Of a stretch of 64,000 nucleotides of DNA, positions 1 to 64,000 are shown piece by piece (position 1 is the first letter of the stretch; each line of letters begins with the position of its first letter). Under the pieces are notes generated by a model. That model did no database searches and was not told the DNA's origin. It was given only the letters and a program-made list of their open reading frames with translations. The DNA is from Ostrinia nubilalis (taxonomy: Eukaryota; Arthropoda; Insecta; Lepidoptera; Crambidae), in assembly GCF_963855985.1 (NCBI RefSeq), contig NC_087114.1:397001-461000 (forward strand), read 5' to 3'. The position numbers and the translations under genes were made by a program.

Positions 1-991
1 CTAGCCGGACACTACACTAGCCGGACACTGCACTAGCCGGACACTGCACTAGCCGGACACTGCACTAGCCGGACACTGCACTAGCCGGACACTACACTAG
101 CCGGACACTGCACTAGCCGGACACTACACTAGCCGGACACTACACTAGCCGGACACTCCACTAGCCGGACACTACACTAGCCGGACACTAGACTAGCCGG
201 ACACTGCACTAGCCGGACACTACACTAGCCGGACACTACACTAGCCGGACACTACACTAGCCGGACACTGCACTAGCCGGACACTACACTAGCCGGACAC
301 TGCACTAGCCGGACACCACACTAGCCGGACACTAGACTAGCCGGACACTGCACTAGCCGGACACTACACTAGCCGGACACTACACTAGCCGGACACTACA
401 CTAGCCGGACACTACACTAGCCGGACACTGCACTAGCCGGACACTACACTAGCCGGACACTGCACTAGCCGGACACTACACTAGCCGGACACTGCACTAG
501 CCGGACACTACACTAGCCGGACACTACACTAGCCGGACACTACACTAGCCGGACACTGCACTAGCCGGACACTGCACTAGCCGGACACTGCACTAGCCGG
601 ACACTACACTAGCCGGACACTACACTAGCCGGACACTACACTAGCCGGACACTACACTAGCCGGACACTACACTTGCCGGACACTATCCTAGCCGGACAC
701 TACACTAGCCGGACACTGCACTAGCCGGACACTACACTAGCCGGACACTGCACTAGCCGGACACTGCACTAGCCGGACACTGCACTAGCCGGACACTGCA
801 CTAGCCGGACACTACACTAGCCGGACACTGCACTAGCCGGACACTACACTAGCCGGACACTGCACTAGCCGGACACTACACTAGCCGGACACTGCACTAG
901 CCGGACACTACACTAGCCGGACACTGCACTAGCCGGACACTACACTAGCCGGACACTGCACTAGCCGGACACTACACTAGCCGGACACTAG
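1..991. repeat. 16-bp satellite array
   Basis: About 62 head-to-tail copies of a 16-bp unit, CTAGCCGGACACTGCA, fill the left edge and continue out of the window. The variable positions are almost all in the last four bases (TGCA, TACA, TAGA, TCCA, CACA). Period and phase are kept across the array, with only a couple of substitutions elsewhere (near 673-690). It ends exactly where the first exon begins, so it lies in the preceding intron. Each unit carries CTAG, so the last unit's TAG can act as the exon's splice acceptor. Confidence 0.97.
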
Positions 992-1086
992 ACACGAGGC
1001 GCGCTGCAGGCCACGCAGTACTTCAGCCTGTCGGCCCGCGGGGAACTGCGAGACGAGGAGGCCTGCGCCGAGCTTCAGCATTCCAG
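992..1086 (+). CDS. exon 1 in window: lectin segment (GELR...ACAEL)
   Basis: Open in phase 0 from 992 and ending CAT TCC AG before gtgatt (phase 2). It reads [20 protein letters not shown], then [11 protein letters not shown]. The spacing of Q-x-F, the aromatic-S-L strand and the C-A-E-L cysteine matches the alpha/beta subdomain junction of GalNAc-transferase lectins. The acceptor is either the TAG that closes the satellite (989-991) or the CAG at 1007-1009. The longer start keeps the G-A-L-Q part of the motif, so I prefer it. Confidence 0.8.
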
Positions 1087-4000
1087 GTGATTGGGGATAA
1101 CTAGGGACAAGTCCTCTTCTAGATATGACACTTGGGGACAATGCCCCTTCCAGGTGATGGGGGATGAGATTGTTGGGGACAAGTCCCCTTCTAGGTATAT
1201 GACACTTGGGTACAAGGCCCCTTCTAGATATGATACTGATGGGGACAAATCCCCTTCTAGGTATGACACTTGGGGACAAATCCCCTTCTAGGTATGACTC
1301 TTGGAGACAAGTCTCATTCTGGGTATGACACTTGGGGACAAATCCCCTTCTAGGTATGACTCTTGGAGACAAGTCTCATTCTGGGTATGACACTTGGGGA
1401 CGAGTCCCCTTTTAGGTGTCGTTAATTTCAGCCGAAAGACGTCCACTGCTGGACAATAGCCTCCCCCAAGGATTTTCACAAAGACCGATCCTGCGCCGCC
1501 CGCATCCAGGCGCCTCCCGCTACCTTCACCAAATCGTCGGTGTACCTAGTGGGAGGCTTGCCCATGGTACGTCTTCCGGCCCCTTTTCTGTATTTATTTA
1601 TTGATTTTAACTATAACATACACGTCCCCATCTAGATTTAACACTGTTGGATACAGTGTTCATCAAAGTATGGCACTGTAATTAGATACACGTTCCTTAC
1701 CAGGTATGACGCTGTGGGATACAAGTCCCCTTCTAGATATGACACTGATGGGGACAAATCCCCTTCTAGGTACGACACTGTTCGGAACAAATCCCCTTCT
1801 AGGTATGACACTTTTGGGGACAAATCCCCTTCTAGATACGACACTGTTGGGGACAAGTCCCCTTCTAGGTACGACACTGTTGGGGACAAGTCCCCTTCTA
1901 ATTAAGGCACTAATACTGGATGTAGGCTAAATAATATTTTTGTTACAGAGATACTCCGATTGAAAAAGGGCGACGTGTGCTGATGTCAAACTGTCACGGA
2001 AAACTTAGAGGACAGGTATGAACACAAAAAATATATTTAAGATCTATTATAATTCCCCTACCCCAAAGCCGTGTGGTGATGGCAGAGTAGAATACATTTG
2101 TCACCAACTCCTACTCTTCCCACGGGTGTGTCGTAAGAGGCGACTTAGGGACTACACATTAAACAGAGAACGGGCAGCAGCGCTCTCTAAAAAAACTCAA
2201 TCTTTTAAACTGCGATCTCCAACCCGCCTGCCAAGCGTGGAGATTATGGCAAAACCCTCCACTATAGTGGAGGAGGCTCATAGTCCAGCAGTGGACTGTA
2301 AAGGGCTGTTGATGATGAAACCTTTATATTTTTTTAAGCAATTCTGAGATATGTTATGATTTTAAAGCTACTTAAAACAAATAATTGAAAAATAACTCGG
2401 TTTTTAAGGCTACAGGAAAGTGTGCTTAAAGAAATTCTGTCTAAATAATTGGTTAATGGAGTCAAGTATCCAATTTAAACCCATCCAGTGTCTAAGTAGC
2501 TCAGTTGGAAGAGCAGTCGCCCGGCAAGCGAAAGGTCGTGGGTTCGATTCCCGCCTATTTTTTCGAGTTGTTTATTTAAAATTCTTTTTTTTTATCCACA
2601 ACTAGGAAGCTCTTGGCCTGTATCTCACCTGATGGTAAGTGACGATCAGGCCGAAGGTGGAAGCGAGCTTCACCCGGAATCCTCAACCACGGAGGAACTG
2701 GCTATCTTACCTCTAACTGCCGGAACACAACAATGTTCTTAACATTGTTGTAACTCAGAATAGTGTCTGAGTTTCTTGCGCTGCTTCTTCTCAGCACTGG
2801 CCCATTTATTGTCCCGAAGCAGTGGTAGGGTTAATACTGGGACGTGTAAAAGTGTTTTTTTAAAGCCTACTTACAGAAATAAATGAGTTTTACTGAGAGT
2901 TTTTACTGAGTTTTACTGTTATGGCGACAGACTTAGGTAAGCCCCTTCCCATTGTTCTAGAAATGGCGCTACCTTCCCTCCGGTCAGCTACAGCACGCCG
3001 CTACGGGCCTGTGTCTGGACGCGGGTTATGACGCAGGTGCTGACGTCATGGCGCGCCCGTGCGGGTCGAACGCGCCCGCGCAGAGATGGAAGATCGACTA
3101 TAATCAGGACAACGACTTCAGGCTAGATAGTGAGTATAATAACCTGTATTTAACTATAACCAAATGTGTTTAAAAAATATAAACGCAAAAATATCGTTCC
3201 AAAATGTCGGCAAAAACAATCGAACATCGAATTAAAAATGAAAAATAAATTGCATAAAAACAAATTAATATCGCGAAAACTCATTAGAATTGCAAAAATG
3301 GAATATCGTAAAACAAAAGAACATCGACATGACATGAGAAGGAGGGTCTAATGGAAGGTTGTTGAGTGCTAAAACTGTATTTAACTACCTATAATTGATA
3401 ACCAAATGATGTGCGTAAAAAAAAGAAACGTAATAATATCGTTCCAAAATGTCGCCAAAAAACAATCGAACATCGAATTAAACATGAAAAAAATTAGCAT
3501 AAAAAAACAAATTACTATCGCGAAAACTCAATCGAATCGCTAAAATGGAATATCGTAAAACAAAAGAGCATAGATTTGACAAAAAACGGCGGTTCTATAG
3601 TGCTCGCTACAGCACGCCGCTACGGGCCTATGTCTGGACGCGGGCTATGACGCGGGCGCTGACGTCATGGCGCGCCCGTGCGGGTCGAACGCGCCCGCGC
3701 AGAGATGGAAGATCGACTATAACCAGGACAACGACTTCAGGCTAGACAGTGAGTCACTACTATTACCTTTATCGGCCTTTACCACGCCTCTAAAGTAAAC
3801 TATAAAACCGAAAAACTGTACCTCAAAGTTAAACAAATGCAAAACTAAATGACACCACAAAGAAAGAAAAGTAAAAATGAGAGATCGATTTAAAATGTCA
3901 CCAAAAACAATCGAAGATCGTATTATAAATGAAAATAATGAGCAAAAGATCGATGTAAAATGTCGCCAAAAAACAAACGAACATCGAACTACGAATGAAA

Positions 4001-7000
4001 ATTATTAGCTTCAAAAACAAATGAATGTCGCGAAAACTCATTCACATTGCTAAAATGGAATATCGTAAAAAACAAATGAACGTCGAGTAAACTCATTCAA
4101 ATCGCTAAAATGGAATGTCGTAAAACAAAAGAGCATCGATCTGACAAAAGGAGAAAGGTTTTTAGCGATCGCTACAGCACGCCGCTACGGGCCTGTGTTT
4201 GGACGCGGGTTATGACGCAGGCGCTGACGTCATGGCGCGCCCGTGCGGGTCCAACGCGCCCGCGCAAAGATGGAAGATCGATTATAACCAGGACAACGAC
4301 TTCAGGCTAGACAGTGAGTCACTACTATTAACTTTATCAGCTTTTATACAGCCTCTAAAACACACTAAGCCATAAAAACTGCATCTTTTTGCCAAATAAT
4401 GACGTCACATCACAAAGAAAGAAAATGAAAATAAAAAGACTGTTTTAAAAAGTCACCAAAAAGAATGATAAAAACAAACGAACATCTAATTATGAATGAA
4501 GAGAATTAGCTTCAAAAACAAATGAATGTCGGGAAACGAAAATGGAATAGCGAAAACCAAAAGACCGTCGACAAAACAAAAGAAAGCGAATAATAATAAA
4601 TAGTGTCAAAAACAAATGAATATCGCGAAAACTCATTTACTTTGCTAAAATGGAATATCGTAAAACAAAAGACCATCGATCTGACAAAAGAAGAAAGGTA
4701 TTTAGCGATCGCTACAGCACGCCGCTACGGGCCTGTGTCTCGACGCAGGTTATGACGCAGGCGCTGACGTCACGGCGCGCCCACTCGGGTCGAACGCGCC
4801 CGCGTAGAGATGGAAGATTGACTATAACCAGGACAACGACTTCAGGCTAGACAGTGAGTAATTATTGCTTTTAACCATGTCTCTAAACTAGACTATAAAA
4901 GCAAAAAACTGTATCTCAAAGCTAAATGACCATGACACCATAAAGAAAAGCAAAAATAAAAGATCGATGTAAAATGTCGCAAAGAAACAAATGAACATCG
5001 AATTAAAAATTACAAAAATTAGCAAAAAAAACAAAAGAATATCGCGAAAACTCATACACATTGCTAAAATGGAATATCGTGAAACAAAAGACCATCGATC
5101 TGACAAAAGGAGAAAGGTCTTTAGCGATCGCTACAGCACGTCGCTACGGGCCTACGTCTGGACACGAGCTATGACGCGGGCGCTGACACCTTAAAGAAAG
5201 AAAAGTAAAAATGAGAAATGGATTTAAAATGTCGCAAAAAAAAAACAAAGGAACATCGAAAATAATTAAGAATGAAAAGATTTTGTATCAAAAACAAATG
5301 AGTGTCATGAAAACCAACCAACCAACTGCAAAAAATGGAAAGACCTGAAACAAAACACCATCGATCTGACAAAAGAAGAAAGGTCTTTAGCGCTCGCTAC
5401 AGCACGCCGCTACGGGCCTATGTCTTAACGCGGGCTATGACGCAGGCGCTGACGTCATGGCGCGCCCGTGCGGGTCCAACGCGCCCGCGCAGAAGATCGA
5501 CTATAACCAGGACAACGACTTCAGGCTAGATAGTGAGTAATATTCCACCATCATCACGCCTTTAAAAAAAAATGTATTTATTGCCTTCGAACCATTAAAC
5601 ATAGGTACAGAACTGGCTTTAAACTGAACTATAAAACCAAAAAACTGTATTTCAAAGTTAAACAAATGCAAAACTAAATAACACCACAAAGAAAGAAAAA
5701 GAAAAATTTAAGATCGATGTAAAATGTCGCCAAAAACAAATGAAAATAATGAGCTTCAAAAACAAATGAATGCCATAAAAACTCATTAAAATTGCGAAAA
5801 TGGAATGTCGTAAAACAAAAGAACATCGACATGACAAAAGAAGGCGGGTCTATAAACTTCTGCTAAACTAAATGACTTCACTAAGAAAGAAAAGGAAAAA
5901 TAAAAGATCGATTTGAAATGTCGCCAAAAAACAATCGAACATCGAATTAAACATGAAAAAAATTAGCGTCAAAAACAAATGAATGTCGCGTAAACTCATT
6001 CAAATCGCTAAAATAGAATATCGTAAAACAAAAGACCGTCGAGAAAACAAAAGAAAGCGAATAAAGAACAATTGCTCCTCCTGTATAGCCAGGATCTACA
6101 GCTTGGTCTCCAATGAATATTGTGCCTCCAATGAATAAGTGAAGTGAGTGGTCCCGTAGGATAGCTAACTGTCTTAGAATCCGCAATGAATTTAATCAGA
6201 AGATATATTCGTTCGAAATATAATATCGACTTGCTAATCAAATCATTAGTAATAACCGCGAATTCAGTGCAAGAACACTACTTTTCGATTTACCAGAAGC
6301 AAATGGAAGATTTGGTCTACATTCCCCACACTGGCCAAATGACTTACCTGCTGTGCCCATATTTCTCCCTTAGTCGCCTCTTACTACCTTTAGGATTTTA
6401 TTAATATAATTCCTTTATTTTCGCAGAAGACGAGGAGCCAAGCGAACAGGAACAAAGGTTGAGCAAGCTTCGAAGGCAAAGGTGTGTGTACAAAATTCAA
6501 AATGTATAACTCAACATTTTACAGCATAAGTTCAGTCGTGGTTCAGTAGTCAATAATAATCGAAAATTAAAAGAGCTTATAGTGTTAGTATGTATTATTA
6601 GAAGAGTTGTGTTGCGTAATATTCATTATGAACTTAGTCTGATCTGCGAGCACATAGAATTTTGTCCAATGACCCCAAGCTACCCATCCTTATCGCTCGC
6701 GCGTAATTATATTGCTGTCGCGACTGTGCGACGGGCGGCCGCAGTGAGTGTGCGAGCGCGATAGCAACATAATTACGCGCGAGCGATAAGGATGGGTAGC
6801 TTGGGTCATTGAACAAAATTCTACGTGCTCGCAGACCGGACTTTACCTACCTTATTGGTGATAAACCTTACCCGTTTTGAACTCTATTTAAAGTTGTTAT
6901 AATTCACGAAGGCGAGTTAGCTTTACATGTGTAGTGGCTCGCTACTGTTCGTTTTTTTTTTTCAAAAGTTTTAATAGACATTACACTATCGTTATGTGCC

Positions 7001-10000
7001 TTCGTGAGTTGCAAGAACTAACCTCAATAAACCAAATAAATAAGATACTCCTCAACCATCATCAACTAAAACGAACACAAATTCCAGACGGATATCTCGC
7101 TCCCTCCTCTCATACACCGAAGAAACCCCCACCGACATAGAAACCAACACAACCATCCGCCGCCACACGCACAAGAAACGCCGCGGGAAGAAACACGGCA
7201 AGAAGCGCGCCCGCAAGAAACATACTAAGAACAAGTTCATTCTGAAACTCGTCAGAACGCTGGCCAATCATAGCGAGGAGCATTTAGAAGTGGATATACA
7301 TTGCAGTCATAAGAAGTTATACCCGAATAACAGTTTCGTGAGGGATCTGGTCACTGTATTGAACGAGAAAGACATTAAGGTGAGACTTAGTTTTAAGAAT
7401 CGACATAAAAACCTTCTTTCTTTTTTGTTGGTTCGTTGACTAACCAGAACAAGTTCATTCTGAAACTCGTCAGAACGTTGGCCAACCATAGCGAGGAGGA
7501 GCATCTAGTAAAATGGCCTTTAAGTTTCAAGAAATTATCGGGAGAAAATTCCACTTGAGCTTGTGTTCGCCTTTTGTGCTATCAATTTCTATTATGTACA
7601 GTCACGGAATGAAAAGGTTCGTCAGTTTTCAAATTGATTCCTTCAACGAATCGCGAGCACATATTACCTTTTGAAACTATGTTACAGAATAATCTCGAGT
7701 TAGAGAAAATAATCTTTAACTGTTCGTAAGTAAAGTTCAAAATTATTCAGATCAAAGTTGTTTGACGATTTATCTTGTCAAGAAGATTATCATGATTGAT
7801 TGAAACCTTCTTGTTGGTTCAACCTGCCATTATTATTTCTATTAAATAAAAAAAACTATTGTCAATTGGTCAATGTCATCACTGCATTGCACTGACGGGA
7901 TAGAAAAATAAACAAGCAAAACCTTATTCGTTAGCAAACGTCATATTTATTTAAATGTTAGCAGTACTGTTTCTTGCACTGTTATGTTGGCAGGTTTGAC
8001 TCTTACAGTACCTAGTGCAAGCGAAAACCGACACTAAGGTGACGAACCTTTTCATTCCGCGACTGTACAATAAGTCTTTAAATAAATAAACCTATAAGTA
8101 TAGCACTTAACTGAATTGGCATTGACATGTTATGATGATACGACAGAGCATACAAATCTGAAGCATGTCTGTAGTGTACCTAAATGTGCACGCACTATTC
8201 ACTGGCTCACACCAAGCGTCTCACTGCGGCACGTCCGTCCTCGCCGGCGTCTGCCGTACGACTGACTCGTTGCACTCATAACGATGTCACGTGACTGCCT
8301 TTCACTTGTGTGCCTGAGACAGCGTATTGTATCTAGTACCAGGCCTCCGTCACTCGCCTATGCCGGCCGAGATAATTACCTACAGCGCGCGACAACTTCA
8401 AGTTGCAAATCAGTCATGGCCGCCACGCGCCTGTAAGCACACGCGTATTTCTATACACGCTCGGTCGATCATAGTCGCAATCAAGGTTTATTGTTCCAAC
8501 AGCACTGTTATTCTTCTTTAATGGAAAATCGTAATATTTAGGAATAATAATTAACTGTAGTGATTTAAATAATTTAAAAAAAACTACACTTTTTAAATAA
8601 TTTTGAAATACTTATGACAAAAAACTGTAGCAAAAATTATTTTAGCTAATAAAAACATTAACTTAAATCTAATTCTACTGGCCTATAATAGGTACTTTAG
8701 AGATGGTACGATTATACAAACACCACTAGATTAAAGTTTACCAATCGTAAATACAATAATTGCTTCTTAAAATTAAGTTTTTATTTATTTTACTTTACTT
8801 ATACAACCCTGACGCTTGAGCTGTGAGGTAAATCAATTCTGTACACAAAAAAATTGCGCTCTTGTGAGCGTAGTAGTAAGGTGCGATTTCGAATGCACCA
8901 TGTGCGTTGGATATTTTGCATTATTATTATTACCGTTAAAATGTCGGCATCTGATCCTACACAAAGGAGTGCAATTTCTGTTGCTACTATTATGTATTCT
9001 GTGCTAGTACGTAGATACAAACACTACAACTTCTGAAGTCTTGCTGACGTTTGACCGTCACAATAACACCGCTCCCATATCTCAGACACTGAATCATGTA
9101 TGTGCTAGAGCTATAGTGGCATTTGGCCAATGTTTGAGTGATCTATCTATCATTAACTTTAGAATATATTTATTCTATTTAATTAAAAAAAACAGAGTAC
9201 CAATCACGATAGTTGCATGCACCACGTAGTTTCTCCGTTGAACAACTCGTGCTTATGGAATCCATTATTAATTTACAGCTGCGCCCATGCATACCTTTTT
9301 GAATATATTTATTTAAAAAAAATCAGAGTAATAACCAGCAGAATATCAACATCACAACTCCTTTATTTTAACCGAAGTGTCAATCATATTCCGATGTACA
9401 AAACACAAGATTGTCCGTGGTCAGTAGCAATGAGGTTTCTAAAGCCCGGTCTGTGAGCACGTACAATTTTGTCCAATGACCTCAAGCTACCCATCCTTAT
9501 CGCTCGCGCGTAATTATGTTGCTGTCGCGACTGTGCGACGGCCGCCCGCAGTGTGTGCGAGTCATTGGACAAAATTCTATGTGCTCGCAGACCAGACTAT
9601 ACCAACAATTAAATTTGATTTATTGACCTCCTGTAGGTGATCAACAACGGGCGCGTGTTCGAGCGCAACAAGGTGACGGAGATGAAGGACGAGCGGCGCG
9701 AGCGCGGCGCAGTCAAGGTGCTACACAAGCTGGACCTCGCCGAGCCCACGCCGCCGCCTCCCGCGCAGGTAATTATCACGTCATCATCATTTCGGCCATA
9801 GGACCAGGCCAGTTCATCTCCGCGAGTTTACATCGAAAACAAAACACGCACGATGGCCCACCTACAGGATACTATTCGACAAGGCCTCACATACGAGCGA
9901 ACGTTGACTCACGCACGCGTATTCTTGTGTATGATGGAAGAAAATAAAGAAAATGGTGTACTAAATACTGTGCAGTATTTAACTGCCTAAATAATAATAA

Positions 10001-13000
10001 TAAAAAGAATGTACTTTTTAAGTTGCCTCAAGACACTGAGAGGTAAATAAGTAGTTAATATTATTCATGATAATTCATGCTAAATCATGTATTTCCTCCG
10101 CCATTTTCCGCAGTTTGGCACCTCACGTCACATCATTTTACCGAAGTCAGCCCTATAGCTTCGGCGCAGTGCCGATCACTGACGTTTGTCAACAAAATGG
10201 TGCTTGACTCTTGAGACAGGCTAAATTACACCATATTGTTAATGACATTGAGCATACATTTTTTTAAATACCTTCGCGAAGTAAAACTTTTGTACGTAGT
10301 ACTTATTATTATTCTGTGGTAGTACTTACATACAACCGATCACATGAGCGTGCGTTAACGCACGTCAGCGAGCGTTGACGCGGCGCGCAGAGAAAAAGTC
10401 TCTAGACGCAGGCGATCGCGCGTTGACAGCTATGTAACGTCCGTTGACTGTTCAGATGAGCGCGCGCTTCCATCGCAATAGCTTCTTCCGCGTCCATTTT
10501 CTAAGCTCTATCGAAACAGACTGACGATCTCCTCGCAACGCGCGTTAGCGCTTGTCATGTGAACTCTTTATAAATTTAATTCCGCGTTGACCTGCGTTAA
10601 CGCCCGTCATGTGAACATAGCCTTATGAGAGAGGCCTATTTAACCTTCGAAACGAATGCAAGTAAAATTTGGCGCATGTTTTTGTGTGTAAATTAATAGA
10701 TCAATGTTTGGACTGGATACACCTCGGGGTCCTGTCGAGGGAATGCTAGGTTTCTTTGCTTAAATAAAAGTCAACTACGCAAACAACGGTATATTGATTC
10801 CAAGATAGGCAATTTCAATACAAAACGATTTTACTATTTAAGGAGCTCCCGGAATACTTCACTTGCGCGAGCTAAATAAGCACAGCGCCATCTACGAGGG
10901 GCGGCTGAAAAGTTCGCGGCCTAAGGTACTTAGCGATGAGTAATTAGCTTGTTACTCATGTCACTAGTTGCGACACTCAGTAGTATTATAAAAAGCAATC
11001 ACTAATTAAGTTTGCACTGATAGTTCAATTTCTATCGAACAAATGATATCACCATGTCCGCCGAATCTGGAAATTTGCGGAATTTCGACACCGCGCGCCG
11101 CGGACATAATTCCTCGTAAAGAAGGAAAATAGACCGAAAGACATTTTTGAAGAGATGTCATCGGTTCTTCAGGATTCTGGACCTTTATATACCATGATTG
11201 AAAATGGGCCCGACTATTTCAACACGGACGAGAGACCTGTGAAAACGACCCCCGCCCTGTCACGATACTGAGTGAAGGAAACGTTCAAAAGTCGAAAAAA
11301 TCGTTCCGGCTGACCAAAGAATTAAATCGTGGCAGATAGCCGAAGAATATTTCTTTATGTTCGCGAGACTATTGTACAGAAATGACGTGGGAAACTGACA
11401 CGCGGATTGCTCTTTCCGCAAGACAACGCGCCCGTTCACGCCGCACGTGTTGCGAGGCCAAGCCCTGAAAGACACCGGGTTCTCAGAGATTGGCCACCCA
11501 CCATATAGCCAAGACCTATTACCTAGCGATATTTTCCTGTTTTTCGATTTGAAAAAGGACTTACGGGGCCGGAGATATGCAGATGACAACGAAATTAAAG
11601 CTGCGGTTGGTCGTCATTTTGAAAAAAATTTTTTTGGGTGGGTAAAAGGTATTGTATGCGAGATTTAAGAAATGTATTTCATTTGAGGGAGATTATATCT
11701 ATACTTATAATAAATCTGTAGAGAGGTCAATTCTGTACATGAAATATATTTTCAAAATAACTATCAGGGGGTGATTAGTGATCGATACTGATGCCAAAAA
11801 TGCAATCAGTAAAATTTTTGTCTGTCTGTCTGTCTGTCCGTCTGTCCGTCTGTATGTTCCTTATAGAAACGAAAACTACTCGATGGATTTTAACGAAACT
11901 TGGTGCAATTATTCTTCATACGCCTGGGCAGGTTATAGTATACTTAGGAATTCCCATGGGAACAGGAATTAGCGGGAAAATCCTTTTGTATGAAAAATCT
12001 AAACCGCTTAAGTTAGACGCTTGAAATTTGGCATGCAGGTACCTTAGTTAACTTAAAGCTTAGTTACAACAGGATATTGCAAAACTCCCACGGGAACGGG
12101 AGTTAGCGGGAAAAAACATTTGTATGAAAAAATCTAAACCGCGTAAGATAAATGAAGGGGGTAAAACGGGATCCACGCGTACGAAGTCGCGGGCGGCCGC
12201 TAGTTACAGAATAAAAAATAGAAACCATTTACTTTATTTCATTAAGTACCTTAGGCCGCGGACTTATCAGCCGGCCCTCGTATTGGTACTTTTTTGTTTG
12301 TAAAATGATGTCTAACGCACGTTATCACAAACATTACTAAGAGGTCTCACTGTGCGCGTGGACGCACAGGGCGACACAATAATCAATCACAGAGCTCTAT
12401 TCAACGCTGGGCGTTTGATATGCTGCTTTACTTAAGCAAGTATCGTTTGTGAATACAGGCGTATATCGTTTCAGGATGGTTTTCAATATTGAGTGGCTAT
12501 ACTAAATGTTTATTCTGTGACCTTTTAGTGATATCGTTTGAAAGAGCTCATGAAGCACTTTCGGAATCAGTAATCGGTTTATCGATATCTTGTATAGTTT
12601 AGAAATAATCGAGTGAGATCACTTCGTTTCCACCCTGTATACAGGGTGTTAGGTAAATGGGTATATGAGCCGACACTAGCCCATGTTAACATGGTCATAT
12701 AAATGGTATGGTGAAGTCAGAAATTTGATATCATCATTTAATTTTTTTAAATTTTTATACAAAATAAATTTTATAAAATCCGATTTGTATGAAAATTAAA
12801 ATAATTTAAATGAAGATATCAATTTTCTGACTTCACCATACCATTTATATGACCATGTTAACATGGGCTAGTGTCGGCTCATATACCCATTTACCTAACA
12901 CCCTGTATACTGTGGTAGTGGAGCGGTGCGAGAGGGTGTTTTTGTCGTGTCAAATGTGAGAGAGACATCGGATGTGCATCAGACATGAGCTCCGTTACGT

Positions 13001-16000
13001 GACATGTCATCCCTCTCGCATCATTATCTTACTGCTGTACTCGGTTAAGCGCGATTGTGATTGCATTTCATTATAGGAAATCTAGAAAAATCTATTACTT
13101 CGGGGAACTGAGCTGTTGTTCCATAGTACTAGGGCCGATCATCTTGAATTTCTAACTCATATTTTTATCCATTAAATAAATCGGTTCTAAAAATTATAAA
13201 TAACTTGATTGACAAAATCGAACTGCCTAAGGCGAGAATTGATCCCAGGACCTTACGCAGGGCGATTGCTCTTCCAACTAAGCTACTTAGACACTGGATG
13301 AACCCGTTGAAATTTTCAAGTGTTACACGCTGTAAGGCCTCAGCCTCGAACTTAGCGGGCAGCGGGGCGGCGGCGGCGGCGGCGCGGGCAACGCAGACCC
13401 GTTCTCGAAACCAGCGGGCAGCTCGCGCGGCGCTTTAGCGGCGAAGTGTTCGGGGTTGTGTTGTCGAGATATTTGTTTTTATTCGCGAACGAAATGTCTG
13501 AACAACGGCGACAATTTTATTTCGATTCAAATTTATTCCTTACGCTCGATTTATTGTGGGCAAAAGAAGGAGTGCGCTGCCCGCTCGTTGCCCGCTCCCG
13601 CGCCGCTGTTTTCGAGGACCGGTCTATTTGATTTTACGCATAAGATCCTGCCGCTCCCGCCCCGCCGCCGCTCCCGCGCCGCTGCCCGCTAAGTTCGAGG
13701 CTGAGGCCTTACGGTTAAAAAGCCTTCAGAGAGTAAATAGTTATCCGCCTGCAGCCCACCAAGCGGCACCGCAGCAAGAAGCACAAGCACGCACGTATCG
13801 AGCCGCTGCCCGACACACCAGCACCACCCGCCGTCTCCAAGAAGATCATCATCGAGGACTTCGTCGAGGTCACCGCCGCGCCCGCCAACGACGCGCCCGC
13901 CGTGAGTAGCCTGAACTAAATACTTTTTAGGGTTCCGTAGCCAAATGGCAAAAAACGGAACCCTTATAGATTCGTCATGTCTGTCTGTCTGTCCGTCCGT
14001 ATGTCACAGCCATTTTTTTTCCGAAACTATAAGAGCTATACTGTTGAAACTTGGTAAGTAGATGTATTCTGTGAACCGCATTAAGATTTTGATGCAAAAA
14101 TAAAAAAATAATAATAAATATTGGGGGCTCCCCATACTTAGAACTGAAACTCAAAAATTTTTTTTTCGTCAAACACATACGTTGGGGTATCTATAGATAG
14201 GTCTTCAAAAATGATATCGAGGTTTCTAAAATACTTTTTTTCTAAACCGAATAGTTTGCGTGACAGACGCTTCCAAAGTGGAAAAAAGTTGGTCCCCCCC
14301 CCCCCCCTCTAACTTCTAAAATAAGAAAATGAAAAATCTAAAAAAAAACAATGTGATGTACATAAAATTGTTTTGAACGAGATCTAGTAAGTAGTTTTTT
14401 TTTTAATACCTCGTAAATCGTAAACCGCTTTTACCGCGTATTCTTTCATACAAATAACTTAAATTAAAAAAAAATAATTTTAATTTCATAAATCAATGGT
14501 ACGGAACCCTTTGTGCGTGAGTCCGACACGCACTTGGCCGGTTTTTTTCTTCTTTTCGTGTCAACAACAAACCTACACAGCGTCAGCCCAAAACTCCGCC
14601 ACAAGAGTGGCGTTGTCAGTAGCACTCATCAAATCCTCCTGAGTGCAGTTGCTTGGGCACTCAGGGCACGACATCAGGTGCTTCATCGACTAAATACTGC
14701 TCAATAAAGACTATGTTATTACTAACTAGCGGCCGCCCGCGACTTCTTACGCGTGGATCCCGTTTTGCCCCCTTAGGGGTGGAGTTTCGTAAAATCCTTC
14801 TTAGCGGATACCTACGTCATAACATCTACCTGCATGCCTTTCAGCCCGATCCATCCAGTGGTTTGGGCTGTGCGTTGATAGATCACTATGTCAATCAGTC
14901 AGTCACCTTTGAGTTATATTTAGAAGATATCCGACCACACTTTCCCACCACTGCAACTCCTGTATAGCCAGGATCTACAGCTTGGTCTCCAATAAAACCC
15001 AACCTTCACTGGTTGGTTGGTCCCAGATCATTGCTGTCTTGGAATATACTAAAGACTATAAGTTAGTATTGCAAGATGTCCTGAACTAAAATACTGCATA
15101 TTAAAGGATTTGATTGCTAGCTCAATTTCATGTCTCATGTAGTCCATTGTCCACGAGCTGCACTAAGTTATAAGTAACTATAACATGATCTATAGCCTGA
15201 CCAGGAACATAAAAACCCTCGCCATGTTGCGGAAAACCAATGGTACTAATTTCTTTTAATGGAAACAGTAACTGAAAACTTCATTGACATGTCACCTTGC
15301 ATGTCAGTCTATTGCTGTCAAAGTGTAAACAAACTTTATTTTAAATGTGCGCAATTAATGCAATGCAATAAATGATTTGATTTGATTGATTTTGTGAATG
15401 AAATTGCTAAAATCTTTTTATAGTCGTGAAAGAAAAGTGGTTCACAATGTGTTAAAGTATTTGTCGAAGAGAAATACTAAGGGTTCGGACAATATTTTCA
15501 TTGAATAATGTTTCCAACAGTTTCCAACAAAGGTTGTCAAATTAACTGACATGTTTATCGTATAGTACAGTCCACTATGAAAATTAGCTGTGGTTTGTTT
15601 CAACTACCTATTTTAAAGTTTTTTGTCACTTTCTAAGTGTTGAATTTTATGGAATTGGGAAAGAAGTACCGAGTTTGAAGCGTTCATGAGCAGACATTGC
15701 AGTTGAATATTCAAGTTCTGAATTTGATTATTGATGAATAATAAAATAAATCCTACTAGCTCGATTGATGGTTTCATTTAATTTATTTAAACCAGGTTAC
15801 CTATAATAATATTTTTTCGTTAATTTATGAAAATATCAAATTAGCCCGTAATCCTGAATCCTGATACATAAAGTTAGCCTATTAATTTAACACAGGTACG
15901 ACTGTACTCAGTGTTGCACTATCAAATGCAATTGACGCGCCTCTATGCCAGGGTTTTTATGTTCCTGGTCAGGCTATAAATTCGATTTAATGAAGACATA

Positions 16001-19000
16001 GAAGATACAGGACATTACAGGATGTCCCAAAACTCGACATTAAGACGACCGTGACAAGCTTTGAGAAAAAATTAAGATACCTAGCGCCTGTCACCGGCGA
16101 TCCTTATAATTTGCTGAACAATTTTGACTGAGTTTCTTGCGCTGCTTCTTCTCAGCACTGGCCCATTTATTGTCCCGTGTCCCGAGACGTGTAAAAGTGT
16201 TTTTAAAAGCCTACTTGCAAAAATAAATGAGTTTTATGAATTGTGAACCACAAACACATTGTGTAATATTTTTTCACACATTTCCAGCGCGCTCAGAAGC
16301 GTAAGCGCAAGCGTATGCGCGCCACCAGCACCACAGCGCCGCCCGCGCCCGTCAGCGAACTCAACGCACTCGGTGACGTCAACGAAATTGCTGAGAGCGA
16401 CGCGGCCGACAGAGACACATTATTGAAGTTACTAGGAGAGAAGACTGTTGCGGGGGAGAGAGACGACGACAGGTGAGAGCAGTGCAGACAGAGCGAGCGT
16501 AGTGACGTCACCAACTGGCTCAGAGCGACGCAGTTGACCGACACGCCTTGCTGAAGTTGCTGGGAGAGAAGACTATCGCGAGGGAGAGAGACGAAGACAG
16601 GTGAGAGCAGTACAGACAGAGCGAGCGCAGTGACGTCACTAACAGCACCACAGCGCCGCCCGCGCCCGCCGCCGAACTCAACGCACTCGGTGACGTCAAC
16701 GAAATTGCTGAGAGCGACGCGGCTGATAGAGACGCCTTGCTGAAGTTACTAGGAGAGAAGACTATTGCGGGGGAGAGGGACGACGACAGGTGAGAGGAAG
16801 GGAGACAGAACTAGCCCAGTTAATGTGTGTGACGTCAACGAAGTTGTTGAGAGCGAGGCAGCTGATGAGGCGCCTTACTGAAGTTACTAGGAGAGAAGAC
16901 TGTTGCGGGGGAGAGAGACGACGACAGGTGAGAGCAGTACAGACAGAGCGAGCGCAGTGACGTCACTAACAGCACCACAGCGCCGCCCGCGCCCGTCAGC
17001 GAACTCAACGCACTCGGTGACGTCAATGAGATTGCTGAGAGCGATGCCGCTGATAGAGACGCCTTATTGAAGTTACTAGGAGAGAAGACTATCGCGGGGG
17101 AGAGAGACGACGACAGGTGTGAGCAGTACAGACATATGGTAAGTGAAACAAGTTTAGGGCTTCAAGCAAAGAGAAAGAACTAGCTGAAAACACGCAACTG
17201 AGAGAGACGCCTTATTGAAGCTACTAGGAGAGAAGACTTGCGGAGGAGAGGGACGACGACAGGTGAGAGCAGTGCAGACAGAGCGAGCGCAGTGACGTCA
17301 CTAACAGCACCACAGCGCCGCCCGCGACCGCCGCCGAACTCAACGCACTCGGTGACGTCAACGAGATTGCTGAGAGCGACGCGGCTGATAGAGACGCCTT
17401 ACTGAAGTTACTGGGAGAGAAAACTGTTGCGGGAGAGAGAGACGAAGACAGGTGAGAGCAGTGTAGACAAATAGTAAGTGAAACAAGTTTAGGGCTTCAA
17501 GCAAAGAGAAAGAACTAGCTGAAAACACGCAACTGAGAGAGACACCTTGCTGAAGTTGCTAGGAGAAAATAATATTGCTAGAGAGAGAGACGACGACAGG
17601 TGAGAGCAGTGCAGACATATAACTAGCCCAGTGACGTCACTAACTGGCTTAGAAGCGTAATAATAATAATAATAAAAATTTTAATAATAAAAATTTTTTA
17701 TTCACCATAACAGAAGTATGTACACAGTGTTAATAGAACTTAATACATAAGTATTTTAGTACAGTAGGTACAAGTCGGTAGAATGGCATGCCCCTGTCCT
17801 CTAAACTAGGATATATCCTGTATCTTAGAGAACAGTGATTCCTCTGGAGACATTGTAATTACTTAAATTTAATTTTACATGTGGCTTTTATGTTATGCTT
17901 GCTGCTCACTATGTATGTGTGTGTGTGTGTGTGTCTGTGTGTGTGTGTGTGTGTGTGTGTATGTGGCTGTGGCTGTGTGTGTGTGTGTGTGTGGATGTGT
18001 GTGTGTCTGTGTGTGTGTGTGTGTCTGAGTCAAAGTGGAAGTGGGTTTGGGAATGTGTTATTGTTGTGTTGTATTTATGTTAAAAGATTTTCAGTCTCAT
18101 TGTAATTTAGAGCAAGTAATAGTTCCTTTACTACTCGTTTGACCTCGTGTGTGGTCAGAGAATAAATGTTCGTAGAGTTATTAATTGTATTATACAATTT
18201 AGAGCTTAAGGCTTTGTGCTGTCTTTTTGCCCACGACGTACGGCACCGAATCAGGGGGCACGCTCTCATTGCTCCCTTTCGCCGTGCTGCGATCAGGCGG
18301 TTGAACGGCAGAGTCCGGTGTCGGCGCAGAACCAAACGGAGAATAGCAAGTTGCCGCACTGTGAGAACTTTACAATCGGCGTACAGTTCTTTGGTTGGGA
18401 ACATACGCTTCTTCCGGGTCATGACCTTGAGGACAGCACGTTGAGCACGTTCAAGTTTTATCAGTGCAGTTTTGTCAGCACCGCCCCATACAGGAACACA
18501 GTATGAGATGACTGACTGGCATAATCCAAGGTAGACGGTGAAAAGTGTGCTTCGGTCAGCTGAATTGCGAAGATTTTTAAAAATGTATATAAGTTTCCGA
18601 ACTCTTTCCGTAGTTTTTTCAATTTGAACATGCCAGTCAAGTCCCGCGTCTACATGGACCCCCAGATACTTCATACTACTAACCAATTCTAGTGGTTTAC
18701 ATTGGCAAATGCCAGGGGAGTTTTCGTGACAAGTGTGGACAATCACGTGCTCGGAATCAGGGTCAAGGTTTTTAGATTTTGATATGTCAAATCGAACAAG
18801 CCGTGTTTTATCTAAGTTAAGGGTAAGTAGGTTAGTGGATAACCACTTCATCACAATCTTTATAGCATTTACCGCATTGATTTTGGCGTTCACCCAGCTA
18901 TCACCATGAACCAAGAGTGCAGTGTCGTCTGCATGTAAGTAACATTACCACAGCGCCGCCCGCGCCCGTCAGCGAACTCAACGCACTCGGTGACGTCAAC

Positions 19001-22000
19001 CAGATTGCTGAGAGCGACGCGGCTGATAGAGACTCCTTATTGAAGTTACTAGGAGAGAAGACCATCGCGGGGGAGAGAGACGACGACAGGTGAGAGCAGT
19101 GCAGACATACAGCGGGCCCAGTGACGTCACTTTACTAGCTGAGAGCGACGCAGCTGATAGAGACGCCTTGCTGAAGTTGTTAGGAGAGAAAACTGTTGCG
19201 GGGGAGAGGGACGACGACAGGTGAGAGCAATGCAGACATAGAACTAGCCCAGTTAATGTGTGTGACGTCGACGAAGTTGTTGAGAGCGAAACAGCTGATG
19301 AGGCGCCTTGCTGTAGTTACTAGGAGAGAAGAATGTCACGGGGGAGAGAGACGACAACAGATGAGAGCAGTGCAGACATAGAGCGAGCGCAGTGACGTCA
19401 CTTTACTAGCTGAGAGCGACGCCGCTGATAGAGACGCCTTGCTGAAGTTACTAGGAGAGAAGACTGTTGCGGGGGAGAGAGACGACGACAGGTGAGAGCA
19501 GTGCAGACATATAGTAAGGGTGAGTTGCACCATTTAACTTTAACTTTGACAAACGTCAAAAATCTGTCAAACTCCATACAAAAAGCACCGGTTATCGTCA
19601 TAGCTACCGTTAAAATTAGGTGGTGTAACTCAGCCTAAGTGAAACAAGTTTAGGGCTTCGAGCAAAGAGAAAGAACTGGCTGAAAACACGCAACTGAGAG
19701 AGACGCCTTATTAAAGCTACTAGGAGAGAAGACCATCGCGGGGAAGAGAGACGACGACAGGTGAGAGTAGTGCAGACATAAAACTAGCCCAGTGACGTCA
19801 CTAACAGCACCACAGCGCCGCCCGCGCCCGTCAGCGAACTCAACGCACTCGGTGACGTCAACGAGATTGCTGAGAGCGACGCGGCTGATAGAGACGCCTT
19901 GCTGAAGTTACTAGGAGAGAAGACTGTTGCGGGGGAGAGAGACGACGACAGGTGAGAGCAGTGCAGACATATAGTAAGGGTGAGTTGCACCATTTAACTT
20001 TAACTTTGACAAACGTCAAAAATCTGTCAAACTCCATACAAAAAGCACCGGTTATCGTCATAGCTACCGTTAAAATTAGGTGGTGCAACTCAGCCTAAGT
20101 GAAACAAGTTTAGGGCTTCGAGCAAAGAGAAAGAACTAGCTGAAAACACGCAACTGAGAGAGACGCCTTATTAAAGCTACTAGGAGAGAAGACTTGCGGA
20201 GGAGAGGGACGACGACAGGTGAGAGCAGTGCAGACTGAGCGAGCGTAGTGACGTCACTAACAGCACCACAGCGCCGCCCGCGCCCGCCGGCGAACTCAAC
20301 GCACTCGGTGACGTCAACGAGATTGCTGAGAGCGACGCGGCTGATAGAGACGCCTTACTGAAGTTACTAGGAGAGAAGACTGTCGCGGGGGAGAGAGATG
20401 ACGACAGGTGAGAGCAGTACACACATATAGTAAGGGTGAGTTGCACCATTTACCTTTAACTTTGACAAACGTCAAAAATCTGTCAAACTCCATACAAAAA
20501 TCACCGGTTATCGTCATAGCTACCGTTAAAATTAGGTGGTGCAACTCAGCCTCAGTGAAACAAGTTTAGGGCTTCGAGCAAAGAGATAGAACTAGCTAAA
20601 AACACGCAACTGAGAGAGACGCCTTATTGAAGTTGCGGGGGAGAGAGATGAAGACAGGTGAAAGAAGAGGAGACTAAACATTTTTTTTCTAGAATAATTG
20701 CACATTTTATCGCCTTTTTAGGGTTCCGTAGCCAAATGGCAAAAAACGGAACCCTTATTAACACTAAAGTGACTGAGCACTGTGCTTATCTATCAGGTCT
20801 CATATTCAGATGTCAGTATTGTACGCCGTTAAATCAACGTTAAATTATTGCGGGACCTGCCTAATGTGATTGCAAAACGAAACTATCAAAGCATTGTCGA
20901 ATTTTTTTTTGTTACTTTATTTTTTTTTTTTATTAGGACAACCAACAAGACAAACACGCATACATGAAATTACTATAACTAAAAGTGCTTAAAACTAAGT
21001 GCTGTCTTAATTAAAGAATACTTTAGAATAGAATATAATTCTCAGGTCATCAGTCTATCAAACATCAACAAATCATCACCATCTGTCCTCAGAATGCAGA
21101 AAGTATCCTCCGACGAAGACAGCCTAAAAGTGGAGCCTGCTTCGATAGAGGAGGCTCCCATGCTGGCGAGCGGCGAGCCCAAGCGGGACGGAGACACGCA
21201 GGACAACGGGGTAGAGCGGGACAGGGCTAGCTACGAGCTGTGGCCTATGGGTGAGTGGCATTGCACCTACTTTTTTTTTCTTGGTTAGCACCAAATTTGC
21301 CACTTTTTAATTATTGTCTGTGTTATGTTACTGTTCTTTCTTTTTTTTTTCTCTTTGTTTTTTGTTATCGTGTTACTTCTGTTTTTGTTTTAAAAATGCG
21401 TTGTGTTTACATGACATTACATGTCCCTGCTTCGCTCACCCCTTTTGAGAGATATCGAACTCGAGTCGATGTCTGTCCGAAGGGATGCGCGAAGCCACAA
21501 CAAGGGCTCTCGCGGAAGACCAGTTTCTTGACATGCCCTCACGAGCATGTCAGGATAAATGCTGAGCGGGAGCCTATTGACACAGTGGCCCTATTTAACT
21601 GTATTCGTTTTGTGTTATTATTGTATATGTTTGTGCTTACTGTGTTAATAAAATCTATTTCTTTCTTCTTTCTTTCTACTTTAGTTACATCATCATCATT
21701 TCAGCCACAGGACGTCCACTCCCCCAATAGGCTAGTTTCCTAAAAAAATTTTTTTAGTCCGTCATGTTTAATATCAAAAAATATTGGACACGTATATTTT
21801 TATTTGTCAATCTAACAAATATTTATATAGTTATGGTGCGTTGAAGTTCCGCACGACGTCACAACGTGCGGCACTTTTATGCAAGCATTGACGTCACGGG
21901 CCTCTTCTTATGAACTTTGGCGCGCTTTATCTCTTTAAATTTTCATTATTTTGAAAAAGTGAAAAATACGTGTAGAGTATTTTTTGATAAGTTAACTGAC

Positions 22001-25000
22001 GGACTAATTAAAACTCTTGCTTTTTGACCCAGGAAACATCCCTATTATTTTCATATCGCGTGGTTGGTAGTGGCCTGCATCCACTTGAACTGAGGGCCGA
22101 TGGGGCGGCACTGGTTCTGGTTCAGGTTCTGGAGTGGAGTTGGCCTTCCCCAAGGATTTCCACAACAAACGGTCTTGCGCTACCCGCAACTCTCAGATCG
22201 GTTTATTCCACTTTGACTCCCGGGTAATCAAAGTGGACTCCAGGCAACACTTGGGTGCCCTTTGATCACCTAGACCTTCTTTTGAGGCTTATAGTAAGAT
22301 ACATTAGCTATACCCAGATAACAATTTAAACTTGAATCTGACTTGCAGTAAGTTTGATGTATCAAAAATGAAGCTTTGTTTCAAATTTGCCATGGCAAGT
22401 ATATAAACTTGAGGCAAGTTTAAATCAAACTTTCTAGTTTCCGAGCGACAAACTTGCATTAATGTGTTTCTATAAAGTATATGCAAGTTTGCCTTAACAA
22501 ACTTGCATTATGTCTGCTTCTATAAATTATATGTAAGTTTGCCTTAACAAACTTGCATTATGTCTGCTTCTATAAATTATATGTAAGTTTGCCTTAACAA
22601 ACTTGCATTATGTCTGCTTCTACAGGGTGTTAGGTAAATGGGTATATGAGCCGACACTAGCCCATGTTAACATGAGCATATAAATGGTATGGTGAAGTCA
22701 GAAAATTGATATCTTCATTTTAATTATTTTAATTTTCATACAAATCGGATTTTATAAAATTTATTTTGTATGAAAATGTAAAAAAATAAAATGATGACAT
22801 CAAATTTCTGACTTCACCATACCATTTATATGCCCATGTTAACATGGGCTAGTGTCGGCTCATATACCCATTTACCTAACACCCTGTATAAATAATATGT
22901 AAGTTTGCCTTAACAAACTTGCAATGAATATGCATGTTTGACATTAAATAAAACAACAAACATAACATATATTTTTTTATTATTTATACTTTTATCTTAT
23001 CTTACTTTAAATGAGAAAAAATCGGTTTCATGGTCGCCGCTATTGGTTTTTTTCTTTATTTTGTGTTTCTGCTCTGAAACAAAAAGAAACAAGTATATTT
23101 ACCACAGGTTAAGACATTATTTTACATTTAATTGTATAAGTTTCTGTACTACTAACAAAATTATGAACTATGTCTGAAATAAATATATTTATAGTAATCC
23201 TTAAAAACTACTATAAGGGTAAGGGGTTATTAGTTAAAATTCTGAAAGGAGCACATCTAAAATTTGTAAATCACTAGGTACATAGTATAAAAGAAAGTCG
23301 CTGTCTGTCTGTCCCTTGTGTAATAATAATGTAATATATGTATAACTAGCGACCCGCCCCGGATTCGTATGGGGTTCTATTATATAACCTTTCTCATAAA
23401 TCCCTCTAACTATTGTTGAAAACCGCATCAAAATCCGTTGCATAGTTTTAAAGATTTAAGCATATGTATATAGGAACAGACAGCGACAGCAACTTTGTTT
23501 TATACATATGTATAATACATGTACCCGTGTGAAGCCGGGGCGGGTCGCTAGTGTAAAATAAAATACATCTAATGTAAATAAATTAAATCTTACCTTCTTG
23601 AAAGTCTAACTTTAGCTTGATTTAGCCAATCACTTATAATTTCTTTTAGACTGTCTTCAGTTACATCTTCGTTGATTTTTCTACATATTTCTGAAAAATA
23701 AAATAGAAATAATTAACACTAACAAACACGAATGATTCAGAAAATAATAGTAGTAGGTATATTGAGAGATATACAGGTGTATCTTAATGAATTCATTGGC
23801 AACCTTGCAGGGGGAAGCTCAGACCATCATTATGAACAACTTTATTTTCGTGATCAGTTTTTGTATGAAAACAGGAAAAATTGGTCATAGGAAAAGTTCA
23901 TAATGATGGTCTGAGCCACCCCCTGCAAGGTTGCCTATGAATTCATTTACACCCTGTATAAGTTTGTAATAAAATAAAGGTACTTACGAAAGATTAATTT
24001 ATAGGTCTCTGTACTCATAAATGACTTTTTATTCGAATTTTTCATCTGTTTCCCAGTTAACGAATACAACTCGGCTACATCATCTAGAATTATTCGTCTG
24101 AACATATTAGTCGTAAGGCTTCTTACATTTCTGCCGCCAATACCAGACAAAAATGACATCTGAAATTTAATTAAAGTAGCATTAGAATGTTTTCATAGAA
24201 TAATAAAATTTGCCCTGTGTTTAAGTATTTAATTTATACATACTATTGCCTGTATTCTTGTTTATTTTTAAATGGTCATCGAAATTATTAAAACTTGCAA
24301 TATCTTTACTGGTAGACTTGACAAAAGTTCTGAAAGACCTGCATTGTCATCTGTTGGTGAAAATGTTTCTTCGGACCTAGCTAACGGTAAATCCAATTTT
24401 CTATTGATTTCAGCCATTTGGTTAGCTAGGTCTGACACAATCTGAATCATATGACTCTGCTGTATAGCATATTGCTTGTTTGTAATGCACTCTGTAACAA
24501 ATAAAAAAACATGGAAAAGTCATAACTAAAACAAGTGAAAATATGAAATTTTGTCGCATTGCATCTTTGACGAGAGAAGCTCATTGCATGTTATAAAAAC
24601 CTGTTACCTGATTGGCAGTTAACAGCTTTGAGTTGTGTTTGCTTGGCCTCTTTAGAACCGGAGGTGACTGGGTAATTTACAGCAGACATTATGTCCACTG
24701 TCACTTCATTTGTAACATCATTTTCTGCTTCGTCTGAGTCCAAATTTCAGGTTTCTTCCGCTTTTTTTAAATGTAATCGTGCTTCGCCATAAGTTTCTGA
24801 AATAAATAAAAAAGTCTCACAATAGTAGAATCTAGTTATAACTTTGCAATACAAAAATAAAGAAAATTATTTTACCATAACTTTTAAGTATTTTTATTTG
24901 ATATTGTGACCATGTTGCTTCAGGTGCAGGCATCTTCTTCAAGTTTGTTTTTGATTTCTTCAGTGCATACATTAGGGTAATAACAAGTGTTGGTATCTTA

Positions 25001-28000
25001 ACCACTTTGATGAAACTATGCCAGGAGCATCATCTTCATCTAAAAATGTAAACAAAAAAAATTTTTTTGATTCCATTATGCAAAGTCTGAAACCAAATAA
25101 CACTATTAATTATAATTATATTATATAATAATAGATAGGTATGTAGGAGGAAATTTATGTTACCTTTGCTAAGACATAACTAACAATTTTAAGAATTAAA
25201 CGAGGTAGGATAAAAGTACATGATAAGGTGGATAGGATGTTTAGGGGGTATTTTATATTTACATTTACAATTTTGAAGTGCTATGAGTGTAGCATTTTCT
25301 TAGCAACATGATAATTATTGAAAGGAAAAACTATGACTTTTCCATCAATGTCAGTCACTGTACAGCAATTAATTTATTTTATTTGAGGATATTTGTTAAT
25401 TTTAGACGTTCTATTTATGTATTATTTTCCAATTGCAGTGCAAGACAGGGTCCACGATGTACATTTACAACTTACAATAACACCTTTCTGTTACACATAG
25501 ATAATTAGAAATAGATATTGAGTAATATGCATAACTAAACAGGATCGAACATGCAGGAACTATTTAGGGTTAGGAACACTTGGAACACGTTGCCTGGGTT
25601 TGAAAGTAGGTAAATAAGGTTTAAGGGATAGATATGAACTACATAATTATCATTAATTCTGTTTGTAAAAGTAAAAATAAATGAACTAACCTTTAATCTT
25701 CAGCACGTCACGCGTCCAATTCGCACAACAGAAGCGTTTATTAAATAAAACACCGTGCAAAACAAAAAACCTTGTAGGTTCTACGTTCTACCACTGATTT
25801 TGTGCACTGCAAAACACAGATTAGAAGAGAGTATGCTGCAAAAGTGCAAAACACTTGGCTGTTTTTTCTTCCGGAACCGGAAGTTTTTGTTTTCTTTTTT
25901 ATGGCTTCGGGCGAGTGACGTTGGCGTATGACCACTAGTGATTATTTGCAGTGTTGCCAGTCGGGTCTTGTCAGAAATTACCAGAAATATAAAAAAATGT
26001 AACCTTTTTGAATAAAAAGTAACCTTCATACGGGGGGGGGGGGGGTGCGGAGCGATTGTGTAAGGTTGTTCATGGATGGTTCATGTTTACCTAAATTCGA
26101 AATTTTGACCATTCCATGAAGACCGAAAAGTGACCGGTCGTATAAAACCGTTTCATGGATTTGCGTTTTATTATCAAAAAAACATTTGCTAAAACTCATT
26201 GTCTTTAATAAATAATAAATCAAATTCATGTTTAAATGCAGTTTATGACATAATTTTTAAATTGTCACTATTAATATTTTTACTGAATAACCTGTAAAAG
26301 TTAATTCTACAATTTCTGAAAAATCACCTAAAAGTAACCTTTTCATTAGTGTAACCAATGCAGTTCAAAAGTAACCTAAAAGGTTACAAAAGTAACCTTC
26401 TGGCAACACTGATTATTTGCTCCATGCGTATGACAGTTTAACGCAAGTTTGTAACAAACAAAAAACAAACTTGATACTTCATCTTTGAAACATAGCGCAA
26501 AATGCAAACTTGCTTCAAAATTAAAAAAGCCTTGAAACATCATACCTAAATCAAAAAGCTTACAGCAATATTGCCACAAACTTGATTTGTCATATTTGAC
26601 GTGACAATCTAATTTCAAATAAAAATCATGTTTGCAGCAAGTTCGCTTGCTATCTGGGTATGTTCTTCACAATGATCTACTTATCCTTTTTCCGACTTGA
26701 AGTTTATAATTATAGGCATAGGCCTCCCTACACTATTTGTATAACCGCGCCAGCTACCGACACGGAGAACGAAAGTGCAAATGCGAGTAACAGGCCTCGA
26801 CTCCGCAAACGTCATCATGATGACGAAATGTCAACCTTTATGGCAGAGATAAAAAAATCTATTGAAACCCTAACTAGGCAACAAAGCACAATTCAGCAAA
26901 CTGTGAAAGATATCCAAAAACAAAACATGGACATAATGACCTCAATGGACTTTATATCAAAGCAGTATGAAGACATGAAAAATAAACTTTCCACGATGGA
27001 GTCTGAAAGGAAAGCCCACCTAGCTTATATCCAGAGCCTTGAGCTAAAAGTTGAGAATCTGGAAAGAACACAGAGACAGGCGAGTATCGAAATTAGGAAT
27101 ATACCATCCCAAAAAAAGGAAAATAAGCAAGATCTAGTAAATTTGGTTCAAAGGCTAGGTGACTCAATTAATGTTCGTGTTGATGAGTCCCAGATCCGTG
27201 ATGTCTTTCGCCTGAAAACCAAAAAGGACACCAACCAGCCAATTATTGTAGACTTCACTACGGTTGTCCTTAAAGACAAGGTACTAACCTCTGTGAAGGC
27301 TCTCAACAATACAAGAAGGGAAAAGAAATTAAATACTGGAGATCTTAAAATAGAAGGTGAGCAAAGGCCAGTTTTCGTTGCAGAAAGCCTAACCCAGACC
27401 ACCAGGAAGATATATTTCTTAGCTCGTGAATTCAGCAAGAATCACTCCTATGCTTTCTGCTGGACTGCTCACGGCAAGGTGTTCCTGCGCAAGGAGGAGG
27501 GCGCCCCGTGCCGCCGCATCGACTCCGAGGCTGACCTTGAAAAACTACTTCATTCTCTGGTGAAATGACTGCACCGGTGGATTAACAACTACCCGAGTGA
27601 TTTGTGGAGTAATATCTCTATTTATCTTAATTTTTACATTGAATTTATCTACTGTACACATAGTTATATTCAATCAGTCAAGTATCAAAATCTTATATTT
27701 ACGAACTATACCATACCACTACTATTATCCGTGCATTGCATTGTTGTAACTAATGTCCCACTCGCATATATTGCATGCACCTCACTTTTGCATATCCTGC
27801 TCTCAAACATGACGTCACTGTATGATCAACACAAAAGCGACAATTACACACCACATACTCGCACTACTCGCGCTATTAATGCTACTTACATACTACTTAC
27901 ATGCATATTTTGCACTTTTGAAATTATAAAGGTATTGTCTCTACTGCTGATGAGAGGATCCAGCACGCATCGGTTTTGCACGTTGTACTGTTATTTGTTC

Positions 28001-31000
28001 TTGTGGATCCTCTAGTTAATATTTCTAATGACATTGATCGTATGGAAGTGTCTTCATCGGTTATATGTGAACCTGAGGAGTTGTCTAATCTTAGCACAAC
28101 CTTTCAAAGGTCTATCAAGATAATACATACGAATATTCGTAGCTTAAACTGCAACTTTGACATGTTCCTCGTTCTACTTGATAGGATTGCTTTTCAATGT
28201 GATATCCTAGTACTCACCGAGTGTTGGTTGAGTAAATCTTCAACTGTACCGGAACTGCCTGGGTATATGCACTATACCTCTGATTACCAAAATCAGAATG
28301 ATGGTGTTGTCATTTATGTTAAATCGGATATTCAACATAATACTTTAATAGAAACCGGAATAAAAGACGCAAATAGTCTACTACTAACTTATAATAATGA
28401 ACTTGCTGTCTTGGCCTTGTATCGATCACCATCATACAAAAACACTGACAACTTCTGCGATAGCCTAGATCTCTGTTTATCATCCCTGGCGTCTGTAAAA
28501 TCTGTGGTTTTAGTCGGTGATATAAACATTAATATATCCCCGGGTGGTTATGACCCTAACTGTGACAAATACTTAAATCTTTTGGCATGTCATGGATTAT
28601 TACCAGCGCATATACTACCAACCCGTTTAGAAAATTGCCTTGATCACGTGGTGTTAAGATCAGACAAATGCTCGCGAACTTTTATATTAAACTCACTAAT
28701 AACTGATCATGCTCCACTTGTTTTTATTCTAGATCATAAAATAAAACGTGACATGCCTAAAACTAGTTAATTTAAAATAAATTATCCTAACTTAACGAAG
28801 GACCTAAACGTCACTGACTTTGGCGCAGTCTTTCAAGCTAACAACGCTAATTTGGCAGTCGAGATGTTTGTTAAAATAGTTTCACGGGTAATCACTGCTC
28901 ATTCTAAACTGATTTGTGTTCCACATCGTAATCGCACCATTAAGCCTTGGCTCACGCCAGGACTCGTGCGGTGTATTAGAAACCGTGACAAACTACACAA
29001 AAAAGCTAAAACAGATCCGAATAACGCTATATTACAATTAACTTACTCTAGATACCGGAACTTCTGTAACAATCTATTAAAAAAACTTAAAACTGAATAC
29101 GAACAACATGAAATAAAGAAAAATAAAACTAACCCTAAAGGAATGTGGAACACCATTAATAAAATAACAAACCTAAAAACAACAAGATTACAACCTTCTG
29201 AACTACTTCAAATTGCCCAGGGTCCGCATGAATCAGTAAATCTGGTTAATAACTTCTTTGCCGGTATAGGCGAGTCGTATGCGAATGCTGTATTGCAACG
29301 ACGAGGTAATGTATTTCCTTCAACAGTCCATTCCTTTCCATTACAACACTCACCTAGAGATTCAATGGCTCTATTAGACATTGACTTCTCTGAAGTTGAG
29401 AGTATTATTATGAATTTAAAAAATGACTGTGCAACTGGTGTTGATAACATTCCTACTCTTGTCCTAAAAAATGCAAAGAAAAGTCTAATTCCACCATTGA
29501 CTTATCTGTTTAACCTGTGTTTGTCCAATGGAGTTTTTCCAGATATCCTAAAAAGGGCCCTTGTTCATCCCATTCATAAAAATGGCAACAGAGACAGTGT
29601 CGGCAACTACAGACCCATTTCTGTACTAACTGTAGTTTCTAAAATACTGGAAAAGCTACTTAACATTAGACTGGTGAAGTTTTTAGAAAAAACAAATGTT
29701 ATTGCTGCCAACCAGTATGGATTTCTTAAAGGAAAATCCACAGAAGACGCAACTCTCAAGCTCACTGAAACTATAGTTAAACATCTTGATGACAAATATA
29801 AAGTTGTAGGCATATTTCTTGACCTATCAAAAGCATTCGACACTGTCTCTGTGCCACTGTTACTAAATAAATTGGAATTGATTGGAGTTCGAGGTCTTGC
29901 CCTTGACATTTTTCGTGATTACCTATCAAATCGCTCCCAATGTGTAAAAATAGGCGAATACCGAAGTTCTGACTTGAAGTTGACTTACGGAGTGCCACAG
30001 GGAAGTGTGTTGGGCCCCACACTCTTCCTCATCTACATCAACAGTTTATGCACCCTCACCTTAACTAACTGCAACATCATTACCTACGCAGACGATACAG
30101 CATTAATTATACACGGGAAGGACTGGGAACAGGTTAAAATCCATGCGGAAAACGCCTTTGGAGTAATTAGTCAATGGTTGGATAGTAATTTACTGACATT
30201 GAATTTAGAAAAAACTAAGTATATTTCTTTTTCCCAGCGCATCAATACCCTACCTCCTTCTAACTTTTGTATAAGAGCGCATGTAGATAAATGTTTTGAT
30301 AAAATTAATAATGCATGTGGCTGTCCTGAGTTGATCTCTGCGAATAGCATTAGATATTTGGGATTAGTTGTTGATAACCATCTTAATTGGTCACTGCATA
30401 TCCAAAATTTAACATCTCGTATCAGAAAACTAATGCCCATTTTCCGTAAACTGAGGAACTCTGCTGATCGTGATACATTGGTTTGTGTATACTATGCTCT
30501 TGTGCAATCTTTACTCCAATACTGCATTGTTGCGTGGGGTGGCTCCTCCACCAGTACATTACTTCCCCTGGAGCGCGCTCAGCGCTCAATTCTCAAAGTC
30601 ATGTTAGGAAAACCACTTAGGTATAGTACATCTCTCATTTACCAAGAATGTGTAGTTCTGACTGTGAGACAACTGTTTATTGTTAATACCATTCTGCGGA
30701 AACATAAGAGCCTCGTGTACGCACCTTTATATAAGCGCAACAAGAGTAAAGTATGCTCTCCCGTGCCCCACCGGACACTTTTAGCTGGGCGCAGTTTCTA
30801 TGTGATTGGCTCATTTCTCTATAATTTTGCTAATAAAATAAATAATATTTACCCCCTTACATCGAAAGAATGTAAAGACAAAATACGTGACTGGTTATTA
30901 AATCTAAATTACGATGAGACGGAGAAAATTCTCCAATATCCTACATAAACCAAACCTTTGCATGCACGCACACACATATACTTACCTCACACATACTTGA

Positions 31001-34000
31001 TTGATTGTGGTAAACAAACATTAAACCTACTTTTTTAATTTAATTTAATTAGATTGTTTTGTTCTTTTCCTGTTAAAAGAATTATGATACAGATCCTCGG
31101 GAGGGAGGCGCAGGCAGCTGTGACACAGTTTATACTAGTACGGCTGCCGACGTAACCTAACCCAATAGTTCACTTGAATTGTAATCTCTAAATAGGTTAA
31201 GACTTACTGTAATTTTGGAGCGAATAAATAACTTTATTATTATTATATAACCAATTATCCTGTCTGTGTGCAGGCGAGTCGCGGTTCCGCAGTGAGAACG
31301 GTAGCGTGCGCCGCAACGCTTGCAAGCACAAGCACCACAACCACGACCTGGATGAACAGGTCAGTCTATTTATTATTTATTTCTCTCTAAGTCTAGCTTA
31401 GGGAGCATCGATGTATTTTAAATCTTATTGTAATACACCAAGGTCGCAAATAGTCTATGCTTTACCGAAATTCACGTGCGAAAATCTGCAAAATTCAGTA
31501 ACTTATAATTAAAAAAACTGTAAAAATACCACATTAAGATTAGATCAAGACCACTAGCGCCATGCTGCGGTTCCAACATGCATTACTAAATCTCTTCACG
31601 AAGTGGTTATAACGCTCACCATTAGATGGCGGTAGGTTAAAAGCTGCATCGCGGTTTTAAAGTAAGACGGAGTTATTCCATCCGTCGATGTGTTCGTATT
31701 TTTTTTTTATTATATCACGCCTGTATTGCGCATTATAGTACACTTTTTTGCTACACATAGGCCTTCTCATTTTGGACTCCTTCACTATGTTTGTCAGCCA
31801 ATAAAAGTTACCCCTTCACAAAAACGTTATATTATCTTATACTAGAGGCCGCCCGCGACTTCGTACGCGTTTTACACCCTTAGGCGTTGAATTTTACAAA
31901 ATCCCGTCTTAGTGAGCATCTACGTTCTAAAAGGAACCCCCATGCAAAATTTGAGACTCCTAGTAGAGATGAGACGTATTTACTAGAACAGATCCACACA
32001 CTAGGTATTTTACAGTACTAGGCGGCACCTATTCCATTTTAAAAAATACTTGATCCACCTAGTATTTTATAAATTACACGATTTCCGACCCTACCCTGAA
32101 AGTAATAGAGGTTATTATTGCGTAATCCGTAGTCGTGTATTACGCGCACCTAGTATTTCTCGCTAAGCTTATGTGCGAACGTAGAGATTCACTCCGTCTC
32201 TGTCTAACCAAACAAATTTGAGCGCGACGAAGCAAACGCACACAAACGTAGTCAAACCATATTCATGTAAATAAGAAAAAAGTATGTAAATATTTTTATG
32301 AAATTGATATCTTTTAAATACGCCAACTTTTAAGTTGACAGTCCAAAGCCTGTTGAAGTATGAAGGGAGGAATTATATTATTATTCAATTTCAAATTGCA
32401 TTATTCATACTACGGTTGTATCTTTTCAAAGAAAATTGTATTTTAAAGTCATATTACTTGGATTAGTCCGCACTAGTCGCGTCAAGTATGCTAAATTACT
32501 ACGTACTAGGTGGAACAGGTATTTGGATCGAGTATTAATAAATACTTGGAATAGGTGCACCTAGTATCAAATTTACCTAGTATAACCCATCTCTAACTCC
32601 TAGCACTTGTAGTTTTTGAGATTTCGTGATGAGTGAGTGAGTCAGTCAGTCTTGACCTTTATAGATTGGTATATTTTACTGTGAAAACTAAAAAAAAGTG
32701 ATAAATCTAGTTGCCGGCGCGCGCGCAGCTGACGTCATACTCGAACGCGAACGAGCGCGCGCTGCAGCAGCAGGCGCAGGACGAGATCGAGATGCGAGCG
32801 GCCGAAACTGATACTGGTGAGTTCTCCCGTTTCTTATTTTGAACCAACTATCCAGATCAGATGATCTTCAGGATAGTTAATTGGACTTACGCCCGAATTC
32901 ACAAACGATGCTTTTTTTATCCACAAAGAGGAAGCTCTTGGCTTGCTTAAATGCAGCAGCAAATCGGATGCACAGCGTTGAATAGAGCTCTGTGATTCGT
33001 GTGTCACCCTGTGCGTCCACGCACACTGTGAGACCTCATAGTAATGTTTGTGAATACGGGTGTTAATTCTTATAGTCTTTTGTGTTCAAGATCATTTTGC
33101 TAGTTCTATAGCTCGCTCGCTCTCGGTTCGCTGTTCGCATTTATGGGGCTGTCTCGCGAGAAATTCGGGCGAGAGTTCTCGGATTAGATTTTGACGAGAG
33201 TGTACAGCTAAGGCATAAGGCTAATATACAGAGCGATTTTGCTGCAAAATCGCCCTGTATATTAGCAAAAATCGCCCTGTATATGTGCAAAATGTTTGCA
33301 CACAGTTGTAATTTTTTTAAGGAGCGACTTAGAATAAGTAACTTATTCGATTTACGTTAAGAAAACAAAACTTTTTTTTTTCATATCAAATTATTTCAAT
33401 TCGCTGTGCGCGGTTTCAAAATTGGCACACGTGGATAATTTATTTCGTTGATAGAAAAATATGTACACACAGATAACTGCAAAGCTTAATAGACATTATA
33501 GTGCGCGAAAATAAGCCCTATCACTTAAAACTTAAGATATGGGCACCTGCGAATTGTATCTTCAAAATTTTTTTTTCGAAAATTACCCCGATTAAAAATA
33601 AATATTAAAATTTCTTGGCAACTGTTTGCAAAATCACCCTGTAGCTAAGTATTTTTGTGCTATTGAAATGCACCAGCAATTGGAGCTAGTGGAGTACTCC
33701 AATTTCAGTGCGGTGATTTAGTTTGTAATTTCATGGTTGTAATGTGTTGGAGCGTTTACGCGAAGCGCGGCGTTTCAAGGGGCATCATTGGAAATGATTC
33801 GCACGCGGCGTTTTTTAATAGTTTTCAAATGTTTATAGCAAAACAATATCAATGAATTATATATCGTTTCAAAGTAAATATTTTAAAGAAGATGATATTT
33901 TATTATATTAAGCTATTTTTATGTTGAATTAAAGAAGAATAATGGTGTAAAACTCACTTTGATTTTTGGGTATTTCGCGTTCTTTGAATTTGTGATTTCT

Positions 34001-37000
34001 TATTGTAAAATCCTTAAATCTAAGAATTTTCTCAATGAACTATTTGCCTAAGGACTTATGCTATAGGATATAAAATTTTTTTATATCGTTTTCACAGTAT
34101 TTTTATAAAAATTTCAGCTTGTAAACTGACGCTAAAGTGGAAATTTGAAAACCTGTGTGGACTTATCTTGATAGAATTCTTAAATACTATACTAATCGAA
34201 ATATTTTCTCAACTAACTATTTAGACGACGAAATTGCCTAATTATTTATGCCTATAACATATTTGTAATGTAACTGGTTAATGATTGTAACGGGTTGAAA
34301 AAGTACTGTTTTTGCGCCAAACGGCGTAAACGCTCTTAAGTATGGCTAAGTATTGAACTGTTTTGTCCTCGCGCAGCCGACGAAGCATCTCCTAGGTCCC
34401 GCCCGCGCCCGACGGCGGCGCCGACGCTGCCGGTGAAGGTGGTGATGCGCAGCAACCTCACCTTCAACCTCGGCGACGAGTTCTTCGCCTGGAGGCGCCG
34501 CCCCGGCCACGCCAGGTCAGTACTATTTACAGGTTACATAGGGTAAGGGTGGCAGACGGAGAACGGGCAGCAGCGCTCTCCGAAAAACATCAATCTTTTA
34601 AACTGCGATCTCCAACCCGCCTGCCAAGCGTGGGGATTATGGCAAAACCCTCCACTATAGTGGAGGAGGCTCATAGTCCAGCTGTGGACTGTAAAGGGCT
34701 GTTGATGATGATGATGATGATCACGTATGACGGAGGAGAGGGACGAAGCGCATCTTCTACTCTGAACTTGAGGAAGGTAAGCGGAAACATGGCGGTCAAC
34801 TGAGGTACAAAGATGTGCAGAAGCGGTACATGAAAATATGCGACATTGAGCCCTCCCAGTTGAAAGCCTTGGAAGGTTTGGCAGCACAACGTCCAGAATG
34901 GCGGGAGATTGTGAAATCAAAATCAAAATCAAAAATATTTATTCAGTTTAGACCACAAGTGGCACTTATGAACGTCAATAGAAAATAATAAAAAAAGAAA
35001 AGGTAGCCCTTATGGGGCACTTTACATGTCTCCTTATCTTTTGGGCCCGAAGAGGCGGGTCCGCGAGTTCGAGGATCAGCGTACACACGGCCACACTGTT
35101 AACTATCCATTTCCATTTTTGCTCTCGCTCTCATCAAATGGTGATTCTTTGCGAAAGAACGAGACGACATGACAGGCAATGGATAGTTAAAGAGTATGTT
35201 ATTACTAACTAGCGGCCGCCCGCGACTTCGTACGCGTGGATCCCGTTTTACCCCCTTAGGGGTGGAGTTTCGTAAAATCCTTTCTTAGCGGATGCCTACG
35301 TCTTATCATCTACCTGCATGCCAAATTTCAGCCCGATCCGTCCAGTGGTTTGGGCTGTGCTTTGATAGAAAGAACACTATGTCAGTCAGTCACCTTTGAG
35401 TATATTTATAGATAGACCGCGCCAATAAACTTCATTTGATCTACAATCCCCACGGCCAGACAAGTTGGGGAAGAAAGTACGTTACAAGGAACAATTCGTT
35501 CGTTCCAGCCACTGCTGGATGGATTTCCACGATTGGTTCTGCGCTGCCCGCGTCCAGGATCGAAGGAATACTTGAAAATTAAATATAGACAAACTAAATG
35601 TTGTCTTACTAAAAGGCTGCCACAGCTGCACACAGTTATGTAGTTTAAAATAAGGCTGGCTGACTTATAGACATAAGGCGTACTTGAGTACGGCAGTGTC
35701 CAGAACAGATTACGAATGACAACGGTGACTTCTTACATACTGTTCCACTAAAAGCTCCTTAGGAACCTATCAGATTTTTAGTGGGTAAGCTCTGCCCTTC
35801 TGATAGGGAGAGCAAAAAAGGGAGCATGGTCAGCAACCAACAAGACCGGTGGTGACCCGTTAAAATCATCACCATCATCATCATTTTCAGCCATAGGGGA
35901 GGTGAGCCCAAAGCGGGTATACCGCCCAAAGCGGGTAGCCTTCGTTATTCACGTATACAAGCCGATTGAGCACATTTGTGCGTTTCGTGGCAACGCCCGA
36001 ACTCGTTTCGACACGAATCAGTTTGGCCGAAACATCGGCGACGCGCGGCGGAGCTCCGAGACGCGAATGTTTTTATTTGCCTGTTTCACAAAAAAATATC
36101 AAGATATGTGAATATGAATTACTTCATTCTGTTTTAAGTTGTGTTGAATCTGTTACTTGTGTATTATTCTGCATTAAAACAACGTTTGAGCAACCTTTCT
36201 GATAAAGATTTTGAGATTATTTTACAAAACGTGAAAAAGTATCTTTTGGGCAAAGCGGGTATGGGTAAAACGGGTAACCGCTTCTTATTCTTATTCTAAT
36301 TATATATGGATACGAAAATGGTAGTTTCATAGGTAATTTTTGTTGTTTTGGCTGAACAAGAATCTGAATTGATAGAAGTCTTGTTTCACATGGATAATCT
36401 TTTTTTTGGTCTGACAAAATTGGATTTTTATCTCACGTATATCAATATGCAGAGAGCAATAGAATTCTGCACCCTTTCAAAAGTCAAACTGCTGGAGAAG
36501 ATTGGTGTAAAGCCTTTGAAAAGAGATATCCCCAACTAACATTAAGAAAGCCAAAGCCAACGTCAGTAACTTGCCTTGCCCATTCTCGACCCGTTTTGCC
36601 CCAGGGGCCATACCCGCTTTGGGCACCCCCTGCGGGCAAACCGGGTAAAATGACTGACTGATTAGTTCTTAAATTTTTGAAGTGATTTGTTACAAGAGAA
36701 GTGATTTTTAGTTTTTATTACAAAGTTTAATACATACTTGTACGAATTTATTAAAAATATATAACTTTGCAACTGCAGTAACGTCTTTTTTATTGACACA
36801 AACCTTAAGTTACCCGTTTTGGGCCCATCTCCCCTAGGACGTCGATTTCCACAATGGCCGCTTGGAGGCGGCCTGCATTCAGCGCCTTCCTGCTACCTTT
36901 ATCAGGTCGTCAGTCCACCTTGTGGGTGGACCGTTAAAATTCCATCTAAATAAATACTTTTTACAGCGAAATTCTCAATATAAGGTCAATTTTCATAATA

Positions 37001-37688
37001 TTTCCAGTGACTTACTCGGCGAGCTGTCCATCCCGAGCAACTCGTCTCACGGCTCGTACCGCGCGCCGCCCGCGCACGCCTGGCTGCTCCCGCCGCGCGC
37101 CCGGGACGGTCAGTATACATTACAATCAGCCTTATTCACGTAACAAAACTTTAACGACAACAAAACACTGAGATGCGATCCTATCGAGTGATCGTTCTAT
37201 CAAAATGACCCTTGTGAATACGGATTTAGAACTGTTTTTCAATGGGACGACTTCTGAACGTCAGCGAGATCTTGACTATCAAAATACGCGAATGCCACTG
37301 GTCATTTAGTCTCCACTGCAGGAACACAACAACAACACGTGTATCAAAGGCAAATGGAGAATTGGCTAGACCGGCTAGGGAAGCCTGATTTGTATATTTC
37401 TCCCGAATTCTAGTAAGAAATAAATAATTATATTAACCATTTCAATACCGTGTTTCATCACCTGTTGACGCTACTGTCGAGTAACATTACGTTAGTGACG
37501 TCATCTGGTGAAGGGCAGACGGCATCGCAGCAGCCTTAATAGAATAATTTTCACATTTACGCTTTTAGATGATAAATTGTTGAAAAAAAAGTTACATGTG
37601 TTCAGATGATCGCACGGACGCCTCCACCGTCCGGCCGGACAGCGAGCCGGACGAGTCCAGTTCCTCGGACAGCAGCGGCGAAGCGTGA
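992..37688 (+). CDS. GalNAc-transferase-type ricin lectin end plus long charged tail (14 exons, 5' part outside window)
   Basis: Overview of the exons listed separately: 992-1086, 1949-2015, 2961-3129, 6427-6481, 7088-7379, 9637-9768, 13755-13901, 16288-16472, 21093-21250, 31274-31359, 32729-32816, 34377-34515, 37008-37108, 37606-37688. Phases agree at every junction and the sum is 1797 nt (598 residues plus TGA). Residues 1-110 resemble the last two subdomains of the ricin-B lectin of polypeptide GalNAc-transferases: [36 protein letters not shown]. The transferase domain would be upstream. From residue 111 the sequence is acidic, then strongly basic (K/R/H-rich, 153-178), then Pro/Ala-rich, then Ser/Asp-rich at the end. 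Known GalNAc-transferases stop shortly after the lectin domain, so the tail is unusual. Alternatively a second gene starts near 7.1 kb, but no in-frame start with a promoter is obvious. If read through exon 4, a stop follows soon after, giving a possible short isoform. Confidence is high for the exons and moderate that all belong to one transcript. Confidence 0.72.
1091..1417. repeat. ~31-bp minisatellite, block 1
   Basis: Tandem, imperfect ~31-33 bp units built on 'gacacttGGGGACAAATCCCCttctaggtat'-type sequence (longest exact core GGGGACAAGTCCCC). The core can snap back as a six-base-pair stem with a two-base loop. The block lies just inside the donor of exon 1. Confidence 0.9.
1424..1618 (-). 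mobile_element. RTE-type LINE 3' fragment
   Basis: Contains the 'gacgtccactgctggac' and 'tttccacaa...ggccg' type tail that recurs at 36837, 39965 and 53781 in this window, here in the antisense direction. It splits the minisatellite into two blocks. The ~195-bp piece is too short to code. Confidence 0.6.
1621..1905. repeat. ~31-bp minisatellite, block 2
   Basis: Same family as 1091-1417, with a slightly different consensus (gacactgttggggacaagtc). Copies nearest exon 2 are the most regular; those at 1621-1700 are decayed. It ends 43 bp before exon 2. Confidence 0.88.
1949..2015 (+). CDS. exon 2: lectin segment with NCHGK motif
   Basis: Flanked by tgttacag and gtatga. Phase 2 to 0. It reads (R)[22 protein letters not shown]. 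The C-H-G-x-x-x-G-Q pattern is the end of a ricin-B subdomain; the W of the Q-x-W motif is supplied by the next exon (K-W). Confidence 0.85.
2044..2330 (+). mobile_element. dispersed LINE-tail repeat
   Basis: A shorter near-copy lies at 34549-34715 (shared 'gaacgggcagcagcgctctc' and 'ctccactatagtggagga'). It ends with 'gtggactgtaaagggctgttgatgatg', as the other copy does before a GAT run. That is typical of a LINE 3' end with a microsatellite tail. Its reading frames are not coding. Confidence 0.65.
2486..2570 (+). mobile_element. tRNA-derived SINE head
   Basis: Box A-like TAGCTCAGTTGG and box B-like GGTTCGATTCC are spaced as in a tRNA, but the ends cannot form an acceptor stem, and a related copy sits at 13205-13305 in the other direction. 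It is therefore read as a SINE rather than a tRNA gene. Confidence 0.7.
2603..2885 (+). mobile_element. LINE/SINE tail repeat
   Basis: Carries 'cacctgatggtaagtgac', then 'tttcttgcgctgcttcttct' and ends 'aaataaatgagtttt'. The second half recurs at 16128-16240 (same strand) and 53406-53542 (opposite strand). Confidence 0.65.
2961..3129 (+). CDS. exon 3: gamma subdomain of the ricin lectin (intact copy)
   Basis: Flanked by attgttctag and gtgagt; 169 nt, phase 0 to 1. It reads [56 protein letters not shown]. It completes the preceding Q-x-W (GQ-KW) and supplies the CLD motif, the second cysteine and a final Q-R-W. This is the only one of six copies with the KWRYLPSGQ start. Confidence 0.9.
3601..3748 (+). 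CDS. lectin exon copy 2 (open, 5'-shortened)
   Basis: 148 nt, acceptor ttctatag, donor gtgagt, phase 0 to 1. It starts C-S in place of KWRYLPSGQ and then encodes the same residues as exon 3; all other changes are synonymous. It cannot be joined to exon 3 in one message without a frameshift. It would thus be either a mutually exclusive alternative lacking the K-W, or unused. Confidence 0.5.
4166..4313 (+). CDS. lectin exon copy 3 (open, 5'-shortened)
   Basis: 148 nt after a tttttag acceptor and before gtgagt. It begins R-S, then has the same protein sequence as exon 3 with synonymous changes only (for example CAA for CAG before R-W). Same phase constraint as copy 2. Confidence 0.5.
4706..4853 (+). 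pseudogene. lectin exon copy 4 (nonsense)
   Basis: Same span as copy 3. The Q before R-W is TAG, M is changed to T, and the conserved cysteine of ARPCG is changed to Leu. Donor gtgagt is kept. Confidence 0.85.
5125..5187 (+). pseudogene. lectin exon copy 5 (truncated)
   Basis: Homology to exon 3 stops after the GAD codons, where intron sequence is joined directly; the donor is gone. The conserved Cys of GLCLD is Arg and the D-A-G is changed. Confidence 0.85.
5391..5532 (+). pseudogene. lectin exon copy 6 (in-frame loss of R-W)
   Basis: 142 nt with tctttag acceptor and gtgagt donor. A 6-nt in-frame deletion removes Arg-Trp of the final Q-x-W, and CLD has become CLN. Open, but missing the key tryptophan. 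Confidence 0.8.
6062..6420. other. intron remainder with a shared repeat piece
   Basis: Holds 'tgtatagccaggatctacag' with 'cttggtctccaat', also present at 14962-14992. No coding signal. It ends in the pyrimidine stretch before exon 4. Confidence 0.5.
6427..6481 (+). CDS. exon 4: acidic-to-basic linker
   Basis: Flanked by ttttcgcag and gtgtgt; phase 1 to 2. It reads (K)[17 protein letters not shown](R). If the donor is not used, the frame continues only CVYKIQNV before TAA, a possible alternative C-terminus. With exon 5 it forms R-R-Q-R-R, a furin-type cleavage consensus. Confidence 0.75.
6636..6842. mobile_element. palindromic MITE (family P), copy 1
   Basis: The two halves are reverse complements around a GC-rich centre (gcggccgc). 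The arms include 'gagcacatagaattttgtc' and 'tacccatccttatcgctcgc'. Related copies lie at 9443-9598 (internally deleted) and 47199-47411. Confidence 0.85.
7088..7379 (+). CDS. exon 5: strongly basic segment plus a folded-looking stretch
   Basis: Flanked by aaattccag and gtgaga; 292 nt, phase 2 to 0. It starts [13 protein letters not shown], then a run of about 25 residues dominated by K, R and H ([17 protein letters not shown]). It ends with a more ordered part containing [19 protein letters not shown] and [15 protein letters not shown]. No family recognised. Confidence 0.82.
7446..7511 (+). pseudogene. partial duplicate of exon 5
   Basis: 66 bp downstream of the exon 5 donor, 'agaacaagttcattctgaaa' and the following ~45 bp repeat 7228-7292 with a few changes. 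It encodes [20 protein letters not shown] and has no donor nearby. It is a short tandem duplication inside the intron. Confidence 0.8.
7596..8068. mobile_element. 473-bp TIR MITE
   Basis: Ends GTACAGTCACGGAATG and its inverse (cattccgcgactgtac), with the complement continuing through 'aaaaggttcgtca'. Interior AT-rich, non-coding. Flanking TA suggests a Tc1/mariner-type target. Confidence 0.75.
8069..9442. other. intron, no recognised feature
   Basis: AT-rich intron sequence with short poly-A/T runs. 'ctctttaaataaata' and scattered TTTA-rich stretches are the only structure seen. Open frames here are short and lack codon bias. Confidence 0.5.
9443..9598. mobile_element. palindromic MITE (family P), copy 2
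   Basis: Same termini as 6636-6842 ('gagcacgtacaattttgtcc' ... 'caaaattctatgtgctcgca') but part of one arm after the central gcggccg-type core is missing. Confidence 0.8.
9637..9768 (+). CDS. exon 6: charged segment
   Basis: Flanked by cctcctgtag and gtaatt; 132 nt, phase 0 to 0. It reads [20 protein letters not shown], then [20 protein letters not shown] and ends PPAQ. GC-rich third positions set it apart from the intron. Confidence 0.82.
9769..10326. other. intron, little recognisable
   Basis: Begins with 'tcatcatcatttcggccata', the start of an RTE-type tail. The rest shows no repeat or coding structure I can name. Confidence 0.4.
10327..10620. mobile_element. GC-rich inverted-repeat MITE
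   Basis: 'cacatgagcgtgcgttaacg' near 10340 is matched in reverse by 'tgcgttaacgcccgtcatgtg' near 10590; GCG/CGC-rich interior. No coding content. Confidence 0.6.
10895..11690 (+). pseudogene. degenerate mariner transposase element
   Basis: Starts with a mariner-like end (ggcggctgaaaagttcgcgg). The 11430-11660 part encodes a recognisable mariner C-terminus (DNAP.H, then [20 protein letters not shown]), in two frames because of indels. It also contains in-frame stops upstream. DD34D-type transposase relic; not functional. Confidence 0.8.
11700..12210. mobile_element. Lepidoptera-type dispersed repeat
   Basis: Contains the (TCTG/TCCG)n run at 11818-11850, then 'aacgaaacttggtgcaatta', and ends with 'acgcgtacgaagtcgcgggc', the inverse of the sequence at 14730 and 35210. 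Non-coding. Confidence 0.7.
12322..12457. mobile_element. MITE (family Q), copy 1
   Basis: Ends 'cacaaacattacta' and 'agcaagtatcgtttgtgaat'. Same family as 32896-33058 and 51823-51935, here inverted. Confidence 0.75.
12500..12637. mobile_element. right end of a CAGGGTGG-type element
   Basis: Matches 62040-62171 ('gatatcttgtatagtttaga', 'tcgagtgagatcactt', then ccaccctg). The left end is missing. It touches the next element at a TATA. Confidence 0.8.
12642..12905. mobile_element. 264-bp fold-back MITE, copy 1
   Basis: Starts CAGGGTGTTAGGTAAATGGG and ends with its exact inverse, flanked by TA. The arms run ~100 bp inward ('gacactagcccatgttaaca'). The copy at 22623-22886 has the same length with the central section inverted. 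Confidence 0.93.
13205..13305 (-). mobile_element. tRNA-derived SINE head
   Basis: The reverse complement contains 'gtctaagtagcttagttgga' and a box B-like GGGATCAATTCTC, related to 2486-2570. Confidence 0.65.
13332..13712. mobile_element. GC-rich TIR element before exon 7
   Basis: A 34-bp perfect inverted repeat, starting GTAAGGCCTCAGCCTCGAAC and ending in its inverse. The interior carries a (GGC)n stretch on one side and CGC/CCG-rich sequence on the other. No clear target-site duplication. It ends 42 bp before the exon 7 acceptor. Confidence 0.8.
13755..13901 (+). CDS. exon 7: basic then Pro/Ala segment
   Basis: Flanked by cgcctgcag and gtgagt; 147 nt, phase 0 to 0. It reads [49 protein letters not shown]. 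Confidence 0.85.
13929..14545. mobile_element. GGGTTCCGTA-type dispersed element
   Basis: Begins 'gggttccgtagccaaatggc' with a short inverted repeat (ggaaccc), then tctg/tccg runs. It ends 'acggaaccctttgtgcgtga' before 'cacttggccggttttt'. A 40-bp start of the same family is at 20719-20757, and internal sequence recurs inverted at 40430-40490. Contains a C12 run at 14297. Confidence 0.8.
14720..14960 (+). mobile_element. gcggccgcccgcgactt repeat, copy 1
   Basis: Starts 'ctagcggccgcccgcgactt' and includes 'cccgttttgcccccttaggg', 'cagcccgatccatccagtgg'. Related copies: 31843-32690, 35196-35410 and (inverted) 55820-56003. Followed by a piece shared with 6062-6420. Confidence 0.8.
15191..15978. 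mobile_element. 788-bp TIR element
   Basis: Starts TATAGCCTGACCAGGAACAT and ends in the inverse; the terminal repeat is about 30 bp (to 'aaaaaccct'). Interior AT-rich with no transposase frame, so non-autonomous. Confidence 0.82.
16128..16240 (+). mobile_element. LINE 3'-end fragment
   Basis: Same tail as 2810-2885: 'tttcttgcgctgcttcttct' followed by 'aaataaatgagtttt'. Confidence 0.65.
16288..16472 (+). CDS. exon 8: founder of the amplified exon
   Basis: Flanked by cacatttccag and gtgaga; 185 nt, phase 0 to 2. It reads [61 protein letters not shown](R). It is the only copy with the basic [12 protein letters not shown] start and a pyrimidine-rich acceptor. Confidence 0.88.
16646..16789 (+). 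CDS. exon 8 copy a (intact, phase 2-2)
   Basis: 144 nt after cactaacag and before gtgaga. It encodes (S)[47 protein letters not shown](R). Being phase 2-2, it could be inserted after exon 8 without a frameshift, adding 48 residues. The acceptor lacks a pyrimidine tract, so real use is doubtful. Confidence 0.5.
16973..17116 (+). CDS. exon 8 copy b (intact, phase 2-2)
   Basis: 144 nt, same boundaries, but the donor is gtgtga rather than gtgaga. It encodes the 48-residue unit with PAPVSEL as in the founder. Confidence 0.5.
17308..17451 (+). CDS. exon 8 copy c (intact, phase 2-2)
   Basis: 144 nt, acceptor ctaacag, donor gtgaga. It has PATAAEL in place of PAPVSEL and ends ERDEDR. Confidence 0.5.
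17657..18943 (-). mobile_element. 5'-truncated CR1/Jockey-like LINE
   Basis: The 3' end lies at the left, with an (ATT)n tail at 17657-17700. A 279-residue open frame (18914-18075) is the C-terminal part of a reverse transcriptase: [57 protein letters not shown]. It resembles the LINE at 26661-31246 but is clearly another subfamily. Its insertion removed the acceptor of the exon 8 copy at 18954. Confidence 0.88.
17911..18030. repeat. (GT)n microsatellite
   Basis: Interrupted TG repeat in the LINE 3' part. The Cys/Val-rich frames across it are artefacts. Confidence 0.95.
18954..19089 (+). pseudogene. exon 8 copy d (acceptor destroyed)
   Basis: Complete from CGCCGCCCGCG to the GACGACGACAG/gtgaga donor. 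The cactaacag acceptor reads 'taacattaccacag', which would splice out of frame. The LINE insertion boundary lies at this point. Confidence 0.8.
19138..19491 (+). pseudogene. exon 8 short copies (three)
   Basis: Partial copies end at 19220, ~19361 and 19491. Each starts at the 'gagagcga' region without an in-phase acceptor. The middle one has a frameshift, a stop and a damaged donor (agatgag). Confidence 0.75.
19516..19637. mobile_element. 120-bp TIR MITE inside the exon array, copy 1
   Basis: Ends 'agggtgagttgcaccattta' and 'aggtggtgtaactcagcct' are imperfect inverted repeats. The interior includes 'tttgacaaacgtcaaaaatc'. The same element sits at the same relative place at 19976-20097 and 20431-20554. 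Confidence 0.85.
19808..19951 (+). CDS. exon 8 copy e (intact, phase 2-2)
   Basis: 144 nt, cactaacag acceptor, gtgaga donor. It encodes the 48-residue unit with PAPVSEL and [12 protein letters not shown]. Confidence 0.5.
19976..20097. mobile_element. 120-bp TIR MITE, copy 2
   Basis: Nearly identical to 19516-19637, with 24 bp between the exon donor and the MITE in both. Confidence 0.85.
20264..20407 (+). CDS. exon 8 copy f (intact, phase 2-2)
   Basis: 144 nt, ctaacag acceptor, gtgaga donor. It has PAPAGEL and ends GERDDDR. Confidence 0.5.
20431..20554. mobile_element. 120-bp TIR MITE, copy 3
   Basis: Third copy at the same place after an exon 8 donor; a few substitutions from copies 1 and 2. 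Confidence 0.85.
20658..21092. other. intron end with GGGTTCCGTA fragment
   Basis: Contains the 40-bp start of the 13929 family at 20719-20757, a T-rich tract (20905-20932), and 'taggacaaccaacaagac', which recurs at 41533. No coding content. Confidence 0.6.
21093..21250 (+). CDS. exon 9: acidic segment
   Basis: Flanked by tgtcctcag and gtgagt; 158 nt, phase 2 to 1. It reads (R)[52 protein letters not shown](G). The ATG here is internal to the frame and need not be a start. Confidence 0.85.
21251..22310. other. intron with LINE debris
   Basis: T-rich start. A piece with 'tgttaataaaatc' lies near 21640 and RTE-tail fragments at 21690-21735 ('ggacgtccactc') and 22060-22240 ('ccccaaggatttccacaac'). 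No gene seen. Confidence 0.5.
22447..22925. repeat. 50-bp tandem repeat in the element's left end
   Basis: Four to five copies of a 50-bp unit containing 'aaacttgcattatgtctgct' and 'atatgtaagtttgccttaac'; the fourth is split by the fold-back MITE. Confidence 0.9.
22623..22886. mobile_element. 264-bp fold-back MITE, copy 2
   Basis: Same ends as 12642-12905 (CAGGGTGTTAGG and inverse), flanked by TA on both sides. Inserted in the fourth 50-bp unit. Confidence 0.93.
23340..23555. mobile_element. ctagcgacccgcccc dispersed repeat
   Basis: Starts 'actagcgacccgccccggat' and ends 'ccggggcgggtcgctagtgt', which are inverted copies of each other. It contains 'catcaaaatccgttgcatag'. Widespread type in Lepidoptera. 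Confidence 0.8.
23594..25039 (-). pseudogene. DUF4806-type gene remnant (5 exons)
   Basis: Exons in transcription order: 25039-24876, 24796-24608, 24491-24244, 24159-23988, 23690-23594. All have ag/gt boundaries, and most junctions keep phase. Residues recall the DUF4806 family: an N-terminal W...CYYP segment, [20 protein letters not shown], then [54 protein letters not shown]. It carries at least two frameshifts (in 25039-24876, and after LPVK near 24310) and a TGA after LKKAEET. The function of DUF4806 is unknown. Here it lies inside an inverted-repeat element, so it is either the element's own protein or captured cargo. Confidence 0.75.
23774..23956. mobile_element. 183-bp inverted-repeat MITE
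   Basis: Starts caggtgtatcttaatg, ends ttcatttacaccctg; the long arms include 'ggcaaccttgcagggggaag' versus 'ccccctgcaaggttgcc'. TA on both sides. Confidence 0.88.
25949..26411. mobile_element. hAT-type MITE with 8-bp duplication
   Basis: Starts CAGTGTTGCCAG and ends CTGGCAACACTG, flanked on both sides by ATTATTTG. Contains a G11 run at 26034. A diverged relative is at 38864-39133. Confidence 0.88.
26660..27568 (+). CDS. LINE ORF1 (FP25-like RNA-binding type)
   Basis: 302 residues when read from 26660; the first ~20 come from flanking sequence, so the true start is uncertain (ATG at 26828 is another choice). A coiled-coil region ([20 protein letters not shown] to ~residue 150) is followed by a domain like the baculovirus FP/ORF1 family: [72 protein letters not shown]. 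Expected role: chaperoning the LINE RNA. Any N-terminal zinc or PHD finger of related ORF1s is not present. Confidence 0.8.
   Translation: MFFTMIYLSFFRLEVYNYRHRPPYTICITAPATDTENESANASNRPRLRKRHHDDEMSTFMAEIKKSIETLTRQQSTIQQTVKDIQKQNMDIMTSMDFISKQYEDMKNKLSTMESERKAHLAYIQSLELKVENLERTQRQASIEIRNIPSQKKENKQDLVNLVQRLGDSINVRVDESQIRDVFRLKTKKDTNQPIIVDFTTVVLKDKVLTSVKALNNTRREKKLNTGDLKIEGEQRPVFVAESLTQTTRKIYFLAREFSKNHSYAFCWTAHGKVFLRKEEGAPCRRIDSEADLEKLLHSLVK
26661..31246 (+). mobile_element. nearly complete CR1/Jockey-like LINE
   Basis: About 4.6 kb with ORF1, ORF2 and a (ATT)n 3' end at 31231-31246. The left edge touches the right end of the TACCCAGATA element, so it inserted there or is 5'-truncated there. It sits in sense orientation in intron 9 of the lectin gene. 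The 3' UTR contains 'gagggaggcgcaggcagctg'. Confidence 0.9.
28042..30948 (+). pseudogene. LINE ORF2 (endonuclease + reverse transcriptase) with one stop
   Basis: One frame throughout (frame 1), interrupted only by TAA at 28768-28770. The AP-type endonuclease: [46 protein letters not shown]. Then the reverse transcriptase: [57 protein letters not shown] (YADD at 30085-30096), [17 protein letters not shown], and the C-terminal [12 protein letters not shown] region. The first ATG could be 27976 or 28042. Without the single stop, ORF2 would be complete. No other break is visible, so the insertion is young. Confidence 0.9.
31274..31359 (+). CDS. exon 10: His/Asn-rich segment
   Basis: Flanked by gtgtgcag and gtcagt; 86 nt, phase 1 to 0. 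It reads (G)[28 protein letters not shown]. Confidence 0.82.
31360..31842. other. intron, nothing recognised
   Basis: AT-rich; 'ccactagcgccatgctgc' and 'accattagatggcggtag' are weakly complementary, suggesting an old inverted repeat, but I cannot define ends. Confidence 0.35.
31843..32690 (+). mobile_element. gcggccgcccgcgactt repeat, copy 2, split by a hAT element
   Basis: Starts 'tactagaggccgcccgcgac' and includes 'tcgtacgcgttttacaccct'; its 3' part resumes after 32603 with 'cttgtagtttttgagatttc' and 'gagtcagtcagtcttgacct'. Confidence 0.75.
31964..32595. mobile_element. hAT-type element with 8-bp duplication
   Basis: Starts TAGAGATGAG and ends CCATCTCTA, with subterminal 'actaggtg/cacctagt' repeats. 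ACTCCTAG is present on both sides (31956-31963 and 32596-32603). No transposase; non-autonomous. Confidence 0.85.
32729..32816 (+). CDS. exon 11: Gln/Glu/Ala-rich segment
   Basis: Flanked by gcgcgcag and gtgagt; 88 nt, phase 0 to 1. It reads [29 protein letters not shown](A). Confidence 0.82.
32896..33058. mobile_element. MITE (family Q), copy 2
   Basis: Starts 'attcacaaacgatgc' and ends 'gtaatgtttgtgaatacggg'. Includes 'cacagcgttgaatagagctc'. See 12322 and 51823. Confidence 0.8.
33059..33749. other. intron with local duplications
   Basis: A short direct repeat 'aaaatcgccctgtatat' at 33245-33290 is the only structure. No gene seen. Confidence 0.45.
33750..34338. mobile_element. possible TIR element
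   Basis: 'ggagcgtttacgc' at the left and 'gcgtaaacgctct' at the right are inverted copies about 590 bp apart; the interior is AT-rich and non-coding. Short ends, no clear duplication. Confidence 0.5.
34377..34515 (+). CDS. exon 12: Pro/Arg-rich then ordered segment
   Basis: Flanked by ctcgcgcag and gtcagt; 139 nt, phase 1 to 2. It reads (A)[45 protein letters not shown](S). Confidence 0.85.
34549..34715 (+). mobile_element. dispersed LINE-tail repeat, copy 2
   Basis: Same family as 2044-2330, ending in a (GAT)n run at 34701-34721. Confidence 0.75.
34725..34925 (+). mobile_element. LINE C-terminal fragment
   Basis: In-frame pieces read [43 protein letters not shown]. This matches the tail region of LINE polymerases (GELxEGKRxxG...RYKD...WR). 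It is followed by a 'caaaatcaaaatc' tail. Confidence 0.7.
35196..35410 (+). mobile_element. gcggccgcccgcgactt repeat, copy 3
   Basis: Starts 'actagcggccgcccgcgact' and includes 'tacgcgtggatcccgtttta' and 'gatccgtccagtggtttggg'. Almost the same as 14720-14960. Confidence 0.85.
35896..36834 (+). mobile_element. pogo-like element relic
   Basis: Starts GGGGAGGTGAGCCCAAAGCG and ends with the imperfect inverse (gggcccatctcccc); TA at 35894-35895 and 36835-36836. At 36499-36560 a frame reads [20 protein letters not shown], as in the CENP-B/HTH region of pogo and Tigger transposases. The DDE part is missing. It sits inside an RTE LINE tail. Confidence 0.78.
36837..36935 (-). mobile_element. RTE LINE tail (split by the pogo-like element)
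   Basis: 'gacgtcgatttccacaatgg' and 'gtccaccttgtgggtggacc', continuing the piece that stops at 35893 (ttttcagccata). Confidence 0.7.
37008..37108 (+). CDS. exon 13
   Basis: Flanked by atatttccag and gtcagt; 101 nt, phase 2 to 1. It reads (S)[33 protein letters not shown](D). Confidence 0.85.
37126..37300. mobile_element. MITE (family R), copy 1
   Basis: Ends 'attcacgtaacaaaact' and 'atcaaaatacgcgaat'; contains 'cctatcgagtgatcgttcta'. The other copy (43971-46449) is split by the fold-back element. Confidence 0.75.
37606..37688 (+). CDS. exon 14: acidic C-terminus and stop
   Basis: Flanked by gtgttcag; phase 1 to stop TGA at 37686-37688. It reads (D)[26 protein letters not shown]. The Ser/Asp/Glu-rich end resembles casein kinase 2 target sequence. 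No confident polyadenylation signal before 38.4 kb. Confidence 0.87.
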
Positions 37689-37840
37689 CACGCAGACAAC
37701 ACAAGATTAAAAGTATCACAGGAATTTCTGCATTCAGGCACATACCAAATTAACACATACAAAACATGAATACCACATTCAGCGTCAAATAGTACGTGAC
37801 ACCCAAAGTAGCCAAAAAGTTCGCAACACGTCTTCATTAC

Positions 37841-38310
37841 AATGAGGGTTTTCGCGAATGAAAACTCCGCCAGATGGCAATACGTAGACGCGAGGTCCAA
37901 ATGCTGACTTACTTGACTTATGGTCCTATGTCCCCTAGATGGGGCAGAGGGCGTCCACAACAGTCCTCCATCGCGTTCGGTCTTGAGCTTCGCGCGTCTT
38001 GCCGATCTTCTTCGCCTCGTCCGCTACAGTGCGCCGCCAAGTTTGCCTGGGGCGACCACGTTTGCGTTTTCCTTGGGGATTCCAATCCAGAGCCTGCTTA
38101 GGGATGTGATCGGGGTCCCTTCGGAGTGTGGCCAATCCAGTTCCACTTGCGGCGCTTGATCTGCTGGTCGATCGGAATTTCGTGGCAGCGTTCCAATAGC
38201 TCGACGTTGGAGATTTTCTCGGGCCAAATCCACCAATCACGCAGCAGTCAGACCCCACATCCACGTCCAGCCATCTAGCGGATCTTTCATTCGCGAAAAC
38301 CCTCATTGGA
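37841..38310. mobile_element. MITE (family S) split by an RTE fragment
   Basis: Ends CAATGAGGGTTTTCGCGAAT and its inverse, as in the unbroken copy at 46451-46641. The interior is interrupted by the LINE piece below. Confidence 0.88.
37905..38160 (-). mobile_element. RTE-type LINE C-terminal fragment
   Basis: The minus strand reads QGKRKRGRPRQTWRRTVADE, AKKIGKT, AQDRTRWRTVVDALCPI, stop. This is the classic 3' end of RTE-like LINEs. A second copy lies at 52621-52790. Confidence 0.85.
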
Positions 38311-38863
38311 ATAAGGTTGTTTTGGCCCCTCCATAGCAAGTGGACAGATTCGCAACTGGACAGATTCTCAACTGGACAGATTCTCAGGTGGACGGATTAG
38401 CAACTGGACAGAGTACAGTCATGAGCAATGAATTATAGTTAATACATTGAAAGACTTTATTTAAAGAAAATAAAACTAAACAAACTTAAGTAAAAAAAAA
38501 AACTTGAATACCGGGACAAAGGATGATGGGCACTAATGTATGGAAAGTGGTACCAGCTGCAATAGCCTAACCAATATACAATAGGCTTGTATCCACAGTG
38601 AATAAATCTGCAGTATAAGATTGTATAACTATTAAGATAGTCGTATAATTAATGAAAAACGAAACTACATAAAATAATAATTAAAGATTATTTATATTTT
38701 TAGCAAATAAATTCGGAAAAAATGGCCCATAAGTCACGTGACAGCAAACACCAATCAGAAAGCGTTACGTCATTTTTTCTATTTTTTTAAATATAGTTTT
38801 TTACGGCTCTGGGTACAAGCCCTTTTAGGCCAGATTGTCATTGCCAACATTTGAGTGTTGCTA

Positions 38864-39133
38864 GAAGGTTATTTTTGTAACTTTTTAGGTGATTTTTCGA
38901 AATTTGTAGATATTTTTCCTTTATAGGGCTCAACAAATAATTTTACATTATGTCTCGAGTTTTGGCAAATAATGTTAGATATAGGTACTGTACAGTACAA
39001 CTAAGTGATATAAATAATATAATAATACTGTAGTTTCCCACATGAATAAGATGAGAGAGTACATTTTAAAAATAGGTTACATTTTTTTATATTTCTGGTA
39101 ATTTCTGACAAGACCCGACTGGCAACACTTTTC
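38864..39133. mobile_element. diverged hAT-type MITE
   Basis: 'gtgttgctagaaggtta' and 'cccgactggcaacacttt' match the ends of 25949-26411. Confidence 0.65.
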
Positions 39134-39964
39134 TTCATTTGAAGTCTTGACCCAGAGCCGTGAATTTCTATATTAAAAAAAAAAGTGAAGTTTGTTGGTA
39201 AATATGTCATGAATAGTTCCTAACCTCATTTTGTTGTTATCATTATTCTTAAACAAAGTTCAACAATTTCATTATAATATGTAGGTACATGATATCAGAT
39301 TATGTTGTGTGAAATATCTAACTTACATTGAAATGATCTTCACAAAAATACATCCTTGATTTTGTTGATAAACAATGGACATCATATTTTACGTATCTGC
39401 TGATTGTTTGGTACGTATACCTATAAATAACTTGTTTGGCGTTTTTATTCTTGTGCTTGTACATTGGGGCACTATACAGGACTTGAAATACGATGGATCC
39501 GTTTGTAATTAATTTAACTTTACAATTTCCGTACTAAAACAGCTGTGTTTTGCAAGGCGTGACGTCATTCAAGACGCCATGACGGTCGTGAGCGTTTTTG
39601 AGGGCATTATGTCAAATATTATTGAAAATGCAAAATAATCCTTGGAGATGAGATTTTTTTTCCAAAATAAGAGCGCATTTGTATAAAATAGGCATCAAGG
39701 TATATTATTAACTAATTATTGAAATTTGGGCGAAAAGCCTATTTCAAAGGGCATAAATTTAGGAAAATGTCTGCTATGGGGCCAGTTCTAATTCACGTTT
39801 TGAAAGCAGTAATTCCACTAAGTATTATAAATCACAGTATAACACAATCATCCATGTATACGAGTATGTACTATGACTAGAATCTATTAATAACTAAAAG
39901 AAACATTGAAAAGGAAAGGATTATACCTACGATGAACTACCCAAGCTATTAGCCCTTCATTCGC

Positions 39965-40125
39965 TTTCATCGTCATCATCATGATCATTTTAGCCAAAAG
40001 ACGTCAGTTGAACATAGGCCTCTCCCAATGATTTCCACAATGGCCGGTTGGTGGTGGCCTGCATCCAGCGCCTTTCCGCTAACTTTATGAGGTCGTCGGT
40101 CCATCTAGTGGGTGGACTTATTGGG
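39965..40125 (-). mobile_element. RTE LINE tail
   Basis: 'gacgtcagttgaacataggc' and 'gatttccacaatggccggtt', followed by 'cggtccatctagtgggtgga'. Antisense tail fragment. Confidence 0.75.
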
Positions 40126-40169
40126 TCTTGTGGGTTTATTCGCTTTAGCAACCCATAATAAGCCAGCTC

Positions 40170-40313
40170 GCACTAAGCGTTTCGATGACTTTTATAATGC
40201 GAACAGCTAGGGACTGGAATTCGTTGCCTGCTGCTGTCTTCCCCGAAAACTATAATCCGAGCCTTTTCAAGGCGAGAGTGAATAGGCACTTACAGGGCAG
40301 ATATGTACCATCC
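40170..40313 (+). mobile_element. LINE polymerase C-terminus
   Basis: Frame reads MRTARDWNSLPAAVFPENYN, PSLFKARVNRHLQGRYVPS, stop; the common closing motif of lepidopteran LINE polymerases. A short A-run follows at 40375. Confidence 0.75.
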
Positions 40314-41202
40314 TAGACTGCATCCCACTTAACATCAGGTGCGATTGTGGTCAAATACCTGCCTTGTTATGCATAAAAAAAAATAAGTTTTTAATTTAAG
40401 TTATTTGTACGAAAGATTACGCGGTAATAAGCGGTTTATGATTTACGAGGTATTAAAAAAAACTACTTACTAGATCTCGTTCAAAACAATTTTCATTGGT
40501 AGTCTAGTCAACTGTAAGTGGTATACTTAGTATAGTTTGGAGCGAAGACGGAATCCATCCACGATACAAACTATACACGATCAGTGCGCAAAATTCGTAT
40601 ATAGTTTGTAGTGACCGATTTACAAAGAGACATTCCAAAATATACACGAGCAGTTTCCTATAGGTACGTTCTGGCCATGTATAGAACGGAAAGACGCTGC
40701 ATTACATGATAAAGGTTCAAATTAATATTACACAAACTACTGAACAGGAGGTTGTTTTTATGTTATGGACTGTACATGTCCTGTCCAGTTGCTAATCCGT
40801 CCACCTGAGAATCTGTCCAGTTGAGAATCTGTCCAGTTGCGAATCTGTCCACTTGCTATGGAGGGGGTTTTGGCCCACTTTGGGTGTCACGAACTTGCAG
40901 TTGCATATTGTGTAAATATCTTAACAGCACATCGTTCTTGTTGGACCATAAGTTCGTCCTAATTTAAAAATAGTTTCGCAAAAGATATTTCAAAGCACAT
41001 ACTATCACCACAGAAAATCACACACACAATACGCTGTTGGGCGTTTTGGGTAAAACTGTTAGTCCACAGTAAATTAATAATATTAAAAATAAATACACTC
41101 ATCACACGAATGCGCATACACGTACCTGTCTCACACACAATAACCAACCCTATGTATTACGATACGACTAAGAATAGAGTCAAACGCGTGATTAGTCTAA
41201 AT

Positions 41203-41387
41203 CAGGGGTGGCCAACTTGATTAGACATAAGATCCACTGTTTACTAACGAAACCCTGTGCGAACCACTTACATACTTCTTGAAATCTTAAATGAAACAGC
41301 ATAGTTTAGTACACAATCGCGTAGTATTTTTTGCCTTGCCACGATCGACTGGACGAATAGTCGCGATCGACCGGTTGGCCACCCCTG
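41203..41387. mobile_element. hAT-type MITE
   Basis: Starts CAGGGGTGGCCAAC and ends GTTGGCCACCCCTG, flanked by gtctaaat and gtctaaaa. Confidence 0.9.
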
Positions 41388-43202
41388 GTCTAAAATACTT
41401 AAATTGACCTATCACAGAGAAAAATGGAGGGTAAAATTAAATAGTTTTGTGTTTAGTCTCGTAATGTGGACTTAACACAAAAAATAAAATAGAATAATAT
41501 GGACACTGCTTCTCCGAATTTATTTATTTAATAGGACAACCAACAAGACATACACTTATACATAAGAATTAGAAGTAAAACGACATATCGATATACAGGG
41601 TGGTTCTTCGCCTAAAGTTTGTCGAACCACGTGTATAATAGTTGTAGTGATTTAATAATTATGGTGCTCACAAGTGTACTTATAAATAGGCTTTTATAAT
41701 AGATTAACTTTATTAGATATGTACTGGTAATTGAATTTTATTTCCCAAAGCTGGCTTTGAATCTCAAAAAGAGAATTTAAAATGACATTTGGTTTGTCTA
41801 TCTATGACATTGTCTGTGGTGTTCACCCTGCAAAATTTTTTTTGATAGTTTATTAATAAGCTAGCTTTCATTTTAAACACCAATTTAGTTGTCCAATTGT
41901 TATCGTATCAAACCAAATAGTTATTGAGTGTAAGTTGTAACGTACCTTGCCATCGGCTATGTTCCATCATCACTGAAAGTATTATGAAAAGGGTTTATTT
42001 TTGTATTCAAATTATAGCGTACAGTTTAATTGGATTGAACTACTGTTTAGTAAAAACAAAAATTAACTAATGACGCCTAGTATTGCATTAGTTTTTGACT
42101 AAGAATTAATGAAGTTTACAAAAGACGCTATTCTCAGTTTTAAGATAATGATTGAATATTAGATTTTAGTTAGAATCGCTAGCTGTTTAAATATTTGTGT
42201 TGTATTATTAGTTATCGCTAGTTTAGTTTGTAGAATTTTCGTTTGATCACTCTTGAGTATTCCCTCGGGGTCAAATTACCCGCGACTCGTGACACTAGAA
42301 ACGTCGACATGACATGACACGTCTGGTAATGTCAATTTGACAGCCACCAGATGTGGTGGTTCCTTACTGCAACAAAAACATTTTTGAACTTAAACACACC
42401 TTGTTTGTATTGGTCTGGGTGTGTTCTATGTATTAAAATGGCACATAAGTGTATGTTTAAACACGTTTCCCGCTACATATTGTACAAGTATTGCTTAGTT
42501 TAGGACTAGATGGCGCTGTGTAAAACGTCAAATTAGTATTATTTATCGATAGACAAATGCGAAACTACATCTAAAATGATTCCAAAGAATAAGTGATAAC
42601 GTCACACTTTCTTTAAAGGGACATTTTGTCCCAAATTTGGATTTTAGAGTTATGTTTCAGTACATCAAATAGCGAATTATGTTGCATAGATTCACTGCAT
42701 AGGTATTGCCAAGATGTTTCACCTGGTATGGCAAGTAATCAATTATTACTGTCATATTATAATTAAAATATTACATGTGCCCCAAAATTATGTTGGAATC
42801 TGTAGATAATAATTTTAAACATGTATACGAACCAATTGATTAATTGAAAACTCAAGAATCTCATTTACTCCGGCCTCTTAGTTTAATTTTGTATAATATG
42901 TATTAGTATAGTAAGTTTTAACTTTTTGTTTAGGGAAATTTACGAATTATGTACTTTTATGTTTGATTGGGTATTTTGTGTTCAACAATATTCATCTTTA
43001 AAGTATTACATTGACTTTAAAAACAAATTAATGATTAATGAAAGATATTTTTGAAATCCAACATACAGAAGTTATTGCAATTTTTTTTAAATAATATTTA
43101 TGATAAAGTTTCGGGTATATCCTTGTAGTTTTCCATATTATATTTTATGTATTCTTTATGTTTCCAAAGTATAACACATTTGGTAAATATTCCGAGGAAT
43201 AA

Positions 43203-43239
<37 letters not shown>

Positions 43240-43970
43240 TTAACATAATAATAATATAATAGTATAATAATATAATAATAATAACATAGTGATAATTTTC
43301 TTTGACTATTTTAACTACTAGGATGTAACCTTAACTTTATTTATTATGTTATCTACAATTAATAATCAAATAAATACATCGTACGGCAAGCGGCAATAAA
43401 TGTAATAAGACTGATGATCTGGTTTTATTTCTTATAGCTTTTTCCGCGGGCATTGTCCATCTATAATAACACAAAGCACACACAAGCACAGCATAAGATG
43501 GCAGACATACCCAACGAATATTGGAATTTATTCCTTTAAGATTAAGGTTCAAAATGTGTTTGCAATCTGATGTAGGTACGCTTGTGTTACATAGAGTTCT
43601 TGCAAAATAGTCTAGTACTTCAAATGAAACTGAAAATTAGTAGAAAATAATATAATATCACAATGACATTAAGTTCGGAATGATACTTACAATATTAGAG
43701 ACTTAACACAAAGAAAAAACTGCACAATCACGATGCTCCTGTTATTCAGCAAATCTAGTTTCACTGTTACAAAATAATACTGTTGTCTCTTTCATTTCTT
43801 TGATAATGGAAAGAGATGGTATCTTAAAATCTCAGATACACAGACACTATAGATAGGAATAAAAAATAGGAATCAAATTACAAATTCGAATGACAGTTTC
43901 TTTTTTCACGGTCACCAGTTGGCGCCTCTAGCGAGTGACGGAAACTTATTAGACAGTGGCGCCACCTATA
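41388..43970. other. gene-free stretch between convergent genes
   Basis: AT-rich. Possible element ends 'cagggtggttc' (41607) and 'gttcaccctg' (41820) without matching flanks. A (TTTA)n microsatellite at 43206-43240 is followed by TAA/ATA runs. No open frame with coding character. Confidence 0.6.
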
Positions 43971-46449
43971 GCCCCATTCACGTAACAAAACTTCCACGAC
44001 AACAAATCGCTGAATACGATCCTATCGAGTAATCGTTCTATCGAAATGACCCTATGAATACGGATTTAGAACTGTTTTTCAATGGGACGACGTAACTAAA
44101 CGTCAATGACAACAAATCGCTGAATGCGCTCCTATCGAGTAATCGTGTGCGTCAGAACCGCGGGTGGGGTATCATGAAATCGAATGAAACATATTCTGGT
44201 ATTTAGTAGTGTTTTACTATTATTTGATAGCGAAGATAAAAATTTTAGTACTTATCTATAAACAAAATTAAACGAAAAACAAAGTTCCACCGCCAACCTG
44301 ACGTCAGGATGGCGGGTGGGTAGTTGAACGGTGTACAATACTTAGAAACTGTAAATGCCAATTTTTAGTATCTCTTCATTAAATAAATAAAATAATGTTA
44401 ATTTTTATCTACGCCTTTTTATTTACTTGTGAAATATATTTTTTTCAATGTCGGAAGCCATACAAAATTTTTTTTTGTTTAGATTCAAAAGTTATCTGAT
44501 TAAAACAGCATTAAACGATAAATGAGGTGCACTGATATTTAATACATATCTACAAGTATTGCATAGTAGAGTAAAAAGATTTAGTAGTTCTACTAAATAC
44601 AAGATGAAACGATTAACAAAGTCCGCCGCCGTCCATTCTGACATCAAGTTGGCGGGTGGAAATAAAACGGTGTAAAAGGCATAAAGACTATAGATGTTAA
44701 CTTATTATAATAGTCCTTTGGTAACTACTTACATTCATTTTAAAATTATAACTTTTAACATCTTTAAATATTATTTATTTCATTATTTTTAATAACCATT
44801 CTGTGCGCCCACATGTTAAGAGTCGCGGCTTAGATTAAATTATGGATTGTAATTTGTACTTAAATATGACTAACTTGTTTTGTGAGCCTTAAATAAATAA
44901 ATAATAAACCCTTGTTCCACATACTTTATGGAATGAGATCTAGTTGACGGGAGGGATGATCGGGATCACATTCTTTATTAGCCATGGAACATTTCTCTCG
45001 ACAGAGTAAGAGCAATGAGAATGAGAAAATGTTTTAAATTACTGCGTTTCATCTTTTTAATCTATTATTTAGGTACTTACCTACTTACTAGTAAACATTT
45101 ACATAGAAGTTCCTCAATTTATAAATATTTAAATAAAACAACTGCTGTTTACATAATTTATTCATAATCATCTCTAAATTAACTATAATATTATTATATC
45201 CGCCAATATTCCTAACTATAATTTACAGTCTTGATAGGAATTCTCATCTGAGGACTTAGTGTGAGTTAACATCAAAGAAGATTTTAGTTCTTGAAAGTTT
45301 CCGCTAGGTTCGCTGTCATACGTTTATTGTTACTTTTGCAGTCGACATCGAATGCGTTTGTCATAAACTCACACTACGCCCCCTGCTCTGAGGAACTTCT
45401 ATGTAAATGTTTACTAGTAAGTAGGTAAGTACCTAAATAATAGCTTAAAAAGATGAAACGCAGTAATTTTAAACATTTTCTCATTCTCATTGCTCTTACT
45501 CTGTCGAGAGAAATGTTCCATGGCTAATAAAGAATGTGATCCCGATCATCCCTCCCGTCAACTAGATCTCATTCCATAAAGTATGTGGAACAAGGGTTTA
45601 TTATTTATTTATTTAAGACTCGCAAAACAAGTTAGTCATATTTAAGTACAAATTACAATCCATAATTTAATCTAAGCCGCGACTCTTAACATGTGAGCGC
45701 ACAGAATGGTTATTAAAAATAATGAAATAAATAATATTTAAAGATGTTAAAAGTTATAATTTTAAAATAAATGTAAGTAGTTACCAAAGGACTATTATAA
45801 TAAGTTAACATCTATAGTCTTTATGCATTTTACACCGTTTTATTTCCACCCGCCAACTTGATGCCAGAATGGACGGCGGCGGACTTTGTTAATCGTTTCA
45901 TCTTGTATTTAGTAGAACTACTAAATCTTTTTACTCTACTATGCAATACTTGTAGATATGTATTAAATATCAGTGCACCTCATTTATCGTTTAATGCTGT
46001 TTTAATCAGAGAACTTTTGAATCTAAACAAAAAAAAATTGTATGGCTTCCGACATTGAAAAAAATATATTTCACAAGTAAATAAAAAGGCGTAGATAAGA
46101 ATTAACATTATTTTATTTATTTAATGAAGAGATACTAAAAATTGGCATTTACAGTTTCTAAGTATTGTACACCGTTCAACTACCCACCCGCCATCCTGAC
46201 GTCAGGTTGGCGGTGGAACTTTGTTTTTCGTTTAATTTTGTTTATAGATAAGTACTAAAATTTTTATCTTCGGTATCAAATAATAGTAAAACACTACTAA
46301 ATACCAGAATATGTTTCATTCGATTTCATGATACCCCACCCGCGGTTCTGACGCACACGAGTAATCGTTCTATCGAAATGACCGAACACGGATTTAGAAC
46401 TGACTTCTGAACGTCAGCGAGATCTTGACTGTCAAAATACGTGAATTAG
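43971..46449. mobile_element. MITE (family R), copy 2, carrying the fold-back element
   Basis: Left part 43971-44145, with an internal duplication of 'aacaaatcgctgaat', and right part 46368-46449. They restore 'cctatcgagtaatcgttcta' when the insertion is removed. Ends 'attcacgtaacaaaact' and 'caaaatacgtgaatt'. Confidence 0.8.
44146..46357. mobile_element. 2.2-kb fold-back element with ~970-bp arms
   Basis: Left arm 44146-45116 and right arm 45388-46357 are inverted copies at roughly 98% by eye; the loop is 271 bp. Terminus TGTGCGTCAGAACC. CGAGTAATCG is duplicated on both sides (44136-44145, 46358-46367). Very long arms with a 9-10 bp duplication are typical of Mutator-like (MULE) non-autonomous elements; the class is an inference. 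No transposase frame. Confidence 0.92.
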
Positions 46450-46450
46450 G

Positions 46451-46641
46451 CAATGAGGGTTTTCGCGAATGAAAGATCCGCTAGATGGCAGGACGTGGAT
46501 GTGGGGTCTGACTGCTGCGTGATTGGTAGATTTTGACATATCTGTCAATGTCATGTCAAAAATAACCAATCATGCAGCATTTGGACCTCGCGTCTACGTA
46601 TTGCCATCTGGCGGATTTTTCATTCGCGAAAACCCTCATTG
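46451..46641. mobile_element. MITE (family S), intact copy
   Basis: 191 bp with terminal CAATGAGGGTTTTCGCGAAT and its inverse; the inner arms include 'tgcgtgattggt' versus 'accaatcatgca'. Confidence 0.93.
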
Positions 46642-47198
46642 GCCACAAACAAGTGATAGGACCTAACTCGCCAATGGCGCAAACTAGTAAGCGTAATTAG
46701 AAACACATAATTCGAAATCAAATAGGTACATTTCTTAGGATAATAATACAATAGATAACATATTTTACAAAAATTTGCAAAATCAAATTTTGCTTTTACA
46801 CAACTAGCAATTTGTACTTTAGGAACTATAATATTAATTCGAGTTACTATGGCACTCATGCTGTCTCTCTTACTCGTGGTAGTAGTCCAATTTGAGTAAA
46901 AGAGAAGTATTTTCTAAGGGTGACAATCGCGCGACACTTTTACAGGATAAACACCAAAATTAAAGCGGTTAATAACCATATTGCTGTTTTAGCCAAATAA
47001 TTCCTCAATACTTAGGTCTAATGTAGAATTCAAGATGATAAAGGGACAAACGCGATGAAAATCCAAAAAATCAGGGCAAAACACAGCGGGCCAGATGGCA
47101 GAAAATATAAATACACATAAATTCTTAAACAAAAAGCTTATAACTAGTATTTGTAACAATAATAACTATAAAGACTAAGGGAACACTGTTTTTTAAAG
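46642..47198. other. gene-free stretch
   Basis: AT-rich, no repeats recognised, no coding signal. Confidence 0.5.
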
Positions 47199-47411
47199 TC
47201 CAATCGCCGGGCACGTAGAATTTCGTCCAATGACCCCAAGCTACCCATCTATATCGCTCGCGCGTAATTATAATTATTGCTGTCGCGCTCGCACACTCAC
47301 TGCGGCCGCCCGTCGCACAGTCGCGACAGCAATATAATTACGCGCGACCGATTAGGATAAGTAGCTTGGAGTCATTGGACGAAAATCTACGTGCTCGGCG
47401 ACTGGACTATA
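47199..47411. mobile_element. palindromic MITE (family P), copy 3
   Basis: 'gggcacgtagaatttcgtcc' and its inverse at the ends; 'gcgtaattataatt' and the gcggccgc core in the middle. Confidence 0.85.
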
Positions 47412-48025
47412 GTACGAGTAGTTCTGAAAAAAATGTCACACGATTTTGAACACCCCAGCAATAAGTAAGACTTACACACTAAACAATTTTATGTTTTAGA
47501 CATCCATAAACAACACTCATTTCTCTTCTAGGCTATGCTCAACAAGACTCGATACAAACTCAAGTCATTGGCTTCAGAAGCCTGTGTTTTGATCTGTCTC
47601 TAAATTATAGAATTTATATAACTCCAAACTACCTACAAGAATAAACTTTTTAATCAACAACAATAATACAAATAAAGAGATCAAAGGTTTTCAGTTATTT
47701 GGCAAAATCACAACTTGGAAGAACTTTGTTCCGTGAGATTTACAACTTAAAGGATAATATTCTTTACAATGTAATTTGTACCGAAGCTTAATTTTAATCA
47801 GTACGTCATTTTAAACACTAACTACTAATTTAGATAACTATAATTTAAAAACTTTATTGCCTTGTGTTAAGGCTCAAAACAAAAAAAAACAATCATTGCA
47901 AGGCTTTCACTTTTAAATTGGTCAGATTTTTGAACTAAGAAGTAGTGAATTTTGTGGGCGTGGCGTTTTGACAGATGTCACGGTGACAGCTGTCAATTCA
48001 CATAAAACGTTACACCACGTTCATT

Positions 48026-48031
48026 TTTATT
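48026..48031 (-). terminator. possible polyadenylation signal of the minus-strand gene
   Basis: AATAAA on the minus strand, about 260 bp past the stop of the candidate last exon. Depends on that exon being real. Confidence 0.35.
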
Positions 48032-48291
48032 ACACTTCATAGATTTTTAAATAAATACAACAACCAACAACCTTGCCAAGATTATTAAATATAATTTTGT
48101 TTTTCAACTTTCAACAACAAGTCGCGAATTTTTACTTTCAATTTTTTCGCAAACTTTTTACAATAAGCATAATTTACGCACTCCAAAATTTGTTCCAATT
48201 TTTTCTCAATAATCGAGTCCTCCACCACATATATTTTTCCCACTTTCCACAAGCTTAACTAAGATTCATTTTTCCTACTTTTCTCAATCAA

Positions 48292-48475
48292 CTAACATCT
48301 CCAACAAACCTCACAGCCTATAAGGTCTTCCCATTCCGATCCCGATGATCCTGTCTCGCTGGAGTCGTCCCCGCCCACGCCCCGCGCCGTCCCCGCACGC
48401 CCCGCGCGGCTGCGGGCCCACGTCGCGCGTGGGGCATTCGTGGGGCGTCGTGTGGGTGGCTCGTAAAGTGTGGGC
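48292..48475 (-). CDS. candidate last exon of the minus-strand gene
   Basis: A GC-rich island with a minus-strand frame PTLYEPPTRRPTNAPRATWA, RSRAGRAGTARGVGGDDSSE, TGSSGSEWEDLIGCEVCWRC, stop. The acceptor gaccccag would need phase 2, whereas the exon at 52471 ends in phase 1. A missing small exon, or a separate gene, must therefore be assumed. Base composition and acidic S/E/W content resemble the other exons. Confidence 0.4.
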
Positions 48476-48699
48476 CTGGGGTCAATTCTTAGGTCAGACA
48501 TGTTAGTGGCCATTTAATTCTTAAAAATGTTAATGATTAATAGGAAAAAAGTTTTTTTATTTCAAGTTATGGTTTTAGCTTTTGATTTCGGATACAATGG
48601 GGTTCTTTCACATGCAAAGTTCATCGCCGAAGGCGGATATTTTGTCAACCCATTAAAAACAATTAAAAATGTGAAACTTTGGCTTGCTGCAAACTAAAG

Positions 48700-51550
48700 T
48701 TAGTGGGGAGACAGTAAGGACCTATTCCCTCTGGCGGTCCCTGGAATCTAGTGTGCTGCAAGCTAGGGGAATGTGAAGGAGGAGGGAAAACCTGTTCCCT
48801 CCCGCGCGCAGAAAACATCTAGGTCGCTGATGACTAGGGAAGGGGAAGCAGAAGTACACTCGGCATCAAATAAATCGTACCTCCCGTGACAAGCACTTAT
48901 CAAACGTATGTATCCCCACTTCCCACCAACATTGGTACCATTTGAAAGCCTAGTTCTAAACTTCATTTCATTAAAGGAAAGGTTTTTACCCCAAAAATGT
49001 GTCTTTACAAGGATCCAGAGTCACTTCTTCAAAAAATAGGTAGTTACGCTATAGCCATTTTTTATGACTACAAAACTGTTAAGTTGGTATTAATCGCTAT
49101 CCATCTGTTAAAGAGGACACGTGAGATCTTTATTTGGTTTTATAACCATAAAAATTGGTCTAATTGATCCCAGAGGTGAGCCCAAAGTGAGGTCTATTTT
49201 CAAGTCACATTTATGGTATATGTTAATCATTTATTTAGAAATGAAATGTATTTTTCTTTAAGGATATTTATTGGGCTTTCAAATAACACCAATATTGTTG
49301 GGGTACCATGATTGTGTCAGAAGAAAATCTTTAAAGTTCGCGTCGCGGAAGGTGCGGTTTATTTGATGTTAAGTGTAGTAATTCTATTTATGGGGAGGGG
49401 GGGAAATCAAAATATGGGGTAAATACCTGTTCCCTGGCGCTCGCTTCCCGCAGCAGCAGCCTTAAAGCAAGCGCGTGGCTTCTTACCGCGCCCGCTAGTT
49501 GACTTCGCGATAAACACGCGGCGCTCAATACATCCAGCTCGTTGCTAGCTAGAGAAAAGGGGATAAAACACTGCTTGCTAGGGGAGGGGAAAAGCTGCTA
49601 AGTAGGGGAAGGGAACGCCGTTTGCTAGGGGGAGAGAACGTCGCATCCTAGGGGGAAGGAACGCCGCTTGTTAGGGGGAAGGAACACCGCTTGCTAGGGG
49701 GAGGAAGTTCTACTAACTAGGGAGGCGCAGGAAGTAAGTACTTACTTGTTCTTGTAACGTATGGAGGTATCTGTGAATTTACTTTTATAAACCAATGTCA
49801 GTTTGTATGCTAGCTCAGTTCTCAAATAGACGTTATTGCGAGCACTCCGTTGTTTTATTTATCAGTTCTCTTTGCTGAAAATTCAAAATAGCTCCGGCTC
49901 TGGTCACTATAGGGGGAGGGGTAGAAAGCACTGCTTGCTAGAAGAAGAGGGACAAGTAATTAAGTACCTGTTCTCTAGCGCTCGCTTTTCGTAGCAGCAG
50001 CCTTAAAGCAAGTGCGTGTCGGGCGAGAGGGAAAAAGCTCTGTTAGCTAGGGAAAGGGGCGGAATCACTTCTAACCTACGGGGAAAAGGGGAAAACACTA
50101 CTAGCTAGAGGGATTTGATAAGTACCTGTTCCCTGGCGCTCGCTTCCCGCAGCAGCAGCCTTAAAGCAAGTGCGTGTCGGGCGAGAGGGAAAAAGCTCTG
50201 TTAGCTAGGGAAAGGGGCGGAAACACTTCTATCCTACGGGGAAAAGGGGAAAACACTACTAGCTAGAGGGATTTAGTATGTACCTGTTCTCTAGCGCTCG
50301 CTTCTCGCAGCAGCAGCCTTAAAGCAAGTGCGTGGCTTCTTACCGCAACCGCCTGCTGTCTTCGCGATAAACTCAATACATCCGACTCGTTGCTAGCTAG
50401 GAACGAAGGGGAAGGAGCATTGCGGAAGTAACTGTTCTCTGGCGCCCGCTTCCCGCAGCAGTAGCTGGTTGTCGCTAGGGGGAGGAAACACTGCTAGCTA
50501 GGGGGAGGGGGAGGAAGCACTGCTAGCTAGGGAAGGGGAGGAAGTAAGTACCCGTTTCCTTTGCTAGGGGGAGGAAGTTATACTAGCTAGACAGGACGAA
50601 GTACCTACCTGTTCAGTGTTCCCTTTGCCAAAAGTGCGAAATAGCTCCCGGCTCTTTAATCTGAGGGGTAGGAAGCACTGCTTGCTAGAAGAAGAGGAAT
50701 ATGTAAGTAAGTACCTGTTCTCTAGCGCTCGCTTCCCGCAGCAGCAGCCTTAAAGCAAGTGCGTGGCTTCTTACCGCGCCCGCTAGCTGTCTTCGCGATA
50801 AACACGCGGCGCTCAATACATCCAGCTCGTTGCTAGCTAGAGAAAAGGGGATAAAACACTGCTTGCTAGGGGAGGGGAAAAGCTGCTAAGTAGGGGAAGG
50901 CAACGCCGTTTGCTAGGGGGAGAGAACGTCGCATCCTAGGGGGAAGGAACGCCGCTTGTTAGGGGGAGGGAACACCGCTTGCTAGGGGGAGGAAGTTCTT
51001 CTAGCTAGGGAGAGGATGAAGTAAGTAGGTACCTGTTCCTTTTGACGAAAGTGCGAAATAGCTCCGGCTCGTTACTCGCTAGAAGAAGAGGTAGAAAGCG
51101 CTGCTTGCAAGTAATAGAGCGGGAGGAAACGCTGCAAGCTAGAAGAAGAGGGATAAGTAATTAAATACCTGTTCCCTGGCGCTCGCTTCCCGCAGCAGCA
51201 GCCTTAAAGCAAGATTTTCTACTTTTTGGGGTTTTCTACTAGCTAGCTAGGGGAGGAAAGTAAGTACCTGTTCTCTTTGCCGAAAGTACGTAATATCTTC
51301 AGCTCTTCGTAGCATGGAAGGGGGAGGAATCCTCGCAAGCTAGGGGGAGGGAACGCTGCAAGCTAGAAGAAGAGGGATAAGTAATTAAGTACCTGTTCTC
51401 TAGCGCTCGCTTCCCGCAGCAGCAGCCTTAAAGCAAGCGCGTGGCTTCTCACCGCGCTCGCTAGCTGACGTCGCGATAAACACGCGGCGCGCGCGCTGAA
51501 TAAATCCGGCTCACTTGTCGCTATGGGGAAAGAAAAGGACGTAAGTAAAA
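48700..51550. repeat. purine-rich minisatellite complex
   Basis: Irregular arrays of 'gctagggggaggaag'-type words (15-35 bp) are mixed with a longer module, 'cgctcgcttcccgcagcagc' plus 'agccttaaagcaag', seen at about 49438, 49978, 50137, 50292, 50724, 51180 and 51402. 49420-49735 and 50712-51010 are near copies about 1.3 kb apart. 48840-49400 is less repetitive. Strong G/A strand bias. Confidence 0.85.
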
Positions 51551-51555
51551 GTAAA

Positions 51556-51797
51556 AGCGCTTTCACATTTAGGCGATTTAGCAGCGCGACAGACTAATTG
51601 TCGAAATTTTCATACTATGTGACAGCGTATGCATGCCTTCACATTACAAAAACGCCGCTGCCGCGCTTCTTCTTTTATAGCCGTTTTTGTCGCGCGACTG
51701 TAGCGCTTCTAAGTCGCGCTGCAGTAGCGCGACTCGTATCCATACATATTTATGTAGCGCTGCAGCTGCGCTACAAACGCCTATATGTGAAAGCGCT
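51556..51797. mobile_element. TIR MITE
   Basis: Starts AGCGCTTTCACATTTAGGCG and ends with the inverse 'cgcctatatgtgaaagcgct'; the interior is rich in gcgc/cagc words. Confidence 0.8.
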
Positions 51798-51822
51798 CTA
51801 AATGAGGGCGAAAGTAAAGTCC

Positions 51823-51935
51823 GTATGCACAAACGATGCTTGCTTAAGTGAAGCAGCAAATCGAACGCACAGCGTTGAATAAAGCTCTGTGATTGGTTCG
51901 TGTGTCACCCTGTGAGACCTCAATAGTAATGTTTG
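51823..51935. mobile_element. MITE (family Q), copy 3
   Basis: 'cacaaacgatgcttgcttaa' to 'caatagtaatgtttg', then joined to a perfect palindrome in place of its usual 'tgaatacggg' end. Confidence 0.8.
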
Positions 51936-52019
51936 CTTACTCTTCTTACCCTTACTTACTTATATCTTCTAATACGGGCGTATTAGAAGATATAAGTAAG
52001 TAAGGGTAAGAAGAGTAAG
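51936..52019. repeat. perfect 41-bp palindrome
   Basis: Arms 51936-51976 and 51979-52019 are exact inverse copies separated by GG. The arm is a TTAC/CTTA-rich sequence. Confidence 0.97.
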
Positions 52020-52470
52020 TAAGTGAGGGTGTTATGGAAACCATCGGGGGAACAGTTATACTCAGACCATTATACCTAGCGGAATAGAGCGACAAAGAAC
52101 TGAGCGAGCGAGATGTCACTAGCAGCAACACTGTGTGATAAAAAGAGATGCGTGATGCCGTCGTCACGTCAAACAGAACCATTTTTGCAAAAATTTGACA
52201 GTTCAGAGGCACTCAGTGGCACGCTGAAAATTTGAACTGAGATATTTTCAGAATTTACGTGAGTGAAATCATGGATGTTTCTGAGAAATAGTGCTTCAGA
52301 AACGTAGTGACTGGTTCAGTCATTGATTTAATGTACAAAACCGCGAAATAATCCTGACACTGACACACAAATGTCATCCAAAATCGGTTTCGTTTGACAG
52401 CTCGTAGTTGTTGCTCTATTCCAAAGGAATATTAACTTTATGAGTCGGACAAAGTATAAAGTATACATAC
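52020..52470. other. intron or gene-free stretch
   Basis: No repeat or coding structure recognised. Confidence 0.5.
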
Positions 52471-52564
52471 CAGAGAGATTGAGGTCGACTTCTGTAGAGT
52501 GTGGCGCGGCGGCGGCGCCTCTCATGAACGACACCATGCTGTCCGAAGACATGCAGCGGCCCTC
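52471..52564 (-). CDS. minus gene exon 6
   Basis: Acceptor cttctccccag, donor gtatgt; 94 nt, phase 0 to 1. It reads EGRCMSSDSMVSFMRGAAAA, PHSTEVDLNLS. The frame stops within a few codons after the donor, so a further exon is expected. Confidence 0.75.
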
Positions 52565-55500
52565 CTGGGGAGAAGACAAGTTTTCAAATCAAGATATTTA
52601 ATGATTAATATTGACGGAAACATGGTCGACCCAGGCAAACTTGGCGGCGCACTGTAGCGGACGAGGCGAAGAAGATCGGCAAGACCTGGAGCGAGATCAA
52701 GCGAGAAGCTCAAGACCGAACGAGATGGAGGACTGTTGTGGACGCCCTCTGCCCCATCTAGGGGACATAGGACCATAAGTCAAGTAAGTCAATATTGACG
52801 GGATCAGAGAAAAGACGAGGATCAGCGACGTGGTGGAAGAGATTGAGAGCCGTAAATGGAGATGGGCAGGACACATTGCACGGATGAACCAGGATCGCTG
52901 GGCAAGACCCTGGAGTGGAGACCCCGCAACAACACCCGCGACAGGGGAAGACCGCCTAAACCAGTGGTTCCCAAACTTATTTAGTCTACTGCCCACTTTG
53001 AGAATAAATTATTTTTTAGCGCCCCCCATTTTTGTAGTCAAGAGTCGAGCTCAGTCGGTGTCTAAGAGTCCTCCTAGTAGATGACGCCTCCCAAGCCTTT
53101 ACACAACGTCCCGATTATTTTTCTGAGTCTCTTACCGCCCCCCTTTAAGCCTGCAGCGCCCACAAGGGGGCGTTATCGCCCACTTTGGGAAAGACTGGCC
53201 TAAACGATGGACAGACGATATCCGGCAGCAGGCTGGAGTGAACTGGATGCGTGTGGCCAGGGACAGAAATCGGTGGAGGGTTGAAGAGGAGGCCTGTGTT
53301 CGAAGGCGAACCCAAAGGCTGACATAGATAGATAGATAGATTGACGGGATGCTACCTTATTTACGAGCCTCCGATATTTCGGCACTGTTGCAAGCACCGA
53401 TTAAAAAACTCATAAAACTCATTTATGTCTGTAAATAGGCTTTAAGAAAGCACTTTCACACGTCCCAGTATTAACCCTACCACTGCTTCAGGACAATAAA
53501 TGGGCCAGTGCTGAGAAGAAGCAGCGCAAGAAACTCAGACATCTTTTTTTCAAACCAATCAGGCTGCCTCCCCTTTGTCATAAAATAAGATTATCTTTTT
53601 TCAATAGCGCGAATTACCTCGCCAGTGGGCCAGCGCTGTGCGTCGCCCAACCAATCATCTGCCGCGTTCAGCACCGCTTCTGGCTGAAGCGGCTGATCTG
53701 CATACGGGTCATCTATAAAGGGAAATAAATAAAACCATAACTTGAAAGTTACTTTCTTCCTTATATTAACTAATTTACCGCAGAACCGACGGCCGATGGG
53801 CGACAAGGTTCTGGAATGGAGGCCGCGTACCGGTAAACGCAGCGTGGGACGTCCACCCACAAGGTGGACCGACGACATCATAAAGGTAGCAGGGAAACGC
53901 TGGACGCAGGCCGCTACCAATCGATCAACGTGGAAAGCATTGGGGGAGGCCTATGTTCAGCAGTGGACGTCCTATGGCTGAAATGATGATGATGATGATG
54001 ATTAACTACTTTAAATTTTAGCCTGGCAAATCTGACAATGAACCATAGGCAAGATATAATACATGCGAAAGTGGAGCGGAGAAGCGGAGAGAAAAGAAAC
54101 GAGCGCGGGCGAATGGCGGACCGGCCTCAAATGATTCGTCGTAATCGTAATGGACAGGCAGCATTAAGCCTAAGCCTAGGCGCAGACAACCTACTTTTAT
54201 TTATTTATTTGTTAGGTATACAGGTTGGATTTTTTTTAATGCCACCTGGAGGGAAAGTACTCTTAATACTGTAGATAGAAAATTTTACTGAAAGAAAACA
54301 TTCCTTTATTTTTGAAAAGAAAGAGAACTGCATTCAAAGATTTTCGAAAAATTTTCATAATTAAAATAATTTAAGATTTCATGGTTTTCCTTTCATTTGA
54401 TTTATCAAGTTTGTTAGAGATATTTTATCCTTATACTTAACCCTAACGATCGATACAATAAAAATACAGGATGTAATTTTTAACAGATTTTAGCTGGTTC
54501 GATTCCCGGGTGTGGCAAGCAAATTTTTGGAAATCTTTGAATGCAGTTCTATTTATTTTCAAAAATAAAGGAATGTTTTCTTTGAGAAAAAACATCTATC
54601 TACAATATTAAGAGTACTTTCCCTCCAGGTGGCATTACAAAATTCCACCCTGTATACTACAGCTGACAATCGACTTTTGTTAGTAGATACTTAAGTACAC
54701 ATGGTTAGTAGTTAAGAGCTAGATTGACAACCTAATTGTATACACACAGCATGATGAATAGCGACACAGAGTATAACAGTTACTAAATTATAAAACAATA
54801 AAGTCATTTAAAGTTAAATATAATTTAATCTAAAGTCTGTAATCTAAAGTCTGTAATCTAAAGTCTGTAATCTAAAGTTAATTAAGTTAATATAAATAAT
54901 AAATAATAATATCCTTGGACATTTTACACTACGCTTCTAGTCCCAAACTATGCAAAGCTTGTATTAGGGTACTAAACAACGGATACAAAAATACTTAAAT
55001 ACTTTTTTTTTGTAAATACATCTTATACATAGTAACACCCAGACCCGTCACAGAAATTAAAATTCATAATTTCAATTTCTGCCCGGCCGGGAATCGAACC
55101 CGGGACCTCTCGGCATATTAGTTCGTTTCCGAATCACTACATGAAACGGCCGACTAAAGTTGTTGACCGATAAGAAGGCTCAAGGTCACCCAAAGGGCGA
55201 TAGAGCAGGCTATGCTCGGAGTTTCCCTGCGTGATCGAATCAGAAATGAAGAATTCGCATGCATCAGAAATGTGCAGCACCGTTTATTATGGATAACTTT
55301 GGAGGAGGCCTTTGTCCAGCAGTAGACGTCATTTGGCTGAAACGACGACGACGATTCAGTATGTATGAAAGCGCGCACATTGGTATCGGCCGATTCTTCA
55401 TACAAATTCGAATCGGGCCCAACTATTGGCCGACCTAAAAGTCTGCGGGGCAGTGGCGGCGTAGCATGGGTTGGCACCCGGGGCGATCACCCCCCCCCCC

Positions 55501-58500
55501 CCCGTCATAAGTCCTAAGGCACCCCCTGGTACCCCCCCCCCCCCCGTTACCTGCAGGGCCATGCAGATGCGCCAGTGAGTACTAATCTGCGCGACTTGTG
55601 TCACCCCCTGATGCTTGGCACCCGGGGCGGACCGCCCCCCCCCCCTTACGCCGCTACTGCTGCGGGGTCTTAAAGGTATTGAAAAGATATAATTTTAACA
55701 TACCATCAGCGCAGGGCTCCGGCCAGCCTTTGTCCTTCTCGTAGGCCCGCAGCGGCGCCGCGGGGACACACGAGCCCGGCCGGGCCCACTCCTGACAAAC
55801 ACAGAAAGATATAAAACAACTGACTGACTGACATAGTGATCTATCAACGCACAGCTCAAACCACTGGACGGATCGAGCTGAAATTTGGCATGCAGGTATA
55901 TGTTATGACGTAGGCATCCGCTAAGAAAGGATTTTACGAAACTCCACCCATAAGGGGGTAAAACGGGATCCGCGCGTACGAAGTCGCGGGCGGCTGCTAG
56001 TCAATAATATTATCAGTCCACTGTGTCCATGCTTTACGAATTGATTGCATAAAAGACAAACTTAGGGAGCTTACAAATTGTGACTTTATGCAGCGATATA
56101 CAGGGTGTTACTTTGCATTCTTGCCATATTTACAGAGGTAACTATATTACTGATACTGAACACAAATCCGTTAAAAAATAATGCCCGAAAATTTTGATTT
56201 TTAATTTTGAATATTTTATTTTATCGACAATCTGTTAAACACATCACTAATTATCGTAACGCATGCACATCACTTGTTAGCGATGGCGATGGAGACTTTT
56301 TTACTTTTTATTGTATTTTTAAATATCTATTGCAATCTATTGTCTTTAAAATGTCTTTTTGACACTTGTAAAAAACTGAGAAATCCATCAATCACAAATC
56401 ACATTAAAAATAATACAAAAATGACTGAAGTGTATTCAAACAACGAATAATTTAATCAACATGGTGCTTGGAGTGTCTGCAAGACGTCTTAGACGAAATG
56501 CTTGATGACGTACCCTTAGCGTTACACCAAATGCTCTACTACCAGCAGGATGGTGCTCCCCCACAATAAGGACGTCAAGTGCGCGAATAATACGTTTGGT
56601 GAACAGTGGATTGGACGAGGGGGTCCAGTAGCTTGGCCACCACGATACTCGGACCTAACACCAATGGACTATTATTTTTGGAGTGACTTGAAACGACTTG
56701 GTATGCGCAGAAGAGATAAATAGTGTAAACGTGTTACGTGAAAGGATTGTTTCAGCGAAACTGTGAGACAAAACGTTTATGTGTTGCGAAAACTAAAGCG
56801 AAATACCTACGCTTCGCTGTGCTAGACTGTGCCATCATCAGAACGGAGGACTCTTTGAACACTTGCTTCTTTGTAAGTAGGAACTTATAAATAAATAATT
56901 AATTGTGAATAAGGTGATTTCATTTCATACTTAATTTATTAATTTGTAAAAATAGGGAACAATGTTATAAATTAATTAAAAGCCTAATAATTATTACGTA
57001 TTTTTGACGGTCCTAAGCCCGTAAAGTAGAAAGAAAAATCTAAAATCAACTGAAGAGTATTATAAAATAATTACATATTATGACTGGATAAAAAGGCTGG
57101 TACCCAGAGCCATAAAACATCACAGATTAATAAGAACTTAGCCACGCCCACTAGGTTTATTCCACTTGCACCTGTAGAACGTGTGAGACAAAATTGGTTT
57201 ATTCCAATTAGTACTGCAAAACCAAATTTACTAAAAACTCAGTGTACTTTCTTTATGGGAGTCTCTTGTTTATCTTAAATAATAGGTATTGTTCCCTACT
57301 TTTATCTCTGTGAATATGGCAAGAATGCAAAGTAACACGGTGTATACGTGCATTTTAGTCATATGTATACGACTACATCGCGATTGTATCGTTGCTTTTA
57401 GTAGACGTTAGGCAACAGTATCGCGACTGAATCGCATTTGTATTGCTGTAAAAAGTCGTAATGTAAAAGGGCCCTTAATGTATTCTCTGCCAGGCAACTT
57501 AAGAGCCATTTCACAAAAATATTCCGCGCGAATTTAGGTAAAAGCTGTCAACGCAACGTCAAAAGAGTAAAAAGAACGCTGAAATGAACAAAAAAATCTT
57601 GAGCCGTGACCGTATTAGACTTGATTTAAGTTATTAATTTTAAGGTAGAATGAGGTATTCAAACTTGATTAATTAATTTAAAATTTTAATAGAGTTTATT
57701 AAGTCTTTTATATTTCGATTCATAATGAAACACGAATAGGTATAATATGTAAAATATATATTAAGTACAAAATAAAGACAGTCACATAGTGAAAAATAAA
57801 TCTGCCCCCTTACAGCTCCATCATCGGACCCTGGATACGAATAATGAAACACGAATTGGTATAATATGTAAAATATATTAAGTACAAAATAAAGACAGTC
57901 ACATAGTGAAAAAAAAATCTGCCCCCTTACAGCTCCATCATCGGACCCTGGATACGAAATATTCGTCAAGGCGAATCACACAAGCCCAAACTCCATAGGG
58001 TTCTATTGTTTTGTTACGGAGGTGGCCATTGCATCTCCTCCAGATCCATTATCAGACAAAGCTAAGAAATAAATAAATAAACATTATTATAAGTAAACAA
58101 ATAACTAAAATAATTCATCTTACTATCTTACTTTTTACTAGTCTTACTAATATTATAAATACGAAAGTTTGTGTTGATGTCTGGATGTTTGTTACACTTT
58201 CACGCAAAAACTACTGAACAGATTTTGATGAAACTTTACAGTACAGTACAGCAGTACTAGGCAGTCTGTGTTCAACTATCACTCGAGTCGAACGTTCCTA
58301 TTGCAAGACCTTTGGTTCACTCAGTTCCGATACGACTCTAATGCTGTGTGTAATTATTTTCGTGAATACACTGAGTTTATTAATTTCTACGAGTGGATTT
58401 CATTTTGCCTGAGACCTACGCCATGAACCCTGAACCAGAAGACCCTGTCGCTAGCGACAGCGACGCTCATCCATCCCTGGCGTCGACCAGAATAGCAATG

Positions 58501-61500
58501 TATAGGCTATAATTTATGACGATCTGTGACAAACTAAATTTCAAGCGGGTGAAGCCGCGGGCAATACTACATATTTCATACTAGCTTTTTGCCCGCGACT
58601 TCTACTGCGATGAAGTGGAAAATGGTTCTAATAGAATTAAAATATTCTAAGAAAATTAATTTTGTTAAATGATTATAATATTTTTTGATATAAAATCTAC
58701 AAATTATTATGTTTAAATATTTGAATACTTACAAAATTATGAGATCTTTCTAAAACAAAATTAAAACACTACACCTGCCGCAGATTTCTTTGTAAACAAT
58801 ATTTTTTTGTTTTTCCTTCAGGTGCTAAAATCACCAGGCTATTGTGTGCGCATACTCTGGAGTATTCCACATACAACTGGTCGTCGGAGAAGCATAGATT
58901 TCCATTAAGTCTACTCCCGCTACCATATGGAACTCCGCTAAAACTCGTGAGGGCGCCAACACTTGCTTTTGTATCGAAAATTAGTATGAGCAGCTGCGCA
59001 CGCGGTTGCCCGTTGCAGGCTCTATGCAACCACACTATTTTAAACCGTGGTCCCTAAGCATGAGATGGGAAACTGCACTCTCTTGAATTCTCTTGAATTT
59101 GATGGTGTTAGGGGAATCCTAGGAATGAATACAGACTTTCCAATGGAATCTCCTCATCAATATTGCGAAATTGCGAGTTGCAATGCAATGTTACGTTTTC
59201 ACTTGTTATTTTATTGTAATCTGACCTTGATTTTTCAAACACGTTTCAAAATAAAAAATATTTTAAATCAAAAGTACTAAGGAATATTTCATTGATATCA
59301 ACTTAGAAACAAGCACAGATCACAGAAACTAAAGGGAAATGTGACAAGGGACAAATTGGAACATATTGCTTGTGAAAGCAATGATGACAGTAGCGACGTC
59401 ATTATGTAAACAGTTTATATTGCTTGCATAGTACTAAAGATTATTCGAACGTTGAATACTGATACCGCAGTGGATAATGAGCACATAATTTGATTTCTTT
59501 GTGTGTGTGAATTTCTAATACGACACTGAGTTTCGAACTCAGCGCATTACTTAGCATCTCTCTATATTTCTATGGAACCATGTTATCTCCAAAATAACAT
59601 TCCACACCTTTTTAACCTAGTCAGGTAATCATTTTAATAAAATACGAAGCACGTCATCTATCAATAGGATATGTATATTTTAGAAGTTAATAAATTATGC
59701 ATAAAATATAAACACTTTAGAAGTTTAGTTAAATCGTAGAATTTCTGAAAAACAAGTAACTAAAATCGTACTGAAAAAAAAAAGTATTAATATGTTATCT
59801 AATTTATTTATTAAACGTCGAATTTTATCAAAGATTTTGGACTAAAGTTTTTGAAAATATTTTATAGCCTACATAGAAAAAAATTAGGATTCTAAATCGT
59901 GAAAGAAATTTTTTTCGGAGCCTATAGCCTCCAAACAAACAAACAAACAATTAAATCTTTCCTCTTTTATTAGTATAGATTTAACAACAAAACGCTTCTT
60001 TTTCTTCTTCACGAAACAAAACTCAAAGCGGATAAATAAATAAACAAATCTTTGGACAATTTCACAGCGCCGTCTAGTCCAAAAGTAGGCAACCAATATG
60101 CTTGTGTTAAGGGTGCTATCATAATGGATATACTTTTTTATAATTTATTTATTAAATTAAATACATGGTACCTACCTACATATTATACATAGTTACACCC
60201 AGATCCGTCAAAGAAATTAAAATTCATCATTTCAATTTCTGCTCGACCGGCCGACTCAAAACAGCCTCTCGGCATAGTATCAAATGTATTTGGTCGCCGT
60301 ACAAATCACCGCTTTGCGACACGAACGCACGTAAACGTCACGGCGGGAAAAATGACACAGGTCCTGCCTTGACGGGCGCTCGCGCCATACTAATCGATGT
60401 CGGCTTGCGCATTGTAATTTATACTGATATTCACATCAATATTTTGACAAAGTGGTTACTAATATTGAAACAATAACTGTAGAAATTAATTCTACAATGA
60501 ATATTCTTTATTTTGGGATACTTTTATTGCAGTTATTGCTGTGTTTTTAAACCAAAAACCACGATCAAAATGTGACGTTAATCTTCAAATTTGCCAAATT
60601 ATTTTTAGATTTTACTCAATAATGGTAATGAAATTCAAGAATCTATTTCATTAATGGACTACAAGAATATATGTCCGATGATTACTATATATTTTTAAGC
60701 TTATTATATGAGCATAAATAATAGATACAGGACTTTGAAAATGAGTCTGCGGCAATTTTTTCGTAAAATGGTTGTGGGAGATGGGGCACTGTGAATTAAG
60801 CAAAAGAGTTTTAGTAAATCCGTTTCATTAATGGTCAACAACAAGGATTGACCTATCTTTCGCAGTTATTAAATAATCTCTGGGTGTTGCTTAAGATAGT
60901 AATTCATGCTTCCAAAATCTTAGAAATTCGCACGAAAATGTAAAATGGCTCTTAACTTTTTCATATTTTATAGAGGATGAAGCTTTTTAAATTAGGTACT
61001 TTTTCTTTTCTCACCTGTGCAGCATACTGCCAGCCACGCTCCGGCATTTCTGGCACTGACCAGGCCTTGTTTGTATTCGTCCAGCTCTTGGTCACGTCTG
61101 GCCACTGCTTCTCTAGTTCTGGGCACTGCTTCTCTAAGTCTGGCCACTGCTTCGCTGGCTCTGGCCACTGCTTCTCTGGTTCCAGCCACTGGTACTGTGA
61201 TTCTGGCCATGGTATTTTTGGGTCCTCCCACTGGTTGTCTGGTTCGGGCCACTGGTTGTCTGATTCTGGCCACTGGTTGTCTGATTCTGGCCACTGGTTG
61301 TCTGGCTCTGACCATTTGTTTAAGAAGGCTTCAGGGATTGCTTTCTGACAGTTGTGTAATATTTGGGTAGTTATTGGATCTGGTGGAGTTCCTGTGAAGA
61401 TTTTGCCTGGAAAGTTTAGGTGAATAACTGAATATTAGCAGAAAATGGTACTTTTTTAATTTTACATATTAAGTATCATTTTGTCAAACAATACAGGGTG

Positions 61501-63448
61501 GAAACGATAAGTGATCTCACTCGATTATTTCTAAACTATACAAGATATCGAAAAACTGTTTATTGATCCTGAAAGTGCTTCACAAGCTCTTTTAAACGGT
61601 ACCAATAATAGGTTACAGAATAAACTAGAACTATCAGAAAATTCAATGTTTCCAGCTTCCATACTAAATGTATGCCAACCACACAATATTAGAAGTGTAA
61701 TTTATTTATTGTTAAATAGTAAACTTAAAAAGTTTGTTAAAATACTCATAACTTGCAAATTATTTGTGGAAAACATTAGTTTTAGGCTTTACTTGCTATA
61801 ATATTATCAAGAGATGAGTGCCATGACTGTGATAGTACTAATTGTATGGAAGATGGAAACATTGAATTTTTGGATAGATCCAATTTATTCTGTAAGCTAT
61901 TGTTGATACCGTTGGATAGAGCTCGTAAAGCACTTTTATGATCAGTAACTAGTTTTGCGATATCTTGTGTAGTTTTTAATATTATGAAACTTTACCAAAT
62001 GTATGGAAGCTGGAAACATAGAATTGTCGGATATTTCCAGTTTATTCTGAGACCTATTATTACTACCGTTTGAAAGAGCTCGTGAAGCACTTTCAGGATC
62101 AGTAACCAGTTTTTCGATATCTTGTATAGTTTAGAAATAATCGAGTGAGATCACTTATCGTTTCCACCCTGTATATAAATTAGTCTGTTTTGTTCTGCAA
62201 TGAATGTAAATATGATTTTGGTGTACAAAAATATGGGTGCTAGCATCCTCCATCCATCAATTGAACAATTCTAAAGAGGATGTTGGGGACAGATGCAGAG
62301 TAGCTGGCAAAATGGTATTTAAGTTTTATGCATAGCATTTCCTTTTAAGGAAAAATGGAATTATTTATTATTGAGCCAACAAAAGATTAGACTACAGATA
62401 ATTTTAAGTCACATACAATTATTGTATAGACTGTTACATTGTTGTGAATCCATGAACATGAAGGGACATCCCCTTCAAAAGTTAGGTAACTTTAAAAATG
62501 TTTTAGTAGTAGAATGTGTTACTTTAATTGGCTTATGTTCAAGTTGTCCTGCACATTTATGTACAATTTAATGCTGTTGAAACATTGTTAAACAAATAAA
62601 ATAAAAAATAAAATAAATAAAATTATCACATATCATAGAATTTTGCTCAAACCGTTGGAGAAAGACAGTGCATTTAGGCAAATCATTGTCTACCATCTCT
62701 CTCATTATACAACAATGTATTGTCTTTCATTGGTACTGTGAATCATCTTATACAGAAAATTATTTCCCTAATTTAATTGTATTAATCAGTATTGTTGTGG
62801 GTGTATTTCATCAACTTACTAGGATCTGGATCCAAGAAGGCATCATTAAGGTCTGACAGAACCGGCTCCGGTCCCAAATTATATGTTTTGTTGAGGTCCA
62901 CTCTAAAATCAAGTTTTCTTATGAGAATAAGTATAGCTAGGAATAATATTAATAAATGGAGGTAAGTTGTAAATTACCTACATTGAAAAAAGTATTTTGT
63001 GAGTAGGTTTACACAGTGAAATTACCAACCTATGATCTAAATGAACTGTAGGTAAGCTAAAATGACTTCATTTTGTACTTATGAATAGACCTTCTGGCAA
63101 ATCCAAATCTGTGCGTTCAGGAAATCAATATTGTACACGTTTTCATATCAGAACTTTTAGATAATGACCGGATTACCTTAGGGTGTGAAAATATCAATAT
63201 TTTCCGACTAGTATCACGACAAAAACATCATTAGAATAAGCACAAAAAAAGTTTTCAAACAAATGTAAGACTTACTTTGAACTACTCGCATTTTTCGCGG
63301 GCTCCTTATTATTTTTAGGAACTGTAGTCTCCTTCTTGCACACATCCTGGCAGAACTTCCAGTTCTTCTGGTTTTTGTAGAACTTCAACCGATAAATAGC
63401 TACCAACGCGACTTCGGATTCAGATGGTTTTTTGTGTTTCGACGCCAT
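52471..63448 (-). CDS. Trp-heptad protein gene, unrecognised family (six exons, 3' end uncertain)
   Basis: Exons in transcription order: 63448-63276, 62902-62820, 61406-61015, 55791-55704, 53712-53618, 52564-52471. Phases 2, 1, 0, 1, 0, 1 agree at each junction; the ATG is at 63448-63446. The 308-residue stretch has an N-terminal segment with SEVALVAIYRLKFYKNQKNW, then a Thr/Pro-rich part, about 13 heptads starting with Trp (residues 117-207), and a Pro/Trp/Asp-rich tail with GWPEPCADD and AQRWPTGE. No signal peptide or membrane segment is visible. Function unknown; heptads of this kind often pack or bind repeatedly spaced partners, which is only an inference. It faces the plus-strand gene, so their 3' ends converge. 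Confidence 0.78.
52621..52790 (+). mobile_element. RTE-type LINE C-terminal fragment
   Basis: Plus strand reads RPRQTWRRTVADEAKKIGKT, WSEIKREAQDRTRWRTVVDA, LCPI, stop; the tail 'ggaccataagtcaagtaagt' follows. Sister of 37905-38160. Confidence 0.88.
52796..53340 (+). mobile_element. LINE C-terminal fragment, split by a hAT MITE
   Basis: Frame before the insertion: EEIESRKWRWAGHIARMNQD, RWARPWSGD. After it: WTDDIRQQAGVNWMRVARDR in interrupted form ('gatggacagacgatatccgg'), then a (GATA)n tail at 53324-53341. Confidence 0.85.
52962..53197. mobile_element. hAT-type MITE with 8-bp duplication
   Basis: Starts CAGTGGTTCCCAAACTTA and ends 'actttgggaaagactg', flanked by GCCTAAAC on both sides (52954-52961, 53198-53205). 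Confidence 0.92.
53406..53542 (-). mobile_element. LINE 3'-end fragment
   Basis: Inverse of the tail at 2810-2885 ('gccagtgctgagaagaagca'). Confidence 0.7.
53618..53712 (-). CDS. minus gene exon 5
   Basis: Acceptor ccctttatag, donor gtaatt; 95 nt, phase 1 to 0. It reads (D)DPYADQPLQPEAVLNAADD, WLGDAQRWPTGE. Confidence 0.82.
53781..53998 (+). mobile_element. RTE-type LINE C-terminal fragment
   Basis: Reads [51 protein letters not shown], stop, followed by a (GAT)n tail at 53981-54001. Confidence 0.88.
54221..54652. mobile_element. 432-bp inverted-repeat element
   Basis: Starts CAGGTTGGATTTTTTTTAAT and ends with the imperfect inverse (attccaccctg), TA on both sides. The arms are ~150 bp ('gccacctggagggaaagtac'). 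Confidence 0.88.
54828..54884. repeat. 14-bp tandem repeat
   Basis: Four copies of 'aatctaaagtctgt'. Confidence 0.95.
54990..55157 (-). mobile_element. tRNA-derived SINE
   Basis: The minus strand has a box B GGTTCGATTCCCGGCCGGG preceded by a degenerate tRNA head. Its body 'acatagtaacacccagaccc' recurs at 60185-60290. Confidence 0.75.
55180..55345 (+). mobile_element. RTE LINE fragment
   Basis: Reads QRAIEQAMLGVSLRDRIRNE, EFACIR (frame changes), then jumps to the non-coding tail 'tggaggaggcctttgtccag'. Internally deleted. Confidence 0.75.
55451..55659. mobile_element. hAT-type MITE with 8-bp duplication
   Basis: Starts CAGTGGCGGCGTA and ends TTACGCCGCTACTG, flanked by CTGCGGGG on both sides. 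Three C-runs of 10-15 bases make assembly here uncertain. Confidence 0.9.
55704..55791 (-). CDS. minus gene exon 4
   Basis: Acceptor tgtttgtcag, donor gtatgt; 88 nt, phase 0 to 1. It reads EWARPGSCVPAAPLRAYEKD, KGWPEPCAD(D). GC-rich in an AT-rich neighbourhood. Confidence 0.83.
55820..56003 (-). mobile_element. gcggccgcccgcgactt repeat, copy 4
   Basis: Inverse of 35196-35410, ending 'gtacgaagtcgcgggcggct'. Confidence 0.85.
56101..57342 (+). mobile_element. decayed mariner-like transposon with both ends
   Basis: Starts CAGGGTGTTACTTTGCATTC and ends with the imperfect inverse; TA(TA) on both sides. The transposase remnant at 56470-56700 reads QQDGAPP, then WIGRGGPVAWPPRYSDLTPM, DYYFWSDLKRL. 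That is the second catalytic block of the IS630/Tc1/mariner group ('DGAPPH...WPPRSPDLTPLDFFLW'). Stops are present; only the C-terminal half is recognisable. Confidence 0.88.
57690..57960. repeat. ~120-bp tandem duplication
   Basis: Two copies of 'ataatgaaacacgaattggt ... gctccatcatcggaccctgg'. They differ by a few bases and one small gap. Any frame across them is an accident of the duplication. Confidence 0.92.
58140..58570 (+). mobile_element. Lepidoptera-type dispersed repeat
   Basis: 'attataaatacgaaagtttg', 'cgcaaaaactactgaacag', ending 'gcgggtgaagccgcgggca'. Common layout of SINE/Helitron-like repeats. Confidence 0.7.
58769..59060 (-). other. orphan open frame, not assigned
   Basis: A minus-strand frame of ~97 codons without stop (GPRFKIVWLHRACNGQPRAQ, then LLILIFDTKASVGALTSFSG). 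Its phase and lack of splice sites do not fit the Trp-heptad gene. It could be a repeat-derived coding fragment. Confidence 0.35.
59061..60164. other. intron, nothing recognised
   Basis: AT-rich, with a short (CAAA)n at 59935 and T-runs. No repeat family or exon seen. Confidence 0.5.
60165..60300 (-). mobile_element. SINE fragment
   Basis: Matches 54990-55110 in 'acatagttacacccagatcc' and 'caatttctgctcgaccggcc'; the tRNA head is mostly lost. Confidence 0.7.
60301..61014. other. intron, nothing recognised
   Basis: A GC-richer patch at 60290-60400 has no consistent frame; the rest is AT-rich. Confidence 0.45.
61015..61406 (-). CDS. minus gene exon 3: tryptophan heptads
   Basis: Acceptor aactttccag, donor gtgaga; 392 nt, phase 1 to 0. 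It opens SKIFTGTPPDPITTQILHNC, QKAIPEAFLNK, then W-anchored heptads: WSEPDNQ, WPESDNQ twice, WPEPDNQ, WEDPKIP, WPESQYQ, WLEPEKQ, WPEPAKQ, WPDLEKQ, CPELEKQ, WPDVTKS, WTNTNKA, then WSVPEMPERGWQYAAQ. It contains no ATG near its beginning, so it is read only through splicing. The underlying DNA is a 21-bp repeat ('ccactggttgtctgattctgg' on the plus strand). Confidence 0.85.
61494..62171. mobile_element. 678-bp CAGGGTGG TIR element
   Basis: Starts CAGGGTGGAAACGATAAGTG and ends with the inverse; the TIR is ~70 bp ('tgatctcactcgattatttc'); TA on both sides. The interior has degenerate internal copies ('gatatcttgtgtagttttt'). A truncated relative is at 12500-12637. Confidence 0.92.
62174..62819. other. 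intron, nothing recognised
   Basis: AT-rich; a short (AAATA)n tract near 62595. Frames are short. Confidence 0.5.
62820..62902 (-). CDS. minus gene exon 2
   Basis: Acceptor tgattttag, donor gtaagt; 83 nt, phase 2 to 1. It reads (K)VDLNKTYNLGPEPVLSDLN, DAFLDPDP(S). Confidence 0.82.
63276..63448 (-). CDS. minus gene exon 1 (start)
   Basis: ATG at 63448-63446 in gtttttgtaATGG context; donor gtaagt. It reads MASKHKKPSESEVALVAIYR, LKFYKNQKNWKFCQDVCKKE, TTVPKNNKEPAKNASS(S). Lys-rich, no signal peptide. Chosen as the start because it is the first ATG of the frame after an AT-rich upstream stretch and is in a short clean exon. Confidence 0.78.
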
Positions 63449-64000
63449 TACAAAAACAAAACAACAAAACTTATAAGAAACGGACTGATAATCTGGTTTT
63501 GTATGTTTACGCTAGATTTGTAAGCTTTCACCATAATCTAGATTGATTTAGTTACTGGGAAAGAAAATTTCAAAATAAACTTTAATTTTGTTTTACCGGC
63601 AATCGGCATGGCGATTGAGGGTAAATGTCAAAATAGAAATGTAATTGGCAATTAAATTTGAATTTTAATGCAACGAGATACGAACTATTATTAAATAAAA
63701 TATTGAAAAGATCAGGTGACAGATTTTATTTTTTAATTAATAATGGCGGCACTGAACTACTATAATTTCACTTTGAATGACCCTTATTACTAAACCTGAT
63801 CTCAATATGGCGCTTTTAGATTATGAAATCAAGAACAAAACAAAAATTGCTCTTTTTTTTCTTCAAGAAAAACCAAATCGGTATCTACAATCAATTAAAG
63901 AACCAAAATAATGAAATTGAAACTTGATTTACCAGCTCGTAAGTCTACTAAGGCCCGGTTTTTTGATTCGTAGTTAAAATAACCAATGGTCAAATTTGAC
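63449..64000. other. upstream region of the minus-strand gene
   Basis: Would contain its promoter and 5' UTR. No TATA box or other element can be assigned. The right part (63700-63900) is AT-rich without coding frames. Confidence 0.4.

Follow-up and report, generated by a model that had tools for sequence, protein, structure and literature searches.

A GALNT Gene with an Exon Array

The window, a stretch of 64,000 nucleotides from chromosome 27 of Ostrinia nubilalis (European corn borer), contains an exon array. Its host gene belongs to the polypeptide GalNAc-transferases (GALNT) of Lepidoptera and encodes a long tail that is probably disordered. In the ortholog P0008, the GT-A glycosyltransferase (PF00535) and ricin-B lectin (PF00652) domains are both listed in one protein, and the lectin exon of the window scores 29.9 for PF00652 (cut-off 29). 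A DxH motif and an N-terminal membrane helix are features of the GALNT family. The motif is present as FLDSHCE in the catalytic exon, and a helix is predicted for residues 5-31 in a model of P0008, with pLDDT values of 55-82 there. In an AlphaFold model (mean pLDDT 47.8, built on 28 sequences, the gene model P0007 among them), in which we rely only on the contrast between lectin part and tail, blocks of the lectin part reach pLDDT values of 68-89 and those of the tail 26-43. The 48-residue unit encoded by the array sits in this tail of very low predicted confidence and is thus probably disordered.

We counted 17 3' ends in the array, belonging to the native exon 16288-16472 and to 16 copies, all located in the next intron (Table 1). 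An earlier note on this DNA had proposed that the exon was multiplied about 16-fold in place, with broken copies abundant between intact ones; indeed, the five copies that it lists lie where it had placed them, and 10 of the 16 are truncated, leaving seven full units with the native one included. Five of the six full-length copies are exactly 144 nt long, with AG before, GT after and an open phase-2 frame, also as described there; the sixth, beside an insertion, has no AG. The six are 91-95% identical to the exon over 145-149 nt, which excludes chance. The array copies encode near-identical protein, the full-length ones with phase and open frame kept, and are without the first 13 codons of the native exon. 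The spacing of full units is 317-335 nt and, further along, 456 nt; the insertion breaks the series, and truncated copies lie in between. By eye, the 289-aa minus-strand ORF of the insertion resembles a portion of a reverse transcriptase; a Pfam search with its last 100 residues returned no family at the cut-off. A short dispersed element at 19518-19636 recurs in the array at 19978-20096 (99% identity) and 20434-20552 (97%). A whole-genome search with the exon listed at least 16 matches (native included), all at the array locus, although only the best candidates were scored and weaker matches may exist elsewhere.

Table 1. Features of the window (positions in the window; native exons, array units, copies of other exons and inserted elements)
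Feature	Position	Strand	Remarks
End of 16-bp minisatellite CTAGCCGGACACTACA	1..990	.	copies of preceding lectin exon lie among it
Last of 13 copies, 3' part of preceding lectin exon	1004..1086	+	other 12 upstream of window
Native lectin exon	2961..3129	+	phase 0 in, 1 out
Five copies, 3' part of lectin exon 2961-3129	3607..5539	+	starts 3607, 4172, 4712, 5131, 5397
Native exon	6427..6481	+	
Native exon	7088..7379	+	protein end ...VLNEKDIK
53-nt copy, internal piece of exon 7088-7379	7446..7498	+	
Native exon	9637..9768	+	
Native exon	13755..13901	+	
Native exon (exon 8 of the earlier note)	16288..16472	+	...GERDDD; phase 0 in, 2 out; in P0007 and P0008
Truncated copy	16502..16600	+	3' part and donor
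Full 144-nt copy	16646..16789	+	AG/GT, open; used in P0007
Truncated copy	16829..16927	+	1-nt deletion
Full 144-nt copy	16973..17116	+	AG/GT (donor gtgtgag), open; absent from P0007
Truncated copy	17174..17262	+	2-nt deletion
Full 144-nt copy	17308..17451	+	AG/GT, open; used in P0007
Truncated copy	17509..17599	+	
Insertion	17660..18944	-	289-aa ORF (18075-18944), TG microsatellite
Sixth full-length copy	18946..19089	+	AT instead of AG at insertion; P0007 enters via acceptor 18898 inside insert
Truncated copy	19121..19220	+	
Truncated copy	19262..19360	+	1-nt deletion common with copy ending at 16927; codon to stop; donor GT to AT
Truncated copy	19392..19491	+	
Short dispersed element	19518..19636	.	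imperfect inverted ends (MITE-like by eye)
Truncated copy	19670..19760	+	
Full 144-nt copy	19808..19951	+	AG/GT, open; used in P0007
Truncated copy	20130..20218	+	2-nt deletion common with copy ending at 17262
Full 144-nt copy	20264..20407	+	AG/GT, open; used in P0007
Truncated copy	20604..20657	+	internal deletion; last of array
Native exon	21093..21250	+	
Last native coding exons	32708..37113	+	matches 32708-32821, 34373-34543, 37003-37113

Splice Sites and Gene Models

Acceptors were scored with a small matrix built from 16 native sites and expressed as percentiles of background AGs. Of the native acceptors, 12 of 16 fall at or above the 93rd percentile, and one lies at the 49th. The 144-nt acceptors of the five AG copies reach the 41st-46th percentile, which bears out, by this small matrix, the weakness that had been suspected, and another frame-compatible AG inside each of these copies scores higher (68th-82nd percentile). 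The donors of the intact copies are consensus-like. In all five copies the AG coincides with the start of homology at the native CAG 16326-16328, which suggests that their AG borders, like their 144-nt length, go back to a single inherited event and did not arise five times over.

The NCBI protein model P0007 (LOC135084764, 777 aa, same contig), which we take to be an automated prediction, contains the unit six times. It joins the native exon to the copies at 16646, 17308, 18946, 19808 and 20264, skips 16973 and reaches 18946 through an acceptor within the insert, which changes the start of that unit. Its use of five of the six full-length copies counts against a view of these copies as by-products. 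The protein model of O. furnacalis has the unit once. In O. nubilalis the gene is divided between models, and the start of P0047 resembles retroelement sequence by eye, indicating that annotation is rough here. According to the earlier note, splicing in any number of copies would add multiples of a 48-residue unit; P0007 does predict six units, but as a protein model it does not stand for transcripts, and the acceptors are at background level.

Of 7,995 candidates scored in a search with the repeat region, the two Ostrinia proteins were the sole hits, and in a unit search across ortholog proteins P0007 alone had more than one strong match. When 55 proteins were scanned for internal repeats (ungapped 25-residue segments, best segment per protein), 12 scored at least 100, and the array unit was the best segment in P0007 alone. 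The tails of some other lepidopteran orthologs hold unrelated tandem repeats.

Copies of Other Exons in the Gene

Five further exons of the gene are multiplied locally, being present at 3 to 14 places each, and exon 7088 also has a copy. Counting the native exon, these are three places for the catalytic exon at 372 kb of the contig, several for the DxH catalytic exon, four for the exon at 389 kb, 14 and six for the two lectin exons and two for exon 7088. With every array copy come the exon's 3' part and splice donor but no true acceptor, and blocks of the same type (3' exon part, donor and following intron) are also found at 372 kb, at 389 kb and at both lectin exons. Array and other copies have in common a 5' junction inside the exon and an extension beyond the donor. 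The DxH catalytic exon, of which there are several copies, old and young, does not fit this rule; its broken B copy has kept the 5' part and lost the 3' end.

For the preceding lectin exon, all 13 copies are without an in-frame acceptor at the 5' end. Both 372-kb copies have a frame-compatible acceptor at the 91st percentile, and one of them keeps the GT donor. The lectin copies 3607-5397 have frame-compatible acceptors at the 89th-93rd percentile, their AGs being in phase 0 like that of the native exon; 3607 and 4172 are open, 4712 has a stop, 5131 is cut short and 5397 carries a 6-nt deletion. To call all copies of other exons unusable would thus be too strong, given these lectin and 372-kb acceptors.

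Local direct duplication is elevated at this locus: across 11 bins it averages 2198 bp per 10 kb, compared with 596 in 20 control stretches. Of the 45 matches listed in a search with P0008, in which 42 of 109 candidates were scored, nine fall outside this locus, and these nine form no comparable ladders.

Codon Pattern and Sequence Exchange

Among the seven full units, pN/pS is 0.19, with no stops and no indels. Their distinct changes comprise 17 synonymous and nine nonsynonymous ones; those private to one full copy number 10 and four, respectively. In the truncated array copies we counted 19 synonymous and 20 nonsynonymous changes, one stop and, by eye, at least three indel events. Over the same 81 nt, full units show a ratio of 14:4 and truncated copies one of 19:21 (stop included; Fisher p 0.045), but the comparison gives p 0.34 from column 22 on. 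The cleaner full units over the 81 nt are as splicing-in would predict and count against a by-product view. The seven full units are mosaics generated by sequence exchange: the four-gamete test fails for 18 of their 28 informative site pairs.

The synonymous bias extends to the copies of other exons, where synonymous to nonsynonymous counts are 19:0, 9:0, 12:0, 10:0 and 5:1. The 9:0 family, whose copies are surrounded by minisatellite and have their sole frame-compatible AG 23 nt inside the copy, gives 8:0 for the copies alone (P about 4e-5). The 12:0 copy has kept a native-like AG and lost its 3' end, and the 10:0 count covers the native exon and two open copies. The six families tested agree, with single-family P values from 7e-3 to about 1e-11 in a neutral binomial model (kappa 2). 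Differences are mostly synonymous in the less decayed copies and near 1:1 in truncated and decayed ones. With just 7 and 5 mismatches, the spacers offer no adequate control for codon rhythm.

It is unusual for exon copies in DNA that looks largely unusable as exons to differ mainly synonymously. The comparison between intact copies suggested in the earlier note gives a low value (pN/pS 0.19), yet a synonymous-only pattern appears in other-exon copies without usable splice sites. Because the bias also occurs in copies without an in-frame 5' acceptor or without a donor, it does not by itself prove that array units are spliced in, and we do not take the low pN/pS as proof of use.

Discussion

We favor recurrent local duplication combined with exchange among the copies, the functional exon acting as a selected hub and some splicing-in being possible; we give this account a probability of about 0.5. 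The array would have grown by repeated local tandem duplication of a block running from CAG 16326-16328 into the following intron. A block lacking a true acceptor would leave the original exon intact and hardly affect splicing, a possible reason for the survival of this type, although the DxH copies do not conform to it. Copies would then exchange sequence with the functional exon as partner and putative hub: nonsynonymous variants would be purged only on passing through that exon while synonymous ones spread, and unusable fragments would keep codon sense until they leave the exchange and decay. The six full-length units would mainly be by-products; if they are spliced in now and then, the disordered tail would gain 48-residue units and could tolerate them. 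Frame-compatible acceptors at some array and other-exon copies raise the possibility that real exon use accounts for a share of the pattern. That the partial copies in several introns form a reservoir, holding codon sense through exchange with the functional exon and not as exons, is a tentative proposal that we hold to be rather doubtful.

The exchange model requires that the functional exon change synonymously faster than nearby spacers, and this gap is not fully explained. For the 372-kb exon the synonymous difference is 0.32, compared with 3/115 sites in the spacer between copies. Matched pairs in the array give 0.234 versus 5/89 and 0.087 versus 7/199 spacer sites, and the 45-nt linkers in the array differ by 0 to 15.6%. 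Allelic diversity by itself also seems insufficient: the genome report gives k-mer completeness values of 66.52% and 61.67%, and 98.91% for both (PMC11851004), from which heterozygosity of about 2% follows by arithmetic, whereas synonymous differences between copies reach 0.35. If the copies were simply old snapshots, taken at different times, of a normally evolving exon, nonsynonymous changes would be expected; the 19:0 and 9:0 counts speak against this as the sole cause at ordinary rates.

It is possible, though clearly less probable than our favored account, that the intact copies are real cassette exons, several 48-residue units being included in transcripts and a tandem-repeat tail forming under purifying selection. 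The six units of P0007, the pN/pS of 0.19 without stop or indel in seven units, the 10 synonymous and four nonsynonymous single-copy changes, the consensus-like donors, the predicted disorder of the tail and the unrelated tail repeats of some orthologs are all compatible with this. The 144-nt acceptors, however, remain at the 41st-46th percentile of background, the AG that borders them derives from within the exon, and the same kind of synonymous bias is present in other-exon copies without usable splice sites. The O. furnacalis model has one unit, the repeat region matched only the two Ostrinia proteins among the candidates scored, and the six-unit model comes from a roughly annotated region, with split models and the retroelement-like start, by eye, of P0047. 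The idea of a tandem-repeat protein in formation therefore stands only in part: P0007 and the low pN/pS speak for it, the weak acceptors and the single O. furnacalis unit against it.

We regard it as unlikely that this is a Dscam-like gene in which the copies of several exons serve as mutually exclusive alternatives, with the array as one more cluster. The DxH catalytic exon does occur in three classes (A, B and C), of which orthologs hold one, another or several in a row; among protein models, two or three classes occur together in 7 of 56. The phase-0 AGs of lectin copies 3607-5397 reach the 93rd percentile, and Drosophila pgant9 switches between two lectin-exon versions (PMC6115407). However, copies within the young families are identical or almost identical in the residues they encode, so that swapping them would gain the protein little, no in-frame 5' acceptor is present in the 13 copies made from the preceding lectin exon, and the array copies miss the first 13 exon codons. 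Plain growth of a young satellite, with unselected copies and a codon pattern arising by accident from few events, is less probable still: a minisatellite and dispersed elements do occur here, and exchange makes changes non-independent so that the binomial P values overstate the case, but all six tested families agree.

If the units are spliced in, a tandem-repeat protein has been caught forming, and the protein models of closely related species differ. If they are not, the locus warns that a low dN/dS between copies of an exon, on which a coding role is usually argued, can arise in fragments that are improbable as exons, and that gene models such as the six-unit P0007 could be in error. In both cases, the gene offers a natural test of how exon copies originate, exchange and decay, since its exons display different stages. 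Should the reservoir reading be true, exchange would shield copies from nonsynonymous decay and speed synonymous change in a working gene, so that non-coding DNA could come to resemble coding sequence under selection.

Among the titles and abstract openings listed for Ostrinia exon duplication, tandem exons, conversion between tandem exons and intron gain from exon fragments, none concerned this gene, and no paper was listed for mutually exclusive GalNAc-transferase exons in insects. We compared the locus to known systems. Tandem exon duplication, as in Dscam, Snap25 and many other genes, likewise produces in-gene tandem exon copies of equal phase with flanking intron included; here, the blocks are mostly 5'-truncated, carry a donor without a true acceptor, affect several exons and encode largely the same residues. 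Drosophila pgant9, with its exons 8A and 8B, resembles this gene as a GALNT gene with two lectin-exon versions; those two are functional and of opposite charge, whereas here many near-identical partial copies are found (PMC6115407). Intron gain by tandem duplication at a proto-splice site also involves local duplication, a coding breakpoint and new donor/acceptor pairs, but in that case the duplicated block becomes an intron, while our copies lie inside an existing one (PMC2891723). Exchange between copies was also examined for the tandem exons of Daphnia Dscam, where no conversion was found in the tested arrays (PMC3236188); the array units described here, in contrast, show mosaic patterns.

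Results

The native exon of the array belongs to a gene that the O. furnacalis ortholog model P0008 matches along a stretch of the contig. P0008 carries a long basic tail, and its listed domains are the catalytic and the lectin domain of a polypeptide GalNAc-transferase. Of the 51 proteins brought up by a search with lectin domain plus tail (7,990 candidates sharing most words scored), 50 carry lepidopteran names. In O. nubilalis the single gene is divided between two models, P0007 (LOC135084764, 777 aa) and P0047, one of which starts in apparent retroelement sequence; the annotation of the locus needs revision.

We confirmed that the exon has been multiplied in place, as the earlier note had claimed: of its 16 copies, ten are truncated and six span the full unit. 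Five of these six are 144 nt long, are bordered by AG and GT, and stay open in the phase-2 frame, whereas the remaining full copy has lost its AG at an insertion containing a minus-strand ORF, by eye resembling a reverse transcriptase. With the exon as query against the whole 495-Mb assembly (best candidates scored), all 16 matches fell at the array locus. Among the 40 matches listed for a short dispersed element in the array, three lie here (100, 99, and 97%) and 37 elsewhere (92-96%); the element inserted first and was multiplied together with the array unit afterwards.

Homology of the copies to the native exon runs from an internal CAG to beyond the donor, and the AG "acceptor" of the copies is therefore exon sequence at a duplication junction. 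Judged from these borders, the five AG-bordered copies look like the outcome of a single inherited event. In a small matrix built from 16 native sites, their acceptors score at the 41st-46th percentile among 3,813 background AGs. Native acceptors reach at least the 93rd percentile in 12/16 cases, but since one scores at the 49th and one at the 65th, this test is suggestive only. Further frame-compatible AGs within the five copies (68th-82nd percentile) would yield shorter units.

Coordinates of the array and related features
Feature	Window	Contig C27
Native exon of the array	16288-16472	
Internal CAG where homology begins	16326-16328	
Copy skipped in P0007	16973	
Insertion	17660-18944	
Sixth full copy	18946-19089	
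Two ORFs (282 and 725 aa), by eye like endonuclease and reverse transcriptase of a putative LINE	27922-30948	
372-kb exon copies	-24652 to -23915	372.3-373.1 kb
DxH-exon versions (classes A, B, C), upstream of window		374684-382509
Thirteen 3'-part copies of upstream lectin exon, among 16-bp minisatellite	-4571 to 1087	392.4-398.1 kb
Second lectin exon	2961	
Its copies left out of the main count	4712, 5131, 5397	
Exon compared over 50 nt	7088	
P0008 matches		369,743-434,113
Whole window	1-64,000	397,001-461,000

The seven full units contain no stops or indels and differ by 17 synonymous and 9 nonsynonymous distinct changes (pN/pS 0.19); without the native exon the counts are 14 and 8 (P about 4e-4, neutral binomial with kappa 2), and a separate test by columns gives 17/25. 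The four-gamete test is failed by 18/28 informative pairs, and because the units exchange sequence, their changes are not independent. Over a common 81 nt, full units show 14 synonymous and 4 nonsynonymous changes against 19, 20, and 1 stop in the truncated copies, and thus look more constrained (Fisher p 0.045, or 0.34 from column 22 on). The synonymous share in truncated copies still exceeds the neutral share of ~0.27.

The array is part of a pattern touching several exons of the gene. Synonymous:nonsynonymous counts are 19:0 for the 372-kb catalytic exon, where an identical stretch of 52 residues is encoded three times, and 12:0 for the native B class of the DxH catalytic exon and one copy, which has a native-like AG and a lost 3' end (a short B-class fragment, 6:2, and A-class copies, 3:2 and 2:4, were left out). 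The 389-kb exon and two copies give 5:1, leaving out a copy with a stop; exon 7088 gives 2:0. For the second lectin exon with two open copies we counted 10:0, or 15 synonymous, 8 nonsynonymous, and 1 stop if the three excluded copies are added. The upstream lectin exon, at 14 places, gives 9:0, with no nonsynonymous change in its 13 copies. The sole frame-compatible AG of these copies sits 23 nt into the copy, and they are unlikely to be exons. The surrounding minisatellite unit resembles sequence directly 3' of this exon's own donor.

Direct duplications within 2.5 kb average 2,198 bp per 10 kb in 11 bins around the gene, compared with 596 in 20 control stretches (3/20 above 1,500) and 443 at contig 300 kb. 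Upstream of the gene, values remain high at 2,776 and 3,788, so a region-wide propensity for local duplication contributes to the picture; after window position 20,000 they drop to 706, 0, and 0, with 1,707 at 50-60 kb. Ladders of copies were absent at the nine off-locus matches among the 45 listed for P0008.

Discussion

Our strongest new point is that codon sense is retained in copies unlikely to be exons. The coding signature of the array can therefore not be taken at face value, and the low pN/pS does not establish use.

Recent duplication with ordinary mutation does not produce the contrast at the 372-kb exon, where synonymous sites differ by about 0.32 and the spacer between copies by 3/115 sites. 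Real exon use of some copies may explain part of the pattern: acceptors at the 372-kb copies and the copies of the second lectin exon are fair, but one of two 372-kb copies lacks its GT donor. If the copies exchanged sequence with the functional exon, and that exon served as a selected hub, this would give the direction of the effect, though perhaps not its size.

The suggestion of a tandem-repeat protein in formation survives in part. P0007, taken for an automated model, includes six units, skipping one copy and entering the 18946 unit, with an altered start, via an acceptor within the insertion (93rd percentile). P0008 has a single unit, and a repeat-region search (7,995 candidates scored) returned nothing beyond these two models. 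We regard use of the array in protein as possible but rather doubtful.

An array of partial exon copies was not found among the matches listed in the literature searched. Two or three DxH-exon versions occur in 7/56 proteins. Visual inspection groups the versions into three classes that recur across Lepidoptera; these look like old alternative exons strung together by annotation. Ortholog tails of P0027 (Phthorimaea), P0034 (Zerene), and P0048 (Cydia) carry unrelated tandem repeats. The lectin segment is repeated in Arctia P0011 and Spodoptera litura P0017, and a lectin exon is switched in Drosophila pgant9 (PMC6115407). Together, the DxH versions, lectin repeats, and pgant9 switch provide precedents for exon duplication in this enzyme family.
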